In this document: positions 1 to 64,000 of the stretch, piece by piece
Numbering within the stretch: the stretch's first letter is position 1
Layout: every line of letters begins with the position of its first letter
Source: Streptococcus sp. DD12
Lineage (GTDB): Bacteria; Bacillota; Bacilli; Lactobacillales; Streptococcaceae
Direction: 5' to 3'
Assembly (NCBI RefSeq): GCF_001578885.1
Contig: NZ_KQ969495.1
Span: forward strand, 1-64,000
DNA length: 64,000 nucleotides
Notes under the pieces: generated by a model
Seen by the model: the letters and a program-made list of their open reading frames with translations, nothing else
What the model was told of the DNA's origin: nothing
The model's database searches: none
Translations under genes and position numbers: made by a program

Positions 1-3
1 ATT

Positions 4-74
4 GCGGGTGTAGTTTAGTGGTAAAACTACAGCCTTCCAAGCTGTTGTCGCGAGTTCGATTCTCGTCACCCGCT
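4..74 (+). tRNA. tRNA-Gly (anticodon TCC)
   Basis: Cloverleaf of 71 nt. The acceptor arm GCGGGTG (4-10) pairs with CACCCGC (67-73). The anticodon loop CTTCCAA gives anticodon TCC. The T arm contains GTTCGATTC. No CCA is encoded. It is the first of three closely spaced tRNAs that probably continue a tRNA or rRNA cluster lying left of the window. Confidence 0.95.
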
Positions 75-99
75 TTATAAATAGCCAAGCTTTTTGCTT

Positions 100-173
<74 letters not shown>

Positions 174-175
174 TT

Positions 176-263
176 GGAGAATTACTCAAGAGGCTGAAGA
201 GGACGGTTTGCTAAATCGTTAGGTCGGGAAACTGGCGCGGGGGTTCGAATCCCCCATTCTCCG
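176..263 (+). tRNA. tRNA-Ser (anticodon GCT)
   Basis: Class II tRNA of 88 nt with a long variable arm. GGAGAAT (176-182) pairs with ATTCTCC (256-262). The loop TTTGCTAAA gives anticodon GCT, which reads AGC and AGT codons. It begins only 2 nt after the Ile tRNA, so processing of a shared precursor is expected. Confidence 0.95.
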
Positions 264-268
264 TATCT

Positions 269-288
269 GAACCTTAGGGTTCTTTTTT
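269..288 (+). terminator. Terminator of the tRNA cluster
   Basis: GAACC-TTAG-GGTTC hairpin followed by a run of six T. It ends the tRNA transcript just before the promoter of the next gene. Confidence 0.8.
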
Positions 289-323
289 ATTTTCTGAAAA
301 TGAGAGTAAAATTCTGACAATTC

Positions 324-332
324 TGATATAAT
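324..332 (+). promoter_or_regulatory. Extended -10 promoter abutting the start codon
   Basis: TGATATAAT is a consensus extended -10 element. Its last base lies 6 nt before the ATG at 339, so the predicted transcription start falls on or next to the A of the start codon. No Shine-Dalgarno sequence is present. The -35 region is poor, as is usual for extended -10 promoters. Confidence 0.75.
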
Positions 333-338
333 TAAATC

Positions 339-1511
339 ATGAAAAAGCTGTATGTATCTAATGATTTTCGTCAACTGGTTGGGAGGGGGCAGCAACGCTT
401 ACCTAAAATTCTGGTTGAAGATAAACTTGCCGATGGTGTTTTGAATCATCAGGTTATTTTTTATACAGGAAAAGAGGAAATTCTTGGAACGGGCTACCTT
501 TCAGAACAAAATAAGGGGATAGGATGGTTTGTTTCTGAGGATGTTATTGATTTTTCTGTTGCCTTCTTTTGCGAGTTGTTTATAAAGTCAAAACAAAGAA
601 GAAACTCTTTTGAAAACTCACCTGCTGACTCGGCTTATCGGTTATTTAACCAAGATGGCGATGGCTTTGGTGGTTTTACCATAGATCGTTATGGGGACTA
701 TGCCTTATTCTCATGGTATAACGCCTATGTTTATGGTATAAAAGATAGGATTATTGAGGCCTTTAAAGCCATTTACCCTGAGATCATTGGGGCTTATGAA
801 AAAGTTCGTTTTCAAAATGGTGAGCCTGTTTCCCAGCATGTTTATGGCGAGAGACAAGAATCCCCTTTTTTAATTATGGAGAATGGTGTTCACTACCAAG
901 TTTTTTTAAATGATGGGTTAATGACTGGGATCTTTTTGGATCAGCATCATGTTAGAGGCAGACTGGTAGATGGGTTAGCCCTTGGAAAACGGGTTTTAAA
1001 TCTTTTTTCTTATACGGCGGCTTTCTCTGTTGCTGCAGCTATGGGGGGGAGCTTAAGCACTGTTTCTGTTGACCTAGCCAAGAGGTCACGGGACTTATCT
1101 GCGGCTCATTTTGAGGCAAATGGTCTTAGTCTTGAAAACAATCACTTTGTTGTGATGGATTGTTTTGAATATTTTCGTTACGCACAAAGGCATCAGTTAA
1201 GGTTTGATGTGATTGTCATTGATCCACCGTCTTTTGCGAGAAATAAGAAAATGACTTTTTCGGTTTCAAAAGATTATTATAAATTGATAGCCGGTGCCCT
1301 TGAGCTTCTTGCACCCGGTGGAACCATCATTGCGAGTACCAACTCGGCTACCCTATCGTTAGAGCAGTTTAAAAAACAATTGAAAAAAGGGCTTGGTAAG
1401 GTCAAGGCGACTTTGTCGCATGTTGACCGATTACCAGCTGACTTCCCAGTGGTTTCAGCGGATCCCCAGTCAAATTATTTAAAAGTAGTTACAATAAAGG
1501 TTAATACATGA
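339..1511 (+). CDS. Class I SAM-dependent rRNA methyltransferase (RlmI/YwbD-like)
   Basis: 390 residues. The N-terminal third looks like the PUA-type RNA-binding domain of RlmI-like 23S rRNA cytosine methyltransferases, followed by a central linking domain and a C-terminal Rossmann methyltransferase. The GxF region 'LNLFSYTAAFSVAAA' (about 218-232) is the SAM-binding motif I and 'VIDPPSFAR' (about 294-302) is the catalytic DPPxF motif. The ATG has no ribosome binding site and follows an extended -10 directly, suggesting a leaderless message. Its stop overlaps aroD by ATGA, so it probably heads the aromatic amino acid operon. The exact target base is inferred from the family only. Confidence 0.9.
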   Translation: MKKLYVSNDFRQLVGRGQQRLPKILVEDKLADGVLNHQVIFYTGKEEILGTGYLSEQNKGIGWFVSEDVIDFSVAFFCELFIKSKQRRNSFENSPADSAYRLFNQDGDGFGGFTIDRYGDYALFSWYNAYVYGIKDRIIEAFKAIYPEIIGAYEKVRFQNGEPVSQHVYGERQESPFLIMENGVHYQVFLNDGLMTGIFLDQHHVRGRLVDGLALGKRVLNLFSYTAAFSVAAAMGGSLSTVSVDLAKRSRDLSAAHFEANGLSLENNHFVVMDCFEYFRYAQRHQLRFDVIVIDPPSFARNKKMTFSVSKDYYKLIAGALELLAPGGTIIASTNSATLSLEQFKKQLKKGLGKVKATLSHVDRLPADFPVVSADPQSNYLKVVTIKVNT

Positions 1512-2185
1512 AAATTGTTGTTTCCATTACGCCGAAGTCTATTGAAGAGGTGTCGGCCTTGTCGCCTGAAAACTATAAGGGGGCAGATCTCATCGAATGG
1601 CGAGCAGATTATTTGCCTGTCGATTTAATCTTAGAAGCAGCCCCTCTTATTTTTGATAAATTTTCCAATCACTCTCTTATTTTCACCATAAGAACAGTGG
1701 AAGAGGGAGGTAATATTCAACTAGAGGAAGAAACATACTTGCGTTTGATTGAAGACATCTCAAAAAGCTATACGCCGGCTTACTTAGATGTTCAATATTT
1801 TACTTATCCTAATGTCTATGCGCAAGTTGTTTCCTTAGGGCAAGTTGTGCTTTCTTACCACGATTTTTCACAACTGCCAGCCGACTTCTCGCAGAGATGT
1901 CAGGTGCTGACTGACTTAAAACCTGCCATTGTCAAAATAGCTGTTATGCCTCAAAAAGAAATGGATGTTTTGCAACTGATGACTTGGACCAGAGAATTCA
2001 AAACGCAAAATCCTAAGCAAGCTTACGTGACCATGGCCATGGGGTCTTTAGGGCGTCTCTCGCGTTTGGGAGCGGATCTTTCTGGAAGCGCTTGGTCTTT
2101 TGCAAGTGTTGGCAAAGCCAGCGCACCTGGTCAGGTTAGTCTCGAGGATTTGTTGCAAGTGAGGAGGCTTTTAGATGCAGATTGA
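1508..2185 (+). CDS. aroD: 3-dehydroquinate dehydratase, type I
   Basis: 225 residues, usual length for the class I (Schiff-base) enzyme that converts 3-dehydroquinate to 3-dehydroshikimate in the shikimate pathway. Visible family features are 'EWRADYL' near residue 30, the His of 'SYHDF' (about 115-119) and the lysine in 'IVKIAVMP' (about 140-147), which forms the imine. The conserved '[10 protein letters not shown]' and 'GKASAPGQ' follow near the C-terminus. ATGA overlap with the methyltransferase upstream and an 11-nt overlap with aroE downstream indicate translational coupling. Confidence 0.95.
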
Positions 2186-3056
2186 TGGCTATACTCGGTT
2201 AGCGGCTGTTGTGGCACATCCTATTAAGCATTCGATCTCACCTTTTATTCATAATTTTGCCTTTAATAGCTTGCAGATTAATGGGGTTTATTTAGCTTGG
2301 GATATTGGAGAGGAGGATTTAGCTGAAACGGTTGCTAATATTCGCCGTTATGACATGTGGGGAATAAATCTTTCCATGCCTTATAAAAGGGCTGTTATTC
2401 CTTATTTGGATAGTTTGTCTGCTGAGGCTGAACTGATTGGTGCTGTGAATACGGTGGTCAACGACTCCGGTCGCCTGGTCGGTTATAATACGGATGGTAT
2501 TGGTTTTTTCCATCACCTTAAGAAAACATTTGCTTTTGATGTGCGTCAAAAGGCGCTGGTTTTATTGGGAGCGGGTGGTGCTGGAACGGCTATTATGGCG
2601 CAGGCTGCCCTGTATGGTGCTAAGGAAATTTCGGTTTTTGTTAGAGAGAAATCCTTGGAAAAAACGGCTAAAAAAATCGCCTCTATCAAAGCCAAAACAG
2701 CTTGTGCTATTCATGTCTATGCGATAACGGATGACCTGACGTTACAATCTGCTTTAGACAGGGCGGACCTTTTGGTCAATGCCACAAGTCTTGGTATGGA
2801 TGGGGTTACATCTCCTCTTTCAGAGGGGATAAGGTTACGCCAGCAACTCCTAGTCGCTGACGCTATTTATCAGCCTTTTGAGACCCCCTTCCTAATTAGA
2901 GCAAAAGAATCAGGTTTACAGACAACCAATGGCTTAGGCATGCTTTTATATCAAGCGGCTGAAGCTTTTAAGCTTTGGACGGGTCAAGAGATGCCGACAG
3001 ATGACATTTGGGCAAGTTTGGTTGAAAAGTATCAACTCACAAAGGAGAAATCATGA
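2175..3056 (+). CDS. aroE: Shikimate dehydrogenase (NADP+)
   Basis: 293 residues. It reduces 3-dehydroshikimate to shikimate. The N-terminal substrate domain contains '[13 protein letters not shown]' (about 15-27), with the substrate-binding Ser pair, and 'SMPYK' (about 66-70) with the catalytic Lys. 'GAVNT' and 'GYNTDGIGF' (about 88-111) are conserved. The Rossmann motif '[10 protein letters not shown]' follows (about 129-138). The ATG at 2175 lies inside the aroD end and is preceded by GAGGAGG. The stop overlaps aroB by ATGA. Confidence 0.95.
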
Positions 3057-4120
3057 AATTACGTGTCGATTTGCCACATCATCCCTATGATATCCTCATT
3101 GAACGAGGTGCTTTGAAGACAGCTGGAAGCTGGTTAAGGCAACTATGGCAGCCTCAGAAAGTTGCGATTATTACAGATAACCATGTGGCTGGGCTTTATG
3201 CGGAAACCGTAAAACTGTCTCTGGAAAGTGCAGGTTTTGAGGTAGCGGTTTTCGATTTTCTAGAAGGAGAAGCGCAAAAGAGTTTGACGACAGCCAATCG
3301 TGTCTATGAGTTTTTGGCTAAATTCGGAATGACACGAAGTGACGGGATTGTGGCTCTAGGTGGTGGTGTACCGGGGGATTTAGCGGCTTTTGTTGCCTCT
3401 ACCTTCATGCGCGGTGTTCACTTTGTTCAGATTCCAACCAGTTTGACAGCTCAAGTTGATTCTTCAATTGGTGGGAAAACAGCGGTCAATACCCCCTTTG
3501 CGAAGAATTTGGTGGGAACATTTGCCCAACCTGACGGGGTTTTGATTGATCCCAACACTCTGGAAACCTTGGGTGAAAGAGAATTGATTGAAGGGATGGG
3601 CGAGGTCGTTAAATATGGGCTTATCGCTGATCCTGAGCTATGGGACCTGCTCAAAGACCTCCCAGCAGGGCGCCAAGGCATTTTGGAAGAGGCCGAGGCA
3701 ATTATTTACCATTCCTGTGAAGTGAAACGTCGTGTTGTTGTTGAAGATGAGCTAGACAATGGGGTACGTTTGTATTTGAACTTTGGGCACACGATTGGGC
3801 ATGCGATTGAACAGACAGCGGGCTATGGCAAAGTGATGCATGGCGAGGGAGTCGCTATGGGGATGGTTCAAATTTCCCAAATCGCTGAAAAGAAAGGCTT
3901 GATTGCGACAGGCTTGACGCAGGAAATCAGAGAGATGTGTCAAAAGTTTGGTCTGCCTACTGACTATGCTGATTGGGATAAGGACATGCTTTATCAGGCT
4001 TTGACACATGACAAAAAGACTCGGGGTAACCTGATTAAAATTGTTTTGGTCCCAAGCATTGGCCAAGCAGAAATTCACCCGATTCCTTTAACGGAAATGA
4101 AAGAGTATTTGGAGAAATAA
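3053..4120 (+). CDS. aroB: 3-dehydroquinate synthase
   Basis: 355 residues, a normal AroB length. It cyclises DAHP to 3-dehydroquinate using NAD+ and a divalent metal. Visible motifs are '[20 protein letters not shown]' (NAD-binding, about 102-121), '[19 protein letters not shown]' (about 128-146), and the metal ligands in '[10 protein letters not shown]', '[11 protein letters not shown]' and 'HGEGVAMGM'. The ATG overlaps the aroE stop. Second step of the pathway, encoded third in the operon. Confidence 0.96.
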
Positions 4121-4121
4121 A

Positions 4122-5288
4122 ATGAGATATTTTACAGCTGGAGAATCACATGGCCCGCGTTTAACGGCCATCATTGAAGGGGTGCCTGCAGGTTTGCCTT
4201 TGACTGCGGAATATATTAATGCGGAGCTCAAACGTCGTCAGGGCGGTTATGGTCGTGGCGGACGGATGAAAATTGAGTCCGACCAGGTTGAAATTACCTC
4301 AGGTGTGCGTCATGGGCTAACGATGGGAAGTCCGATAACCCTTAATGTCACCAATCGTGACTTTAAAAATTGGACAGAAATCATGTCAGCAGCGGATATT
4401 GATGAAAAGAAAAAAGGTATCCGAAAATTGACTAAGCCACGCCCTGGCCATGCAGATCTGGTTGGTGGGATGAAATACCGATTCACCGATTTGCGAAATG
4501 CCTTAGAACGGTCTTCTGCGCGAGAAACCACGATGCGTGTAGCAGTTGGTGCTGTGGCAAAACGTCTTTTAGAAGAACTTGGCATCGATATCGCCTCTCA
4601 TATTGTTGTTTTTGGGGGGATTGAGATTGATGTCCCAGAAAATTTGACTGTTTCAGAAATCAAAGAGCGTGCCCGTCAATCAGAAGTCTCCATCGTCGTT
4701 CCGGATCGTGAAGCTGAGATTAAGGCTTACATTGACCAGATCAAAAAAGAGGGGGATACAATTGGTGGTGTCATTGAAACTGTAGTCGGTGGCGTGCCTG
4801 CTGGCTTGGGCTCTTATGTGCAATGGGATCGCAAGCTGGATGGCAAATTAGCGCAGGGGGTTGTTTCCATCAATGCTTTTAAGGGAGTCGAATTTGGACT
4901 TGGTTTTAAAGATGGCTACCTGCGTGGTTCCCAGGTCATGGATGAAATTGCTTGGTCAAAAGAAGAAGGTTACACCCGCCGTTCCAATAATTTGGGTGGC
5001 TTTGAAGGTGGTATGACCAATGGGCAACCCTTGCTTATCCGTGGTGTCATGAAACCTATTCCAACCCTCTATCAACCGCTCATGAGCGTTGATATCGAAA
5101 CGCATGAACCTTATAAGGCGAGTGTCGAACGCAGTGACCCAACAGCTGTTCCAGCGGCTGGTGTTGTGATGGAAAGTGTTGTAGCGACGGTTTTGGCAAC
5201 AGAAATCATCAATCAATTTTCATCAGATAGTTTAGCAGAGTTGCAAGCTGCTCTAGCAAGTCACAGGCAACATATCCAGAAGTTTTAG
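4122..5288 (+). CDS. aroC: Chorismate synthase
   Basis: 388 residues, the usual bacterial length. It makes chorismate from EPSP with reduced FMN as cofactor. The opening '[13 protein letters not shown]' carries the conserved GESHG (residues 7-11). 'RPGHADL' (about 107-113), '[18 protein letters not shown]' (about 129-146) and '[10 protein letters not shown]' near residue 300 are family signatures. Only 1 nt separates it from aroB. EPSP synthase and shikimate kinase are not in this window. Confidence 0.97.
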
Positions 5289-5297
5289 AAGGTGCTT

Positions 5298-6401
5298 ATG
5301 TCACAAAAAACGATTTACATTGCAGGTCTCGGCCTGATTGGGGGGTCTTTGGCTCTAGGGATTCGTCGAGACCATCCAGACTACCGCATTCTTGGATATA
5401 ATCGGTCTGAAAAATCTCGGGAGATTGCTTTAGAGCGTGGCATCGTTGATGCGGTAACGGATGATTTTGCGGCTTTTGTTCCACAGGCAGATGTTATTTT
5501 TATATGTGTGCCGATTAAACAGACGATTGCATTGCTCGAGGCGGTGGCGCAAATGCCTCTTAAAGATGGGGTCATTATCACCGATGCGGGTTCGACTAAG
5601 GCAGAAATTGTTAAGGCTGCCCAAAAGTATTTGACAGGGACGAAAGCACGGTTTGTTGGCTCTCATCCCATGGCTGGCTCCCACAAATCAGGGGCTATTG
5701 CGAGTGATGTCAATTTATTTGAAAATGCCTACTATATTTTTACGCCATCAGATGTCACTGGACCTGATACCATCAGAGAACTTAAAGAGGTCTTGTCAGG
5801 CTTGCATGCGCGATTTATCGAAGTCGATGCCGAAGAACATGACCGAGTGACTGCTCAAATCAGCCATTTCCCACACGTCTTGGCGGCCAGTCTCATGGAA
5901 CAATCCGCTGACTATCGTCAAAGGCATGAGCTCACACAGCATTTTGCTGCTGGTGGCTTTCGGGACATGACCCGTATTGCTGAGAGCGAGCCAGGGATGT
6001 GGACCAGTATTTTGCTAAGCAATCCCCAAGCTATTTTAGAACGCTTGGAAAATTTTCAAACCTTGTTGGCGGACATTGCTCAAAAAATCCGGGATGAGGA
6101 TGCTGATGGCATTTGGCAATTCTTTGACCAGGCTCGCCAGGCTCGCAAGGAGATGGAAATTCACAAGCGTGGTGGAGTGGATTCCACCTTTGATTTGCAG
6201 GTATCTATCCCAGACGAGGAAGATGAAATTCTTAATGTGTTAGAGTTGCTACGGGGAACTTCTTTGGTCAATGTTCAAATTCTCGAGAACAACCGAGAAG
6301 ATATCAATGGGATTTTGCGGATTTCCTTTAAAAACCAAAAGGATTTGGATTTTGCTAAAGGACAGATTGAGACCCATACCTCCCACAAGGTTTTTCTATA
6401 G
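5298..6401 (+). CDS. tyrA: Prephenate dehydrogenase
   Basis: About 367 residues from the ATG at 5298, preferred over the upstream in-frame GTG at 5292 because GAAGG (5288-5292) is correctly spaced for it. The NAD-binding motif 'IAGLGLIGGSLALGI' lies at the N-terminus. 'GSHPMAGSHKSG' (about 120) and 'HDRVTAQISHFPH' (about 185-197) are TyrA catalytic and substrate motifs. The last 75 residues look like an ACT-type regulatory domain, which suggests feedback control by tyrosine. It converts prephenate to 4-hydroxyphenylpyruvate. Confidence 0.93.
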   Translation: MSQKTIYIAGLGLIGGSLALGIRRDHPDYRILGYNRSEKSREIALERGIVDAVTDDFAAFVPQADVIFICVPIKQTIALLEAVAQMPLKDGVIITDAGSTKAEIVKAAQKYLTGTKARFVGSHPMAGSHKSGAIASDVNLFENAYYIFTPSDVTGPDTIRELKEVLSGLHARFIEVDAEEHDRVTAQISHFPHVLAASLMEQSADYRQRHELTQHFAAGGFRDMTRIAESEPGMWTSILLSNPQAILERLENFQTLLADIAQKIRDEDADGIWQFFDQARQARKEMEIHKRGGVDSTFDLQVSIPDEEDEILNVLELLRGTSLVNVQILENNREDINGILRISFKNQKDLDFAKGQIETHTSHKVFL

Positions 6402-6412
6402 AAAGGACACCT

Positions 6413-6760
6413 ATGTCAGTGAATGTTTATGATTTAGCTAACGCCTTAGAGCGTGGCTTACGTCAGTTGCCCGAATACCAAGCAGTAAAGGATGCCAAGG
6501 CAGCTATCCAAGCAGATGAAGCCGCTCAGGCCATTTTAACCGAATTTTTACACTTGCAAGAGCATTTTCAACAAGCTATGGCAACTGGTCAGATGCCAAC
6601 TGAAGCGGACCAGTCAGCTATGGCAGCTGTCAGTGAAAAAATTGAAGGCAACCCTTTGGTGAAGGCTTATTTTGACCAGCAACAACGTTTAGGGGTATAC
6701 ATCCAGGACATCGAAGGAATTATCTTTAAACCCCTGCAAGAATTGATGCAAAATGATTAA
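6413..6760 (+). CDS. YlbF/YmcA family regulator-like protein
   Basis: 115 residues, almost wholly helical, soluble, with 'YDLANALERGLRQLPEYQAVKDAKAAI' at the N-terminus, the typical opening of the YlbF/YmcA family. B. subtilis members affect RNA processing with RNase Y. In streptococci this gene usually closes the tyrA stretch of the aromatic operon, and the same link is kept here. AAAGGAC lies before the ATG. It overlaps the next gene by 8 nt. The function in this organism is not known from sequence. Confidence 0.85.
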   Translation: MSVNVYDLANALERGLRQLPEYQAVKDAKAAIQADEAAQAILTEFLHLQEHFQQAMATGQMPTEADQSAMAAVSEKIEGNPLVKAYFDQQQRLGVYIQDIEGIIFKPLQELMQND

Positions 6761-7784
6761 GCACAGCTGGTCTAATCGGTGGCTCCAGCGCCTGCCCGGG
6801 CTGACCGTGTGTCTCGTGCTAGCCAGTCTTGCCTGGTATTTGGGGACCTTGTTTCCCCTTGTCGGAGGCCCTGTCTTTGGAATTCTGTTGGGCATCTTTT
6901 TGTCTGGTTGGCTCAGGCCGATTAAGGAGCTTCAAGCGGGCTTGCAATTTAGTGGCAAACTTATTTTGCAAACAGCCGTCGTTTTGCTTGGGTTTAGTCT
7001 TAATTTAAATCAAGTTTTTCAGGTTGGTGCCCTGTCTTTACCGGTTATTTTGTCTACTATCGCAACTGCTTTGTTAGTGACAGTTTTATTGAAAAAGTGG
7101 CTTAAGATGGATCAAAAGCTTGCCACGCTTATTGGTGTGGGGTCTTCGATTTGTGGCGGATCGGCGATTGCTGCGACAGCACCGGTCATTGATGCGGATG
7201 AAGAGGCTATTGCGCAAGCTATTTCGGTTGTCTTTTTGTTTAATGTCTTGGCCGCCTTGCTCTTTCCCACCTTGGGGCAATATCTGGGCTTAAGTTCTCA
7301 CGGTTTTGCCATTTTTGCGGGAACGGCTGTCAATGACACCTCGTCGGTAACGGCGACAGCCAGTATTTGGGACAGTTTGCATGGCACCCATATTTTAGCC
7401 GAAGCCACGATTGTCAAATTAACCCGGACATTGGCCATTATTCCTATTACCTTGGTCCTGTCGATAGACTCCCATCGTAAACAGGGGGGCAAAGAAAAGA
7501 AAAAGGCCTGGTATCGTGCCATACCGTCCTTTATTATCTTCTTTTTATTGGCTTCTTTATTTATTAGCCTCTGGAGTTGGTTTGGGTTACCAGTGACCTG
7601 GTCTAGTCAAGTAAAAGTCGTATCACAGTTTTTAATTGTCATGGCCATGACAGCAATTGGTTGTCAGACATCTGTGAAATCTCTGCTAGGTTCAGGCAAG
7701 ACTGCCATCCTTTTGGGCGGGGCTTGTTGGCTGGCCATTAGTGGCATGAGTCTTTTCGTGCAAAAATTATTGGGAATTTGGTAG
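6753..7784 (+). CDS. YeiH/UPF0324 family multi-pass membrane protein
   Basis: 343 residues with about ten hydrophobic segments. The signatures 'GGPVFGILLGIFLSGW', 'QTAVVLLGFSLN', 'GVGSSICGGSAIAATAPVI' (about 127-145) and 'AGTAVNDTSSVTATASIW' (about 188-205) are those of the YeiH family, often called putative sulfate exporters, though transport has not been firmly shown for the family. The ATG is read within the end of the YlbF gene, so translation is coupled. In many streptococci aroA, aroK and pheA occupy this position instead. Confidence 0.85.
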   Translation: MIKHSWSNRWLQRLPGLTVCLVLASLAWYLGTLFPLVGGPVFGILLGIFLSGWLRPIKELQAGLQFSGKLILQTAVVLLGFSLNLNQVFQVGALSLPVILSTIATALLVTVLLKKWLKMDQKLATLIGVGSSICGGSAIAATAPVIDADEEAIAQAISVVFLFNVLAALLFPTLGQYLGLSSHGFAIFAGTAVNDTSSVTATASIWDSLHGTHILAEATIVKLTRTLAIIPITLVLSIDSHRKQGGKEKKKAWYRAIPSFIIFFLLASLFISLWSWFGLPVTWSSQVKVVSQFLIVMAMTAIGCQTSVKSLLGSGKTAILLGGACWLAISGMSLFVQKLLGIW

Positions 7785-7790
7785 TATCTA

Positions 7791-7817
7791 GAGTCAGCAG
7801 TAGGCCGGCTCTTTTTG
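7791..7817 (+). terminator. Weak terminator after the aromatic operon
   Basis: GAGTC and GGCTC (one G-U pair) enclose an 11-nt loop followed by TTTTT. Short and GC-poor, so it may act only partly. Confidence 0.45.
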
Positions 7818-7930
7818 ATTGAAAACAATCTGGGAAAAAGGAGAAATTTATCTGAAAAAAGGCTGACAATTTTAGTATTTTAATCATCAAATGTGATAAA
7901 ATATAGGAGACTATGTATGCGGGGGGACCT

Positions 7931-10003
7931 ATGGCTAGTAAGCGAAATAGCAGTAAAAGTAAGGCGGCTCAACGGGTAGCACATCGTGTGAACTTACTTT
8001 TCTTTACGGTATTTGTCTTGTTTACCATTCTTTTGTTACGTCTGGCACAGATGCAGATTGTAGAAAAGAAATTTTATTCGGCAAAGCTCAATGCAACGAC
8101 CAATTACACCATCAAGACATCGAGCGTTCGTGGTGAGATTTATGATGCGACAGGGCTACCTTTGGTGACAAATACAACCAAAAATGTGATTGCCTTTACG
8201 AGAAGCAATACTATCACAACGGCTCAGATTAAGCAGGTGGCTCAGCGTTTGGCAACCCTAGCCCCCCTGACGCAGACAAGCGTTAGCACTCGGGATAAGA
8301 AGGACTATTTCCTTGCGACACCTGAAAACTACCAAGCTGTTGTGGCGCGTCTACCTAAAAATGAACGCTATGATAATTTTGGCAATAGCCTGTCAGAGTC
8401 AACCATTTACGAAAATGCAGTCAATGCGGTGACGGATGACGAGATTAATTTTTCAGAAGATGAAGAAAAAATTGTTTATATCTTTACCCAGATGAATGGC
8501 ACCTCGACCTTTGGTTCTGTTAATCTGACAACAGGTGATTTGTCCGATGATCAGATTGCTGCCATTCAAGGCGATACGGCAGACCTCCCAGGTATTTCTA
8601 TCACGACAGATTGGGATCGGTCAACCTCGGATAGTGCCTCTAGTTTAGCTGATGTGATTGGCACGGTTTCAAGCTCTCAAACAGGTTTGCCGTCTGAAGA
8701 TGTTTCAAGTTATCTCAAGAAAGGCTACTCCCTCAATGACCGAGTCGGGACTAGCTACTTAGAAAAACAATACGAATCAGATTTGCAAGGGTCGCACACG
8801 ATTCGTAAGATTAGGGTCAACCGTAAAGGAGAAGTCATTAAGGATGTGGTTAGCCAGCAAGGTACGCAAGGGAAGGCGCTCAAACTAACCATCAATATGG
8901 CTTACCAGACGGGTGTTGAAAATATCCTTAGCCAATACTATAATTCGGAACTAGCGGCGGGCAATGCGACCTACTCTGAGGGTATCTATGCCGTAGCCCT
9001 AGATACCTCAACAGGAGCCATTTTAGCCATGGCAGGTCTCTCCCATACGCCTGAGACCTCGACGACGACACCAGATGCCTTGGGAACCATTACAGATGTT
9101 TTTGTGCCAGGTTCTGTTGTCAAAGGGGCAACCATAACAGCTGGTTGGGCCAATAATGTTTTAACAGGCAATGAAACCCTCTATGACCAACCAATTTACC
9201 TATCAGGGACCAATGTCATCAAGTCTTGGTTTACATCAGGTAGTATGCCTATTACGGCTGTTCAGGCCTTAACCTATTCCTCAAACACCTATATGGTTCA
9301 AATTGCACTGAAGCTGATGGGACAAGACTACACACCGGGGATGTCTCTATCTGACTCGGGGGCTGATACAGCCATGTCGGCCCTGCGCAAGACCTATGCG
9401 GAATACGGGATGGGAACAGATACAGGTATTGACCTTCCGAATGCGTCAACAGGTTTCCTTTCTAGTAGCTTTACGCCAGGGAATGTCGTGACGGAAGCCT
9501 TTGGTCAGTATGATAGCTATACGACCATGCAGTTAGCGCAATATGCAGCGACTATTGCTAATGGTGGGACACGTTTAGCCCCTCACTTGGTAGATAGTAT
9601 TTATGATAGCAACAGCGATGGCAGTATGGGGGCTCTGTCTCAAACTATTTCTCCTAAGACCATGAATACGGTGACCATTCCAGATGGTGATATGGCCATT
9701 TTACAGGAAGGTTTCTATGATGTTGTTCACAGTTCGAGCAGTTATGCGACTGGTACCAGCATGCTAGGAGGGGCTATCAGTATTTCTGGGAAAACAGGGA
9801 CGGCTGAAACCTTTGCCACATCAAGCAGTGGGGCTACGATCACAACGGTAAATAACAATGTTGTTGCCTACGGCCCTAGCGACAACGCTAAAGTTGCAGT
9901 AGCTGTTATGTACCCTCACTCAACCAATTCAAACAGTAAGGCTAGCCAATACATTGCACGTGACATGATAAATCTTTACGCTTCTATGTATGGCGTTAGC
10001 TAG
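7931..10003 (+). CDS. pbp2b: Penicillin-binding protein 2b (class B transpeptidase)
   Basis: About 690 residues. One membrane anchor follows a basic N-terminus (roughly 20-42), then come a dimerisation domain and a C-terminal transpeptidase. Transpeptidase motifs are 'PGSVVKG' with the active-site Ser of SxxK, 'YSSNTYM' (SxN), and 'SGKTGTAET' (KTG). It cross-links peptidoglycan during elongation, partnered by RodA, which is also in this window. The start is uncertain. The ATG at 7913 would be only a few nt from the transcription start expected for TGATAAAAT (7894-7902), whereas ATG 7931 follows a G-rich Shine-Dalgarno-like stretch (7920-7927). Confidence 0.93.
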   Translation: MASKRNSSKSKAAQRVAHRVNLLFFTVFVLFTILLLRLAQMQIVEKKFYSAKLNATTNYTIKTSSVRGEIYDATGLPLVTNTTKNVIAFTRSNTITTAQIKQVAQRLATLAPLTQTSVSTRDKKDYFLATPENYQAVVARLPKNERYDNFGNSLSESTIYENAVNAVTDDEINFSEDEEKIVYIFTQMNGTSTFGSVNLTTGDLSDDQIAAIQGDTADLPGISITTDWDRSTSDSASSLADVIGTVSSSQTGLPSEDVSSYLKKGYSLNDRVGTSYLEKQYESDLQGSHTIRKIRVNRKGEVIKDVVSQQGTQGKALKLTINMAYQTGVENILSQYYNSELAAGNATYSEGIYAVALDTSTGAILAMAGLSHTPETSTTTPDALGTITDVFVPGSVVKGATITAGWANNVLTGNETLYDQPIYLSGTNVIKSWFTSGSMPITAVQALTYSSNTYMVQIALKLMGQDYTPGMSLSDSGADTAMSALRKTYAEYGMGTDTGIDLPNASTGFLSSSFTPGNVVTEAFGQYDSYTTMQLAQYAATIANGGTRLAPHLVDSIYDSNSDGSMGALSQTISPKTMNTVTIPDGDMAILQEGFYDVVHSSSSYATGTSMLGGAISISGKTGTAETFATSSSGATITTVNNNVVAYGPSDNAKVAVAVMYPHSTNSNSKASQYIARDMINLYASMYGVS

Positions 10004-10015
10004 AAAGGAGGCTAG

Positions 10016-10615
10016 GTGCTTTATCCAAAGCCCATTGCAAAATTAATAGACAGCTTTTCGAAACTTCCTGGTATCGGGACTAAGACAGCTACGCGTCTAG
10101 CCTTTTATACGCTGGGCATGACTGATGAAGATGTGAATGATTTTGCTAAAAATTTACTTGCTGCCAAGCGAGAGTTGACCTATTGTAGTATTTGTGGACG
10201 TTTGACGGATGAGGACCCTTGTGACATCTGCAGTGACCCCAATCGTGACCAGACCACGGTCCTGATTGTTGAGGATAGCCAAGATGTTTCCGCCATGGAA
10301 AAGATTCAAGAGTACCGGGGGCTTTACCATGTTTTGCAGGGCTTGATTTCTCCCATGAATGGAATTGGTCCTGATGACATCAATCTAAAATCCCTTATCG
10401 AACGTTTGCAAAAACATACCGAAATTTCCGAGGTTATTATCGCAACCAATGCGACAGCTGATGGCGAGGCCACCTCAATGTATATTTCACGCGTTCTAAA
10501 GCCTGCGGGCATCAAGGTGACACGCTTAGCGCGTGGTTTAGCTGTCGGAAGCGACATTGAGTATGCAGATGAGGTCACTCTCTTATCTGCGATTGAAAAT
10601 CGTACAGAACTTTAA
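10016..10615 (+). CDS. recR: Recombination mediator RecR
   Basis: 199 residues, standard length. GTG start with an ideal AAAGGAGG. It has the N-terminal helix-hairpin-helix '[22 protein letters not shown]', the zinc finger '[16 protein letters not shown]' (about 57-72) and a Toprim domain with 'VLIVEDSQD' and '[14 protein letters not shown]'. It works with RecO and RecF in loading RecA at gaps. It lies 12 nt after pbp2b, as in other streptococci. Confidence 0.97.
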
Positions 10616-10646
10616 GAACTTCAGTACAGAAGAAAAAGAGGAAACT

Positions 10647-11693
10647 ATGTCAAAGGAAACCCTAATACTGTTATACGGTGGGAGAAGCGCAGAACGTGAG
10701 GTCTCTGTGCTTTCCGCTGAAAGCGTCATGCGTGCGGTGAATTACGAGCGCTTCTTGGTCAAAACCTATTTCATTACACAAGCGGGTGATTTTATCGCCA
10801 CACAAGTTTTTGAGCAGGCGCCTGACCAATCTGAACGCTTAATGACCAATGAAACCATAGACTTTTCCCGTAAAATTGCCCCAAGCGCTATCTACGAAGA
10901 GCAGGCGGTTGTTTTCCCGGTCTTACATGGGCCTATGGGAGAAGACGGTTCCATTCAAGGTTTCTTAGAAGTTTTAGGCCTGCCTTATGTTGGGACTAAT
11001 ATTTTATCGTCGAGTTTAGCTATGGATAAAATCGCCACTAAACAGGCGCTGTCGACAGTTGGTGTTCCCCAAGTTGATTATGTGACCTATTTTGAAGGAG
11101 AGGCGATTGCTGACAAAATTGCCCAAGTAGAAAAGACCCTGACCTATCCAGTCTTTGTCAAACCAGCCAATATGGGCTCTAGTGTTGGGATTTCCAAGGC
11201 AGATGACGCTTCTGCATTAGAAACTGCCATTCAGCTAGCCCTCCATTATGATAGCCGTATTTTAATTGAACAAGGGGTTAGTGCTCGAGAAATCGAAGTG
11301 GGTATTCTGGGAAATACGGACCCTCAGACCACACTTCCCGGCGAAGTGGTTAAAGACGTCGCCTTTTATGATTACGATGCCAAATACATTGACAACAAGA
11401 TCACCATGGCGATTCCTGCAGAAATCACGGAATCCGTTGCTGACGCAATGAGAAACTACGCAGCACTCGCCTTTAAAGCTATTGGTGGCTGTGGCTTGTC
11501 TCGCTGTGACTTTTTCCTAACGGCAGATGGGGACATTTATCTCAATGAGCTCAATACCATGCCAGGGTTCACCCAATGGTCTATGTATCCTAAATTATGG
11601 GAAAACATGGGACTTTCCTATGGAGACCTGATTGAAGCTCTGGTTGATTTAGGAAAAGAAATGTATACGAAACGTGAAGCTCATCTCAACTGA
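10647..11693 (+). CDS. ddl: D-alanine--D-alanine ligase
   Basis: 348 residues from the ATG at 10647, which follows GAGGAAAC. Reading from upstream in-frame codons would overlap recR and add a non-conserved tail. ATP-grasp ligase joining two D-Ala for peptidoglycan precursors. Motifs are '[13 protein letters not shown]' near the N-terminus, '[14 protein letters not shown]' (about 95), '[14 protein letters not shown]' and '[18 protein letters not shown]' near the C-terminus. In most streptococci murF follows. Here ddl is followed by a terminator and a convergent nrd operon. Confidence 0.96.
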
Positions 11694-11710
11694 GTTGGGT
11701 CACTCAAAAA

Positions 11711-11744
11711 GTCGGAGGCTTGAAAAAGCTAGCCGATTTTTTTT
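11711..11744 (+). terminator. Terminator after ddl
   Basis: Imperfect hairpin (TCGGAGGCTT against AAGCTAGCCGA) followed by eight T (11737-11744). It ends the pbp2b-recR-ddl transcript. Confidence 0.75.
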
Positions 11745-11825
11745 ACGTCTAAAATCTGCCTCATTTCGCAAGGAAGCTACATGGTTTCAGTTTGTTTTGG
11801 GCTTAGTCGAGTCAGTTTTGCCACC

Positions 11826-11855
11826 AAAAAAGCCCTCTAATGACTATTAGAGAGC
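11826..11855 (-). terminator. Terminator of the nrd operon
   Basis: On the minus strand AGCTCTCTAAT and ATTAGAGGGCT form an 11-bp stem with one mismatch around a 3-nt loop, followed by six T. It sits about 15 nt after the nrdF stop. Confidence 0.85.
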
Positions 11856-11869
11856 TTTTAGCTTTAGCA

Positions 11870-12832
11870 TTAATCCATCCCAATGAGGTAATCCTCATCA
11901 CGCATGGCTTCGACTTCACCTAGGAGGTAACCATTACCAACCTGACTAAAGAAATCATGGTTGCTGGTTCCTGTTGAGATACCATTCATGACGATTGGGT
12001 TGACATCGTCTGCAGTATCTGGAAAGAGAGGGTCTTGCCCTAGGTTCATCAGGGCCTTGTTGGCATTGTAGCGCAAGAAGGTCATAACCTCCTCGGTCCA
12101 GCCAACCTGATCGTAGAGATAGTGCGTGTATGCCTCCTCGTTTTCGTATAGCTTAAAGAGCAAATCATACATCCAATCCTTAAAATCAGCTTGCTCTTGT
12201 TCAGAAAGTTCATTGAAACCTAGTTGGAATTTGTAACCGATGTAGGTACCATGGACAGATTCATCACGGATGATGAGTTTGATAATTTCAGCCACATTTG
12301 GCAGTTTATTATTGCCCAAATAGTAAAGGGGGGTGAAAAAACCAGAATAAAAGAGGAAGGTTTCCAAAAAGACAGAGGCTACTTTTTTCTCAAGGGGCGT
12401 ACCGTTTTTGTAGAGCTCATTGACAATTTCTGCCTTACGTTGCAGGTATTCATTGTTATCAACCCAATCGAAAATAGCTTCGATTTCTGCTTTGGTGTTG
12501 AGCGTTGTAAAAATTGTCGAATAAGATTTGGCATGGACAGATTCCATGAATTCAATGTTGTTGAGGACAGCTTCCTCATGTGGTGTTCGGATATCTTTTT
12601 TGAGGTGGGCCATACCACTCTCAGATTGGACCGTGTCGAGCAGGGTTAAACCACCAAAGACCTTACCAACTAGGTCTTTTTCTTCTGCGGAGAGTTTGCG
12701 CCAATCGTCTAAGTCATTAGACACTGGAATACGTGTATCTAGCCAAAATTGTTCGGTTAGCTTCTCCCAGGTGGATTTGTCGATAATATCTTCGATTTCG
12801 TTCCAGTTTATGGCTTTGTAGTAGGTTGACAT
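11870..12832 (-). CDS. nrdF: Class Ib ribonucleotide reductase, small subunit NrdF
   Basis: 320 residues. It holds the dimetal (Mn or Fe) tyrosyl-radical cofactor that starts reduction by NrdE. The carboxylate and His ligands are in 'MAHLKKDI..EEAVLNNIEFMESVHAKSYS' (about 74-105) and 'IIRDESVHGTYIGYKFQ' (about 187-203). The acidic C-terminal tail docks on NrdE. The flavodoxin NrdI, needed to load the Mn form, is not encoded here. A 233-nt gap separates it from nrdE, and on the minus strand a TGATAAAAT element about 45 nt before the ATG may give nrdF its own promoter. Confidence 0.95.
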   Translation of the reverse strand: MSTYYKAINWNEIEDIIDKSTWEKLTEQFWLDTRIPVSNDLDDWRKLSAEEKDLVGKVFGGLTLLDTVQSESGMAHLKKDIRTPHEEAVLNNIEFMESVHAKSYSTIFTTLNTKAEIEAIFDWVDNNEYLQRKAEIVNELYKNGTPLEKKVASVFLETFLFYSGFFTPLYYLGNNKLPNVAEIIKLIIRDESVHGTYIGYKFQLGFNELSEQEQADFKDWMYDLLFKLYENEEAYTHYLYDQVGWTEEVMTFLRYNANKALMNLGQDPLFPDTADDVNPIVMNGISTGTSNHDFFSQVGNGYLLGEVEAMRDEDYLIGMD

Positions 12833-13065
12833 GATGGGTTTCCTCTGATTCTATCAAGTGTTACTGTTATTTTATCACAAAAGCTTCTAAAAATGGGACC
12901 AGCCTTGTGACTGACGAAAAAGGAGTGAGTTAGAACTAAATTTCAAAAATGTAGTTCGCATTCCCACTCCCTTAACCGGCTGCTTCCAACGGTCAAATGG
13001 TAGGAGCAGTCGCACTATTTATAGGGCCTCTTTTGTGCTAGAAGCCTGTGTTTTTTAGACTTTGG
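12833..13065. other. nrdE-nrdF spacer with inverted repeat
   Basis: No gene seen. GGAGTG (about 12920) and CACTCC (about 12967) form the outer arms of an imperfect stem-loop. On the minus strand it reads GGGAGTGGGA and has the style of short dispersed streptococcal intergenic repeats. A second candidate of this type is at 51441. It may attenuate or stabilise the nrdHEF message. Confidence 0.35.
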
Positions 13066-15225
13066 TTAGATAACGCAGCTTTCACATTGGTTGGCACCAA
13101 CCTCATCGCCATCGTCCGTATAAGTACGAACGTAGTAGATGGATTTGATGCCCTTGTTAAAGGCATAGTTACGCAGGATGGACAAGTCACGGGTGGTTTG
13201 TTTGCTTTCATTTTTCCACTCATACAAACCTTCTGGGATGTCAGAACGCATAAAGAGTGTCAAAGAAAGCCCTTGGTCGACGTGCTGTGTCGCAGCAGCG
13301 TAGACGTCGATGACCCGACGCATATCCATATCGTAGGCAGACGTGTAGTAAGGGATGGTGTCCGTTGACAGACCAGCAGCTGGGTAGTAAATCTTACCAA
13401 TTTTTTTCTCTTGACGTTCCTCAATCCGTTGGATGATAGGATGAAGGCTGGCTGAGACATCATTGATATAGCTGATGGAACCGTTGGGCGCAACAGCCAG
13501 ACGGTTTTGGTTATAAAGACCATCTCGCATAACCGCTTCCCTGAGTTGCTCCCAGTCTTGAGCGGATGGGATAAAGTGGCCAGAAAAGAGCTCCTTGACC
13601 TTATCAGAATGTGGCTGGAAGTTTCCAGTGACATATCGATCAAAGTAGGACCCATTAGCATAGTCAGACTTGTCGAAATTGACAAAGCTTTCCCCGCGTT
13701 CTTTAGCGATACGGTTTGACTCAACGAGTGTCCAGTAGTTGAGCAACATGAAATAAATATCGGTGAATTCGATAGATTCTGGACTACCATAGTGAATATG
13801 ATGTTGGGCAAAGTAAGAGTGTAAGCCCATCGCCCCGAGTCCAATAGCGTGGGCCTCATGGTTACCCTTGTTTATGGTTGGGACAGCTTCGATATTGGCA
13901 CTGTCAGTAACAAAAGTCAGGGCGCGTGTCATGGTTCTGACTGATTTTCCAAAGTCTGGTGACGTCATGAGGTTGACCACGTTGGTAGAACCCAGGTTGC
14001 AGGCCACATCAGTCCCCATTTGGAGAAATTCTTGAGCATCGTTAATGACACTTGGTGTTTGCACTTGCAGAATTTCAGAACACAGATTACTCATGACAAT
14101 GCGTCCGTCAATTGCATTGGCTTTATTGACAGTATCGATATTGATGACATAAGGGTATCCGGATTCTTGTTGCAATTTAGAAATTTCAGTCTCTAAATCC
14201 CGCGCCTTAATTTTTGTTTTGTGAATCTTGGGATTAGCAACTAATTCATCGTACTTTTCAGTAATGTCGATGTAGTTGAAAGGAACCCCGTATTCTTTTT
14301 CGATGTTGTAGGGGCTAAAGAGGTACATGTCGGCATCTTCACGCACCAGTTCGTAGAATTTATCTGGAATGGTAACCCCAAGAGACAAGGTTTTAACCCG
14401 AATTTTTTCGTCAGCATTTTCCTTTTTAGTCGATAGGAAAGACAAAATATCTGGGTGGAAGACATCCAGGTAAACAACACCAGCCCCTTGACGTTGGCCA
14501 AGCTGGTTGGAGTAAGAAAAGCTGTCTTCAAACAGTTTCATCACGGGAACCACTCCAGATGCAGCGCCAGCGTATCCTTTGATAGGAGCGCCAGCTTCCC
14601 GCAAGTTACTAAGGGAGATTCCCACCCCACCGCCGATACGTGAGAGTTGCAGGGCAGAATTGATGGAACGCCCAATTGCATTCATATCATCGGTCACTTG
14701 AATCAAGAAACAAGAAACGAATTCCCCCCGACGGCTCCGACCAGCATTAAGGAATGAAGGCGTTGCGGGTTGGTAGCGTTGATGAATCATTTCATTGGCC
14801 AAATCCTTGGCCAGGGCCTCGTCACCATCAGCAAAGTAGAGGGCGTTAAAGAGGACCCGGTCCTCGATAGACTCTAAATAGTAGTCGCCAGCATTGGTGT
14901 GTAAAGCGTACTGTTGGTAGAACTTGTAGGCCGCCATAAAGGACTGAAAACGAAAGTTTGCATTTTTCAAGAAATCTGACAGCTCTTCGATAAACGCGGG
15001 CCGGTATTTGGCAATAAAGCCAGACTCGATATAGTCATGTTCAATCAGGTAGGCAATTTTATCGGTGATGCTGTCAAAGGCCATTGTATTTGGCAGAACA
15101 TTTTCTTTGAAGAAAGCTTTGAGGGCTTCTTGGTCCTTGTGAAGCATGATTTGCCCATTGACGGGGCGATTGATTTCATTATTCAGACGAAAGTAGGAGA
15201 TATCTCCCAAATCTTTTAAACTCAT
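13066..15225 (-). CDS. nrdE: Class Ib ribonucleotide reductase, large subunit NrdE
   Basis: 719 residues, the normal NrdE length. It reduces ribonucleoside diphosphates. Visible features are 'ATPSFLNAGR' (about 153-162), the active-site Cys of 'FVSCFLIQV' (about 169), 'NLCSEILQVQTP' with the second active-site Cys, and 'CNLGSTNVVNL'. The C-terminal 'CESCVI' CxxC tail is re-reduced by NrdH. The ATP-cone of class Ia enzymes is absent, as expected for Ib. It lies 28 nt after nrdH. Confidence 0.97.
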   Translation of the reverse strand: MSLKDLGDISYFRLNNEINRPVNGQIMLHKDQEALKAFFKENVLPNTMAFDSITDKIAYLIEHDYIESGFIAKYRPAFIEELSDFLKNANFRFQSFMAAYKFYQQYALHTNAGDYYLESIEDRVLFNALYFADGDEALAKDLANEMIHQRYQPATPSFLNAGRSRRGEFVSCFLIQVTDDMNAIGRSINSALQLSRIGGGVGISLSNLREAGAPIKGYAGAASGVVPVMKLFEDSFSYSNQLGQRQGAGVVYLDVFHPDILSFLSTKKENADEKIRVKTLSLGVTIPDKFYELVREDADMYLFSPYNIEKEYGVPFNYIDITEKYDELVANPKIHKTKIKARDLETEISKLQQESGYPYVINIDTVNKANAIDGRIVMSNLCSEILQVQTPSVINDAQEFLQMGTDVACNLGSTNVVNLMTSPDFGKSVRTMTRALTFVTDSANIEAVPTINKGNHEAHAIGLGAMGLHSYFAQHHIHYGSPESIEFTDIYFMLLNYWTLVESNRIAKERGESFVNFDKSDYANGSYFDRYVTGNFQPHSDKVKELFSGHFIPSAQDWEQLREAVMRDGLYNQNRLAVAPNGSISYINDVSASLHPIIQRIEERQEKKIGKIYYPAAGLSTDTIPYYTSAYDMDMRRVIDVYAAATQHVDQGLSLTLFMRSDIPEGLYEWKNESKQTTRDLSILRNYAFNKGIKSIYYVRTYTDDGDEVGANQCESCVI

Positions 15226-15253
15226 AGTAACCTCGTTTATGATGAATGCGCGT

Positions 15254-15478
15254 TTAGATAATCTCTTTTAACTTACTAGGTTGAAAGCCAGAAAAGACAG
15301 TATCGCCAGCTTCGATGACAGGAGCAGCAGTGAAGCCTAAACTTTTGACGTAGTCAATTTTTTCAGGATGCTCATCGATATTGATTTCTTCGAAATCAGC
15401 GCCATGCTGTTCGAGGAATTTCTTAGTCATTTTACATTGCATACAGTTGTTTTTTGAAAAAACAGTAATTTTTGCCAT
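15254..15478 (-). CDS. nrdH: NrdH glutaredoxin-like redoxin
   Basis: 74 residues. The redox motif CMQC (residues 12-15), 'FEEINIDEHPE', 'TAAPVIEAG' and 'FSGFQPSKL' are those of NrdH, which passes electrons from thioredoxin reductase to NrdE. GGAGGTG precedes the start. First gene of the nrdHEF operon, with its promoter and NrdR-like boxes just upstream. Confidence 0.95.
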   Translation of the reverse strand: MAKITVFSKNNCMQCKMTKKFLEQHGADFEEINIDEHPEKIDYVKSLGFTAAPVIEAGDTVFSGFQPSKLKEII

Positions 15479-15508
15479 AGTGGCACCTCCAAAAAGTAAT
15501 GCTTAGTC

Positions 15509-15537
15509 ATGATACCCCAAAAGGCCTTAAAAAGCAA
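15509..15537 (-). promoter_or_regulatory. nrdH promoter
   Basis: Minus strand: TTGCTT, a 17-nt spacer, then TATCAT, ending about 30 nt before the nrdH ATG. Confidence 0.7.
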
Positions 15538-15555
15538 GTTGAAAATCCCTGAAAA

Positions 15556-15603
15556 ACACAAAATATAGGGGGCGTTTTTAAAATAAAAACCCATATCTTG
15601 TGT
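15556..15603 (-). promoter_or_regulatory. Tandem NrdR-like boxes
   Basis: Two 16-bp sites, 15556-15571 (ACACAAAATATAGGGG) and 15588-15603 (AACCCATATCTTGTGT), match the NrdR-box consensus ACACWATATATWGTGT at 13 and 12 positions. Their starts are 32 bp apart, about three helical turns, the spacing known for NrdR. They lie just upstream of the nrdH -35, so repression by NrdR when dATP is high is likely. The rest of 15479-15780 holds only the nrdH leader and the divergent rodA promoter. Confidence 0.65.
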
Positions 15604-15732
15604 TTGCTTTGCATAAACACAAGAGGAAAAAGGAGAGAAAACCCATCTGTTTCAAGCGTTTGTAACATTTGTAATAAAATGAGAAATTTTCAAAAGGAAA
15701 GTCAAAAATTTTCTTTTTCAGACGAGTAAAAG

Positions 15733-15741
15733 TGATATAAT
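15733..15741 (+). promoter_or_regulatory. rodA extended -10 promoter
   Basis: TGATATAAT, an extended -10, ends 39 nt before the rodA ATG. This gives a normal leader that includes GAGG ahead of the start. Confidence 0.75.
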
Positions 15742-15780
15742 ACTTTTACTGGAATAATTCCAATAGAAATTGAGGTTGAA

Positions 15781-17250
15781 ATGGCAGGCAAGAATTCGTT
15801 TTTTAAGACACTATTAGCCAAGAGGACTTGGTTGGGAGTAAAAGCAAGTTCAGACAGTAAAAAGCAAACTGATAAAGCGTCTGGGGCATCGCAGGAAAAA
15901 GTGCCAGAGGACAAGGCAAAGAAGCCTAAAAACCCATTCTTCAAAATGAGCAAGGGAAATAAGCCTAAAGAAAAACCCGCCAAAGACTTAGCTGAAATGG
16001 GTGTCCACAAAAGGATGTTTTTGCCAGAGTGGGATTTGCTCAATAACCGCTATAAGGTTGAACGGCGTATCGACTTTATGATTGTCATCCCTGTTTTCCT
16101 ACTCTTACTGATAGGCCTAGTGGCGATTTTCATTGCGACTTCGCATGATTATCCCAAGACCCTATTGTCAGTGTTGACACAACAAGCCTTATGGATGATT
16201 ATCGGGGTGGCCTTAGCCTTTATCGTTATGTTCTTTAGTACCAGTTTTCTCTGGAAAATCACTCCCTGGATGTACGGTTTTGGTCTGTGTTTGATGGTTT
16301 TACCCCTTATCTTTTACAGTCAGGCCCTTGTTGCCTCAACAGGAGCGAAGAACTGGATTTCGATTGGGTCTGTCACGCTCTTTCAACCATCAGAGTTCAT
16401 GAAGATTGCCTATATTTTGATGCTGGCGCGGATGATTGTTGACTTTAAGCGTCAGCACCGTCAGCACACCATCAAAGTCGATTGGACTTTGTTGGGCTAT
16501 TTTATTGGCATTACGGTGCCTGTTCTGTTACTGCTCGGACTTCAAAAAGATTTGGGGACAGCCTTAGTCTTTATGGCAATTTTTGCTGGAATGGTCTTGG
16601 TTTCAGGGATTTCTTGGCGCATTATCCTGCCGATTTCGGGTGCTATTGTGCTGATGATTTCGACTTTCTTATATGTCTTTACCATGAAAGGTGGAAAAGA
16701 ATTTCTCTATCATCTGGGGATGGACACCTATCAAATCAACCGTATCTCGGCTTGGTTAGACCCCTTCTCTTATGCCTCAGGTATTGCTTACCAGCAAACT
16801 CAGGGGATGATTTCGATTGGGACTGGGGGACTCTTTGGTAAAGGGATGAATGTCCTGGACTTGTCAGTCCCTGTCCGTGAAAGTGACATGATTTTCACAG
16901 TCATCGGTGAGGATTTCGGTTTCCTTGGTGCGGCGCTGATTCTCATCTTGTATCTGATTCTCATCTATCGCATGTTACGTGTGACTTTCCAATCCAACAA
17001 CCTCTTTTACACCTACATATCTACCGGCTTTATTATGATGATTGTCTTTCATATCTTTGAAAATATTGGAGCGGCCGTTGGGATTCTGCCTTTGACAGGT
17101 ATTCCCCTTCCCTTTATCTCTAAGGGTGGCTCATCCTTGATTTCTAACCTTATCGGTGTCGGTATTGTCTTATCCATGGCTTACCAAAACCGTTTGCACG
17201 AAGAAATGATGATTGCTAACCGCTACACCAAGCGTCGACTAGAGCACTAA
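15781..17250 (+). CDS. rodA: Rod-shape-determining protein RodA (SEDS glycosyltransferase)
   Basis: 489 residues. Residues about 1-97 are hydrophilic, rich in Lys, Ser and Pro, and have no hydrophobic segment. About ten membrane segments follow. SEDS features are 'STGAKNWISIGSVTLFQPSEF' (about 182-202), 'LQKDLGTALV' (about 255), 'YQQTQGMISIGTGGLFGKG' (about 338-356) and 'GILPLTGIPLPFISKGGSS' (about 438-456). It polymerises lipid II during elongation with PBP2b. The long cytosolic N-terminal extension is unusual, since most RodA proteins begin near 'RIDFMIVIPVF'. The promoter and ribosome site both support the early start. Confidence 0.93.
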   Translation: MAGKNSFFKTLLAKRTWLGVKASSDSKKQTDKASGASQEKVPEDKAKKPKNPFFKMSKGNKPKEKPAKDLAEMGVHKRMFLPEWDLLNNRYKVERRIDFMIVIPVFLLLLIGLVAIFIATSHDYPKTLLSVLTQQALWMIIGVALAFIVMFFSTSFLWKITPWMYGFGLCLMVLPLIFYSQALVASTGAKNWISIGSVTLFQPSEFMKIAYILMLARMIVDFKRQHRQHTIKVDWTLLGYFIGITVPVLLLLGLQKDLGTALVFMAIFAGMVLVSGISWRIILPISGAIVLMISTFLYVFTMKGGKEFLYHLGMDTYQINRISAWLDPFSYASGIAYQQTQGMISIGTGGLFGKGMNVLDLSVPVRESDMIFTVIGEDFGFLGAALILILYLILIYRMLRVTFQSNNLFYTYISTGFIMMIVFHIFENIGAAVGILPLTGIPLPFISKGGSSLISNLIGVGIVLSMAYQNRLHEEMMIANRYTKRRLEH

Positions 17251-17254
17251 TCCC

Positions 17255-17288
17255 AAAACGTTCAGAAACCTAGTTTCTGGACGTTTTT
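17255..17288 (+). terminator. Terminator after rodA
   Basis: AAAACGTTCAGAAAC and GTTTCTGGACGTTTTT form a long stem with one mismatch around CTA, ending in five T. The rest of the spacer up to 17457 holds nothing I recognise. Confidence 0.8.
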
Positions 17289-17457
17289 GCTTAAAATGGG
17301 GCTTTTAATAGCCTCACGTTTAGCGCTTGGTTGCTGGTATTTGAGGCAAGAAAATAATCGCTATTGCTGGCAGCTTAACCAGACATTTTGTCGGGCCATA
17401 AAATTGCCATAGAAGCTAGGCGCTCTTATGGTTTGGGTGGTTATTTTTCTTAATTTT

Positions 17458-17466
17458 TGCTATAAT
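17458..17466 (+). promoter_or_regulatory. Extended -10 promoter abutting the HAD gene
   Basis: TGCTATAAT ends 8 nt before the ATG at 17475 (and 2 nt before ATG 17469). Transcription should start at about 17473, so there is no room for a ribosome binding site. Confidence 0.7.
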
Positions 17467-17474
17467 AGATGGGT

Positions 17475-19986
<2,512 letters not shown>

Positions 19987-19992
19987 ATCAGG

Positions 19993-20021
19993 GTGTCAAA
20001 TACCTTTAAGTGTGTTATAAT
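19993..20021 (+). promoter_or_regulatory. ezrA promoter
   Basis: GTGTCA (19993-19998), a 17-nt spacer and TATAAT (20016-20021), 42 nt before the ezrA ATG. Confidence 0.7.
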
Positions 20022-20063
20022 CATAAAGTATTTGAATGCTGAAAAACGATTAAGGAGTAATAC

Positions 20064-21788
20064 ATGTCAAGCAGTATCGTCGTGATCATCGTGATTGTGG
20101 TCATCGTTGTCATCATTGCCTACTTGTTGGGCATTATTGTCAGACGCCGTAATGATGCGACCATCGCAAGCCTAGAAGACCAAAAGCAGGCCTTATTTGA
20201 TTTACCTGTCAATGCCGAAATAGAAGGGGTCAAAAGCCTTCATCTCATTGGACAAAGTCAGACCGCTTTTAGAGAATGGACGCAAAAATGGACAGATTTA
20301 ACGCTGAATGCCTTTACAGACATTGAAAATCATTTGTTCGAAGCGGAAAACAGTAATGATACCTTCCATTTCTTGAAAACACGTCAAGAAATTACCACTG
20401 TTCAAACCAAGCTCAAAGATTTGGAAGATAATATTGCTTCCATCCGTGAGGCTCTTGGGCTACTCAAAGAGCAAGAGGAAAAGAATACCGCTCGTGTCAA
20501 GCACGCCTTAGACCTCTATGAACAATTACAAGAAACCGTGGCTAACAGCGGTGAAGCCTATGGACCAGCCAAGGGTGAAATTGAGCACCAGCTGAAGAAT
20601 ATTGAAACAGAGTTTTCGCAATTTGTAACCTTGAATTCTTCTGGTGACCCGATTGAGGCCTCTGATATTCTGGACAAGGCTGAGGAACATACTATCGCCT
20701 TGGGTCAAATGACCGAGAAGATTCCTGCACTGGTTGCCCTGCTCACTAAGACTCTACCTGATCAGTTGGAAGATTTGGAGCAAGGCTACCAAGAAATGCT
20801 AAAACAGCATTTCCACTTTGGTGATGAGAATATTGACAATCGTTTCTCAGAACTGCGTGCCTCAATAACTGTCTCACTCAATGAAGTAGCGAGTTTGCAC
20901 CTGGATCGATCAGATAGCATGAACACAGACATTCAAGATAAGATTGATGGTCTGTATCACCTGTTTGAACGAGAAATCAAGGCAGAAAAGGCCGTTAAAA
21001 AGAAAGTCAAAACAATTCCTGCCTTTTTGGACCATGCCAAAGAAAACAATGACAAGCTGGCCCAAGAATTGCAACGTTTGTCTAAGCGCTATCTGTTCCC
21101 TGATGCTCAAGCCCTGGATTTGCAACAATTTACAGCTTCTCTAAAAGACATCGAAGATACCGTTATTCCGGTCATCTCTGACTTGGATAATCAACCTAAA
21201 CCTTACTCAGAACTTAGCGGTGATTTGGACACGACTTTGTCAACCTTGGCCGCAGTAGAAGACAGCCAAATGGATGTTTTCCGTGATTTAGAAGGATTAG
21301 AAACGGCTGAAGCATCGGCGCGTCACAAGGCCAACAGCTATGTCAATAAGCTTCATGCCATCAAGCGTTATATGGAAAAACGCAATTTGCCGGGTATCCC
21401 AGCGGATTTCTTGAACACCTTCTTTAACACCAGCCATCAGGTTGAGGTTCTGATTAAAGAATTGGATCAAGCCCGTATAGCCATGGAAGAAGTCCAACAC
21501 CTTTTAGCGGTTGCGACCAGTGCCATGGAGCTTTTAGAAGAGGATGCCTATCAAGAAATCAAGAATGCTACCCTAGCAGAACAATTGCTCCAGTATTCTA
21601 ACCGTTATCGCAGTTTTGAACCAGCCGTTCAGGATGCCTATCATCAAGCCCTGCACCAATTTGAAGTGGATTTCAATTACTTAGGTGCATTTGAGACCAT
21701 CTCATACGCACTTGAGACTGTTGAGACGGGTGTAACGGACCGTTTTGTTAACTCTTATGAGAAAACCCAACAACGGATTGATTTCTAA
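20064..21788 (+). CDS. ezrA: Septation ring formation regulator EzrA
   Basis: 574 residues. One N-terminal membrane segment (about 4-24, Val/Ile rich) is followed by 'RRRNDATIASLEDQKQALFDLPV', the EzrA opening. A cytoplasmic spectrin-like array of long coiled-coil helices fills the rest. It binds FtsZ and links it to the elongation and septal wall machineries. AAGGAG precedes the ATG. It follows gyrB as in other streptococci and has its own promoter. Confidence 0.95.
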   Translation: MSSSIVVIIVIVVIVVIIAYLLGIIVRRRNDATIASLEDQKQALFDLPVNAEIEGVKSLHLIGQSQTAFREWTQKWTDLTLNAFTDIENHLFEAENSNDTFHFLKTRQEITTVQTKLKDLEDNIASIREALGLLKEQEEKNTARVKHALDLYEQLQETVANSGEAYGPAKGEIEHQLKNIETEFSQFVTLNSSGDPIEASDILDKAEEHTIALGQMTEKIPALVALLTKTLPDQLEDLEQGYQEMLKQHFHFGDENIDNRFSELRASITVSLNEVASLHLDRSDSMNTDIQDKIDGLYHLFEREIKAEKAVKKKVKTIPAFLDHAKENNDKLAQELQRLSKRYLFPDAQALDLQQFTASLKDIEDTVIPVISDLDNQPKPYSELSGDLDTTLSTLAAVEDSQMDVFRDLEGLETAEASARHKANSYVNKLHAIKRYMEKRNLPGIPADFLNTFFNTSHQVEVLIKELDQARIAMEEVQHLLAVATSAMELLEEDAYQEIKNATLAEQLLQYSNRYRSFEPAVQDAYHQALHQFEVDFNYLGAFETISYALETVETGVTDRFVNSYEKTQQRIDF

Positions 21789-21800
21789 AGCGATAGCCAT

Positions 21801-21835
21801 ACTAAAAAAGAAGACCAAAAGGTCTTCTTTTTAGT
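21801..21835. terminator. Bidirectional terminator after ezrA
   Basis: ACTAAAAAAGAAGACC and GGTCTTCTTTTTAGT pair around an AAAA loop with A- and T-rich flanks, so it works on both strands: for ezrA and for the minus-strand permease operon ending at 21919. Confidence 0.9.
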
Positions 21836-21918
21836 ATCTTTTGCCCTCGAAAATTCTCTGACATCTTATCAGCTGCTTAGACATTTCCTTGCCTTTATCA
21901 TCAGAATTGTTCTGACCG

Positions 21919-22731
21919 TTAAAAGACACGGTAAACATAAGGGTTTTTGGGTTGAGAGACGGTTTTACAGTCGGTGATATGTAGGACAGGGATATTTTCT
22001 TTGAGAGATTGGTGGTACTCCTGTGTGATCGTACCTGTCATGGTGACCCAAGTATTGTCAGCATAGTGAGTCGTGTTGCCAGTAGTGGCTAGGCCATAGA
22101 CCCCCGAATCTGCGATACAGTGGATGATGCCAAAACGAAAGGCAAATTGGTAATTTTTAACTTTAGGGTCATTGTAGATGAATCCCGTATAGGTTACCGT
22201 TTTTCCGATAAATTCCTGTGGAAATTGATAGATAAGTTCCATGATTTCCATATAGTTATCAGATGTGATGGTGATAGATTGGGCTTTTTGATATTTAGCG
22301 AGTTCCTTTGCCATCTCAGTTGAATAGGCTGATTTGGTAAAGTAGGAGCTGGTATCTGGCTTAAGGTATTGGACGGTGGTTCCATCTTGACTGGTTCCAC
22401 CTGTACTTCCTGCCGCTAATGGGAAATGGTAGCCTTTTGCGGACACTGTTGTGGCATCCAAGGTGACTGTAGGCACTAAAAGTCCAATAAATACAGGTAA
22501 AGCCAGCAGAACCATACTTGATAGACGTGCCTGCCAGCTACTTAGGTGGCTATGCCAATGCAGTTGCTTCATCCAGATGGTCAATTGAACCAGGGCGAGT
22601 AGAAAAGCAAAAAACATGGAAAGATAGGCCAGGTAAGTATAATGGCTATTGATGTACTGATTGAGCTTCCCTGTCAGTTGTAAGTACATGGTTAACTCAA
22701 AATAGCCTGCTAAGATAAGAAAACGTCGCAT
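21919..22731 (-). CDS. TIGR03943-type permease subunit (YcgQ-like)
   Basis: 270 residues. About three membrane segments in the first 90 residues are followed by an extracytoplasmic domain of about 160 residues. 'FIGKTVTYTGFIYND' (about 174-188) and 'FRFGIIHCIADSGVYGLAT' (about 199-217) are typical of the putative two-component permease partner family. It starts 1 nt after the end of the upstream permease gene. The transported substrate is unknown. Confidence 0.8.
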   Translation of the reverse strand: MRRFLILAGYFELTMYLQLTGKLNQYINSHYTYLAYLSMFFAFLLALVQLTIWMKQLHWHSHLSSWQARLSSMVLLALPVFIGLLVPTVTLDATTVSAKGYHFPLAAGSTGGTSQDGTTVQYLKPDTSSYFTKSAYSTEMAKELAKYQKAQSITITSDNYMEIMELIYQFPQEFIGKTVTYTGFIYNDPKVKNYQFAFRFGIIHCIADSGVYGLATTGNTTHYADNTWVTMTGTITQEYHQSLKENIPVLHITDCKTVSQPKNPYVYRVF

Positions 22732-22732
22732 A

Positions 22733-23650
22733 TTAGATAACCCCTACAATTAAACAATAAGAAAGAATGACAGCTACTGAGACACTGACAAAGGTAACAA
22801 TGAAACGTGTTTTGAAGGCATGACCCATCATGAGGAGATTTTTAATATCCACTAATGGCCCAAAAAGCAAGAAGGCTAGAACAGGTGCCATGCCAAAAGT
22901 TGAGAGCAGGGAAGCACCAATAAAGGCATCTGCCTCACTACACAGGGATAAAATAAAGGCCAATAGCATCATGAGTAAAATGGCAATCAAAGGCGTCTGA
23001 CTGATGCTCGTTAAGAGGCGCGTTGGCACATAAATTTGCATGCTAGCTGCCACCAAAGCACCGAAAACCAGGTAGCGACCTGTGTCGAAAAATTCATCTA
23101 CCGCATGGGCTAAGGCTGCGAAAACTTTTTTAGGCCCTGTTGGGGCTAACTGGTCTTCGTCTTGGTGCCCTAACGGTCTCTCTGCAATTATCTGAGGTTT
23201 TAAAATCTGGTCATTGATGACAAAACCAAGAAGAATGCCCATGACATTGGCCACCAAGATGGCTCCGATAAAGCGCAGAAAAACATACCGCCAAGAATTC
23301 CCAAACGCAGAATAAGTCGCAAACAATACGATGGGGTTGATGATAGGTGCTGTAATCAAAAAAGGAATAGCAGTATAGGAGGGGACTTTCTTTTCGATAA
23401 AGCGTGTGATAATAGGGACAATGCCACACTCGCAAGAAGGGAAAACAAGCCCAGCCAAGGTTCCAAAAAGGATACGGAGCACCTTATTTTTGGGGAGAAA
23501 TCCTTGGACGCGGTCAGGGGTCACATATACCTCAATGAAGCCTGATAAAATAGCGCCCATGAAAACAAAAGGTAGCGCTTCAATGATGATAGACAAAAAG
23601 ATGGCCAAACATTGTAAGACGCTAGCTGGTAAATGGGAAAACAAGTTCAT
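22733..23650 (-). CDS. Permease, YcgR/DUF318 family
   Basis: 305 residues with about eight membrane segments. The hallmark 'FPSCECGIVPI' (about 71-81, CxC) near the first repeat and 'LCSEADAFIGASLL' (about 237-250) in the second repeat identify the DUF318 permease family. It forms an operon with a small upstream protein (ATGA overlap) and the TIGR03943 partner downstream. What moves through it is unknown. The CxC motif makes metal or thiol chemistry plausible, but this is inference. Confidence 0.82.
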   Translation of the reverse strand: MNLFSHLPASVLQCLAIFLSIIIEALPFVFMGAILSGFIEVYVTPDRVQGFLPKNKVLRILFGTLAGLVFPSCECGIVPIITRFIEKKVPSYTAIPFLITAPIINPIVLFATYSAFGNSWRYVFLRFIGAILVANVMGILLGFVINDQILKPQIIAERPLGHQDEDQLAPTGPKKVFAALAHAVDEFFDTGRYLVFGALVAASMQIYVPTRLLTSISQTPLIAILLMMLLAFILSLCSEADAFIGASLLSTFGMAPVLAFLLFGPLVDIKNLLMMGHAFKTRFIVTFVSVSVAVILSYCLIVGVI

Positions 23651-23784
23651 GCGTCCGTCTCTTTTTTAGTTGATTTTTTTGTCTGTTTAGGGTCTGGCTC
23701 CTGAGCGCCTTCTAGCTTAGGCAGCGTGGCAAAGTTTTCTAACATTTTTTCTAAGTCGTCATTTTTTCGATAAGTAATACCCAT
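23647..23784 (-). CDS. Small 45-residue protein, SPJ_0845-like
   Basis: Short hydrophilic protein that opens MGITYRKNDDLEKM, continues with 'ENFATLPKLEG' and ends in a Lys-rich tail. GGAGG (23791-23795) stands 6 nt before the ATG, TATAAT (minus, 23819-23814) lies upstream, and its TGA overlaps the permease ATG, so it is a real first gene of the operon. From memory it resembles the short streptococcal SPJ_0845 family. No function is known. It may be an accessory subunit of the permease. Confidence 0.72.
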   Translation of the reverse strand: MGITYRKNDDLEKMLENFATLPKLEGAQEPDPKQTKKSTKKETDA

Positions 23785-23858
23785 AGGGGACCTCCAAGTC
23801 TTGTAATGGATTTATTATACTACCAATCAGCGCATAAGTGAAAAATTTTGCTGACTTT

Positions 23859-23866
23859 TTCGAATA
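23859..23866 (+). promoter_or_regulatory. Competence sigma factor (ComX/SigX) box before comEA
   Basis: TTCGAATA matches the streptococcal com-box TACGAATA at 7 of 8 positions and is preceded by a T-rich run. It lies 21 nt before the comEA start. The same octamer precedes coiA in this window. Confidence 0.75.
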
Positions 23867-23887
23867 AAGGGATAGAAGGAGGTTGTC

Positions 23888-24559
23888 ATGAGACAGGAGT
23901 TTTGTAAGTGGATTAAGGCCTATCGATGGCCTTTATGTTTTGGAATTTGTGCCTGCTTGCTCTTAGCAGTTTTGATCTTGTCAGGCCCGAAAGAGTCAAC
24001 TGGTGTGGACCTTAATCACTACTCTGCGCTATCTAGCCAGTCTTCTACCACTGTTTCTCATCCATCTTCCTCACAGTCAGGTCAGTCGTCTAGTGAGGGG
24101 ACGCTGGTTGTCGATGTCAAGGGGGCGGTCAAGCAGCCAGGCGTTTACGAACTGGCTTATGGGAGTCGAGTGACCGATGCGATCAAAAAAGCAGGAGGCT
24201 TTCAAGCTAATGCCAATCAAAAATCAGTCAATCTTGCCCAAAAATTACAAGATGAGGCTGTCATCTACGTTGCGAGTCAAGGGGAGGCTGTCTCCGAAGT
24301 GATCAGTGCTTCTACAGGTACGGCTTCTGAGACCAATACAGTTATCTCAATCGATGCTTCAGACAAGAAAATCAATCTCAATACGGCTACGGTAGCCGAT
24401 CTTCAGACGATTTCTGGCATTGGGCAAAAGCGTGCGCAAGATATTATTGCCTATCGAGATAGCAAGGGCGGTTTTACATCGGTGGATGATTTAAAAGAGG
24501 TTTCAGGCATTGGAGACAAGACCTTTGAAAAAATTAAAGACGCTGTTACAGTGGACTAA
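23888..24559 (+). CDS. comEA: Competence protein ComEA (DNA receptor)
   Basis: 223 residues. One membrane anchor (about 18-35) is followed by a Ser/Thr-rich linker (about 45-75), an SLBB-like domain 'VVDVKGAVKQPGVYEL' (about 77-92) and a C-terminal helix-hairpin-helix pair 'LNTATVADLQTISGIGQKRAQDIIAYR' and 'FTSVDDLKEVSGIGDKTFEKI'. It binds double-stranded DNA outside the membrane during natural transformation. The gene is preceded by GAAGGAGG and a SigX box and overlaps comEC. Confidence 0.96.
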   Translation: MRQEFCKWIKAYRWPLCFGICACLLLAVLILSGPKESTGVDLNHYSALSSQSSTTVSHPSSSQSGQSSSEGTLVVDVKGAVKQPGVYELAYGSRVTDAIKKAGGFQANANQKSVNLAQKLQDEAVIYVASQGEAVSEVISASTGTASETNTVISIDASDKKINLNTATVADLQTISGIGQKRAQDIIAYRDSKGGFTSVDDLKEVSGIGDKTFEKIKDAVTVD

Positions 24560-26789
24560 AGGACGTTGTATATCACTGCCTCATGTCACCCTATTGGTCC
24601 TCTTATTTTATTATGCCTCTTTTGTCAACCATCCTTACTTATGGGGAGGCTGCTTGTTTGCTTGCTTTCTTGCCTATTGGCGCATGCCTAAAAAATGCTA
24701 TGGCTTCACAAGTTTTGTTCTACTGACTTGCTTTGCTTTTATCCTGTGGCAAAGTTTTCAAGCGAAGCAAAAGGAGGCACAGGTCCCTGAGCAAGTCAGC
24801 CAAGTGACGCTTATACCAGATACTGTGACAGTCAATGGGGATCGCCTGAGTTTTCGTGGCTCTGATCAGGGACAGACCTATCAAGTTTTTTACCAATTCC
24901 AGAATCCACAGGAAAAGAGATGGTTTGAAGAAAATTTCCATAGTCTTAAACTGCAAGTGACGGCCAAGCTCGAAATGCCTGAAAGACAGCGGAATTTTCA
25001 AGGTTACGACTACCGTAACTACCTGCGGACACAAGGAATTTATCGGATTTTGCAGATTCGCTCTATTTCTTCAATAGACAGGGGAAACCTGGGGGTAAGA
25101 GGGGTCTTGGCGGAGTGGCGGCGGGCTTGTATTGTTCATATCCAAAAGCATTTTCCAGCGCCTATGCAACATTATATGACCGGCCTACTTTTTGGGTATT
25201 TGGATAAGTCATTCGACGAGATGAGTGAGATTTACACGAGTTTGGGGATTATTCATCTGTTTGCCCTCTCAGGCATGCAGGTTGGTTTCTTTTTAGCGGC
25301 TTTTCGCTTTTGTTATCTGCGTCTTGGTGGTTACCGAGATTGGCTTTTTTGGGGGCAGTTACCTTTTGCGGTGCTGTATGGGGCTTTAACTGGAGGGACA
25401 GTTTCTGTATTACGTAGCCTCACACAGTCGCAACTCTCTTTTTTAGGTTTGCGGTCTTGGGATAATTTAGCCTTGACGGTGCTTGTCTTAATTGGGCTGA
25501 TGCCACAGAGTCTGCTCACAGCTGGCGGTGTCCTCAGTTTGGCCTATGCTTTTATCTTGTCTAGTTGTGATTGGGAAAAATGGCCAAAGATGACAGCCTT
25601 AGCCATGGAGATTGTCACCATTAGTTTGGGTGCCTTGCCAATTCTGCTCTATTATTACGGAATTTACCAACCCTTATCAATCCCTTTGACGGCCTTATTT
25701 TCCTTTGTCTTCGACTTGCTTATGCTACCAGGCCTGACATTACTTTTTATCCTTTCTTGTGTTTATCCTGTCACACAGGTCAATGGTAGTTTTAAACTCC
25801 TAGAACACGTGTTGACCTTTATTGAAAAAAACACTATACGTCCTCTGGTTCTGGGAAAACCGAGTCTTCTACTCTGTCTCTTGCTCTTAATCCTGCTTGG
25901 ACTTTTGCTGGACTTCTGGTCAAAAAAATCCCTGCGTCTTAGCCTTGGTATCGTTTTGGTAGTCCTTTTTTTTAGTGTGAAATGGCCCCTTACTAATGAA
26001 GTAACCATCATTGACGTTGGGCAAGGAGACAGTATTTTCTTACGCGATATGAGGGGGAAAACCATTCTGATTGACACGGGTGGGAAGGTAACATTTGGCT
26101 CTAAAGACCCCTGGCGGTCGGGAACCTCAACGCCTAATGCTCAAAAGACAGTCATTCCCTATTTACAAGCGCGTGGTGTAGGGAAAATTGACCAACTGGT
26201 TTTGACACATACGGACACCGATCATGTCGGTGATTTACTAGAACTAGCTAAAAATGTCAAAATTGGTGAAATTTTAGTTTCTCCGGGGAGTCTAACGCAA
26301 AAGGATTTTGTCCAAACATTAAAAGCAAGCGGTAGCCGCGTGAACATTTTACAGGCTGGCGGTCGCCTAGCCATTATGGGAACTTATCTTGAATGTCTCT
26401 ATCCTCAAAGAACAGGCGATGGTGGTAATAATGATTCCTTAGTCCTGTACGGTAGTCTACTGGGGCAACGGTTTTTATTCACGGGTGATTTGGAGGCAGA
26501 AGGCGAACAACAGTTGTTGCAAACCTATCCTAATTTACCAGTAGATATTTTAAAAGCAGGGCACCACGGTTCCAAAGGGTCAAGCAGTCCGGAATTTTTA
26601 AAAGCTATCAAAGCGAAACTAGCCTTGGTGTCTGCAGGTAAAAATAACCGCTACCAGCATCCCCATTTAGAAACCTTGGAACGATTTCAAGCCCAACAGA
26701 TGGCTGTTTTGCGGACGGACCAACAAGGGGCGATTCGCTTCACTGGTTGGACCCATTGGCATATAGAGACGGTCCATGAAGCGGAATAA
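24510..26789 (+). CDS. comEC: Competence channel protein ComEC
   Basis: About 750 residues, full length. A DUF4131-like N-terminal domain, a multi-pass competence domain ('GLLFGYLDKSFDEMSEIYTSLGIIHLFALSGMQVGFFLA', about 227-265) and a C-terminal metallo-beta-lactamase-like domain with 'DVGQGDSIF' and 'LTHTDTDHVGDL' (about 567-578) are seen, all intact. It conducts single-stranded DNA across the membrane. The start is uncertain: the open frame begins at TTG 24510 inside comEA, with TTG 24525 and later codons also possible. Translation is coupled to comEA. Confidence 0.93.
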   Translation: METRPLKKLKTLLQWTKGRCISLPHVTLLVLLFYYASFVNHPYLWGGCLFACFLAYWRMPKKCYGFTSFVLLTCFAFILWQSFQAKQKEAQVPEQVSQVTLIPDTVTVNGDRLSFRGSDQGQTYQVFYQFQNPQEKRWFEENFHSLKLQVTAKLEMPERQRNFQGYDYRNYLRTQGIYRILQIRSISSIDRGNLGVRGVLAEWRRACIVHIQKHFPAPMQHYMTGLLFGYLDKSFDEMSEIYTSLGIIHLFALSGMQVGFFLAAFRFCYLRLGGYRDWLFWGQLPFAVLYGALTGGTVSVLRSLTQSQLSFLGLRSWDNLALTVLVLIGLMPQSLLTAGGVLSLAYAFILSSCDWEKWPKMTALAMEIVTISLGALPILLYYYGIYQPLSIPLTALFSFVFDLLMLPGLTLLFILSCVYPVTQVNGSFKLLEHVLTFIEKNTIRPLVLGKPSLLLCLLLLILLGLLLDFWSKKSLRLSLGIVLVVLFFSVKWPLTNEVTIIDVGQGDSIFLRDMRGKTILIDTGGKVTFGSKDPWRSGTSTPNAQKTVIPYLQARGVGKIDQLVLTHTDTDHVGDLLELAKNVKIGEILVSPGSLTQKDFVQTLKASGSRVNILQAGGRLAIMGTYLECLYPQRTGDGGNNDSLVLYGSLLGQRFLFTGDLEAEGEQQLLQTYPNLPVDILKAGHHGSKGSSSPEFLKAIKAKLALVSAGKNNRYQHPHLETLERFQAQQMAVLRTDQQGAIRFTGWTHWHIETVHEAE

Positions 26790-26799
26790 GGCTCTTTTG

Positions 26800-26808
26800 T
26801 GGTACAAT
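26800..26808 (+). promoter_or_regulatory. Extended -10 promoter abutting holA
   Basis: TGGTACAAT ends 6 nt before the ATG at 26815, so the transcription start would coincide with the start codon. No ribosome binding site lies between. Confidence 0.6.
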
Positions 26809-26814
26809 GAAAGC

Positions 26815-27846
26815 ATGTTACCCATCACAACGATAGACAATTTAACAGTGGCCCAATTGCCCCCAGTTACTGTACTAAGTGGCGAGGATAGTGGCCAGTA
26901 CACGATTTTAAAAGAAAAGCTCTTGGCTCAGGTCGGCTACAACCCTGGAGATTTAACATATAGCTACTTTGACCTCTCTCAAGTAGCCTATGCAGAAGCG
27001 GCTTTGGATTTGGAATCATTACCTTTTTTCTCAGACCAAAAGATTGTGATTTTTGACCAGTTTCTTGACCTAACGACGGTTAAAAAATCCTATTTGGACG
27101 AAAAAGACCTCAAAGCATTTGAAGAGTATCTTTCAAACCCTGTCGAAAGCACACGTTTGATTATCTGTGCGCCAGGGAAGCTAGATGGCAAGCGGCGTCT
27201 GGTCAAATTACTCAAAAAAAAGGCATCCCTCATAGAAGCAACTCCTGTAAAGGAAGCGGATTTGCGCACCTACATGGCTAACCTTTTACAGGCTTCAGAA
27301 TTGGAGGTATCAGCAGCAGATTTGGAAGTGTTTTTAGAAAAGTCACAATTTGATTTTGCGACGGCTCTTCAAAATAAGGAATTGTTGATTCAAGTCAAGG
27401 GGAGAGGGCCAGTTGATGCTAAAGACATCAGGGATATCCTGCCCCGTAGTTTGCAAGATGATATCTTTTTGTTGAGTCGTTATCTGCTCCAAAAAGAGAT
27501 TGACCAAGCCCGTCAGTTGACGCAGGATTTGGTGATGCAAGGACAAGATGAGGTCAAATTACTGGCTGTTTTGCTTGGTCAGTTTCGCATGTATTATCAA
27601 GTGGGGCTATTGGTCAAGGCAGGGAAGTCGGAGAGTCAGATGATTTCATTGTTATCAGATGCTTTGGGGCGCAAAGTGAATCCCTACCAAGTGAAATTCG
27701 CTATCCGTGATAGTCGCGGTTTGTCGCTGAAACAGTTACGCCATTGTATGCTGACCCTCATCGAGACGGATTATGGGATAAAGACTGGGCAGTATGAGAA
27801 GGCCTATTTGTTTGATGTGGCTCTGCTAAAGATGGTCTGTGAATAG
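26815..27846 (+). CDS. holA: DNA polymerase III subunit delta
   Basis: 343 residues from ATG 26815. The longer frame from 26776 begins inside comEC and adds a non-conserved tail. Clamp-loader subunit that opens the beta ring. Family features are 'VTVLSGEDSGQY' near the N-terminus (degenerate Walker region), 'LDLESLPFFSDQKIVIFDQF' and 'RLIICAPGKLDGKRRLVKLLKK', then an alpha-helical C-terminal collar domain. It follows comEC in other streptococci too. It may be read both from the competence promoter and from its own leaderless promoter. Confidence 0.92.
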   Translation: MLPITTIDNLTVAQLPPVTVLSGEDSGQYTILKEKLLAQVGYNPGDLTYSYFDLSQVAYAEAALDLESLPFFSDQKIVIFDQFLDLTTVKKSYLDEKDLKAFEEYLSNPVESTRLIICAPGKLDGKRRLVKLLKKKASLIEATPVKEADLRTYMANLLQASELEVSAADLEVFLEKSQFDFATALQNKELLIQVKGRGPVDAKDIRDILPRSLQDDIFLLSRYLLQKEIDQARQLTQDLVMQGQDEVKLLAVLLGQFRMYYQVGLLVKAGKSESQMISLLSDALGRKVNPYQVKFAIRDSRGLSLKQLRHCMLTLIETDYGIKTGQYEKAYLFDVALLKMVCE

Positions 27847-27865
27847 ATTTTTTCAGTCAAATAAG

Positions 27866-27892
27866 TTGAAAGTCCCACAACTTTGCTATAAA
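27866..27892 (+). promoter_or_regulatory. sodA promoter
   Basis: TTGAAA (27866-27871), a 15-nt spacer and an extended -10 TGCTATAAA (27884-27892), 34 nt before the sodA ATG. Confidence 0.6.
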
Positions 27893-27926
27893 ATGTAGGC
27901 AACTAAGATGAAAAGAGGAATGGCTA

Positions 27927-28535
27927 ATGACAATCCAATTACCTGAATTACCTTATGCTTATGATGCCCTTGAACCCTATATCGATGCTGAAACGATGAA
28001 ATTGCACCATGACAAGCACCATGCGACCTACGTAGCCAATGCCAACGCTGCCTTGGAAAAACATCCAGAGATTGGTGAAAACTTAGAAAGTCTTTTGGCA
28101 AATGTCGATCGCATTCCTGAAGCTATTCGTCAAGCAGTCATTAATAATGGGGGTGGTCACCTCAACCATAGCCTTTTCTGGGAATTGCTGACACCTGAGT
28201 CAACAGACTTGTCAGCTGAGTTGAAAGCTGCTATTGATGAACGCTTTGGCAACTTCCAAAACTTCAAAGATGAATTTGCAGCAGCAGCTAAAACACGCTT
28301 CGGTTCTGGCTGGGCTTGGTTGGTTGTTGACAAAGACGGTAACCTGCAAGTTGAATCAACGGCTAATCAAGATACGCCTTTGTCAGAAGGGAAAACACCA
28401 ATTCTTGCTTTGGATGTCTGGGAGCACGCTTACTACCTGAAGTATCGCAATGTTCGACCAGATTATATTGAAGCATTCTTCCACGTTGTCAACTGGGACA
28501 AAGTAAACGAACTTTACGCAGCCGCTAAGGCCTAA
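27927..28535 (+). CDS. sodA: Superoxide dismutase (Mn/Fe family)
   Basis: 202 residues, standard for streptococcal SodA. The metal ligands are His27 in '[12 protein letters not shown]', His in '[14 protein letters not shown]' (about 70-83) and Asp plus His in '[12 protein letters not shown]' (about 161-172). 'GSGWAWLV' is conserved. It dismutates superoxide in the cytosol. It is monocistronic, with its own promoter and a very long hairpin downstream. Mn versus Fe use cannot be settled from sequence alone, but streptococcal SodA is normally Mn-dependent. Confidence 0.96.
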
Positions 28536-28703
28536 TAAATGAAAAAAGTGAGCTGACTAGGCTTGCTTTTTGATTGCTGAAAATAGACTGCCTCTTTTAA
28601 AAAGGCTATTGACCGAAATTCCAGCATGCTAGGGGATGAAGTGCTTTACCAAAGATTTTTGAAACTGGTCGCAAAAAGCGTCGTGTTTTCTTCAAAAAGT
28701 CCC

Positions 28704-28776
28704 CACACAAGATTAACACATCCAAAAAGAGGCCTTTTCAATCAAGGTCTCTTTTTGGATGTGTTAATCTTGTGTG
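28704..28776. repeat. 33-bp inverted repeat acting as terminator, overlapping the queA stop
   Basis: Arms at 28704-28736 and 28744-28776 are complementary over 33 bp with one mismatch that is a G-U pair in RNA. The loop is 7 nt. The core (AAAAAGAGGCCTT with AAGGTCTCTTTTT) is a normal bidirectional terminator for sodA and queA. The outer 20 bp of the right arm are the last codons and stop of queA (ending at 28764), so the left arm is an inverted copy of the queA 3' end. Confidence 0.9.
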
Positions 28777-29822
28777 CGTCTAGTGACAAACATGGCATCG
28801 CCAAAACTAAAGAAGCGATAGTTTTCTTTAACGGCATGTGCGTAGGCAGATAAGACAAATTCGCGGCCTGCAAAAGCGGATACGAGCATGACTAAGGTTG
28901 ATTTTGGCAGGTGGAAGTTGGTCGAAAAAGCATCGACAAGGGTAAAGCGGTAACCAGGTTTGATAAAAATATTGGTCCAGCCCGAGTCTGCTTGGATGTC
29001 TCCCTTAAATTTTTGGCCAATGGTTTCTAAGGTTCGGATAGAGGTAGTCCCAACTGCCACAATACGTCCACCAGCTGCCTTGGTTTCTCTTAACGTTTGG
29101 GCAGATGCCTCATCGAGTTGGTAAAATTCAGAGTGCATGGTATGCTCTGAAAGGTCATCGACAGAGACAGGCCGAAAGGTACCTAGGCCCACATGGAGGG
29201 TCAGATAGACCAGCTTTACGCCCTTGTTCTTGATACGTTCTAACAACTCAGGTGTGAAATGAAGACCAGCTGTCGGGGCAGCCGCTGAACCATTTTCCTT
29301 GGCATAGACCGTTTGGTATCGGTCTTTATCAGCTAACTTTTCATGGATATAAGGTGGAAGTGGCATCTCGCCCAGGCTTTCAAGCACTTCTAGAAAGATT
29401 CCCTGGTAGTGAAAGGTGACGATGCGTCCACCGTGGTCCAATTCTTGGCAGATGGTGGCCGTCAAACGCCCATCACCAAATGACACTTTGGTCCCGACCT
29501 TTAAGCGTTTGGCGGGTTTGGCGAGAACTTCCCACTGGTCATCCTGAGTATTTTTGAGGAGAAGAAATTCCACATGGCCATGTGTTCCTTCCTTTTCCCC
29601 GTGGAGACGCGCAGGTAGGACGCGGGTGTTGTTCATGACTAAGGCGTCCCCAGGGCTGAGGTAATCAATGATATGGTCAAAGTGGGTATCTGTCATTTGT
29701 TCGGTGACAGGGTCAATGACTAAGAGTTTGGAACTATCACGTTGCTCAAGTGGGGTTTGAGCAATGAGTTCTTCGGGGAGGTTAAAATCAAAATCGCTTG
29801 TTTTCAAATGGTATTCCTTCAT
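28764..29822 (-). CDS. queA: tRNA preQ1(34) S-adenosylmethionine ribosyltransferase-isomerase
   Basis: 352 residues. It adds the epoxycyclopentanediol group to preQ1 in tRNA, the penultimate step of queuosine synthesis. Motifs are '[25 protein letters not shown]', '[10 protein letters not shown]', '[14 protein letters not shown]' and '[10 protein letters not shown]'. The family normally ends near 'FFSFGDAMF'. Here a short tail VTRRTQD follows, and its codons form one arm of the inverted repeat downstream. On the minus strand TATAAT lies at 29851-29846. Confidence 0.96.
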
Positions 29823-29869
29823 TTCTAGCTAAACATACGTTCTCTATTATAGCATTTTATGACCGGCAT

Positions 29870-29877
29870 TTCGAATA
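29870..29877 (+). promoter_or_regulatory. Competence sigma factor (ComX/SigX) box before coiA
   Basis: TTCGAATA, identical to the octamer before comEA, lies 19 nt upstream of the coiA ATG. Confidence 0.75.
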
Positions 29878-29895
29878 TGAGGATAGGAGGTGTTT

Positions 29896-30849
29896 ATGCT
29901 AACTGCCCGTTTGAAAACTGGCCAGCTTGTCCTAGCCCAAGACAGTACAAAAAATCAAGGCCCCTTTTATTGCCCTGCTTGTAAGAGTCTCCTGCGGTTG
30001 CGACAGGGGGAGATTACGGTCGCTCATTTTGCCCATGTCTCACGACAAGAATGTTCCTTTTGTTCAGAGAATGAATCATCGGAGCATTTGGGCTTAAAAT
30101 CAGCCCTTTACCAAGCCTTGAGTGGTCAAGAAAAGGTGCAGGTGGAAGCCACTTTGCCTCAATTGGGACAAATTGCGGATCTTTTAGTCAACGACTGTTT
30201 GGCCTTGGAGGTTCAATGTTCTCCCCTAGCGTTTGAGCGCCTTCGTCAGCGAACCCAGGCCTACCACAGGCATGGCTATCAAGTGCTCTGGCTTTTGGGG
30301 AAGAAGTTATGGCTAAAGCACCGCTTGACTTCACTGCAAAAACAATTCTTGTATTATTCAGAAAATTATGGTTTTTACCTGTGGGAGCTCGATCAGGACA
30401 TGAAGGTCTTGCGCCTTAAGTATCTCATCCATGAGGATTTGCATGGAACTGTCCATTACCTTCAAAGCGTTTTTTCCTTAGCTGATGTCACCTTGGATCA
30501 CTTTCGTCGTCCCTTTGCAGCTCAGCCCATGCCACAGTTGGTATTTTATGAAGACAAACACATTAAAAACTATATTCAAGCCTGTTTGCTTCGACGGGAT
30601 AAAAAATGGTTGCAACGTCAAGAAAAAGCTTATTTGTTAGGTGGCAATCTTTTGCAATTACCCCTTAAGGCCTTTTTCCCGCAGTGTCGCCCCCCTACTT
30701 GCCCAGAGGGGTTCTTGCAAATTTCGGCAGACCTAGGCAACTATCAGACAAATTTTGAGCACTTTTATAAAAATGCTGGTTACAGCTACCCTCAAAGGCT
30801 CTATCCTCCAGCTTATTATGCTATAATGAAGGCTAAGAAAGCGAGGTAA
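29896..30849 (+). CDS. coiA: Competence protein CoiA
   Basis: 317 residues from ATG 29896, chosen because ATAGGAGGTG immediately precedes it (the GTG at 29890 is inside the ribosome site). The N-terminal zinc-ribbon-like part is '[24 protein letters not shown]' (about 23-46). The nuclease-like core '[18 protein letters not shown]' (about 95-112) has the D..ExQ pattern. CoiA helps RecA-dependent recombination of incoming DNA. It is 4 nt before pepF, the usual streptococcal pairing. Confidence 0.93.
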
Positions 30850-30853
30850 TGAC

Positions 30854-32665
30854 ATGTCAGAAAACCGTAAGGGGTTACGAACGGAAGACACCTGGGATTT
30901 AAGTAGCATTTTCCCAACTGATGAAGCATGGGAGAAAGCCTATACTGCTTTGGAGGGGGCAATTGCCAAAGCAGCCCCTTTTAAGGGACACCTGCTCGAT
31001 TCAGCGCAGTCCCTCTTAGAGATTACAGAAAGCTACATGGCCTTGAATCGCCAACTATCAAATGTTTATGTCTATGCTCACATGAAAAATGATCAGGACA
31101 CAACAGTGGCGACCTATCAGAGTATGGCCAATAGAGCTTGGGGCTTGTATAGTAAGTTGGGAGAAGTTTTTTCCTTTTACCAACCTGAATTTTTGGCCAT
31201 TGATGAGGCTACCCTCAAGGCCTACACAGAGCAGGAGCCTGCTTTAGCGCTGTATGCGCAATATTTCGATGACATGCTAAGAACCAAAGCGCATGTCTTG
31301 AGTCAAGCAGAAGAGGCTCTGCTAGCCGGTGCAGGGGAATTGTTTGCTACGGGAGCCGACACTTTTGAAATTTTAGATAATGCCGATATTGCTTTCCCTG
31401 AAATCACAGATGCCAAGGGAGAGACTGTTCAAATCACGCATGGCAACTATATGACCTTTTTAGAGTCTTCAGATCGCCGTGTTCGAAAAGATGCTTATGA
31501 AGCGCTATACAGCATTTATGAACAGTTCCAACACACTTACGCGAAAACCCTGCAAGCGACCGTCAAGTCACATAATTTCACAGCTAAGGTTCGTCACTAC
31601 GCATCGGCCCGCCAGGCTGCCCTAGATGCCAATGCTATCCCTGAAGCTGTTTATGACACCATGTTGTCAGCCGTACGTAAGCACTTGCCCTTGTTGCACC
31701 GTTATGTGCAAATCAAGGCGAAAATCCTTGGTTTAGAGGATATCAAGATGTTTGATGTCAACACCCCTCTATCCCATTTTGATTTGGCTTTGCCTTATGA
31801 AGAGGCCAAGGCTAAGGCGGCTGAAGTCTTGACGGTATTTGGTGAGGACTACAGCCAAAAGGTTAATCGCGCCTTCAATGAGCGTTGGATTGACGTTTAC
31901 CCGAATAAAGGGAAACGGTCAGGGGCCTATTCTGGTGGAGCCTACGATACCAATGCCTTTATGTTGTTGAACTGGCAAAATAATTTAGATGCACTATTTA
32001 CCCTCATTCATGAAACGGGCCACAGCATTCATTCGACCTATACACGGGAAAGTCAACCCTATGTTTATGGCGATTATAGTCTCTTCTTAGCGGAAATTGC
32101 CTCTACGACTAATGAAAATATTCTGACTGAAACCTTGCTAAAGGAAGCCAAAAACGACCAAGAACGCTTTGCGATTTTGAATAACTACTTGGATGGCTTT
32201 CGTGGGACGGTCTTTCGTCAGGCCCAATTCGCTGAATTTGAGTTGCGTATCCATGAAGCCGATGCTGCTGGTCAAGTCTTGACCAGTGACTACCTCAATG
32301 GGCTTTATGCAGAAATCAATGAAGCCTACTATGGTCTTTCAAAAGAAGACAACCCACAAATCCAGTACGAATGGGCGCGCATTCCGCATTTCTACTATGA
32401 TTATTATGTCTATCAATACGCGACTGGCTTTTGTGCGGCCTCTTATCTAGCCGAACGCATTGTCCATGGAACGCAAGCCGAAAAAGAAGCCTATCTTGAT
32501 TTCCTCAAAGCGGGTAGTTCGGATTATTCGCTAAATATTATTAAGGCTGCTGGTGTTGATATGACCCAGGAAACCTATTTGGATCAAGCTTTTGCTCTGT
32601 TTGAAGAGCGCTTAACCGCTCTAGAAGAACTGGTGGACAAAGGTGTCTTAGAAACAAGTATTTAA
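30854..32665 (+). CDS. pepF: Oligoendopeptidase F (M3 metallopeptidase)
   Basis: 603 residues. The zinc motif HExxH is in '[11 protein letters not shown]' (about 388-398), with the third ligand in '[11 protein letters not shown]' about 25 residues on. M3B family cytosolic peptidase cleaving short peptides. It could in principle degrade imported pheromone peptides, but that is inference. The start has GAGG spaced for ATG 30854. It is probably co-transcribed with coiA and so partly under competence control. Confidence 0.95.
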
Positions 32666-32679
32666 AAAGGAGAAAGACA

Positions 32680-33021
32680 ATGACATACCAAGAAGCCGTT
32701 AGTGTATTTACCCCAGTCAGTGCCAAAGAAGCCGCTCAAGGGATTAAGGAAGAAGAAGGTTACGTTTTATTTATCGGACGTTCGACCTGTCCTTACTGTC
32801 AACGCTTTGCCCCTAAATTGTCACAAGTAGCGCGTGAAGGTGGCGTGACGGTCCATTATTTAGCCAGTGATGATGCCGCTGACCAAGCAGGTATTTCAGA
32901 ACTGCGTCAAAAATACAATGTGACAACAGTCCCTGGTCTTTTAGTTGGAGACAAGGGCGTCGCTCGTGTGGTCTGCGATTCGAGTTTAGCGCCAGATGAG
33001 ATTTCTCTCTTTATTGGCTAA
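32680..33021 (+). CDS. Thioredoxin-like protein with CPYC motif
   Basis: 113 residues. The thioredoxin fold has redox centre 'STCPYCQRFAPKL' (CPYC, about residues 38-41) and a cis-Pro segment 'VTTVPGLLVGDKG'. No signal peptide, so cytosolic. It resembles the bacteriocin-transport accessory or PedC-like group of thioredoxin-family proteins in lactic acid bacteria. AAAAAGGAGAAAG precedes the ATG. It lies 14 nt after pepF. Its partner is unknown. Confidence 0.8.
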   Translation: MTYQEAVSVFTPVSAKEAAQGIKEEEGYVLFIGRSTCPYCQRFAPKLSQVAREGGVTVHYLASDDAADQAGISELRQKYNVTTVPGLLVGDKGVARVVCDSSLAPDEISLFIG

Positions 33022-33087
33022 TTTGCCTTGCTTGTCCTTGGCTTTTATGATAAGGTAATAAGCACAGGAAAATGTGAGGAGAACTAC

Positions 33088-33486
33088 ATGAACAGCTATA
33101 CATTACTTATTGTCTTGGTCTTTATGGTGGCTTACTTTTATTGGAGCACGCGCCAACAACGTAAACGCATGAAAGAACAAGAAGAAAACCGCAAAAAGGC
33201 TTTGGTGAAGGGGGCTGAAATCGTGACCATCGGTGGTCTTTACGGTGTCATTGATGAAGTCGACTTTGAAAAAGACATTATGGTTTTGGACGTTGAAGGG
33301 GTTTATTTAACCTTTGAATTGCGAGCTTTTGCGCGTTTGGTAACGCCTGCAGTGACCAATGATGTCACAACGGATGACGTGGTACCTGTTGATGGCGAGG
33401 TGGCTCAAGTGAATGCTTCGGCTACAACAGAGGATGCTGCAAAGGCAGAGGAAGTTGTTGTTGCTTCCAAAGACCATCAAGACTAA
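33088..33486 (+). CDS. yajC: Preprotein translocase subunit YajC
   Basis: 132 residues from ATG 33088 (GAGGAG upstream). The longer frame from 33028 adds a non-conserved tail. A single N-terminal membrane segment (about 3-20), 'YFYWSTRQQRKRMKEQEENRKKALVKGAEIVTIGGLYGVI' and a beta-rich 'DVEGVYLTFELRAFARLV' are YajC signatures. Accessory membrane protein of the Sec system. An acidic, Ala/Val-rich tail completes it. Confidence 0.9.
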   Translation: MNSYTLLIVLVFMVAYFYWSTRQQRKRMKEQEENRKKALVKGAEIVTIGGLYGVIDEVDFEKDIMVLDVEGVYLTFELRAFARLVTPAVTNDVTTDDVVPVDGEVAQVNASATTEDAAKAEEVVVASKDHQD

Positions 33487-33567
33487 ATAAAACAATATGA
33501 GGACAAAAGTGTTATCGAATAGGGCCAGAAAGGTTTGTTTCGATGGCGCTTTTTCTTTGATTTTTGT

Positions 33568-33596
33568 TTGAAATCACTCACCAAAAGCAGTAAAAT
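33568..33596 (+). promoter_or_regulatory. Promoter of the diacetyl reductase gene
   Basis: TTGAAA (33568-33573), a 17-nt spacer and TAAAAT (33591-33596), 32 nt before the ATG. Confidence 0.7.
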
Positions 33597-33604
33597 GAGG
33601 GTAA

Positions 33605-34408
<804 letters not shown>

Positions 34409-34440
34409 GGGCTTCTGTACTTACTAAATAAAAACAAAAT

Positions 34441-34472
34441 AAAAGGCACCTCGATAACTCGAGATGCCTTTT
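34441..34472. terminator. Bidirectional terminator between butA and aspartate kinase
   Basis: AAAAGGCACCTCGA and TCGAGATGCCTTTT pair with one mismatch around TAAC, with A and T runs on both sides. It serves the two convergent genes. Confidence 0.9.
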
Positions 34473-34493
34473 GTTGGGCTTTGTGATGATGTG

Positions 34494-35873
34494 TTAGTCT
34501 TGGCCAAAAAAGGCATTGTAGAGGGCTTTGAGAGAAGCCCGAACTTGGTCGGCTTTGACAAAGAACATGATAGAGAGTTCGCTAGACCCTTGTGAGAGCA
34601 TCTCGATATTGATGCCATTTTCAGAGAGGGCCTTCGTAGCGGTCGCTGTCACGCCAACATGGTTATTCATATTTTCGCCGACTAAGGTGATAATAGAGAG
34701 ATCGTGCTCGATATCGACCTCATCAACCTCGAGTTTGCGAACCAGTTGAGAAATGATTTCTTGTTCTTTGATTGGCGTTAACTCACGTTCACGGAGAATG
34801 ATTGACATGTCATCAATGCCTGTTGGCATATGTTCAAAGCGAATGTTGAGGTCTTCTAGAATTTGTAGGACCTTGCGCCCAAATCCAACTTCTCGGTTCA
34901 TTAGGTATTTGGACATATTGATGCTGACAAATTTATCATCCGCGGCAATCCCGACAACTGGTAGGGCATCCCCATGGTGCTCTAGAGTGATAGTTGTCCC
35001 TGGATGGCTAGGGTTGTTGGTGTTTTTGATGACCAAGGGAATCCGTCCGCGATAGGCAGGGATAAGGGCCTCATCATGTAGGACAGAAAAGCCTGAATAG
35101 GCCAACTCCCGCATTTCACGATAGGTGAGTTCCTTGATGGGACGAGGGTTGTGAATGACACCTGGGTGGGCTGAAAAAATCCCGTCAACATCGGTAAAGT
35201 TTTCATAGAGGTCAGCCTTGACCCCTGCAGCGACGATAGAACCTGTGATGTCAGAGCCCCCTCTAGAAAAGGTACAGATGTCACCATCGACAGTCACCCC
35301 AAAGAATCCAGGAATAATCAGCACATCTTCAGTGTCTTGGAGGGCTTCGAGTCGGTCATAGGATGAAGGCAAGAGCCGCGCATTGCCAGGCTCACTGCTG
35401 ACGATGATACCAGCTTCCTTGGGGTGGACGTAGCGAGCAGAAATCCCGCATTTTCTAAAGAAGGCTGCTACGAGCTTAGCGTTATTATCTTCACCAGCTG
35501 CTAAAAAGGTGTCATACAAGAAGCGGTTGCCTTCGATAGGGAGGGTTGCCAACTGCATGATACTAGCTGAGATGCGATCTAACACAGCATGGTCTAAGCC
35601 CAATTCATCCACCATAGATTTGTAACGGTTGATAATCCAATCTTGGTCACTGTCGACAGATTGGCCATTGGTATAGTCGCGGTAGTATCGAATCAGGGCA
35701 TCAGTGACCTTTGTGTCTTTGTCGTTACGCTTGCCGGGTGCTGAAACAACCACGAATCGTCTGGCATCATCTGCACGAACAATATCGAGGACCTTCTCCA
35801 ATTGCGTCGCTGAGGCTAACGAACTCCCACCGAATTTGACTACTTTTCTTGCATTTTCTACGCTACGTTTCAT
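34494..35873 (-). CDS. Aspartate kinase
   Basis: 459 residues. It phosphorylates aspartate for lysine, threonine and methionine synthesis. 'VVKFGGSSLA' near the N-terminus is the nucleotide/aspartate motif, with 'VSAPGKR', 'FSRGGSDITGSIVAAGV' (about 207-223) and 'FTDVDGIFSA' in the kinase domain. Two ACT-type segments fill the C-terminal 150 residues and suggest end-product control. Monofunctional, since no homoserine dehydrogenase domain is fused. On the minus strand an extended -10 TGCTATAAT lies about 30 nt upstream. Confidence 0.93.
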   Translation of the reverse strand: MKRSVENARKVVKFGGSSLASATQLEKVLDIVRADDARRFVVVSAPGKRNDKDTKVTDALIRYYRDYTNGQSVDSDQDWIINRYKSMVDELGLDHAVLDRISASIMQLATLPIEGNRFLYDTFLAAGEDNNAKLVAAFFRKCGISARYVHPKEAGIIVSSEPGNARLLPSSYDRLEALQDTEDVLIIPGFFGVTVDGDICTFSRGGSDITGSIVAAGVKADLYENFTDVDGIFSAHPGVIHNPRPIKELTYREMRELAYSGFSVLHDEALIPAYRGRIPLVIKNTNNPSHPGTTITLEHHGDALPVVGIAADDKFVSINMSKYLMNREVGFGRKVLQILEDLNIRFEHMPTGIDDMSIILRERELTPIKEQEIISQLVRKLEVDEVDIEHDLSIITLVGENMNNHVGVTATATKALSENGINIEMLSQGSSELSIMFFVKADQVRASLKALYNAFFGQD

Positions 35874-36016
35874 GCCTAACTCCTAGTTATATAGTGCTTC
35901 CCATTATAGCAATTTTCTGACAATTTCACCAGCCTTTTTCAAAAATTCTCTTTTTCCTTTCCCATCTGGCCAGAATAAGGTAAAATGGGGGAGAAATCAC
36001 ATAAAGGAGTCGAGTT

Positions 36017-36868
36017 ATGATTTTAATTACGGGTGCCAAGGGGCAACTAGGAACAGAATTACGTTACCTATTGGATGAGCGCAATGAAGACTATGTTGCG
36101 GTGGATGTCGCAGAGATGGACATTACAGATGCCGAAAAGGTAGAGCAAGTCTTTGCTGAAGTCAAGCCAACTTTGGTTTACCATTGTGCGGCCTACACAG
36201 CTGTTGATGCTGCCGAAGACGAAGGCAAGGAACTAGACTTTGCCATTAACGTCACAGGGACAGAAAACATTGCAAAGGCAGCGGCTAAGTACGATGCGAC
36301 CTTGGTTTATATCTCTACTGACTACGTCTTTGATGGGGAAAAACCTGTCGGCCAAGAATGGGAAGTTGACGATCAACCAGACCCTCAAACAGAATACGGA
36401 CGGACCAAACGCATGGGGGAAGAATTGGTGGAAAAATATGCCAAGAACTTCTATATCATCCGTACGGCTTGGGTTTTTGGAAATTATGGGAAGAATTTCG
36501 TCTTTACCATGCAAAATCTTGCCAAAACGCATAAAACCCTGACAGTGGTTGATGACCAGCATGGCCGTCCAACCTGGACACGGACTCTTGCTGAGTTCAT
36601 GACTTATTTGGCAGAAAATCAAAAAGACTTTGGTTATTACCACCTGTCTAATGATGCAAGTGAAGACACGACTTGGTACGATTTTGCTGTGGAAATCCTT
36701 AAGGATACCGATGTTGAGGTCAAACCAGTGGACTCTAGTCAATTTCCAGCTAAGGCCAAACGCCCGCTAAACTCTACCATGAGTTTGAAAAAAGCTAAGG
36801 CAACAGGTTTTGTCATCCCAACTTGGCAAGAAGCCCTTAAAGAATTTTACAAACAAGACGTGAAATAA
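36017..36868 (+). CDS. rmlD: dTDP-4-dehydrorhamnose reductase
   Basis: 283 residues. NAD(P)-binding 'ITGAKGQLGTEL' at the N-terminus, 'YISTDYVFDGEKP' (about 96-108), catalytic 'YGRTKRMGE' with Tyr-x3-Lys (about 127-135) and 'RTAWVFGNYGKNFV' are RmlD motifs. It completes dTDP-L-rhamnose, the donor for the rhamnan made by the downstream rgp genes. AAAGGAG precedes the ATG. Its own terminator separates it from rgpA. Confidence 0.97.
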   Translation: MILITGAKGQLGTELRYLLDERNEDYVAVDVAEMDITDAEKVEQVFAEVKPTLVYHCAAYTAVDAAEDEGKELDFAINVTGTENIAKAAAKYDATLVYISTDYVFDGEKPVGQEWEVDDQPDPQTEYGRTKRMGEELVEKYAKNFYIIRTAWVFGNYGKNFVFTMQNLAKTHKTLTVVDDQHGRPTWTRTLAEFMTYLAENQKDFGYYHLSNDASEDTTWYDFAVEILKDTDVEVKPVDSSQFPAKAKRPLNSTMSLKKAKATGFVIPTWQEALKEFYKQDVK

Positions 36869-36873
36869 GTAAG

Positions 36874-36901
36874 AAAGAACCTGGCTGTGCCGGGTTCTTT
36901 T
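36874..36901 (+). terminator. Terminator after rmlD
   Basis: AAAGAACCTGG and CCGGGTTCTTTT pair around a 5-nt loop (one mismatch), ending in four T. Confidence 0.8.
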
Positions 36902-36917
36902 ACATGACAGAAGCTTT

Positions 36918-36946
36918 TTGCCATTTATTTGTAATGGTGGTATAAT
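36918..36946 (+). promoter_or_regulatory. Promoter of the rgp polysaccharide operon
   Basis: TTGCCA (36918-36923), a 17-nt spacer and TATAAT (36941-36946) with the extended TGG before it. A strong match to the housekeeping consensus. It gives a leader of about 30 nt to the GTG of rgpA. Confidence 0.8.
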
Positions 36947-36982
36947 AGGATGGATATTATGCCAAGAAAGGGAGGTGTTGGT

Positions 36983-38143
36983 GTGCGTCATGTATTTATT
37001 ATTGGCAGTCGTGGCTTGCCAGCCCAGTACGGTGGCTTTGAAACATTTGTAGAAGCCTTGGTGTCTCATCAAAAAAACACCAACATCCGTTACCACGTGG
37101 CCTGTTTGAGCCGTGACAAGGGGGCCCAAGCCTTTGACTATAAGGGAGCGCGTTGTTTCCCTGTTTATGTCCCCAAATTAGGCCCTGCCAGCGTCATCGC
37201 CTATGATATGCTGGCCTTGAAACAGGCCTTTGCCTATGTACAGGCTGAAGGGATTGAGGCGCCGATTTTTTACATCTTAGGCAATACCATTGGTGGGTTT
37301 ATTGGTCCATTTGCCAAAAAAATCCGTAAGCTAGGTGGTCAACTCTGGGTTAATCCTGACGGTCTGGAATGGCGACGGACCAAGTGGTCCAAGCCTGTAC
37401 GGGCATACCTTAAATATGCTGAAAAAGGCATGGCCAAAAGCTGTGACCTAGTTATCTCCGATAATAAGGGAATTGAGCGGTATATCCAAGAACAATACCC
37501 AGCTAGCAAGACCTGTTTTATTGCTTATGGTACAGAAGCTAACTTCCCACAGTTGAGTGAGGACGATGAGCGCGTGCGAGACTTTTATCAAAAGGCACAG
37601 ACCAAGGAAAAAGACTACTATCTCATGGTCAGTCGTTTCGTACCGGAAAACAATTATGAAACTATTATCCGTGAATTCATGGCCTCTCGTAGCCAACGGG
37701 CTTTGGTCATCATCTGTAACCAGGCTGAGCCAGGCCAAGCCTTTTACGAACTCTTGCGTGAACGAACAGGCTTTGATAGAGACCCGCGCGTGCGTTTTGT
37801 GGGAACCGTTTATGACCGTGAGCTATTGACCTACATTCGTCAGCAGGCCTTTGCCTACTTGCATGGACATGAGGTCGGAGGGACAAATCCTGGCTTGTTA
37901 GAAGCCTTGGCTAGCACAGACCTCAATCTGATCTTAAAAGTGTCCTTTAATCAGGAAGTGGCTCTAGACACCGCACGATACTGGACCAAGACGGCGGGTG
38001 ACTTGAGCAGACTCATCGATCAGGTTGACAAGGAGACTGATTTTAAAGAGCTTGGCCAATCGGCTAAGGCACACATGCAGGACCAGTATAGCTGGGATAA
38101 AATTGTTCAGGACTATGAGGAGTTGATTGCCCATGAAGGTTAA
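36983..38143 (+). CDS. rgpA: Rhamnan synthesis glycosyltransferase RgpA
   Basis: 386 residues from GTG 36983, preceded by AAAGGGAGG at 7 nt. The ATG at 36950 would lie at the transcription start. N-terminal 'HVFIIGSRGLPAQYGGFETFVEAL' is the DUF1972 opening of RgpA, followed by a GT4-type C-terminal half with 'MVSRFVPENNYETIIREF' and 'HGHEVGGTNPGLLEAL'. It adds the first or early rhamnose to the lipid-linked GlcNAc acceptor. First gene of the rgp operon, with an 11-nt overlap with rgpB. Confidence 0.93.
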   Translation: MRHVFIIGSRGLPAQYGGFETFVEALVSHQKNTNIRYHVACLSRDKGAQAFDYKGARCFPVYVPKLGPASVIAYDMLALKQAFAYVQAEGIEAPIFYILGNTIGGFIGPFAKKIRKLGGQLWVNPDGLEWRRTKWSKPVRAYLKYAEKGMAKSCDLVISDNKGIERYIQEQYPASKTCFIAYGTEANFPQLSEDDERVRDFYQKAQTKEKDYYLMVSRFVPENNYETIIREFMASRSQRALVIICNQAEPGQAFYELLRERTGFDRDPRVRFVGTVYDRELLTYIRQQAFAYLHGHEVGGTNPGLLEALASTDLNLILKVSFNQEVALDTARYWTKTAGDLSRLIDQVDKETDFKELGQSAKAHMQDQYSWDKIVQDYEELIAHEG

Positions 38144-39062
38144 CATACTTTTGGCCGCCTACAATGGGGAGCGCTTCATCGAGGAGCAGATTGCATCTAT
38201 CCAAGCCCAGACGTTTAGTGACTGGACCCTTTTAGTGCGAGATGACGGTTCTAGCGACCAGACACGGGCACTGGTCCAACAGCTGGCCAAAAAAGATTCG
38301 CGCATTCGCCTGATCGATGACGATAGCCAGGAGAATCTTGGAGTTATCAAGAGTTTCCACCGTCTCATGACATATGAAGAGGCAGATTATTATTTCTTTA
38401 GCGACCAAGACGATATCTGGGTGCCAGAGAAAGTAGCTCTCTGTCTAGAAGCAGCGCAAGGTTATGCGCTAGATCACCCCCTCTTGGTTTACACAGACCT
38501 CAAGGTAGTTAATCAGGACTTGGAGGTGCTCTCTGAGAGCATGATTCGTAGCCAATCTGGCCATCCTAACACGCAGCTGATTCAAGAGTTGACAGAGAAC
38601 ACCGTCACTGGTGGTACCATGATGATCAGCAATAGCTTGGCCCGATACTGGAAGCAAACCGAAGGTATTCTCATGCATGACTGGTACCTGGCCCTCCTGG
38701 CCAGTAGCCTAGGGCATCTGATTTATTTGGATCAGCCGACTGAACTCTATCGCCAGCACGATGCCAATGTCCTAGGGGCAAGGACCCTGACCAAACGGAT
38801 ACAGCATTGGATTCGGCCTCATCGCCTTGTCCAAAAGTATTGGGCCCTGATCACAAACAGTCAAAAACAGGCAGAGCCTTTGCTGGATTTGCCTTTGCCT
38901 GAAGATAAGTACGAATTGGTGCAAGCTTATCTCACGCTCCTAGACGGGAGCTTACTTGCGCGTTACAAGCGCCTCAAACACTTTGGATTTCGGAAAAATC
39001 GCGCTTTTCACACCCTCGTTTTTTGGACCTTGGTCGTGACAAAGTTTGGATATAGGAGTTAA
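38133..39062 (+). CDS. rgpB: Rhamnosyltransferase RgpB (GT2)
   Basis: 309 residues from ATG 38133, with GAGGAG upstream. GT-A fold: 'NILLAAYNGERFIEEQIASIQ' at the N-terminus, 'VRDDGSSDQTRALV' (about 35-48) and 'YFFSDQDDIWVPEKV' (about 87-101) with the metal-binding DxD-like DQDD. It extends the polyrhamnose chain from dTDP-rhamnose together with RgpA and RgpF. It overlaps the rgpA end. Confidence 0.94.
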   Translation: MKVNILLAAYNGERFIEEQIASIQAQTFSDWTLLVRDDGSSDQTRALVQQLAKKDSRIRLIDDDSQENLGVIKSFHRLMTYEEADYYFFSDQDDIWVPEKVALCLEAAQGYALDHPLLVYTDLKVVNQDLEVLSESMIRSQSGHPNTQLIQELTENTVTGGTMMISNSLARYWKQTEGILMHDWYLALLASSLGHLIYLDQPTELYRQHDANVLGARTLTKRIQHWIRPHRLVQKYWALITNSQKQAEPLLDLPLPEDKYELVQAYLTLLDGSLLARYKRLKHFGFRKNRAFHTLVFWTLVVTKFGYRS

Positions 39063-39064
39063 AT

Positions 39065-39868
39065 ATGAAATTCTTTAGCCGAGAGAATCAAATTCTTCTG
39101 CGAGAGTTGGTCAAAACTGACTTTAAATTGCGTTATCAAGGGTCGGCCATTGGCTACCTTTGGTCAATTCTCAAGCCTATCATGCTCTTTGCTATTATGT
39201 ATGTGGTCTTCATTCGTTTTTTACGTTTTGGAGCCGATATGCCTCACTTTGCGGTTGCCCTACTTTTGGGGATGGTAGCATGGACCTTCTTTAGCGAAGC
39301 GACAAACATGGGAATGATGGCCATTGTTAATCGCGGAGACCTCTTGCGAAAACTAAATTTTTCAAAACAGACAGTCGTCTTTTCAGCGGTGATTGGTGCT
39401 TTGATTAACTTTAGCATCAATGTGTTGGTTGTTCTAGTCTTTGCCCTTTTTAACGGCGTTCAGCTGACTTGGCAGGCCTTGTGGATGTTCCCTCTGACCC
39501 TAGAACTGGCTCTCTTGTCTTACGGAATTGCGCTCTTGTTGTCAGCCTTCTTTGTCCGTTACCGTGACATTGCTCCCATTTGGGAGGTTGTCATGCAGGC
39601 AGGTATGTATGCCACGCCTATCATCTACCCGCTGACTTTGATTTCCAACTCCTCTATGTTGGCGGCCAAAGCAGTGATGATGAACCCATTGGCGCAAATC
39701 ATACAGGATATGCGTTATGTCCTCATCGACCACAACAACATTCCTGTTTGGCAAATCGTTCACAACCCCTTGTTGGTTGCCTTCCCTTACGTGATACCAG
39801 TTGTCGTCTTTGCAATCGGTTACTGGTATTTCAACCGTAACGCCAAGTATTTTGCGGAGATTCTCTAA
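39065..39868 (+). CDS. rgpC: Polysaccharide ABC transporter permease RgpC
   Basis: 267 residues with six membrane segments. ABC-2 type: 'LVKTDFKLRYQGSAIGYLWSILKPIMLF' (about 13-40) is the typical opening, and 'RYRDIAPIWEVVMQAGMYATPIIYPL' (about 163-188) the conserved loop. With RgpD it flips the lipid-linked rhamnan across the membrane. Its stop overlaps the rgpD ATG (TAATG). Confidence 0.95.
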   Translation: MKFFSRENQILLRELVKTDFKLRYQGSAIGYLWSILKPIMLFAIMYVVFIRFLRFGADMPHFAVALLLGMVAWTFFSEATNMGMMAIVNRGDLLRKLNFSKQTVVFSAVIGALINFSINVLVVLVFALFNGVQLTWQALWMFPLTLELALLSYGIALLLSAFFVRYRDIAPIWEVVMQAGMYATPIIYPLTLISNSSMLAAKAVMMNPLAQIIQDMRYVLIDHNNIPVWQIVHNPLLVAFPYVIPVVVFAIGYWYFNRNAKYFAEIL

Positions 39869-41109
39869 TGACAGACAATATTGCAGTAAAGGTTTCACAT
39901 GTCAGTAAGTCTTTTCGTTTGCCGACGGAAGCCTCTCAAAGTTTGCGGACGACCTTGGTTAACCGTTTTCGAGGCATCAAGGGTTATACAGAACAGCATG
40001 TGCTTCGGGACATCGATTTTGACGTCGAAAAAGGTGACTTTTTTGGGATTGTGGGACGTAACGGTTCAGGCAAGTCAACCCTTCTAAAAATTATTTCTCA
40101 GATTTATGTTCCTGAAAAGGGACAGGTTACCATTGATGGCAAACTGGTTTCCTTTATCGAGTTGGGCGTTGGTTTCAACCCAGAGTTGACCGGTCGTGAA
40201 AACGTTTATCTTAACGGCGCTATGCTTGGCTTTTCGAGTGAAGAAGTCGACGCCATGTATGATGACATTGTCCACTTTGCGGAGCTGGAAGATTTCATGA
40301 ATCAAAAGCTCAAAAACTATTCCAGCGGGATGCAAGTCCGTCTGGCCTTTTCCGTTGCTATTAAGGCTGAGGGGGACATCCTCATCCTGGATGAAGTCCT
40401 GGCCGTTGGTGACGAGGCGTTCCAGCGCAAGTGTAATGATTACTTCCAAGAACGGATGAAGTCTGGTAAGACCACCATCTTGGTCACTCACGACATGGGC
40501 GCAGTTAAGAAATATTGTAACAAAGCAGTCCTGATTGAAAATGGCTTGGTCAAGGCTCTGGGAAATCCAGACGATGTGGCTAACCAGTATAGTTTTGATA
40601 ATGCGAGTCAACCAGCAGCTAAGGTAAATGCCGAGGAAACTGCAGAAGAAGAAGCCGAGGTTGCAGACAAGAGTGACGAAAAACTATTGGTGGATAATCT
40701 AACGGTTGAGCTCTTGTCAGATGCGATGATGCATCAAAATGATGAAGTCGTCTTTCGTGTATCTTATGATGTTTTGGAGGACACGCACACGCATGCCGTC
40801 TTTTCGATGACAGATATCGACCGAAACATCTGGATTTATAACGATAATTCCTACGACACGCCTACGTTAACGAAAGGGCATAAAGAGCTGACTTACCGTT
40901 GTAGTCTAGCAGCGATAAACAACCTCAAATTGAAACTGCAAGTGACGGTACTAGGAGCGTCACGGGAAATGTTGGCCTATGCCAGTGAGGTTAACGCGCC
41001 ACTCATTATGGTCAATCGTGATGATATTGACTCGTCTGATTTTTCAGCAGTGGACTCAGCCGCTGGGCTAATCCACCGGAATGGAAGCTGGGAAATCAAG
41101 GAAAATTAG
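39868..41109 (+). CDS. rgpD: Polysaccharide ABC transporter ATP-binding protein RgpD
   Basis: 413 residues. Walker A 'GIVGRNGSGKSTLLKII' (about 58-74), signature 'NYSSGMQVRLAFSVAI' (about 150-165), Walker B 'ILILDEVLAVGDEAF' (about 171-185) and switch His 'VTHDMG'. After about residue 245 comes an acidic linker and a beta-rich C-terminal domain (about 275-400) like the Wzt carbohydrate-binding type, which would select the chain for export. It partners RgpC. Confidence 0.95.
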   Translation: MTDNIAVKVSHVSKSFRLPTEASQSLRTTLVNRFRGIKGYTEQHVLRDIDFDVEKGDFFGIVGRNGSGKSTLLKIISQIYVPEKGQVTIDGKLVSFIELGVGFNPELTGRENVYLNGAMLGFSSEEVDAMYDDIVHFAELEDFMNQKLKNYSSGMQVRLAFSVAIKAEGDILILDEVLAVGDEAFQRKCNDYFQERMKSGKTTILVTHDMGAVKKYCNKAVLIENGLVKALGNPDDVANQYSFDNASQPAAKVNAEETAEEEAEVADKSDEKLLVDNLTVELLSDAMMHQNDEVVFRVSYDVLEDTHTHAVFSMTDIDRNIWIYNDNSYDTPTLTKGHKELTYRCSLAAINNLKLKLQVTVLGASREMLAYASEVNAPLIMVNRDDIDSSDFSAVDSAAGLIHRNGSWEIKEN

Positions 41110-41121
41110 TCGAGGTGACTT

Positions 41122-42519
41122 ATGGATAAACCACTTGTATCCATTATTTGTACCGTGTATAACAAAGCGAAGTTTTTGGAAGAAGCTTTGGCGAGTTTTG
41201 AAGCTCAAGAAACACCTTTTCCAGTTGAAATTCTTCTGATTGATGATGCATCGACAGACAAGAGTCGGGAAATTATGGAGACTTTTGCTAGTCAGAGTCA
41301 AAAAGAGGTTCGCCTTTTTTATAATGAGCAAAATCTAGGCATTGCTAAAACCTGGAAAAAAATCTGCTTGGAAGCGCGGGGTGACTATATTGCCCGCTGT
41401 GATGGGGATGATTTTTGGTTAGCTTCTGACAAACTTGCTAAACAGGTTCAAGTTATCCAAGACCATCCTGACTGTCAGTGGGTGACTACGGATATTAGTC
41501 TAGTGGATGAGGATGGCCAAGTTCAGGTTGAAAGGGTTTTTCAGGATGGGCATATGCCCGTGATTTCATCCTTTGAGGAAATGTTGGCAACGCGTGGTTT
41601 TACGGCCCCTTCGACCTGGCTAATAGAGCGTCAACTCATGTTAGCGGTCAATGATGAGATGGATGAAACGACGGCAGATGACACATTTGACTTACAGTTA
41701 GATCTTTTTCAAAAAACACAGAAATATTTCCTAGCTGAGACAATGGTGGCTTACCGGGTGAATTCGGGATCAGATTCGCGCCCAAGGGATATGAAAAAAG
41801 TGGAAGAACGCTTTTACCGTTTGTTGGAAACTCAAAAAAGCTATCTAGACAAGTATCCTCAAAGTGATAAAACTGCCATGCTAGAGCTCCTCTTAGATCG
41901 AAGCAATACTTTCGAATTAACCCTCAGCCGTTTGTCAGTTGGGCCTGTTTCCCAGATTTGGGCACAAGAGGTCACCATCTATTTTGCGAAGGAAGGGCAA
42001 GGCTTCGATGAGGATAGCGCCCTTCGTTTTCCCTTGCAAAAGAAAGATAAGATTAGCTTTGAGGTGCCCGATAATGTGACCCATGTTCGAGTAGATTTAT
42101 CTGAAATACCTAGTTGTTATAAAGGTGTTTCCTTGGTTGATCGACACTTTAATACCGATATTATTGCAGGCTACACTTCAGGCATCCGCCTGGGAAATGG
42201 CTATATCTTCCCTGATGCAGATCCGCAACTCGTATATGATATTGGAAAGTACCAAGGCCGTGAGTTGACCCTATCTTATGAGATGTTCAATGTAGACGAT
42301 ATGTCTAAACCAGATTATATTGCTAATCTCTTGGGTCTAGACCTCCAAGAAAAAGAAGAAAAGCTTGCTAGACAAGAAGAGCAGTTGGTTCGCTACCAGA
42401 CCCAAAACAAGCAACTCCAAGCCCAATTGGAAGAAATGGTGCGTCAGTACAATGCCGTTACTCATTCTCGCCGTTGGCGCTACCCAAGTAAAATTATTGA
42501 TGTTCTTAGGAGACACTAA
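41122..42519 (+). CDS. rgpE: Glycosyltransferase RgpE (GT2) with C-terminal coiled coil
   Basis: 465 residues. The N-terminal GT-A domain has 'SIICTVYNKAKFLEEALASF', 'LLIDDASTDKSREIM' (about 37-51) and 'IARCDGDDFWLASDKL' (about 91-106). A beta-rich middle follows, then a Glu/Gln-rich coiled coil (about 405-450). In the S. mutans order RgpE concerns side-chain or backbone decoration. The exact sugar is not visible. GAGGTGA precedes the ATG. Its stop overlaps the rgpF start. Confidence 0.88.
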   Translation: MDKPLVSIICTVYNKAKFLEEALASFEAQETPFPVEILLIDDASTDKSREIMETFASQSQKEVRLFYNEQNLGIAKTWKKICLEARGDYIARCDGDDFWLASDKLAKQVQVIQDHPDCQWVTTDISLVDEDGQVQVERVFQDGHMPVISSFEEMLATRGFTAPSTWLIERQLMLAVNDEMDETTADDTFDLQLDLFQKTQKYFLAETMVAYRVNSGSDSRPRDMKKVEERFYRLLETQKSYLDKYPQSDKTAMLELLLDRSNTFELTLSRLSVGPVSQIWAQEVTIYFAKEGQGFDEDSALRFPLQKKDKISFEVPDNVTHVRVDLSEIPSCYKGVSLVDRHFNTDIIAGYTSGIRLGNGYIFPDADPQLVYDIGKYQGRELTLSYEMFNVDDMSKPDYIANLLGLDLQEKEEKLARQEEQLVRYQTQNKQLQAQLEEMVRQYNAVTHSRRWRYPSKIIDVLRRH

Positions 42520-44300
42520 TGAAGCGTTTATTACTTTACGTTCACTTTAACCGATACAATAGCTTGAGTGACCATGTCCTCTACCAGCTGGAGCAGATGA
42601 ATCCGCTTTTTTCACGCATTGTTTTCATCTCAAATAGCCAGCTGGATGAAGCTGCCATCAATACGTTACGAGAAAGACGCTTGATTGATGAAGTGGTTCA
42701 GCGTAAAAACTCTGGTTTTGATTTTGGTGCTTGGCGTGACGGTATGGATGCGGTGGGCTGGGAACAGCTAAAAAACTTTGATTCCCTCACCATTATGAAT
42801 GACACTTGTTTTGGACCTCTCTGGGACATGTTGCCTATTTACCAAAAGTTCGAGGAAGATAATACCGTTGATTTTTGGGGCTTGACCAACCATCGGGCTC
42901 AAGGAAAAATGAAGGAGCATTTGCAGTCTTACTTCATTTCCTTTAAAAAGGAAGTGGTTTTGTCACCAGCCTTTCCTCATTTTTGGCTGAACGTTCAGGA
43001 CTTTGACGATGTTCAGGATGTGATTGACCATTACGAAACACAGGTGACGACGACTTTTGAAGAGGAAGGCTTCCGCTACAGGGCAGTATTTGATACGGTT
43101 GATGAGCCGACTGACCACATGCCACATCCGGACTTTTCTTTCTACAATACGTCAGCGATTTTGCAACACGGGGTTCCTTTTATCAAGGTCAAACCGCTAA
43201 ATGCGATACCTGAGTATACGGTTGCGGTTCTTGATTTCATTCAAAAGAATTCCGATTACCCAACAGAGCTGATTTTGCGGCATATGTCTAAGGTCTTTCC
43301 CAACACGGAAAACTACCTCCTAGCTTATAAATATGCCCAAATGGCGCCTGCCTCACCAAGCCCTAAAGCTAAGGTGGCCATTCATCTGCATGTCTTTTAT
43401 ACAGACCTCTTGGCTAGTTTTTTGGAAATTTTTGCGACCTACGACTTTGCCTATGACCTTTACATCACTACCGATAGTAAAAAGAAGGTGCCAACGATTG
43501 AGGAAGTTCTTAATCTTTACAATGCCCAGGCCGCTATCCATGTGACCGGTAATGTTGGCCGAGATGTCCTGCCGATGTTGAAACTGAAAAAGGAACTGTC
43601 CCAGTATGATTATGTCGGGCATTTTCACACGAAGAAGTCAAAAGAAGCGGATTTCTGGGCGGGCGAATCTTGGCGCAATGACCTTGTAGACATGCTCGTT
43701 CGACCGGCGGGTAGCCTTTTGGCGCAATTAGAGAAATCACCGGATTTGGGTCTCGTTATTGCGGACATTCCAACTTATTTCCGTTTTGTCAAGTTGGACC
43801 CTGCACATGAGGCGATGATTGAACCGATGATGACCAAGATGTGGAAAGAGATGGGAATGACCAAGGTTATTGATTTTAAAGCCTATTCGACCTATGTCAT
43901 GTCCTATGGAACCTTCATTTGGTTTAAGTACGATGCCTTGAAGCCCCTGTTTGACCTGGATTTGACAGAGGAGCAGGTTCCAGCAGAGCCATTGCCTCAG
44001 GGGTCTATTTTGCATGCCATTGAGCGGATGATGGTTTACATCGCTTGGGGTCAAGACTATGACTTTATCATCGCTCCCCATCCAAAACGCTTAGCGCCTT
44101 ATATTGACGTTAATTTGCTCAATACCAAGCCAAGTAATACTTTTTACCCTTGGGCACCTATTGAATTCACGCAATTTGGTGGCTTGAAAGGATCGGTCAA
44201 GTTCTTCTTCCATGCTAACTTTGGCATCCTTAAATATGTTACAAAACGTGTTTTGGCCCCTGCGCTCAGAATCTACCATAAGGTGATGCCTTTTAACTAA
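42519..44300 (+). CDS. rgpF: Rhamnosyltransferase RgpF
   Basis: 593 residues, the usual RgpF length. 'NSGFDFGAWRDGMDAVGW' (about 64-81) and 'TIMNDTCFGPLWDM' (about 90-103) mark the first rhamnan-synthesis domain. 'YVGHFHTKKSKEADFWAGESWRNDLVD' (about 366-392) marks the second. It alternates linkages in the polyrhamnose backbone with RgpB. TTAGGAG lies before the ATG, which overlaps the rgpE stop. Confidence 0.95.
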   Translation: MKRLLLYVHFNRYNSLSDHVLYQLEQMNPLFSRIVFISNSQLDEAAINTLRERRLIDEVVQRKNSGFDFGAWRDGMDAVGWEQLKNFDSLTIMNDTCFGPLWDMLPIYQKFEEDNTVDFWGLTNHRAQGKMKEHLQSYFISFKKEVVLSPAFPHFWLNVQDFDDVQDVIDHYETQVTTTFEEEGFRYRAVFDTVDEPTDHMPHPDFSFYNTSAILQHGVPFIKVKPLNAIPEYTVAVLDFIQKNSDYPTELILRHMSKVFPNTENYLLAYKYAQMAPASPSPKAKVAIHLHVFYTDLLASFLEIFATYDFAYDLYITTDSKKKVPTIEEVLNLYNAQAAIHVTGNVGRDVLPMLKLKKELSQYDYVGHFHTKKSKEADFWAGESWRNDLVDMLVRPAGSLLAQLEKSPDLGLVIADIPTYFRFVKLDPAHEAMIEPMMTKMWKEMGMTKVIDFKAYSTYVMSYGTFIWFKYDALKPLFDLDLTEEQVPAEPLPQGSILHAIERMMVYIAWGQDYDFIIAPHPKRLAPYIDVNLLNTKPSNTFYPWAPIEFTQFGGLKGSVKFFFHANFGILKYVTKRVLAPALRIYHKVMPFN

Positions 44301-44317
44301 TCATTAGGAAACTTATT

Positions 44318-46981
44318 ATGAATCGGTTTACGCAATTTTACGAAGCAGTTAAAGGGAGAAGTGCGAAAAAAATGCAGCGGACTCGGCGGTCAATACAGAC
44401 CTTTTTTCCGCGGATAAAGCGAAAAATCGAGCATTTCTCACTAAAAACATGGCTTAAAGACCAACAACAGGAAATCCTTAATAGCAAGGAGAACCTGTTG
44501 TCTTTTTGGCGTCAATTAACGCCTGCAACAGTTCTACAAATGGTGCTTGTCATCATTTTTGTTTTGTTTATTGTTCTTTATATTTTTAATCAGAAGATGC
44601 TGGTGAAGTCTGACTATGATTTGACAGTTGGCTTTCGGCAATTGAAGCAGTTCCTTCTTTTTCCTTATCTGATTTCTTTAGCGGGGATTGGGTATTTTAT
44701 CTCGCGGAACATTCAGAAAAGGTTCTTTATTCGCCTATTTTCTGGTTACGGTATCTTTCTCGTCGCGTCTTATTTTATTTATTATTCACGCAACATAAAT
44801 AACCAAGACTTTAAAGGCTGGGACCTAATTGGCAATCATTTTTTCCAATGGGATTATCTTTTGTCCCTTTTGCTTGCGATTGGCTTAGGGATTGCCTATT
44901 TTGCCCTACGAAAAAGATATGTGCATAGGCTGCGACCATCCTATGCCATGCCTCTTTTTCAACGTTATCTGCTTTCCATCCTCCTTGGCGGGGCCATGGC
45001 TGTAGATGATCGCTTGGTTTCCTTGGTTAAAGATAGCTTGGTGACAGGTCTGTCTATTGAAATTGACAGCTATGACTTTGCTGCCTATTTCTTTGAAAGT
45101 CTAGGCCTGCTCTTGCTGGTTCTTCTCATATTTTCTGGGTTAGCAAATCTCTTTTTACGAGGAATTCACGCCTTTCGACGTAATCAGACGTCCTATGCGT
45201 CGGTGGTCTGTACCAGTCTGGTATTAGGCACCTTCTTTAACTACACCATCCAGATGGGGGTTCGTAAAAGCGGGGCCATTGTTAACCGCTATGTTTTTCC
45301 TGCTGCAACGCTCTATCAAATTTTAGCCTTATCACTTATCGCACTTTTATGTTACATGATCTTTAATCGCTATTTGGAAGTGACCCTGTTTCTGATTGTT
45401 TTGGGTGCGGCGATTTCAACCATCAATGCCATAAAAGTTAGTATGCGCAATGAGCCCTTACTCTTATCTGATTTTTCTTGGGTTAAGGAAATTAACCAAC
45501 TCCTCGGTTATATTAATATTTCCATCGTACTCTATAATGTGCTTGGCTTGATTGCGGTGCTGGCATTTTATCGTTTTCTAAAAAAACATCTCTTTAAAGA
45601 CCGGGTAACCAATAACATGCTGACGCGTGTCCTCACAGCAGTAGGGGTAATAGCCATCTTTGGAACCAGTCTAAATACCCTGGCTCAGCGAAAGGGAAAT
45701 ATTATTCCTTATGGAATTCCTGTGCTTTCTCAGTTAAACAACTGGAATAATCTGGATTGGATGGGTCAGGCAAGCACTGCCAGCTATAAGTCTTTGCTCT
45801 ATGTCTGGTCAGTGGAACTGTCTTCACCCACCATGCAAAAGCCAGCCAATTATTCGAAAGCGCGGATGGAAGCCTTGGCTAAAAAGTACCAAAAACGGGC
45901 TGCTGAGATTAATGCTAGCCGCACACAAAACATCAATGATCAGACGGTCATTTTTGTGCTAAGTGAGAGTCTGGCTAACCCAGACCGTATCGCTGGCGTC
46001 ACACTAAGTAGCCAGCCCTTGCCATTTATCAATTCTGTCAAAGAAACGAGTACCGGTGGCCTTATGAAATCTGATGGCTATGGTGGTGGGACAGCCAATA
46101 TGGAATTCCAATCCTTGACGGGCTTACCTCTGTATAACCTCTCTTCTTCAATTAGCTCGGCGATGACGCAGGTGGGGCTACGCATGTCCTATGTGCCAAG
46201 TATTAGTAATTTATTTGAGAACAAGAATAAGATTGCGATTCACTTGGGAGATGGATCCACTTATTCACGGTCAGAATTCTATAAAAAACTTGGTTTTGAT
46301 ACATTTATCGCTAGGGAAAATGGGACAAAAACCTATAAGGATACGGATGCCCTGCCGGGCGGTACTTTCCCAAGGGATGCGGCAACTTATGATGCCGTTC
46401 TTGACAATATCAATACGAACCAAAATCAATTTTTCTCAGTCATTACTTATCAGAATCACACGCCGTGGACATATACTGGTGACAGTGATATTAGTGCGTC
46501 AGATGCCAATTTGGATCCGGGGCTCAACAAGGTACTGGACACCTATACGAAGTTGATTAACCAGACCGACCAAGAAACGCAGACCTGGTTGAGTCAATTG
46601 TCCCAAATTGATAAAAAAATCACGGTTGTCTTTTATGGTGACCACTTGCCAGGGTATTACCCAACTTCAGTCTTTTCAAGTAATCCGGGAAGTCAATATC
46701 AGACGGACTATTTCATCTGGAGCAACTACGAGACGCCTAAGTTGGACTACCCTTATGTGAATTCTAGCGATTTCCCTGCAGAACTTTTAGCAGTGACGCA
46801 ATCCAAGGTTTCTCCCTATTATGCACTTCTAACGGATGTGCTTAATAATGCCAGTGTGGACAAGGGAGAGTTGGATGCCAGTCAAAAGGACATTAGCGAA
46901 GATCTGAAGTTGGTCGAGTATGACTTGACCACTGGTGACAATTACCTGACTCAAGATAGCAATTTCTTTAAAGTGGAGTAG
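44318..46981 (+). CDS. sccH: SccH/GacH-like glycerol-phosphate transferase (LtaS family)
   Basis: 887 residues. After a basic N-terminus come about ten to twelve membrane segments (about 72-475), then an extracellular sulfatase-like domain with 'VIFVLSESLANPDRI' (metal ligand Glu), 'GYGGGTANMEFQSLTG' (about 587-602) with the catalytic Thr of the LtaS type, and 'VFYGDHLPGYYP' (about 769-780). GacH and SccH put glycerol phosphate on the polysaccharide side chain. Its place right after rgpF matches the S. mutans order. Confidence 0.85.
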   Translation: MNRFTQFYEAVKGRSAKKMQRTRRSIQTFFPRIKRKIEHFSLKTWLKDQQQEILNSKENLLSFWRQLTPATVLQMVLVIIFVLFIVLYIFNQKMLVKSDYDLTVGFRQLKQFLLFPYLISLAGIGYFISRNIQKRFFIRLFSGYGIFLVASYFIYYSRNINNQDFKGWDLIGNHFFQWDYLLSLLLAIGLGIAYFALRKRYVHRLRPSYAMPLFQRYLLSILLGGAMAVDDRLVSLVKDSLVTGLSIEIDSYDFAAYFFESLGLLLLVLLIFSGLANLFLRGIHAFRRNQTSYASVVCTSLVLGTFFNYTIQMGVRKSGAIVNRYVFPAATLYQILALSLIALLCYMIFNRYLEVTLFLIVLGAAISTINAIKVSMRNEPLLLSDFSWVKEINQLLGYINISIVLYNVLGLIAVLAFYRFLKKHLFKDRVTNNMLTRVLTAVGVIAIFGTSLNTLAQRKGNIIPYGIPVLSQLNNWNNLDWMGQASTASYKSLLYVWSVELSSPTMQKPANYSKARMEALAKKYQKRAAEINASRTQNINDQTVIFVLSESLANPDRIAGVTLSSQPLPFINSVKETSTGGLMKSDGYGGGTANMEFQSLTGLPLYNLSSSISSAMTQVGLRMSYVPSISNLFENKNKIAIHLGDGSTYSRSEFYKKLGFDTFIARENGTKTYKDTDALPGGTFPRDAATYDAVLDNINTNQNQFFSVITYQNHTPWTYTGDSDISASDANLDPGLNKVLDTYTKLINQTDQETQTWLSQLSQIDKKITVVFYGDHLPGYYPTSVFSSNPGSQYQTDYFIWSNYETPKLDYPYVNSSDFPAELLAVTQSKVSPYYALLTDVLNNASVDKGELDASQKDISEDLKLVEYDLTTGDNYLTQDSNFFKVE

Positions 46982-46984
46982 AAA

Positions 46985-48772
46985 ATGAAAAGAAAACAAC
47001 ATAAACATCAGTGGCTAAGTAAGGGCTATATGCCCTACTTGGTTTTAGCTGCATTCTCACTGGTGTTCACCGGTTTAAACTATGTGGTGGCCAATACCAG
47101 TAGTCAGATTTATGACTATCCCTTTCACTTGGCTCGTATCGTTGGTTTGGCCAATTCCATTTCTCATGGGGATTGGTTGCCAAACTTAAATGATATGTAC
47201 AACCGAGGCATTGGTTATGGTGTGCCCATGTTTTACGGCAATTGGCAGTTTTACCTACCAGCTTTCGTATTTCTATGGACTAAAGTAGCGACCCTTGCTT
47301 TTTCCAGTTACGTCTTTTTATTGACGCTGTCATCAAGCTTTTCTGCCTACTGGTCAGTTAAGAAAATCACAAACAGCACAAATCGTGCCCTTTTATTCTC
47401 ACTTGTTTACCCAACCCTGATTCCTTATTACGGGTTTGGCATGACGGCTGTTGTGCCATTTATTCCGCTCCTTTTTTACGCCATCTATAAGGTGCTCTAC
47501 CTCGATAAGAAAAATCCTGTATTGTTGGGTGTTGTCATTGCTTTATTGGTGCAGACACACATCATTTCAACCATAGTATTGGCAATTGCCAGCGGTCTGT
47601 TTGTTCTCCTCAATCTGAAAAAATGGACCCTGCAAAAGATGATTTCCTTTGCCTTGTCGGGTGTCATTTCTATCCTTTTGACGCTTGGCTTCATCTTCCA
47701 GTATTTGGAACAAAGCCGTTCTCAAACTTTCTTTGTTAACTGGAAACTTAGAGATTTTCCCTTCCCGACAGTGACAGTGATGAGTTCGTCGAATCTTTGG
47801 GAAATTATCCAGGCCTATACCTTCCCCTTGGCCCTCGTCTTTTTGCTGGCGCTGATTCTTCTTTTCAGACAGCTTAATCAGCTTTCAAAACAACTGGTTT
47901 TGGTGTCCACAATTTTACTCTTGGCCTCTTCAAGCCTCCTGCCTTGGGATATCTTGCGCCACACCTCCTTGGCAGTCTTTCAGTACACGCATCGTTTGAC
48001 CTATTTCCTCCCTATTTTTGTCATGATGGCCCTCTTTATCTCGGGGAAAAAGCTTGTCGTATTAGTATTGGCTAGCATCCAAGTGATTTATTTCGCCTTA
48101 GTTTTCCCCTTGAGTTTTTTACCATCAGCTTCAAACTACAAAGATTCCTTCGGACTCGTTGCGAGCAATATTGAGGTCATGCGGGGGATGAATGCCAAGG
48201 CTGTCCAAGTTTTCACCAACCCTTACGACAATGAAGTCACCTTTGACACATCTGGAGATGAGTATTTTAATTTGGATACCAACCATGAAAATGCCCGTAA
48301 CGGTCAATTCAATCAGTTCCAGTATGATGGCCAAACGGTGGCGGTGACTAACATTCATAAAACTTACAATAATTTAGAGTTTGATGTGACGCTCCCTAAG
48401 GGAGTGACACAGGCAGAGATTGTTTTACCGAAAATGTGGTATAAGGGATATGCCGTCACTTACTCTAATGGCGCTAGCGGTAGCCAAGTCAGTCAGAAAT
48501 CGCAACCTTTAACTGCAGAAGAAGAAAAAGCTTATCAAGAGGTGGAGAAACCTAAAGTAACTAGTAAGGTTCTCTATGATGGCCGTGGGGTGATTGATGT
48601 GACCTCAAGCGGTCATGTGAAAGTCTTTTATCAGAAGACAGCTACGCAGATAACTGGATTTGTCCTTGAGATTTTAGCTTGGTTAGGCCTGATCACTTAT
48701 AGTGTTTTGTTTACCTTCAAAAATCGTTCAAAGAAATCGACAGCAAAAACGGTCGCTTCTACAGAAGCTTAA
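46985..48772 (+). CDS. sccM: SccM-like GT-C membrane glycosyltransferase
   Basis: 595 residues with about twelve membrane segments. The first loop contains 'YDYPFHLARIVGLANSISHGDWLP' (about 40-63), whose DxxFH pattern is typical of GT-C enzymes that use lipid-phosphate sugars. A beta-rich extracellular domain lies near residues 400-560 and a last membrane segment follows. In the S. mutans order this gene attaches side-chain sugar from an undecaprenyl-phosphate donor made by the next gene. Here that next gene is frameshifted, so this enzyme may lack its donor. The assignment rests on gene order and topology. Confidence 0.72.
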   Translation: MKRKQHKHQWLSKGYMPYLVLAAFSLVFTGLNYVVANTSSQIYDYPFHLARIVGLANSISHGDWLPNLNDMYNRGIGYGVPMFYGNWQFYLPAFVFLWTKVATLAFSSYVFLLTLSSSFSAYWSVKKITNSTNRALLFSLVYPTLIPYYGFGMTAVVPFIPLLFYAIYKVLYLDKKNPVLLGVVIALLVQTHIISTIVLAIASGLFVLLNLKKWTLQKMISFALSGVISILLTLGFIFQYLEQSRSQTFFVNWKLRDFPFPTVTVMSSSNLWEIIQAYTFPLALVFLLALILLFRQLNQLSKQLVLVSTILLLASSSLLPWDILRHTSLAVFQYTHRLTYFLPIFVMMALFISGKKLVVLVLASIQVIYFALVFPLSFLPSASNYKDSFGLVASNIEVMRGMNAKAVQVFTNPYDNEVTFDTSGDEYFNLDTNHENARNGQFNQFQYDGQTVAVTNIHKTYNNLEFDVTLPKGVTQAEIVLPKMWYKGYAVTYSNGASGSQVSQKSQPLTAEEEKAYQEVEKPKVTSKVLYDGRGVIDVTSSGHVKVFYQKTATQITGFVLEILAWLGLITYSVLFTFKNRSKKSTAKTVASTEA

Positions 48773-48794
48773 TTTTTGAAGAAAGGAGTCGTCT

Positions 48795-49720
48795 ATGCAA
48801 ACTTTGTCAGTCGTTGTACCTTGTTATAACGAAGAAGAGACCATTTACCCTTTTTAGCGGCTTGTCAGCTAGTTGAAAAAGAGTTGGCAAATGACCTGCA
48901 ATTTAGCTATTATTTTGTGAATGATGGGTCCAAGGATGGGACCTTGCAGGTACTGCGCGAAGTCTCTCAGGCTTATCCAAATGTGCATTACCTATCGTTT
49001 TCACGAAATTTTGGTAAGGAGGCAGGACTCTTGGCTGGTCTTGAGGCGGCAGATGGAGACTTGGTTACTGTTATGGATGCAGACTTGCAGGACCCACCAG
49101 AGTTGCTCAAGGAGATGTACGCCAAAATCCAAGAGGGCTATGATGTGGTAGGAACCCGTCGTAGTGACCGCAAGGGGGAGCCAGCTATTCGTTCCTTCTT
49201 TGCCAAGACCTTTTATTGGCTCATTAATAAAGTGTCAGATACGGAAATGGTGGACGGAGCGCGTGATTTTCGCCTGATGACGCGTCAGGTCGTCCAGGCC
49301 ATCTTGCAAATGCATGAGGTCAATCGCTTCTCCAAGGGTCTTTTTTCTTGGGTAGGTTTTAAGGTGACCTATGTTGCCTATGAGAACCAAGAGCGAGTGG
49401 CAGGAGAGACTTCTTGGTCTTTCTGGAGTTTACTTCGCTACTCCATTGACGGATTTATCAATTTTTCCGAAGTCCCTTTAAAATTAGCGACATGGTCAGG
49501 TGCTCTTGCCTTTGTGATTTCTCTAGTGAGCATTTTATTTATCATTATTCGAAAAATCACGGTTGGTGGTAGTGTAGCCGGTTGGCCAAGTCTAGTGTCC
49601 ATCATTCTCTTTATCGGTGGCATTCAGCTGTTGGCGCTCGGCATCATCGGGAATTACATTGCTAAGATTTTCCTGGAAACCAAAAAACGTCCCGTCTACA
49701 TCGTCAAAGAACGTGGCTAG
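48795..49720 (+). pseudogene. sccN: SccN/GtrB-like polyprenyl-phosphate glycosyltransferase, frameshifted
   Basis: GT2 enzyme of the DPM1/GtrB class that makes a lipid-phosphate sugar donor. Good GAAAGGAG and ATG 48795 give MQTLSVVVPCYNEEETIYPF and then TAG at 48855. One extra T in the T5 run 48851-48855 would restore the frame into 'LAACQLVEKEL' and the whole remaining protein (ORF to 49720): 'YYFVNDGSKDGTLQ', 'FGKEAGLLAGLEAADGDLVTVMDADLQDPPELL', and two C-terminal membrane segments. All later motifs are intact, so the lesion is recent, phase-variable, or a sequencing error. Confidence 0.9.
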
Positions 49721-50087
49721 GGATTTGAGAGTGAAAGAGGTCACAAGCTTTTTTCAGGTCGAAGACACAAATCATATGTGAACTCTTGTCAATGTAGAGC
49801 GAAGTTCTAGAAAGAATCAAGAGATTCTTTCTTTTTTGATGACGAAGCAGTAACAAGTTTGATTTTGAAGCTCTCAAATAGGCCCTAGGTTGATGAGATG
49901 TTAGAAGCGTCTGAGATGACCCATTCGCTGAATCAAACAGGAGAATTTTCTAGTCACCATTTGATAGACCATACTCGATGAAGGAACTGAAAGATTGCTT
50001 CTCGGATGAGAGTGAGTTCACCGCCTGATGTCAGTTGCATTCATAGAATGTCCTGTCATTCCTCTTATCACAGAAAGAGATAATTAG
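49721..50087. other. Gene-free spacer between sccN and the island
   Basis: No coding sequence that I can support on either strand, apart from short open stretches that end quickly. It holds the sccN terminator (49810-49837). Because it stands directly before the left 87-bp repeat, it may be the original upstream DNA of the HAD gene now at 57122. Confidence 0.4.
49810..49837 (+). terminator. Terminator of the rgp-scc operon
   Basis: GAAAGAATC and GATTCTTTC form a perfect 9-bp stem around AAGA, then six T. Confidence 0.9.
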
Positions 50088-50174
50088 TTTAGGCATTGAC
50101 TTGCACGGCTCACTTGTTTTTGTCTCCCTTGAAAGGAAAAGGTTAGATGGTATGATTAAATTGATAGCAACAGA
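50088..50174 (+). repeat. Left 87-bp direct repeat (truncated HAD 5' copy)
   Basis: Matches 57058-57144 at 85 of 87 positions. It contains the ribosome site and the first codons of the Cof-type HAD gene (MIKLIATE), after which the sequence diverges and reads GIR and stop (TAA 50188-50190). So the left end of the island carries a truncated start of the gene that is intact at the right end. Confidence 0.92.
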
Positions 50175-50211
50175 AATCGGAATAAGGTAATTGATACAAT
50201 AGAATAGAAAT

Positions 50212-50246
50212 AAAGCCTTGGAATAAGCTGTTTCCAAGGCTTTTTT
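50212..50246. terminator. Terminator between the left repeat and rgg
   Basis: AAAGCCTTGGAA and TTCCAAGGCTTT form a perfect 12-bp stem with a T run on the plus side. The A run on the other side could also serve the minus-strand rgg. Confidence 0.85.
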
Positions 50247-50344
50247 ACTGTCTTTAACTAGAAGCGAAGGGTTGTTAGAATTACTTAGATTCTGCGGGCA
50301 TACTCTTGATTGGTATATCGTTAAAAGGTAGAGAACGATTTCAC

Positions 50345-51196
50345 TTATTCCCTGTTAACTAATGTATCAAAATGTTCAGTGTAATGTGATTTTAACTTGT
50401 CTTCTCCTAAAATATCAAGCACCTGTATGGCCTGTCTCATCTTTTCAATTCCAGTACCTGATTGGCGCTTAAATTCAAAGTAACCCGTTGCATAGAGAAA
50501 AACTGTCTGCTCATAAAAGTTTAATTCACTATCTAATAGTGCTTTTATCTCACCAATTAAATAAGAGCAATTTGAAAATTCCCCCTTATCTATACTAAGG
50601 ATTAAACAATTGATAGCAAGCTGAGAGACAACCCGCTTATTAGTTTTATTGAGAGATGAGTAAATGCTGTTGTTTAACATTTCTTTAGTTAATAAGAAGT
50701 AGGAGTTGTAGTTAATTGTGCGTACACAGTTACCTAATAAAGTAATTTCATAGTATCCCCAGTTTTCCACTTTGAAAAGATAGTCTGTCAGTTGAAGAAG
50801 CTCTTCATCAGATGGGATGATGCTCGAATCTATTGTGTGTAAAATGGATTTTACCATTGTTTTTTCAAACGAATTGAGAGTGTAATTAGAACTATCGGAA
50901 AGTAGGCATGCAATATTATTGAAATTTTGTGAAGAATATTGCTTACGGATGTATTGTACTAGGTCGCCAAATGATTTGGTTTTGGTGCAATTTTCATCAT
51001 ATAAAATAAGAAACTCATCTAAAGTAATGTGTAATTTATCTAAAATATTGATGAGCCGAATACACGATATCTCTGATTCTCCACGCTCAAAACGAGAGAT
51101 TTGTGATTTTGAAAGGTGTTCGTCAGCTAGAGAACACAGGCTAATTTGTTTTCCTTTACGGACTTTTCTAAGAGTGATTCCAAGTTTTGATTTCAT
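50345..51196 (-). CDS. rgg: Rgg family pheromone-responsive transcriptional regulator
   Basis: 283 residues, the usual Rgg size. The N-terminal helix-turn-helix (about 8-62) includes '[27 protein letters not shown]', nearly the canonical Rgg2/Rgg3 opening. The rest is an all-helical TPR-like domain that binds a short hydrophobic peptide. Divergent to the shp gene across an 80-nt region with a 42-bp palindrome, the arrangement of S. pyogenes rgg2/shp2 and rgg3/shp3. Whether it activates (Rgg2-like) or represses (Rgg3-like) cannot be told. The most likely targets are shp and the NRPS-MFS genes downstream. Confidence 0.93.
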
Positions 51197-51223
51197 ATTT
51201 TTCCCATTTTCCCAACAAAAATG

Positions 51224-51265
51224 CTTTCAGTTTTTGTTTATTGTACAATAAATAAAAACTGAAAG
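51224..51265. promoter_or_regulatory. 42-bp palindromic operator with divergent -10 elements
   Basis: The 21-bp half CTTTCAGTTTTTGTTTATTG(T) at 51224-51244 is the inverted repeat of 51245-51265 with one mismatch. Its centre GTAC is shared by two TACAAT elements, 51244-51249 on plus (for shp) and 51245-51240 on minus (for rgg). The site lies 11 nt before the shp start and 27 nt before the rgg start, so one bound dimer could govern both. TTTCCCA repeats sit just to its left. Confidence 0.8.
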
Positions 51266-51276
51266 GAAGTCCGAGC

Positions 51277-51348
51277 ATGAAGAAAATTTCAAAATTTTTA
51301 CCGATTTTTATTTTGGTGATGGATATTATTATCATCGTCGGTAGATAG
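51277..51348 (+). CDS. shp: Short hydrophobic peptide (SHP) pheromone precursor
   Basis: 23 codons. The peptide begins MKKISKFLPIF and ends with the octapeptide DIIIIVGR before TAG. GGAAG (51265-51269) lies before the ATG. The N-terminus is basic and the body hydrophobic, as in SHP precursors. From memory S. pyogenes SHP3 begins the same way and ends DIIIIVGG, so this peptide differs at the last residue (AGA Arg for GGA Gly). Known SHPs are processed by Eep, re-enter by the Ami/Opp permease and bind Rgg. None of those genes is in the window. Confidence 0.92.
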   Translation: MKKISKFLPIFILVMDIIIIVGR

Positions 51349-51823
51349 TATAAATAAGTGTTGTAGATTGGTAGACTAGTTCGCAGAATGCAAATATTGT
51401 GTTGTGTAATTAAAAATTTTAGTACTCATCAGTACAGATAAGAGAGTGGGACAGAAATCAGTAATTTCGTCGTATCCCCTCCTTAGTGATTTTATGACCT
51501 ATGACACCTCTACGAGTATCTTTCTCGGGAGAACTGTATTGGCGAAGTATCGTACAACTCATGAAAGTGTAAATATGTAGCCGTAATTTATATGTGTAAA
51601 TCACGTACGTCAATCAGTAAATGTGTGATTTATCTCGTGAGGCATTATTAACTTCAGGAGAAATGTAGTAACAAGGAACCTGAGATATCAGTGAAAGTCA
51701 TAGTAGTTAAGAAACTTTTGTGATGAGTAGTGGAGCGAAGGGCTAAAAAATCTGTCAACACAATTTTGTTTTCCCTAAGCCGGTCAGAGAAGGAGACAGA
51801 TACGGTGGTGTGAGAGAGGCTAG
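51349..51823. other. Gene-poor stretch between shp and the NRPS
   Basis: No intact gene seen in six frames and no clear terminator, so transcription from the shp promoter could run into the NRPS. AGAGAGTGGGACAGAAATC at 51441-51459 is the style of a dispersed streptococcal intergenic repeat, with a partly complementary ATTTCGTCGTATCCC after it. The rest looks like decayed DNA. Confidence 0.4.
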
Positions 51824-52036
51824 AAACTAGACTCTACTCTATTAGAAGATGGTAAATACTATTTTCATGGTTTTGAAATTAATGTAAATGGTGTCAATAG
51901 ATTTGTTCTTCGATACAACAGTGGAAATATCAATCTTACCGAAGTCGAGTTAGAAGATGCTGTAAAATATATAGAAAAGATTGGGAAGGAGGTATCTAAT
52001 GAACAAAATCGATCTAGTAATGAATTATCTGAATAA
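51824..52036 (+). pseudogene. C-terminal remnant of an unknown gene before the NRPS
   Basis: Open frame of 70 codons following TAG 51821 with no ATG, GTG or TTG start. It reads EDGKYYFHGFEINVNG, then 'FVLRYNSGNINLTEVELEDAV' and 'YIEKIGKEVSNEQ', with normal protein composition, and runs 38 nt into the NRPS gene, whose ribosome site lies within it. It looks like the tail of a gene that lost its 5' part. Family not recognised. Confidence 0.5.
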
Positions 52037-55000
52037 AGAAAAAATTTCGGGTACAAAAATATTTTACGGAAGCTGTATCGAAAATCATTCCAATACAAAA
52101 GATGTTGATGTTTGCATTATTACTAACAAAGTTGTTGATGAAGAGTTTTATGATAGATATCGACAATTTCTCATTGATAATAAACTTGTTATTGATGAGG
52201 AAATAAGATATAAGGATAAATTATTCTTGAGTGAGAGTAAGATCGAGTCTGCTCTTGAAAGTTACAGTAATCAATCTGAAGACTTTGACTTAGAAAACGA
52301 TTATAGAGATGTCGTTAATAGGCTAATTATTAACATATTTACGACCAAAGTAAAATTATTTGATGATGATGAAAATTATGAGGAATACAGTAATAGAGCT
52401 TGGAAAGAAGTTTTAGAGAGGTTTCGAAATTTTGGAGGAAAAACGTTTTCAGATTTTATTAAAATCTTTAAAGTTAATTGGGATTACAAGCAATATTGGG
52501 GGTATTCTCCAAAAATTATTAAAGATTTATATCATAGATTCTATCAATATCATTCGGAAAGTGAATTTATTAGGTTGTTAAAGACTAATGTAATCAAACA
52601 TCCTCAAAAGATAGCTGTTTACTCAGAAGCGAAGAACCTTACTTATGAGGAACTAGATAGATTTTCAGATAATGTGGCTGATTCATTGTTAAATTTTGAA
52701 TCAAAATATGTAGTTGTGAATTACTCTCATACTTATGAACTTCTGCCAATAATATTTGGAATATTGAAATCTGGGAAAGTATACATTCCAGTAGATAATA
52801 CTAGCCCTGTAAAAGAAATTGAGTTAATTAGGAAAAAATTTCCTGATAGTATACATATTAGTGAAGTTGAATCTGATCTGGACATACCAAAGATTTTCAG
52901 TTCTAATCACAGAATAGTGAATTATCAAAAAAATAAGTTAGCATATATTATACATACCTCTGGCACGACAGGAGTTCCTAAAGGTGTTTGTGTAACAACA
53001 AGCAATTTAAATTATATTATGAGAGCTTGCCAATCGTTTGCGCCGGTATCTATTAGTGATTGCTACTTATTTTCTACAAGAACGACTTTCGATGTTTCAA
53101 TAACAGAAATTTTTGGCTTTTTATACAATGGAGGAAGTGTCTATTTATTTTCTGTAAAAAACAAGAACTTTTATAAAGAATTACCAAATATAATTAATAA
53201 ATTTGCTATTACTCATGTTGCCTTGTCTCCATCAATACTAGGGGTATTACTTAAATATAGTAATGAAATCGGATTACAGTATATTAATCAGTTGAAATAC
53301 CTGTTAATCGCAGGAGAGGAATTTAAATATGAATTACTAAAAATAGCTGAAGAAAAGTTAAAAAAAGTAGATGTATTTAATGTATATGGCCCAACTGAAA
53401 CAACAGTTTATGCGACCTATTTCAATGTTAGGGAGATAAGTGAATCTTTTAGATTAAAAAATATAGTACCTATTGGAAAACCTTTACCAGGAGTCGAGAC
53501 ACTAATTATTGATAATGAATTATTGATAGGTGGCCAAGGTGTAGCGGATGGCTATTATAATGATGTCATTCAGACGGAAAAGAAATTTACAAAAATTAAT
53601 GGTAGTATTTTTTACCATACAGGAGACATAGTAGAGGAATCGAATTCGTTACTTGTTTATAGAGGGAGGCAAGATAGCCAAATACAACTTTACGGTATAC
53701 GTCTAGAATTAGGAGAAATTAGGACTTCTATTGCACAAATAATCAATGATTCCCAAAGAGATCTTGAAGTCATTTTTGATAACAATATGCTGATACTGTT
53801 TTATACAGGTGATAAAATAAATAATATCAGAGAGATGTTGGAGAAGGAGATGATTTCTTATAAGATACCTTCTAAATATATCAACATTGAGGAGTTTCCT
53901 TTAACTTCTAATGGTAAAATCGATAAGAAATTACTGTTAGAAAAAGTTACAAGTAATGAAATCAGAAATCATGAGGAAAACAATATACGTGCTATAGTAC
54001 TCAATGTAGTAGAATCGGTTATGCAGCAGCAGATAAAACCTGATGAAAATTTATTGGATATGGGATTGAATTCTCTAAACTCTGTGGAAATTATATTAGA
54101 ACTAGAAGAGCGGTTGAATATTGATTTAGGCAGTCTAAATCTTTATGTAAATTCATCAATAGAAGAAATGACAAAGTTTATAGAAAAATCTCAGAAACTG
54201 TCTAGCGTAAAGGTAACTTCAATTGTTGAACCTAAAATAGAATTAAAAAATAATCCAATAATAAGAAATGTTGAGTATAGATTTCCAACTTTTTTCTATG
54301 CTAGAATATATAATGCATTAAATTTTGATAGTCAGTTAACGGGAAAAATTTATCTAAGAAAAGAACAGATAAGTTATGAAGAAATATACCATAAACTTTC
54401 CAAAATTGAGGTATTTAAGTCGGTTTTGTCGAATGACTTGAACTATTTTGAGGTTCTAGATACACCAATCAACATTTCTAGAATTGAAATCAGTGATGCA
54501 CGGCTGGATATTTCTGAGGAATTACGTAATCTAGTAAAGAACAGTAAGGAAAACAATGGTCTCTTGTATAAGTTTGTTCTTTTTGAGGATGAAAATGAGT
54601 TAGTTCTTCACTATTCAATTGATCATAGTATATGCGATTCATCTTCGATAGATGCATTGGAAAGATATCTTCTTGGCATCAATAATCTAAGTAAAAATTA
54701 TTCTTCCTATATCAAAGAAGTCCATTCTAGGAATAAAATAGATGGACTTCTGAGGGAGGTTGAGAGATTCGATTTACAAGATGATGAAAAAGTATCAGGA
54801 GTTTTAGTTGGTATAAACGATAGAGTAAATTTCACAACTCTTAACTATTTAAGTACTGAAACTAGAAATGTATATGTTGAAATTCTTCTATTTTTAAGAG
54901 ATAAATTTTTGAAACAGTATCAATTGGATAATGTTAAGGTCAATCTGATTTATAATATACGTAAATTTAACGAAGCTTTAGACTTTACTTCGACTATAGG

Positions 55001-55370
55001 TGATTTACATTTAGGTTTAACATACAATCTTAATCTTAATGATGATATAGAGGAAACTTTGGAAGAACTAATAAATTTTTATAAAGAAAATATGTTTAAC
55101 CCCAAAGCGATTGGTTACAAGAATTTTCCGAATATTGGTTTGGATGAAAAGAAAATTGTAAAGTGTTTTGATGATACTGTCTTTATTTCCGTCGACTATT
55201 TGGGGGTGGTGTCAAGAAAAGAATTTGAAAAGACTAAACAAATTACTTCTGAAATAAATAAGGAAATAAAAAAACTAAATGGTCATAAAATGAACATAAC
55301 GGCATATATCGTTGATAATAAACTTGAAATAATCTTTTCGAAACAATTTGAAAAGGAGAAGTATGAATAA
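51999..55370 (+). CDS. Single-module nonribosomal peptide synthetase (NTase-like, A, T, C)
   Basis: 1123 residues from ATG 51999, preceded by AAGGAGGT. Residues 1-180 carry a nucleotidyltransferase-like G24-S25..D35-x-D37 pattern. The adenylation domain (about 190-650) has TSGTTGVPKG (320-329), TFDVS, YGPTE (463-467), TGD, 'YRGRQDSQIQLYGIRLELGEI' and NGKID. The carrier domain has 'LLDMGLNSLNS' with Ser692 as the phosphopantetheine site. Residues about 740-1123 look like a condensation domain, with HYSIDHSICD (871-880) in place of HHxxxDG and 'STIGDLHLGLTYN' later. It probably activates one amino acid and condenses it with an unknown partner. AT-rich and low in host-like codons. Overlaps the MFS gene. 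Likely controlled by Rgg/SHP. Confidence 0.88.
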   Translation: MNKIDLVMNYLNKEKISGTKIFYGSCIENHSNTKDVDVCIITNKVVDEEFYDRYRQFLIDNKLVIDEEIRYKDKLFLSESKIESALESYSNQSEDFDLENDYRDVVNRLIINIFTTKVKLFDDDENYEEYSNRAWKEVLERFRNFGGKTFSDFIKIFKVNWDYKQYWGYSPKIIKDLYHRFYQYHSESEFIRLLKTNVIKHPQKIAVYSEAKNLTYEELDRFSDNVADSLLNFESKYVVVNYSHTYELLPIIFGILKSGKVYIPVDNTSPVKEIELIRKKFPDSIHISEVESDLDIPKIFSSNHRIVNYQKNKLAYIIHTSGTTGVPKGVCVTTSNLNYIMRACQSFAPVSISDCYLFSTRTTFDVSITEIFGFLYNGGSVYLFSVKNKNFYKELPNIINKFAITHVALSPSILGVLLKYSNEIGLQYINQLKYLLIAGEEFKYELLKIAEEKLKKVDVFNVYGPTETTVYATYFNVREISESFRLKNIVPIGKPLPGVETLIIDNELLIGGQGVADGYYNDVIQTEKKFTKINGSIFYHTGDIVEESNSLLVYRGRQDSQIQLYGIRLELGEIRTSIAQIINDSQRDLEVIFDNNMLILFYTGDKINNIREMLEKEMISYKIPSKYINIEEFPLTSNGKIDKKLLLEKVTSNEIRNHEENNIRAIVLNVVESVMQQQIKPDENLLDMGLNSLNSVEIILELEERLNIDLGSLNLYVNSSIEEMTKFIEKSQKLSSVKVTSIVEPKIELKNNPIIRNVEYRFPTFFYARIYNALNFDSQLTGKIYLRKEQISYEEIYHKLSKIEVFKSVLSNDLNYFEVLDTPINISRIEISDARLDISEELRNLVKNSKENNGLLYKFVLFEDENELVLHYSIDHSICDSSSIDALERYLLGINNLSKNYSSYIKEVHSRNKIDGLLREVERFDLQDDEKVSGVLVGINDRVNFTTLNYLSTETRNVYVEILLFLRDKFLKQYQLDNVKVNLIYNIRKFNEALDFTSTIGDLHLGLTYNLNLNDDIEETLEELINFYKENMFNPKAIGYKNFPNIGLDEKKIVKCFDDTVFISVDYLGVVSRKEFEKTKQITSEINKEIKKLNGHKMNITAYIVDNKLEIIFSKQFEKEKYE

Positions 55371-56571
55371 AGTAAAGGCTAATGTAAAACTGCTAGTGAT
55401 GAGTAGAATGATATCACGTATTGGAGACATTATGTTTGACTTTGCGAATAATACTTTTCTTGCGGGTTTACATCCAACGTCACTATCATTAGTTGCAGTA
55501 TATCAGTCACTAGAAAGTGTGATAGGTGTTCTATTTAATTTGTTTGGTGGGGTTATTGCTGATAGCTTCAAGCGGAAAAAAATTATCATTGGAACTAATA
55601 TCTTATGTGCTATTGCTTGTATAGTTCTTTCGTTCATATCTCAACAACAATGGTTGGTTTATGCTATTCTCATTACCAATGTAATTTTGGCTTTTATGAG
55701 TGCTTTTTCTGGGCCGTCCTACAAAGCCTTTACGAAAGAAATTGTGAAAAAAGATCAAATAACAAAATTAAATTCTTACTTGGAGACTTCTAGTACAATT
55801 ATTAAAGTAACAGTTCCTCTGGTAGCAATTTTCCTATGTAGTATATTGGGCATACATGGTGTATTATTATTAGATGGTTTCTCGTTTCTCATTGCTGCCT
55901 TGCTGATTTTCTTGATTGTACCCATTAATGAAGAAGTGGTCACAAAGGAGAAAATGACAATAGGTGGAGTCTTTGGCGACTTAAAAATAGGGTTCAAGTA
56001 TGTATACAGCCATAAGCCAATATTTATGATTATCGCACTCTCTGCCTTAGTTAATTTTTTTCTAGCAGCTTATAATTTATTGTTACCTTATAGCAATCAA
56101 ATGTTTGGAGAAATATCAGCTGGGCTTTATGGAACATTTTTAACAGCAGAAGCAATAGGTGGATTTATTGGAGCGATATTAAGTGCTTTTGTCAATAGAT
56201 CTTTATCAAGTAAACGTTTAATGCTCCTTTTGGCGTGTTCGGGTATTATGTTAATGCTATCTACTCCGCTTTATTCTATCTTCCACAATGCCATTGTTCT
56301 AGCCTTGTCTCCAGCTTTGTTTAGTCTATTTCTATCTATATTTAATATCCAATTTTTCTCCATTGTTCAAAGAGATGTAGATAATGAGTTTCTTGGTAGA
56401 GTCTTTGGAATCATTTTTACGGTAGCAATACTTTTTATGCCTATTGGTACTGGCTTTTTCTCGGTAATATTAAGTTCTAGTAATACATTTAATCTTTTTA
56501 TTATTGGTGCGTCTATTACGGTATTATCACTGGTCTTTGGAAGGTTGTTCAAGAGATATGATATGACTTGA
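55363..56571 (+). CDS. MFS exporter, EntS-like
   Basis: 402 residues from ATG 55363 (AAAAGGAG upstream). Its start lies inside the last codons of the NRPS gene, so translation is coupled. About twelve membrane segments. 'MSRMISRIGDIMFDFANNTFL' (about 14-34) and the loop 'FGGVIADSFKRKKIIIGTN' (about 64-82, MFS motif A) are typical of the drug/siderophore exporters that accompany peptide synthetases. It probably exports or gives immunity to the NRPS product. No terminator is evident after it. Confidence 0.88.
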   Translation: MNKVKANVKLLVMSRMISRIGDIMFDFANNTFLAGLHPTSLSLVAVYQSLESVIGVLFNLFGGVIADSFKRKKIIIGTNILCAIACIVLSFISQQQWLVYAILITNVILAFMSAFSGPSYKAFTKEIVKKDQITKLNSYLETSSTIIKVTVPLVAIFLCSILGIHGVLLLDGFSFLIAALLIFLIVPINEEVVTKEKMTIGGVFGDLKIGFKYVYSHKPIFMIIALSALVNFFLAAYNLLLPYSNQMFGEISAGLYGTFLTAEAIGGFIGAILSAFVNRSLSSKRLMLLLACSGIMLMLSTPLYSIFHNAIVLALSPALFSLFLSIFNIQFFSIVQRDVDNEFLGRVFGIIFTVAILFMPIGTGFFSVILSSSNTFNLFIIGASITVLSLVFGRLFKRYDMT

Positions 56572-56590
56572 TAGTTCTAACTAAGTCATA

Positions 56591-56698
56591 CTAAGTAAAC
56601 GGCCTGGAAGTGCTGATTCCTGTTTTTTGCTTAAGCTTGGTTTTGGTCCAACCTTTATCAATAAGAAGTTTCCATAATTTATTGTAGCTAAACTTCAT
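56591..56698 (-). pseudogene. Truncated XRE-type helix-turn-helix gene
   Basis: 35 codons: ATG AAG TTT opens 'MKFSYNKLWKLLIDKGWT' and continues 'KTKLKQKTGISTS' before diverging to a stop. The start is that of small XRE regulators often found with mobile or restriction-modification genes ('SYNKLWKLLIDK..TKTELxxKxGIST'). The second half of the domain is missing, so it is a remnant. It overlaps the end of another minus-strand fragment by ATGAAGTTTAG. Confidence 0.6.
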
Positions 56699-56828
56699 CT
56701 GAGTCTTCTTCGGATGGAGCAGACTCTTTTAAGTAAGCCTCGTTTTGTTCTGATAGTGCAGTGATTGTAGCTCTTAGTTTAGAGTTGTTAAGTGACTTTC
56801 CAACCTCTATATCCCAAGAACTAGGATT
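56688..56828 (-). pseudogene. C-terminal fragment of an unknown gene upstream of the HTH remnant
   Basis: 46 codons open after an in-frame TGA (56831-56829), reading NPSSWDIEVGKSLNNSK, then 'LRATITALSEQNEAYLKESA' and an acidic end. Normal protein composition and the coupled overlap with the HTH start suggest the two were once an operon. Not recognised. Confidence 0.45.
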
Positions 56829-56997
56829 TCATATTTGATTGGGACTCAAGAAAAACAAAAAGAAAGGAAAGACGACTTCGTCATCGCTTGCAGTCAATAA
56901 CTCTGCAGTACAATGTCGGGAGGCTGGATATTAAAGAAGGGAAGGACATCACCCCAACTTTTAAAAATTCTTTGGGGCTTGATGTGTAAAAGATAAG

Positions 56998-57027
56998 AGA
57001 CGTGCCGGATTGACACGTCTTTTTTTA
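56998..57027 (+). terminator. Terminator before the HAD operon
   Basis: AGACGTG and CACGTCT form a perfect 7-bp stem with a 9-nt loop, followed by seven or more T. Confidence 0.85.
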
Positions 57028-57036
57028 GAGCAACTG

Positions 57037-57045
57037 TGTTACAAT
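57037..57045 (+). promoter_or_regulatory. Extended -10 promoter of the HAD-HAD-ftsY operon
   Basis: TGTTACAAT, an extended -10 with a poor -35, about 76 nt before the HAD ATG. It lies just outside the repeat, on the island side, so it is not present at the left copy. Confidence 0.6.
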
Positions 57046-57057
57046 AGAAGAAGTTAT

Positions 57058-57144
57058 TTTAGGCATTGACTTGCAGAGCTCACTTGTTTTTGTCTCCCTT
57101 GAAAGGAAAAGGTTAGATGGTATGATTAAATTGATAGCAACAGA
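57058..57144 (+). repeat. Right 87-bp direct repeat (5' end of intact HAD gene)
   Basis: Partner of 50088-50174 (85 of 87 identical). The two mismatches are adjacent, near 57076 (GCAGAGCT here, GCACGGCT at left). The repeat covers the leader, ribosome site and first eight codons of the HAD gene. Confidence 0.92.
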
Positions 57145-57922
57145 CATGGATGGTACCTTTTTAGATGACAGGGGTTCCTATGATAGGGAGCGACTTGGCC
57201 GGCTTTTACCGGAGCTTGCCAAGCGAGATATCATTTTTACTGTGGCTAGTGGGCGAGCGCTTTTGGCTGTGGATAAGCTCTTTGAGCCTTTTCGCGATCA
57301 GATTGCTGTCATTGCGGAAAATGGTTGTGTAGCCAGCTACCGCGACCAGCTTCTCTATGAGCAGGCCATGGCGCCAGAACTCTATCTTAGCTTGGTTGAC
57401 CTTTTACAGGACAACCCTTATAGCACGGGAAAAGAGGTGCTTTTGTCTGGGCGTCAGGGCAGTTATCTGCTAGAGTCTGCTCCACAGTCCTATCGGGACT
57501 TTATGCAACTCTACTATGAAAATATCCAAGTGGTGTCTGATTTTTCTCAAGTAGACGATGCGATTTTGAAGTTAACGACGAACTTTGCAGCCAGTCAAGT
57601 GGCGCAAGGCGAAGCCTGGCTCAATGAGCAGTGTTCGGCGATTACAGCTGTGACGACAGGCTTTGAATCACTCGATATCATTCCCCGTGGTGTAGACAAG
57701 GGCTTTGGGCTCCGTCATCTCTGTCAAGAACTAGGTATCAGTACAAAAGAGGTGATGGCATTTGGGGATAATCTCAATGACCTGCAAATGCTAGAAGAAG
57801 CAGGCTTAGCCGTGGCTCCGACAAATGCACGGGATGAAATCAAGGCTGTCAGTGATTACATTATTGGGCATCACAAGGAGGGCTCGGTGCTAGATTTTAT
57901 TGAAAAAGAGGTATTGGCATGA
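57122..57922 (+). CDS. Cof-type HAD-IIB phosphatase
   Basis: 266 residues from ATG 57122 (AAGGAAAAGG upstream). The frame extended to 57071 only adds leader sequence. Nucleophile motif 'ATDMDGTFLDD' (about 6-16), motif II 'FTVASGRA', cap domain in the middle, 'PRGVDKGFGL' (Lys) and 'VMAFGDNLNDLQML' (metal Asp). It hydrolyses an unknown phosphometabolite. It is followed at ATGA overlap by a paralogue and then ftsY, the usual streptococcal trio. Confidence 0.92.
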   Translation: MIKLIATDMDGTFLDDRGSYDRERLGRLLPELAKRDIIFTVASGRALLAVDKLFEPFRDQIAVIAENGCVASYRDQLLYEQAMAPELYLSLVDLLQDNPYSTGKEVLLSGRQGSYLLESAPQSYRDFMQLYYENIQVVSDFSQVDDAILKLTTNFAASQVAQGEAWLNEQCSAITAVTTGFESLDIIPRGVDKGFGLRHLCQELGISTKEVMAFGDNLNDLQMLEEAGLAVAPTNARDEIKAVSDYIIGHHKEGSVLDFIEKEVLA

Positions 57923-58740
57923 GCATTCGTTTGGTCGCTTTGGACTTGGATAATACCCTATTTGATAAGGCTAAAGAAGTCAGCGTAAAAAACCGACAGG
58001 CTATTTTAGCAGCCAAGGCCCAAGGGGTGAAAGTGGTTATCACAACAGGTCGGCCCTTACCAGCTATTGGCAATCTCTTGAATGACTTGGGTTTGGCCGA
58101 TGAAGAAGACTATAGCGTTACTCTAAATGGCGGGCTTATCCAGTCCAACACCGGACAGGTGATTGCAGAGACTGGGCTGACCTTGTCAGAAATAAAAGCT
58201 ATTGCTGATATCTTGGTCCCCTTGGGTCTTCCGGTGGATGTGATTAGTGGGGATCAGGTCTATAGTTTACCGGCTCTTGGGCACCAGTCTCTCTACCATC
58301 GGGCCAACCCGCTTTTGACGTTTAACACCATCACAGACCTGTCAGAGTTGCCTCGAGACCGTCAATTTAATAAGGTTGTTACGGTACAGGAGGCTGCTTA
58401 TCTTGACCAGCAGATGGCACGTTTGCCAGAAGCCCTTGGCCAAGCATTTGAGGTTTTTAAATCTCGAGACATTATCTTAGAAATCATGCCCAAGGGGGTT
58501 CACAAGGCTACAGGGCTCAAGGTCTTGTCCGACTTTCTGGGTATTGACCAGAGCGATGTTATGGCTGTGGGGGATGAGGCCAATGACCTGAGCATGGTTG
58601 CTTGGGCGGGCTGTGGCGTTGCTATGGCGAATGCGGTGCCTGCCCTTAAAGAAATCGCCCAATGGGTGACAACAGCTGACAATAACCACTCAGGGGTAGC
58701 AGAGGCTATCCAAAAATTTGTATTAAAAGGAGACCGTTAG
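57919..58740 (+). CDS. Cof-type HAD-IIB phosphatase, second copy
   Basis: 273 residues. 'VALDLDNTLFDKAKEV' (DxDxT nucleophile, with Asn in place of the usual Gly after the second Asp), 'VITTGRPL', 'MPKGVHKATGL' (Lys) and 'VMAVGDEANDLSMV'. Same fold as the preceding gene but clearly divergent, so probably a different substrate. It ends 1 nt before the ftsY ATG. Confidence 0.92.
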   Translation: MSIRLVALDLDNTLFDKAKEVSVKNRQAILAAKAQGVKVVITTGRPLPAIGNLLNDLGLADEEDYSVTLNGGLIQSNTGQVIAETGLTLSEIKAIADILVPLGLPVDVISGDQVYSLPALGHQSLYHRANPLLTFNTITDLSELPRDRQFNKVVTVQEAAYLDQQMARLPEALGQAFEVFKSRDIILEIMPKGVHKATGLKVLSDFLGIDQSDVMAVGDEANDLSMVAWAGCGVAMANAVPALKEIAQWVTTADNNHSGVAEAIQKFVLKGDR

Positions 58741-60291
58741 ATGGGATTATTTGACCGCCTTTTTGGGCGTAAGAAAAAAGAGGAAAATACTGAAACACCA
58801 GCAGTCGATGGGTTAAACCAGGACGTCGTCGACACCCTTCCCTCTCTGGAAGCAAGTCAAGACCGAGACGAAGAACAAGTTGCTCTTGAACAAGAAACCG
58901 TTTCTGCAGACCTTGAGGTTGACGACAATCAGGTGGAAGTTCTTGAAACCCCTGAGCAGGCAGAAATGGCTAGTGACACGCAAGCGCCCTTCGAACAAGA
59001 AGAAAGTTCTGAATCTGAAGCAGATGAGTCCTCGCCTCTTACCGACCAAGTCCTTGAGACTTCTTTTGACCAAGTCGTGGTAGAGGAGCTGAACGAAGAA
59101 GACGTTTCTCTTAAAGAAAAGGCTACTGAAGAGACGCTGGTTGACTCACCAGCAGATGAAGCCTTAGTAGCAGACAGTGACCAAGATGCAGGTTCAGTCG
59201 AGGCTGTGGAGGTTAACCTCGCCTCAACGCTTGCTGGCCAAGAAGACCAAAAAGAGCATGTTAGCGAGGAAACGGTACAGGAGGACGAAGAGGGTGCTAG
59301 TGACTCAGCGCCAGAAGTTCAAGCGTCAGAGGACCAATCTCTGGCTGAGAACAGCAGCCAAGAGACGGAACAGGACAAGTATGACCGGAGTTTGAAAAAG
59401 ACCCGTAAGGGATTTGGGGCCCGCCTCAATGCTTTCTTTGCTAATTTTCGGACGGTGGACGAGGACTTCTTTGAAGAACTTGAAGAACTTCTCATCCTCT
59501 CAGACGTGGGGGTTAGTGTTGCGACCAATCTTGTCGAAGACCTCCGCTATGAAGCAAAGCTGGAAAATGCCAAGAAGCCAGATGCCCTACGGCGCCTGAT
59601 TATCGAAAAACTGGTAGATATTTATGAAAAGGATGGTCAGTTCAATGAAGCGCTGAACCTGCAGACAGATAGCGTGACGGTCATGCTCTTTGTCGGTGTC
59701 AATGGTGTCGGAAAGACCACCTCAATCGGTAAACTCGCTTACCAATACAAGCAAGCAGGCAAGAAGGTCATGCTGGTGGCTGCAGATACCTTCCGAGCAG
59801 GAGCGGTCGCTCAGCTAGAAGAATGGGCGCGTCGGGTGGCTGTGCCTATCGTGACAGGGCCAGAAAAATCGGACCCAGCCAGCGTTGTTTTTGATGGGAT
59901 GGAACGTGCCCTGGCTGAAGACGTGGATATTCTGCTCATTGATACAGCAGGTCGTCTGCAAAACAAGGATAACCTCATGGCTGAACTGGAAAAAATCGGC
60001 CGTATCATCAAACGGGTTATTCCTGAGGCCCCTCATGAAACCTTGTTAGCGCTGGATGCCTCAACTGGTCAAAACGCTCTGGTGCAAGCCAAAGAATTTT
60101 CAAAGATTACGCCAGTCACAGGCATTGTTTTGACCAAAATTGACGGGACGGCTCGCGGGGGGATTGTACTTGCGATTCGTGAGGAGTTGGACATTCCGGT
60201 CAAGTTGATTGGCTTTGGTGAAAAGATTGACGATATTGGAGCCTTCCACTCAGAAGAATTCATGCGTGGCCTCCTAGATGGGCTGATCTGA
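58741..60291 (+). CDS. ftsY: Signal recognition particle receptor FtsY
   Basis: 516 residues. A short basic N-terminal stretch (LFDRLFGRKKK) that can touch the membrane is followed by about 200 acidic residues (Glu/Asp/Ser rich), then the NG domain: 'FVGVNGVGKTTSIGKLAY' (P loop, about 318-335), 'AADTFRAGAVAQLEEW', 'LLIDTAGRLQNKDNLM', 'TKIDGTARGG'. GTPase that docks SRP-bound ribosomes at the Sec translocon. The long acidic region is normal for streptococci. Confidence 0.97.
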   Translation: MGLFDRLFGRKKKEENTETPAVDGLNQDVVDTLPSLEASQDRDEEQVALEQETVSADLEVDDNQVEVLETPEQAEMASDTQAPFEQEESSESEADESSPLTDQVLETSFDQVVVEELNEEDVSLKEKATEETLVDSPADEALVADSDQDAGSVEAVEVNLASTLAGQEDQKEHVSEETVQEDEEGASDSAPEVQASEDQSLAENSSQETEQDKYDRSLKKTRKGFGARLNAFFANFRTVDEDFFEELEELLILSDVGVSVATNLVEDLRYEAKLENAKKPDALRRLIIEKLVDIYEKDGQFNEALNLQTDSVTVMLFVGVNGVGKTTSIGKLAYQYKQAGKKVMLVAADTFRAGAVAQLEEWARRVAVPIVTGPEKSDPASVVFDGMERALAEDVDILLIDTAGRLQNKDNLMAELEKIGRIIKRVIPEAPHETLLALDASTGQNALVQAKEFSKITPVTGIVLTKIDGTARGGIVLAIREELDIPVKLIGFGEKIDDIGAFHSEEFMRGLLDGLI

Positions 60292-60307
60292 TAGTAAAGG
60301 AGCAGGT

Positions 60308-61210
60308 ATGGGAAACTATTTGGCCATTGACATTGGTGGCACACGTATCAAATACGCAGTCTTAGATGAGGAGGGGCAGTTTCTGCAAGAAACAGCTTCT
60401 TGTCCAACACCAGATAATCGACAAGCGTTTTTAGCCCAACTTCAAACCATCATCGAAGGGTTTTCAGATTTGGCTGGTTTGGCTTTTAGTCTACCAGGGA
60501 AGGTGGATACTCAGACAGGAACGGTGTCTTTTGGAGGCTCTCTGCCTTACCTGGATGGTCTGTGTCTCAAGGAAATTTTTGCGGACAAGGTAGCCGTCAT
60601 CGCTGTGCAAAATGATGCCAAGGCGGCTGCTCAGGCAGAACTTTGGTTGGGGAATCTCCGAGGCGTGTCTGATGGGGTGGCTTTGATTTTGGGAACGGGC
60701 GTCGGTGGTGGCGTGGTTCTGGATGGCAAGCTTCGTTTGGGCAGTCACTTTCAAGCGGGTGAAGTGAGCATGATGGTCACAGATTATGCGGCAGCTGAGG
60801 CTGTTGCCGCGGGACGGTCCAATTCTGCAGTGGCTTTTGTCCGCCGTGTCAATAGCGCTGTGGGAAATAGTGATTTAGACGATGGCAAAGCAGCCTTTGC
60901 GGCGATTCATGCTGGTCAAAGCGAGGCGCGTGAGATTTTCCAAGCTTATTGCCGCAGTATCGCCTACCAAATCCTGACCCTACAAGCCGCTTTAGATGTG
61001 ACAACCTATGTCATTGGTGGGGGAATTAGTGCTCAGCCTATTCTCCTAGAAGAGATAAAGGCCCAATTTGCGTCCATTGGCCAAAGTCACCCGATTTTAG
61101 AGGCCAATATCCCTAAAGACCTGGCTATTCGTCCTGCCAAATTTGGCAACGATGCCAACCTCTACGGGGCTCTCTATAACTTACTGGTCCAAGAAGGCAT
61201 GTTGACCTAA
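60308..61210 (+). CDS. ROK family sugar kinase
   Basis: 300 residues. 'YLAIDIGGTRIKYAVLDEEG' (ATP phosphate motif, about 4-23), 'GLAFSLPGKVDTQTG' (about 57-71), 'VQNDAKAAAQAELWLG' with the catalytic Asp, and 'LILGTGVGGGVVLDGKL' (about 127-143). The ROK zinc-finger CxCGxxGCxE is not seen in the expected place ('HFQAGEVSMM'), so it is a divergent member. Likely phosphorylates a hexose or amino sugar. TAAAGGAG precedes the ATG. It lies 16 nt after ftsY and has its own terminator. Confidence 0.87.
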   Translation: MGNYLAIDIGGTRIKYAVLDEEGQFLQETASCPTPDNRQAFLAQLQTIIEGFSDLAGLAFSLPGKVDTQTGTVSFGGSLPYLDGLCLKEIFADKVAVIAVQNDAKAAAQAELWLGNLRGVSDGVALILGTGVGGGVVLDGKLRLGSHFQAGEVSMMVTDYAAAEAVAAGRSNSAVAFVRRVNSAVGNSDLDDGKAAFAAIHAGQSEAREIFQAYCRSIAYQILTLQAALDVTTYVIGGGISAQPILLEEIKAQFASIGQSHPILEANIPKDLAIRPAKFGNDANLYGALYNLLVQEGMLT

Positions 61211-61219
61211 CCTAAAAAG

Positions 61220-61254
61220 AAAACCTCTTACAGGCGGTCTGTAGGAGGTTTTTT
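61220..61254 (+). terminator. Terminator after the ROK kinase
   Basis: AAAACCTC..ACAG and CTGT..GAGGTTTT form a stem with a small internal bulge, then six T. Confidence 0.85.
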
Positions 61255-61700
61255 GACGGTTAGACTTGTCCGGCCTTTTCCCTGCGCCAAAGCAGGTAAG
61301 TGGGGAGGGGGTCCCACCTACCTGCCAGACTGCAGATTTTGGCTAAGTCCTCTGAAAGCTAAAGGCCAGAGCTAGGTCGTCCTCAGGGACGCTATCGGTT
61401 GGGCTGGTTAGGCTTGTCCGATCGATAAGCTAGGATAAAGCTGAAAGCCTCAAGGAGGCTGGTGATGCTGGTCACGCTACCAACCGCTGGCTAGCATTGA
61501 AAAAGTGGCGGTATAGAGGATGAAAACATGGCCAAAGAGAGTCTTGCCAAAGGTCGAGAAAGGATTCGCCAATCTCAACTGACCAAACCGAAAGTGATGC
61601 AAGAAAATAGCCATAGAGGGCAAGCCTTCTATGGCTATTTTCATTTAACTTTGACATAAGTTTACAGAGGATATGCCATCAATCTGTCTGCCGGTGAAAT
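61255..61700. other. Gene-free, hairpin-rich stretch
   Basis: No supported coding sequence. It holds a 13-bp hairpin with one mismatch (about 61291-61326: GCAGGTAAGTGGG with CCCACCTACCTGC), a repeated phrase GGTTAGACTTGTCCG (61258) and GGTTAGGCTTGTCCG (61407), and a long terminator-like stem at 61603-61641. It does not match RNase P, tmRNA, 6S or SRP RNA as far as I can recall. It could be an unrecognised RNA or a degraded element. Confidence 0.4.
61603..61641. terminator. Long symmetric hairpin
   Basis: GAAAATAGCCATAGA and TCTATGGCTATTTTC form a perfect 15-bp stem around a 9-nt loop. The A and T at the stem base allow action on either strand, including for the minus-strand LysR gene ending at 61701. 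Confidence 0.7.
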
Positions 61701-62588
61701 TCACGCAGGCTTTTTTTCGACTTCTTGGATGAAGCTGCTAGCGATTTCGGTTTTCTTTCCTTTTTTAGGAAAAACATAAACCAAGGTATGGAGGGGACTG
61801 TCTTTGAGGGGGACGAGGACGATTTGCTCCCGCATGAAACTATTGACGATGCCCAGACCCGAAGCATAGGCATCAGAAGCCCGCAAAAGGTTCATGACAG
61901 TTCCACGGTCATTACTGTAAATAATTTTTTGGTAATGGTTGATTTCCAGGGGGTCCTCATCAAAGTGCATGCCGGTTTTTTCTTGCTGAAAACGAATCTG
62001 AGGGTAGTCGACCAAATCTTCCTCGCTGATGCTATCTTGGCTGGCCAAGGGGTGGTTTTTACCTAAAAAAATACGGGTGGGAAATTCACCTAAGGAGACA
62101 CAATCAAGCTCAAGTTCCTCCATCTGGCGTAGGAGAATTTGCCGATTTTCTTCGTTGAGGTAGAGGATTCCCAGGTCACTCTCATAGGTGGCGACACTTT
62201 CGAGAATTTGGCGTGTCGTGGTCTCAATGAGTTGAAAATCTTGGTAGTCATTTTCATATTTTTCGGAGACATAGGCCAGGGGAGCTGACAAAAAGTCGTA
62301 GTGGTGACTAGAGACGGTAAAGCTCTTAAGATAGTCATTTTGGTAACGTTCTTCCAGCAGTTTGACTTCTCCTAAAATCCGGCGGGCGTATTTGAGAAAA
62401 TCTTGCCCGTCATCGGTCAGGCTCATCCCTGTATTGCTGCGTTCAAAGAGTTCAACGCCCAATTCTTTTTCCAAATTTTTGATGGCGCCAGAAAGATTGG
62501 GTTGACTCATATAGAGGGCTGTTGCGGCCTTGTTGAGGGAACCGTACTCAGCGACTGCCTCCACATAACGCAATTGCATAAAATTCAT
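61701..62588 (-). CDS. LysR family transcriptional regulator
   Basis: 295 residues. N-terminal winged helix 'MQLRYVEAVAEYGSLNKAATALYMSQPNLSGAIKNLEKELGVELFER' (about 4-50) and a periplasmic-binding-like effector domain. AAGGGG precedes the ATG. It diverges from the M20 amidohydrolase gene 154 nt away, the classical LysR arrangement, so it probably controls that operon. The inducer is unknown. Confidence 0.9.
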   Translation of the reverse strand: MNFMQLRYVEAVAEYGSLNKAATALYMSQPNLSGAIKNLEKELGVELFERSNTGMSLTDDGQDFLKYARRILGEVKLLEERYQNDYLKSFTVSSHHYDFLSAPLAYVSEKYENDYQDFQLIETTTRQILESVATYESDLGILYLNEENRQILLRQMEELELDCVSLGEFPTRIFLGKNHPLASQDSISEEDLVDYPQIRFQQEKTGMHFDEDPLEINHYQKIIYSNDRGTVMNLLRASDAYASGLGIVNSFMREQIVLVPLKDSPLHTLVYVFPKKGKKTEIASSFIQEVEKKPA

Positions 62589-62742
62589 GATTATTACCCC
62601 TTCTACTTGGTATTGTTCTTATTCTACCATAAAAATGGGTATAAAAAATACTGATAGCCAGCATTCACAAATTTAGATTAGGTAAAAAGATGAGCTTTGT
62701 GTATGATAGATAGTAAGTTTCAGCGATTGTTAAGGAGGGGCC

Positions 62743-63888
62743 ATGACAGACTTATTTTACGAACGGCTGGTAAAAACGCGTCACTATATCCACGCGCACC
62801 CAGAGATTTCAGAGGAAGAATTCTCAACGACAGCTTACTTGCGGCAAAAGTTGGAAGACCTAGATATCAAGATTCTGGAAACAGAGTTGAAAACAGGCCT
62901 GATTGCTGAGATTGGTCAGGGCAAGCCTATCATCGCTTTGAGGGCTGATATTGATGCCCTCCCCATTCAGGAAAAGACAGGCTTGGACTATGCTAGTCAC
63001 AATGGTGCCATGCATGCCTGCGGCCATGATTTTCATCAGACTAGCCTACTGGGGGCGGCTGAAAAACTAAAAGCGCAAGAAAAAACGTTGAAAGGCACCG
63101 TGCGCCTTATCTTTCAACCTGCCGAGGAAAATTTCCAAGGCGCCTATCAGGTGATTGCGGCAGGTGGTTTGGAGGGGGTTTCGGCAATTATTGGTTACCA
63201 TAATAACCCCCACCTCAAACCAGGTCAGATTGGTTTGCGCGCCAAGGCCATCATGGCAGGTGTTGAGCAGTTTACGGTTAGGGTTACGGGCGTTAGTGGC
63301 CATGCGGCCCGACCAGACCTAGGGGTTGACACGGTTTTGGCTATCACCACGATAGTCACTAATTTGCAAGAAGTGGTGGCCCGTACCGTATCTCCTTTTG
63401 ATGCAGCCGTTTTGTCTGTAACTCATATTGACGTGGGAACGACATGGAATGTTCTACCCGATAGTGGTTTTTTCGAAGGGACTATTCGAACCTTTGAACC
63501 GGCTGTGAGGGAGAAGGTCATTGCAGGCTTTACCGCTATAGTGGAACACACGGCAGCCCAGTTTGGTGCCCAAGTGGCCATTAGCTGGGGCAATTCACCG
63601 AGTGTGACCTATAACGACAGCACCTTAACCCCTTTAATTGCCGAGAATTCCAAAAGTTTTGCAGAGGTTTTAGAGGTTCTGCCTTCAACAGGGGGCGAAG
63701 ACTTTGCCGCCTATCAGGCTCAGATTCCTGGTGTTTTTGCCTTCGTAGGGTCTAATGGTGCGGACGATGCTCCTGACTGGCACCACGATGATTTTATCGT
63801 TCGCGATGAGGCCCTACCAGTGGCGGTCAACTATTATGTTGAAAATGCCCACTTTCTGTTAGATTATTTTGCGGAGGACCAAGCATGA
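62743..63888 (+). CDS. M20 family amidohydrolase/aminoacylase
   Basis: 381 residues. Metal-binding motifs of the M20D group: 'HAHPEISEEEF' (about 16-26), 'ALRADIDALPIQE' (about 65-77), 'HACGHDFHQTSLLGAA' (about 90-105, with the Cys ligand), 'FQPAEEN' (about 122-128), and the dimerisation domain 'VTGVSGHAARPDLGVD'. The last His ligand is near 'DWHHDDF'. It cleaves an N-acyl or peptide bond of a small substrate. AAGGAGG lies before the ATG. The stop overlaps the next gene. A TATGAT -10 lies near 62701. Confidence 0.9.
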   Translation: MTDLFYERLVKTRHYIHAHPEISEEEFSTTAYLRQKLEDLDIKILETELKTGLIAEIGQGKPIIALRADIDALPIQEKTGLDYASHNGAMHACGHDFHQTSLLGAAEKLKAQEKTLKGTVRLIFQPAEENFQGAYQVIAAGGLEGVSAIIGYHNNPHLKPGQIGLRAKAIMAGVEQFTVRVTGVSGHAARPDLGVDTVLAITTIVTNLQEVVARTVSPFDAAVLSVTHIDVGTTWNVLPDSGFFEGTIRTFEPAVREKVIAGFTAIVEHTAAQFGAQVAISWGNSPSVTYNDSTLTPLIAENSKSFAEVLEVLPSTGGEDFAAYQAQIPGVFAFVGSNGADDAPDWHHDDFIVRDEALPVAVNYYVENAHFLLDYFAEDQA

Positions 63889-64000
63889 CGCGCCCAGTAA
63901 TTGGTATCACCAGTAACGAGAAGCCTGTCGCCAAGGACCTGCCCATTATTCATTTGTCGGTCAATCGTCAGTTTGCTGACGGTGTTAAAGCAGCCGGAGG
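63885..64000 (+). CDS. Gamma-glutamyl hydrolase-like class I amidotransferase (peptidase C26), partial
   Basis: Only the first 38 codons are in the window: 'MTRPVIGITSNEKP..HLSVNRQFADGVKAAGG'. The 'PVIGIT' opening and 'ADGVKAAGG' fit the PuuD-like gamma-glutamyl-GABA hydrolase family (C26). ATG overlaps the amidohydrolase stop (ATGA), so both form an operon under the divergent LysR. The catalytic Cys lies beyond the window end. Confidence 0.75.
   Translation, partial: MTRPVIGITSNEKPVAKDLPIIHLSVNRQFADGVKAAG

Follow-up and report, generated by a model that had tools for sequence, protein, structure and literature searches.

Inserts of the kind studied here were described by Garcia 2023 (PMC10165594) from Streptococcus pneumoniae GPSC83, and related ones from S. 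constellatus, S. agalactiae and L. delbrueckii. According to the text and the Fig. 1 legend of that paper, they carry rgg, gadA, nonribosomal peptide synthase (NRPS) and MFS genes; in pneumococci the site is the 5' end of a Cof-type HAD gene, the direct repeat is near-perfect and GC is about 30%, and in L. delbrueckii subsp. lactis an incomplete gadA is reported for 6 of 22 strains. The gadA product is named a putative glutamate decarboxylase; the text of that paper does not appear to assign the synthetase a role, and the words 'quorum' and 'SHP' are absent from its main text.

The window analysed here, the first 64,000 nucleotides of contig NZ_KQ969495.1 from Streptococcus sp. DD12, shares with these inserts the site at the 5' end of a HAD gene, the direct repeats and the low GC, as well as the Rgg, NRPS and MFS genes; for the genes, the likeness is one of content as given in the published text. 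The cassette is not a unique find: inserts with rgg, gadA, NRPS and MFS genes at this site have already been published (PMC10165594). What differs is the gadA-like gene, which in the window is cut to about 62 terminal codons and accompanied by a group II intron scar.

A more distant relative of the cassette, going by gene order and family, is the qim operon of Streptococcus pyogenes, which is under Rgg/SHP control. As described in PMC13059722, this operon comprises qimA-J, with qimH as a 'truncated NRPS module' and qimJ as an MFS gene with LTA flippase homology; qimH is reported there to be required for immune suppression, and the operon for GlcNAc-ribitol wall modification. In PMC8262891, qimJ is reported to be dispensable for suppression. 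Common to both systems, on these descriptions, are an SHP2/3-type switch, an A-T-C enzyme (qimH) and an MFS-type gene in last position (qimJ). They differ in that qim has eight further enzymes, only H and J having homologs in the window; in that the synthetases are just 28-31% identical (three qim-type enzymes aligned); and in that the qim-type enzyme lacks residues 1-188 of the window synthetase.

Rhabdopeptide-type NRPS products reportedly carry a terminal amine. Condensation (C) domains that accept a free amine also have precedent in the glidonins (PMC10587159). In these systems, as far as the published glidonin account goes, the C domain links a free amine to the residue on the carrier, as we propose for the window enzyme; those products are multi-module peptides, whereas the window has one module, a divergent C-type domain and putative pheromone control.

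A low-GC island with an Rgg/SHP pair

The island is bounded by a 94-nt direct repeat. The left copy (50084-50177) is a partial duplicate of the HAD gene 5' end and is 96% identical to the right copy (57054-57147), which lies at the 5' end of the intact HAD gene (PF08282, 1.9e-52); by eye, the repeat resembles those printed in PMC10165594. GC content is 0.289-0.350 in the island versus 0.418-0.503 outside. Taken as a whole, the locus is almost certainly an rgg-shp-(decarboxylase)-NRPS-MFS island that moved horizontally, occupies a HAD-gene slot and has lost the decarboxylase.

The regulator gene rgg (50345-51196, minus strand, 283 aa) scores 201.6 bits against NCBIfam RGG_Cterm (cut-off 36.9), a model that matches nothing else in the assembly at E <= 0.001. 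Divergent from it runs the shp pheromone gene MKKISKFLPIFILVMDIIIIVGR (51277-51348, plus strand), with 53 bits against NCBIfam SHP2/SHP3 (cut-off 38). The two genes, both over their family cut-offs, share a promoter region (51197-51276) that holds a TTCCCATTTTCCCAAC box and a TATTGTACAATA palindrome. When 19 upstream stretches are aligned, the box can be made out by eye in 17 and is absent from L025 and L070, both of which have distant Rggs; with up to two mismatches allowed, 31 of 100 shuffled versions of the window contain it by chance. For the palindrome, the chance expectation is 0.05 occurrences.

A sequence-only reading of this DNA had placed the synthetase downstream of the SHP gene, in the same direction and with no clear terminator between them. 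This was borne out in a consensus scan, which gave no terminator-like site on the plus strand from 50243 to 56571; the gap does, however, hold a decarboxylase remnant and an intron scar that had gone unmentioned. By analogy with known Rgg/SHP pairs, the synthetase and MFS genes are probably under pheromone control. Across the genus, it is the switch and the exporter that tend to be conserved; the intervening genes differ.

The exporter gene (55363-56571, plus strand, 402 aa; PF07690, 1.1e-27) overlaps the synthetase stop by 8 nt, as had been claimed. Its description as EntS-like fares less well: among the NCBIfam matches of the protein EntS ranks second, at 71.3 bits against a cut-off of 324. 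That ranking would favour a siderophore-type pathway with an EntS-like exporter, but the score is far from the cut-off and the cassette consists of rgg, shp, synthetase and MFS gene only, so we give such a pathway almost no weight. The phage, plasmid and viral collections contained no close relative of the synthetase (any match was below 60% identity), and a plasmid DNA search returned a single record, from Enterococcus, which matched the MFS gene at 65.8%.

Orthologs of the synthetase were sought in genome contigs with two exact peptide patterns, a requirement because of which orthologs could be missed. The scan gave eight loci, four of which were dropped as A-domain-only matches at 23-26%. 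The four orthologs are 62-68% identical and come from a Pasteurellaceae MAG (L109), a Lactobacillus MAG (L110), L. delbrueckii DSM 20074 (L112) and Atopobacter (L111). In three of the four loci a decarboxylase lies directly upstream of the synthetase: intact in L109 (PF00282, 2.3e-29), as two ORFs in L112 and as a C-terminal part in L110. The decarboxylase scores far below every NCBIfam cut-off. Atopobacter has kept the synthetase and the MFS gene, and has neither a decarboxylase nor residues 1-92.

In the window, the last ~62 codons of a PLP decarboxylase remain (51824-52009, plus strand), with identities of 61% to L109 and 67% to L110 and L112 (E 1e-19 to 2e-21 against the window); the coordinates are those of the L109 match, and the first of these codons may be intron, because the L110 and L112 matches begin at 51839. 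A group II intron scar sits in the same leader between shp and the synthetase. Its 5' part (51564-51742, plus strand) aligns at 69% identity across 182 columns with the sequence preceding the intron reverse transcriptase in L064, and a 3' end of the same kind (51802-51843, plus strand) matches the stretch after that gene at 34 of 42 nt; Rfam RF01998 gives 19.6 bits, below its threshold of 35. PF00282 has no match in the whole genome, while the same search was positive in 11 of 14 control genomes. The locus is a deletion derivative, not an intact pathway.

Domains of the synthetase

The synthetase gene (51999-55370, plus strand) is open from its ATG through 1123 codons. The protein begins with an orphan domain (residues 1-188), followed by an A domain (~190-650), a T domain (~660-735, with Ser692) and a condensation-type domain (~738-1123, with H876xxxD880 and G1001D1002xH1004). 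Pfam places AMP-binding at residues 196-520 (E 8.7e-47) and PP-binding at 670-728 (E 7e-10), and finds no thioesterase (TE) or reductase family up to E 1; core motifs A3, A4, A5, A7, A8 and A10 were located, as was the carrier serine. These results confirm earlier claims of an intact 1123-residue A-T-C synthetase with A core motifs and Ser692, and of a single module without TE or reductase; the A-T-C layout had left out the domain at residues 1-188.

The ten pocket residues, positioned by motif anchoring and GrsA numbering, read DVTALAVVYK in the window, L109 and L110 alike. We know of no published code that matches this string, and for this reason claim no substrate for the A domain.

The C-terminus had been called condensation-like, and it does look like a divergent condensation-type domain, though the Pfam condensation model PF00668 gives no match in the C-terminal third of the protein. 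With hhalign it reached 96.2% over 379 columns, and its family profile matches a PF00668 domain at 2.0e-8. A seven-row profile matched the L107 synthetase, in which an HMM built from 13 members found no match (hmmsearch). The motif reads DHxxxDS in the window protein and HHxxxDG in L105; in HxxxD the His is conserved in 10 of 13 members and the Asp in all 13, and DxH, mostly as GDxH, is invariant in the family. Searched alone against 284 genomes of the genus, the window domain found only its own genome and one chance-like match with stops, missing the wider family.

Could this be an epimerization domain (A-T-E), making a carrier-bound D-residue for an unseen partner? A predicted model of the C-terminal 386 residues is too poor for argument (pLDDT 40.6 from seven sequences); Foldseek gave it seven matches at E <= 0.001, all of them to NRPS epimerization structures or to AmbB T-C structures, the top two being epimerization domains, with a best match of 4.1e-4 and a TM of about 0.2 only. 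A YLG stretch near residue 1067 also resembles the FNYLG motif of E domains. The first glutamate of their EGHGRE motif, however, is paired with no acidic residue in the hhalign alignment; nor does the cassette contain a partner NRPS. We thus consider an epimerization domain very unlikely.

A candidate amide pathway and its alternatives

We suggest that at high cell density the pheromone would activate Rgg and open the shp promoter together with the operon behind it, as in known Rgg/SHP pairs. In the ancestral pathway, the PLP decarboxylase would convert an amino acid to an amine; the A domain, as is usual for its family, would load one carboxylate, probably an amino acid, onto Ser692; and the condensation-type domain, via His876, might couple this residue to the amine, releasing an aminoacyl amide for export by the MFS protein. 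Release by an outside nucleophile, as proposed from the sequence alone, is supported here, and the decarboxylase upstream in three of four orthologous loci adds an amine as the likely acceptor class. We hold this overall reading, an island with its decarboxylase lost whose ancestral enzyme made an exported aminoacyl amide, with about equal belief and doubt; that the product is an amide is likewise an even call, and the window copy of the synthetase might just as well be active as not. Since the decarboxylase is deleted, the synthetase would either use another amine or nucleophile, or have been orphaned recently.

Several observations sit uneasily with the amide: the Pfam condensation model does not recognise the C-terminal domain, the copies in L109 and Atopobacter have no rgg beside them, and L112 showed no intact shp. 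The Atopobacter pair, moreover, persists without a decarboxylase, and the amine may therefore be dispensable. The related qim operon is tied in PMC13059722 to a wall glycan rather than an excreted amide, and the enzyme could instead decorate the envelope, by a QimH- or Dlt-like aminoacyl transfer to a sugar, alditol or lipid-linked precursor, with the MFS protein as flippase of that precursor and not exporter of a free compound. In line with this, the MFS protein is 74-80% identical to its counterparts in four qim-type clusters, one locus (L021) agrees with qimA-J in gene order (Table 1 of PMC13059722), and the A domain scores 201-213 bits against DltA models. These scores are below the NCBIfam cut-offs of 476 and 559.85, though, the remaining eight qim genes are absent from the window, identity to the qim-type enzymes is low, and qimJ itself is not needed for suppression; the decarboxylase in three of four orthologs suits an amine acceptor better. 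Envelope decoration therefore seems to us possible but on the unlikely side.

Overlapping with the amide reading is the view that the synthetase, left substrate-less by the loss of the decarboxylase, is a dying remnant that has not yet broken. The missing gene is found nowhere else in the genome, and its tail is 61-62% identical to L109 and L110, little below the 65-68% seen for the domain next to it, because of which the loss looks recent; in the wider family, the synthetase is split, short or missing in 4 of 13 loci (L024, L063, L073 and L071). Against decay stand the 1123 open codons, the retained A, T and HxxxD residues, a pocket identical to that of L109 and L110, and the Atopobacter pair. 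Decay is in our estimation rather improbable. The dN/dS of the synthetase against L109 is 0.139 at a dS of 1.5; the rows used cover the complete gene, its N and A parts, the MFS gene and the decarboxylase tail, with synonymous sites saturated in most L110 rows and in the MFS rows.

We also speculate, as a distinctly doubtful extension of the amide reading, that streptococci hold a pheromone-gated chromosomal slot with Rgg/SHP fixed on one side and the MFS gene on the other, in which unrelated biosynthetic cassettes are swapped by recombination in conserved flanks; the window cassette would amount to a single-enzyme amide synthetase in which a new condensation-type domain is combined with an orphan N-terminal one, and which, after losing its own source of amine, now couples its amino acid to amines from other community members. 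The cassette connects two subjects that were reported separately, the pneumococcal and L. delbrueckii gadA inserts and the unexplained 'truncated NRPS module' of the qim operon. If the amide reading is right, the 'glutamate decarboxylase' of the inserts would be a biosynthetic enzyme supplying a synthetase, and the qim NRPS would be one of a family of single-module enzymes amenable to in vitro assay. A swap of payloads behind a single pheromone switch would account for streptococci changing their high-density products and keeping the signal.

The N-terminal domain

Judged by its sequence, the stretch of residues 1-188 is an orphan domain. It has no convincing match in Pfam (best E 0.034) or the PDB (best E 0.16 and 0.029), and among 398 genomes of the phylum it was found at E <= 0.001 in its own genome only. 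A predicted model of the N-terminal 204 residues, from one sequence, is too poor for argument (pLDDT 51.4). The motif GS-x9-DxD is invariant in the window protein and the three orthologs that retain the domain; it fits a nucleotidyltransferase fold, a candidate we rejected as PF01909 and PF18765 (NTP_transf_2 / Polbeta) give no match there. At E up to 0.1, 27 of the 284 genomes of the genus were hit, its own included, and the weak matches in the 26 others look like chance. Nine of the weak-match places were inspected, and one of them appeared thioesterase-like by eye.

A low-GC island of a published kind

The synthetase reading frame (51999 to 55370) is open over 1123 residues, and the start of the MFS gene overlaps its end by 8 nt. 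Upstream lies shp (51277-51348), with rgg (50345-51196) divergent from it; both score above their NCBIfam cut-offs, and the assembled genome holds no second match to this Rgg family. The arrangement described in the sequence-only reading, an A-T-C synthetase overlapping an MFS exporter downstream of a pheromone gene, is thus confirmed, as is its remark that no clear terminator follows shp: no plus-strand terminator-like sites were predicted in the window from shp to the end of the MFS gene. Within the synthetase Pfam recognizes two domains, AMP-binding and carrier, and nothing of weight in its N-terminal ~190 or C-terminal ~390 residues. The pheromone is predicted to end in DIIIIVGR; SHP3 of S. 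pyogenes (DIIIIVGG; PMC13361665) departs from this in the final residue only.

Between 50 and 57 kb the GC content is 0.289-0.350, versus 0.418-0.503 outside, and this segment is flanked on both sides by a 94-nt direct repeat (copies 96% identical), whose right copy forms the beginning of an intact HAD gene. PMC10165594 describes an insert of ~9 kb and ~30% GC in serotype 3 pneumococci. Located at a Cof-type HAD gene's 5' end, it has near-perfect direct repeats at its flanks and carries an Rgg-family gene and gadA, to which the legend of Fig. 1 adds an MFS protein and a nonribosomal peptide synthase; synteny is described for S. constellatus, and gadA-like genes also for S. agalactiae and L. 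delbrueckii. Compared by eye only, the two repeat copies in the window match both repeat forms printed there. The window locus is a deletion variant of this already published kind of island, which had been described in a different light. The earlier interpretation as a whole was right in part. New here are the connection with qim and a mechanism that can be tested.

ORFs at 42519-49720, on the upstream side of the island, look by eye like genes for a surface polysaccharide of rhamnan or teichoic type. Pieces of 56605-56803, downstream of the MFS gene, are 80-87% identical to stretches in three comparison loci (L060, L064, L071), and this is perhaps a decayed gene.

The lost decarboxylase and the putative product

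Two exact peptide patterns, run against a collection of 84,980 species, yielded 8 loci, four of which contain synthetase orthologs (62-68% identity). The Pasteurellaceae MAG locus (L109:6584-12624) carries, one after another, an intact 476-aa decarboxylase, a full synthetase and the MFS gene, a complete operon without rgg among neighbors that by eye are Gram-negative, of Pasteurellaceae type; either the operon was transferred into a Gram-negative, or the contig is misassembled or mis-binned. In L. delbrueckii DSM 20074, rgg is divergent, the decarboxylase is present as two ORFs and the synthetase reaches the contig end; an intact shp was looked for at this locus and none was seen. The Lactobacillus MAG (L110) retains the decarboxylase C-terminus, synthetase and MFS gene, while Atopobacter has synthetase and MFS only. 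The Atopobacter synthetase (L102:5803-8907, the same record as L111) lacks residues 1-92; its start lies midway through the orphan N-terminal domain, behind a strong ribosome-binding site, and these residues therefore seem dispensable there.

The decarboxylase of the ortholog loci belongs to PF00282 (2.3e-29) and scores far below every NCBIfam cut-off. Window 51824-52009 matches its final ~62 codons (61-67%, E 1e-19 to 2e-21), and PF00282 has no match in the window's genome, in a search positive for 11 of 14 control genomes. The interval from shp to this tail holds two pieces, 51564-51742 and 51802-51843, that match, respectively, the sequence preceding and the sequence following a group II intron reverse transcriptase gene in locus L064; the Rfam group II model scored under threshold on the intron-like stretch. 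The simplest history is that an intron entered the decarboxylase and a later deletion removed most of both. The 475 nt between shp and the tail have no second copy in the genome except for one 27-nt piece (51440-51466), which recurs at C1:555586 and 557265 (~1.7 kb apart) and in locus L025, and is probably a small dispersed repeat.

Ser692, Asp880, Asp1002 and His1004 are invariant in all 13 family members, with Arg988 present in 12 and His876 in 10. Compared by hhalign with three aligned L107 segments that surround HHxxxDG, the C-terminal domain family matches at 96.2%, and HxxxD falls in register. A seven-row profile matched a PF00668 domain in the 3166-aa L107 NRPS at 2.0e-8. Across 395 genomes of the order this profile had matches in 10, the window's own genome among them, and in three of the 10 the match falls in an ORF of more than 3100 aa; an HMM from 13 rows had no match in the L107 protein, and the window's C-terminal domain as sole query did not recover the wider family in the genus. 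At L105:2020-6065, in another family of the same order, an A-T-C-like synthetase and an Rgg of 54% identity lie divergently; the synthetase has the canonical-looking motif HHSIADG.

Given the decarboxylase as partner gene, its amine is the likely acceptor. Condensation domains that attach a free amine have been described (PMC10587159). For phosphopantetheinyl transferases the genome gives a single match, an ACPS-family gene, on which carrier activation would thus rest. Whether the window's synthetase still works is, judging from sequence, evenly balanced. For activity we count the open frame, the kept motifs, the pocket residues identical in the window, L109 and L110, and a synthetase dN/dS to L109 of 0.139, which informs on the long term only; against it, the absent decarboxylase and the state of 4 of 13 wider-family loci, where the synthetase is missing, short or split.

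Payloads, exporter and the relation to qim

An MFS protein of at least 67% identity occurs in 20 of 284 genomes of the genus, own included, and the ORFs around it were examined in all 20, contig ends shortening some stretches. Payloads were named partly by eye, with families tested for the genes of six loci (L021, L026, L063, L064, L065, L072). The window type occurs once and the qim type seven times (one, G044, without an H ORF among the listed ORFs); two stretches carry A-T-C plus NUDIX (one split), two radical SAM plus ATP-grasp, and three no payload. The others, one each, are a NUDIX-like fragment without synthetase, a D-Ala-D-Ala-ligase-like ATP-grasp, a HAD-like plus a 411-aa protein, ABC and ATP-grasp, and a Rossmann/GalE-like set whose MFS contains a stop. 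In 14 of the 20 there is also a start-anchored Rgg (identity 59% or more), and motif search found SHP in nine of these 14.

The window's MFS is closest (89%) to that of a payload-free locus, and 61-73% identical to those of synthetase orthologs. With groups defined from gene content before any tree was built, a 19-row tree (two long rows left out) rejected single clades both for the four synthetase-linked (p-AU 0.0067) and for the four qim-linked MFS proteins (p-AU 0.0365); in the first tree, of 21 rows, firm support was confined to 2 of 18 inner branches. From these identities and rejected clades, exporter and payload seem to have had different partners.

The L021 cluster encodes, in order, shikimate dehydrogenase, a xylose-isomerase-like TIM barrel, F420 ligase, a GFO/IDH-type oxidoreductase, SAM synthetase, a protein whose sole match is a weak P-loop one, GT2, A-T, UDP-glucose dehydrogenase and MFS. 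This order agrees with qimA-J in Table 1 of PMC13059722, where qimF is called PEP carboxykinase. According to PMC13059722 and PMC8262891, the S. pyogenes operon is controlled by Rgg2/Rgg3 and SHP and linked to GlcNAc-ribitol wall modification and macrophage suppression, with qimH among the required genes and qimJ not. Elsewhere, L024:7782-19990 holds a qimA-I-like cluster with rgg and a split synthetase, and no adjoining MFS gene of this clade; at L066:3029-4240, a related locus, a stop splits the MFS gene.
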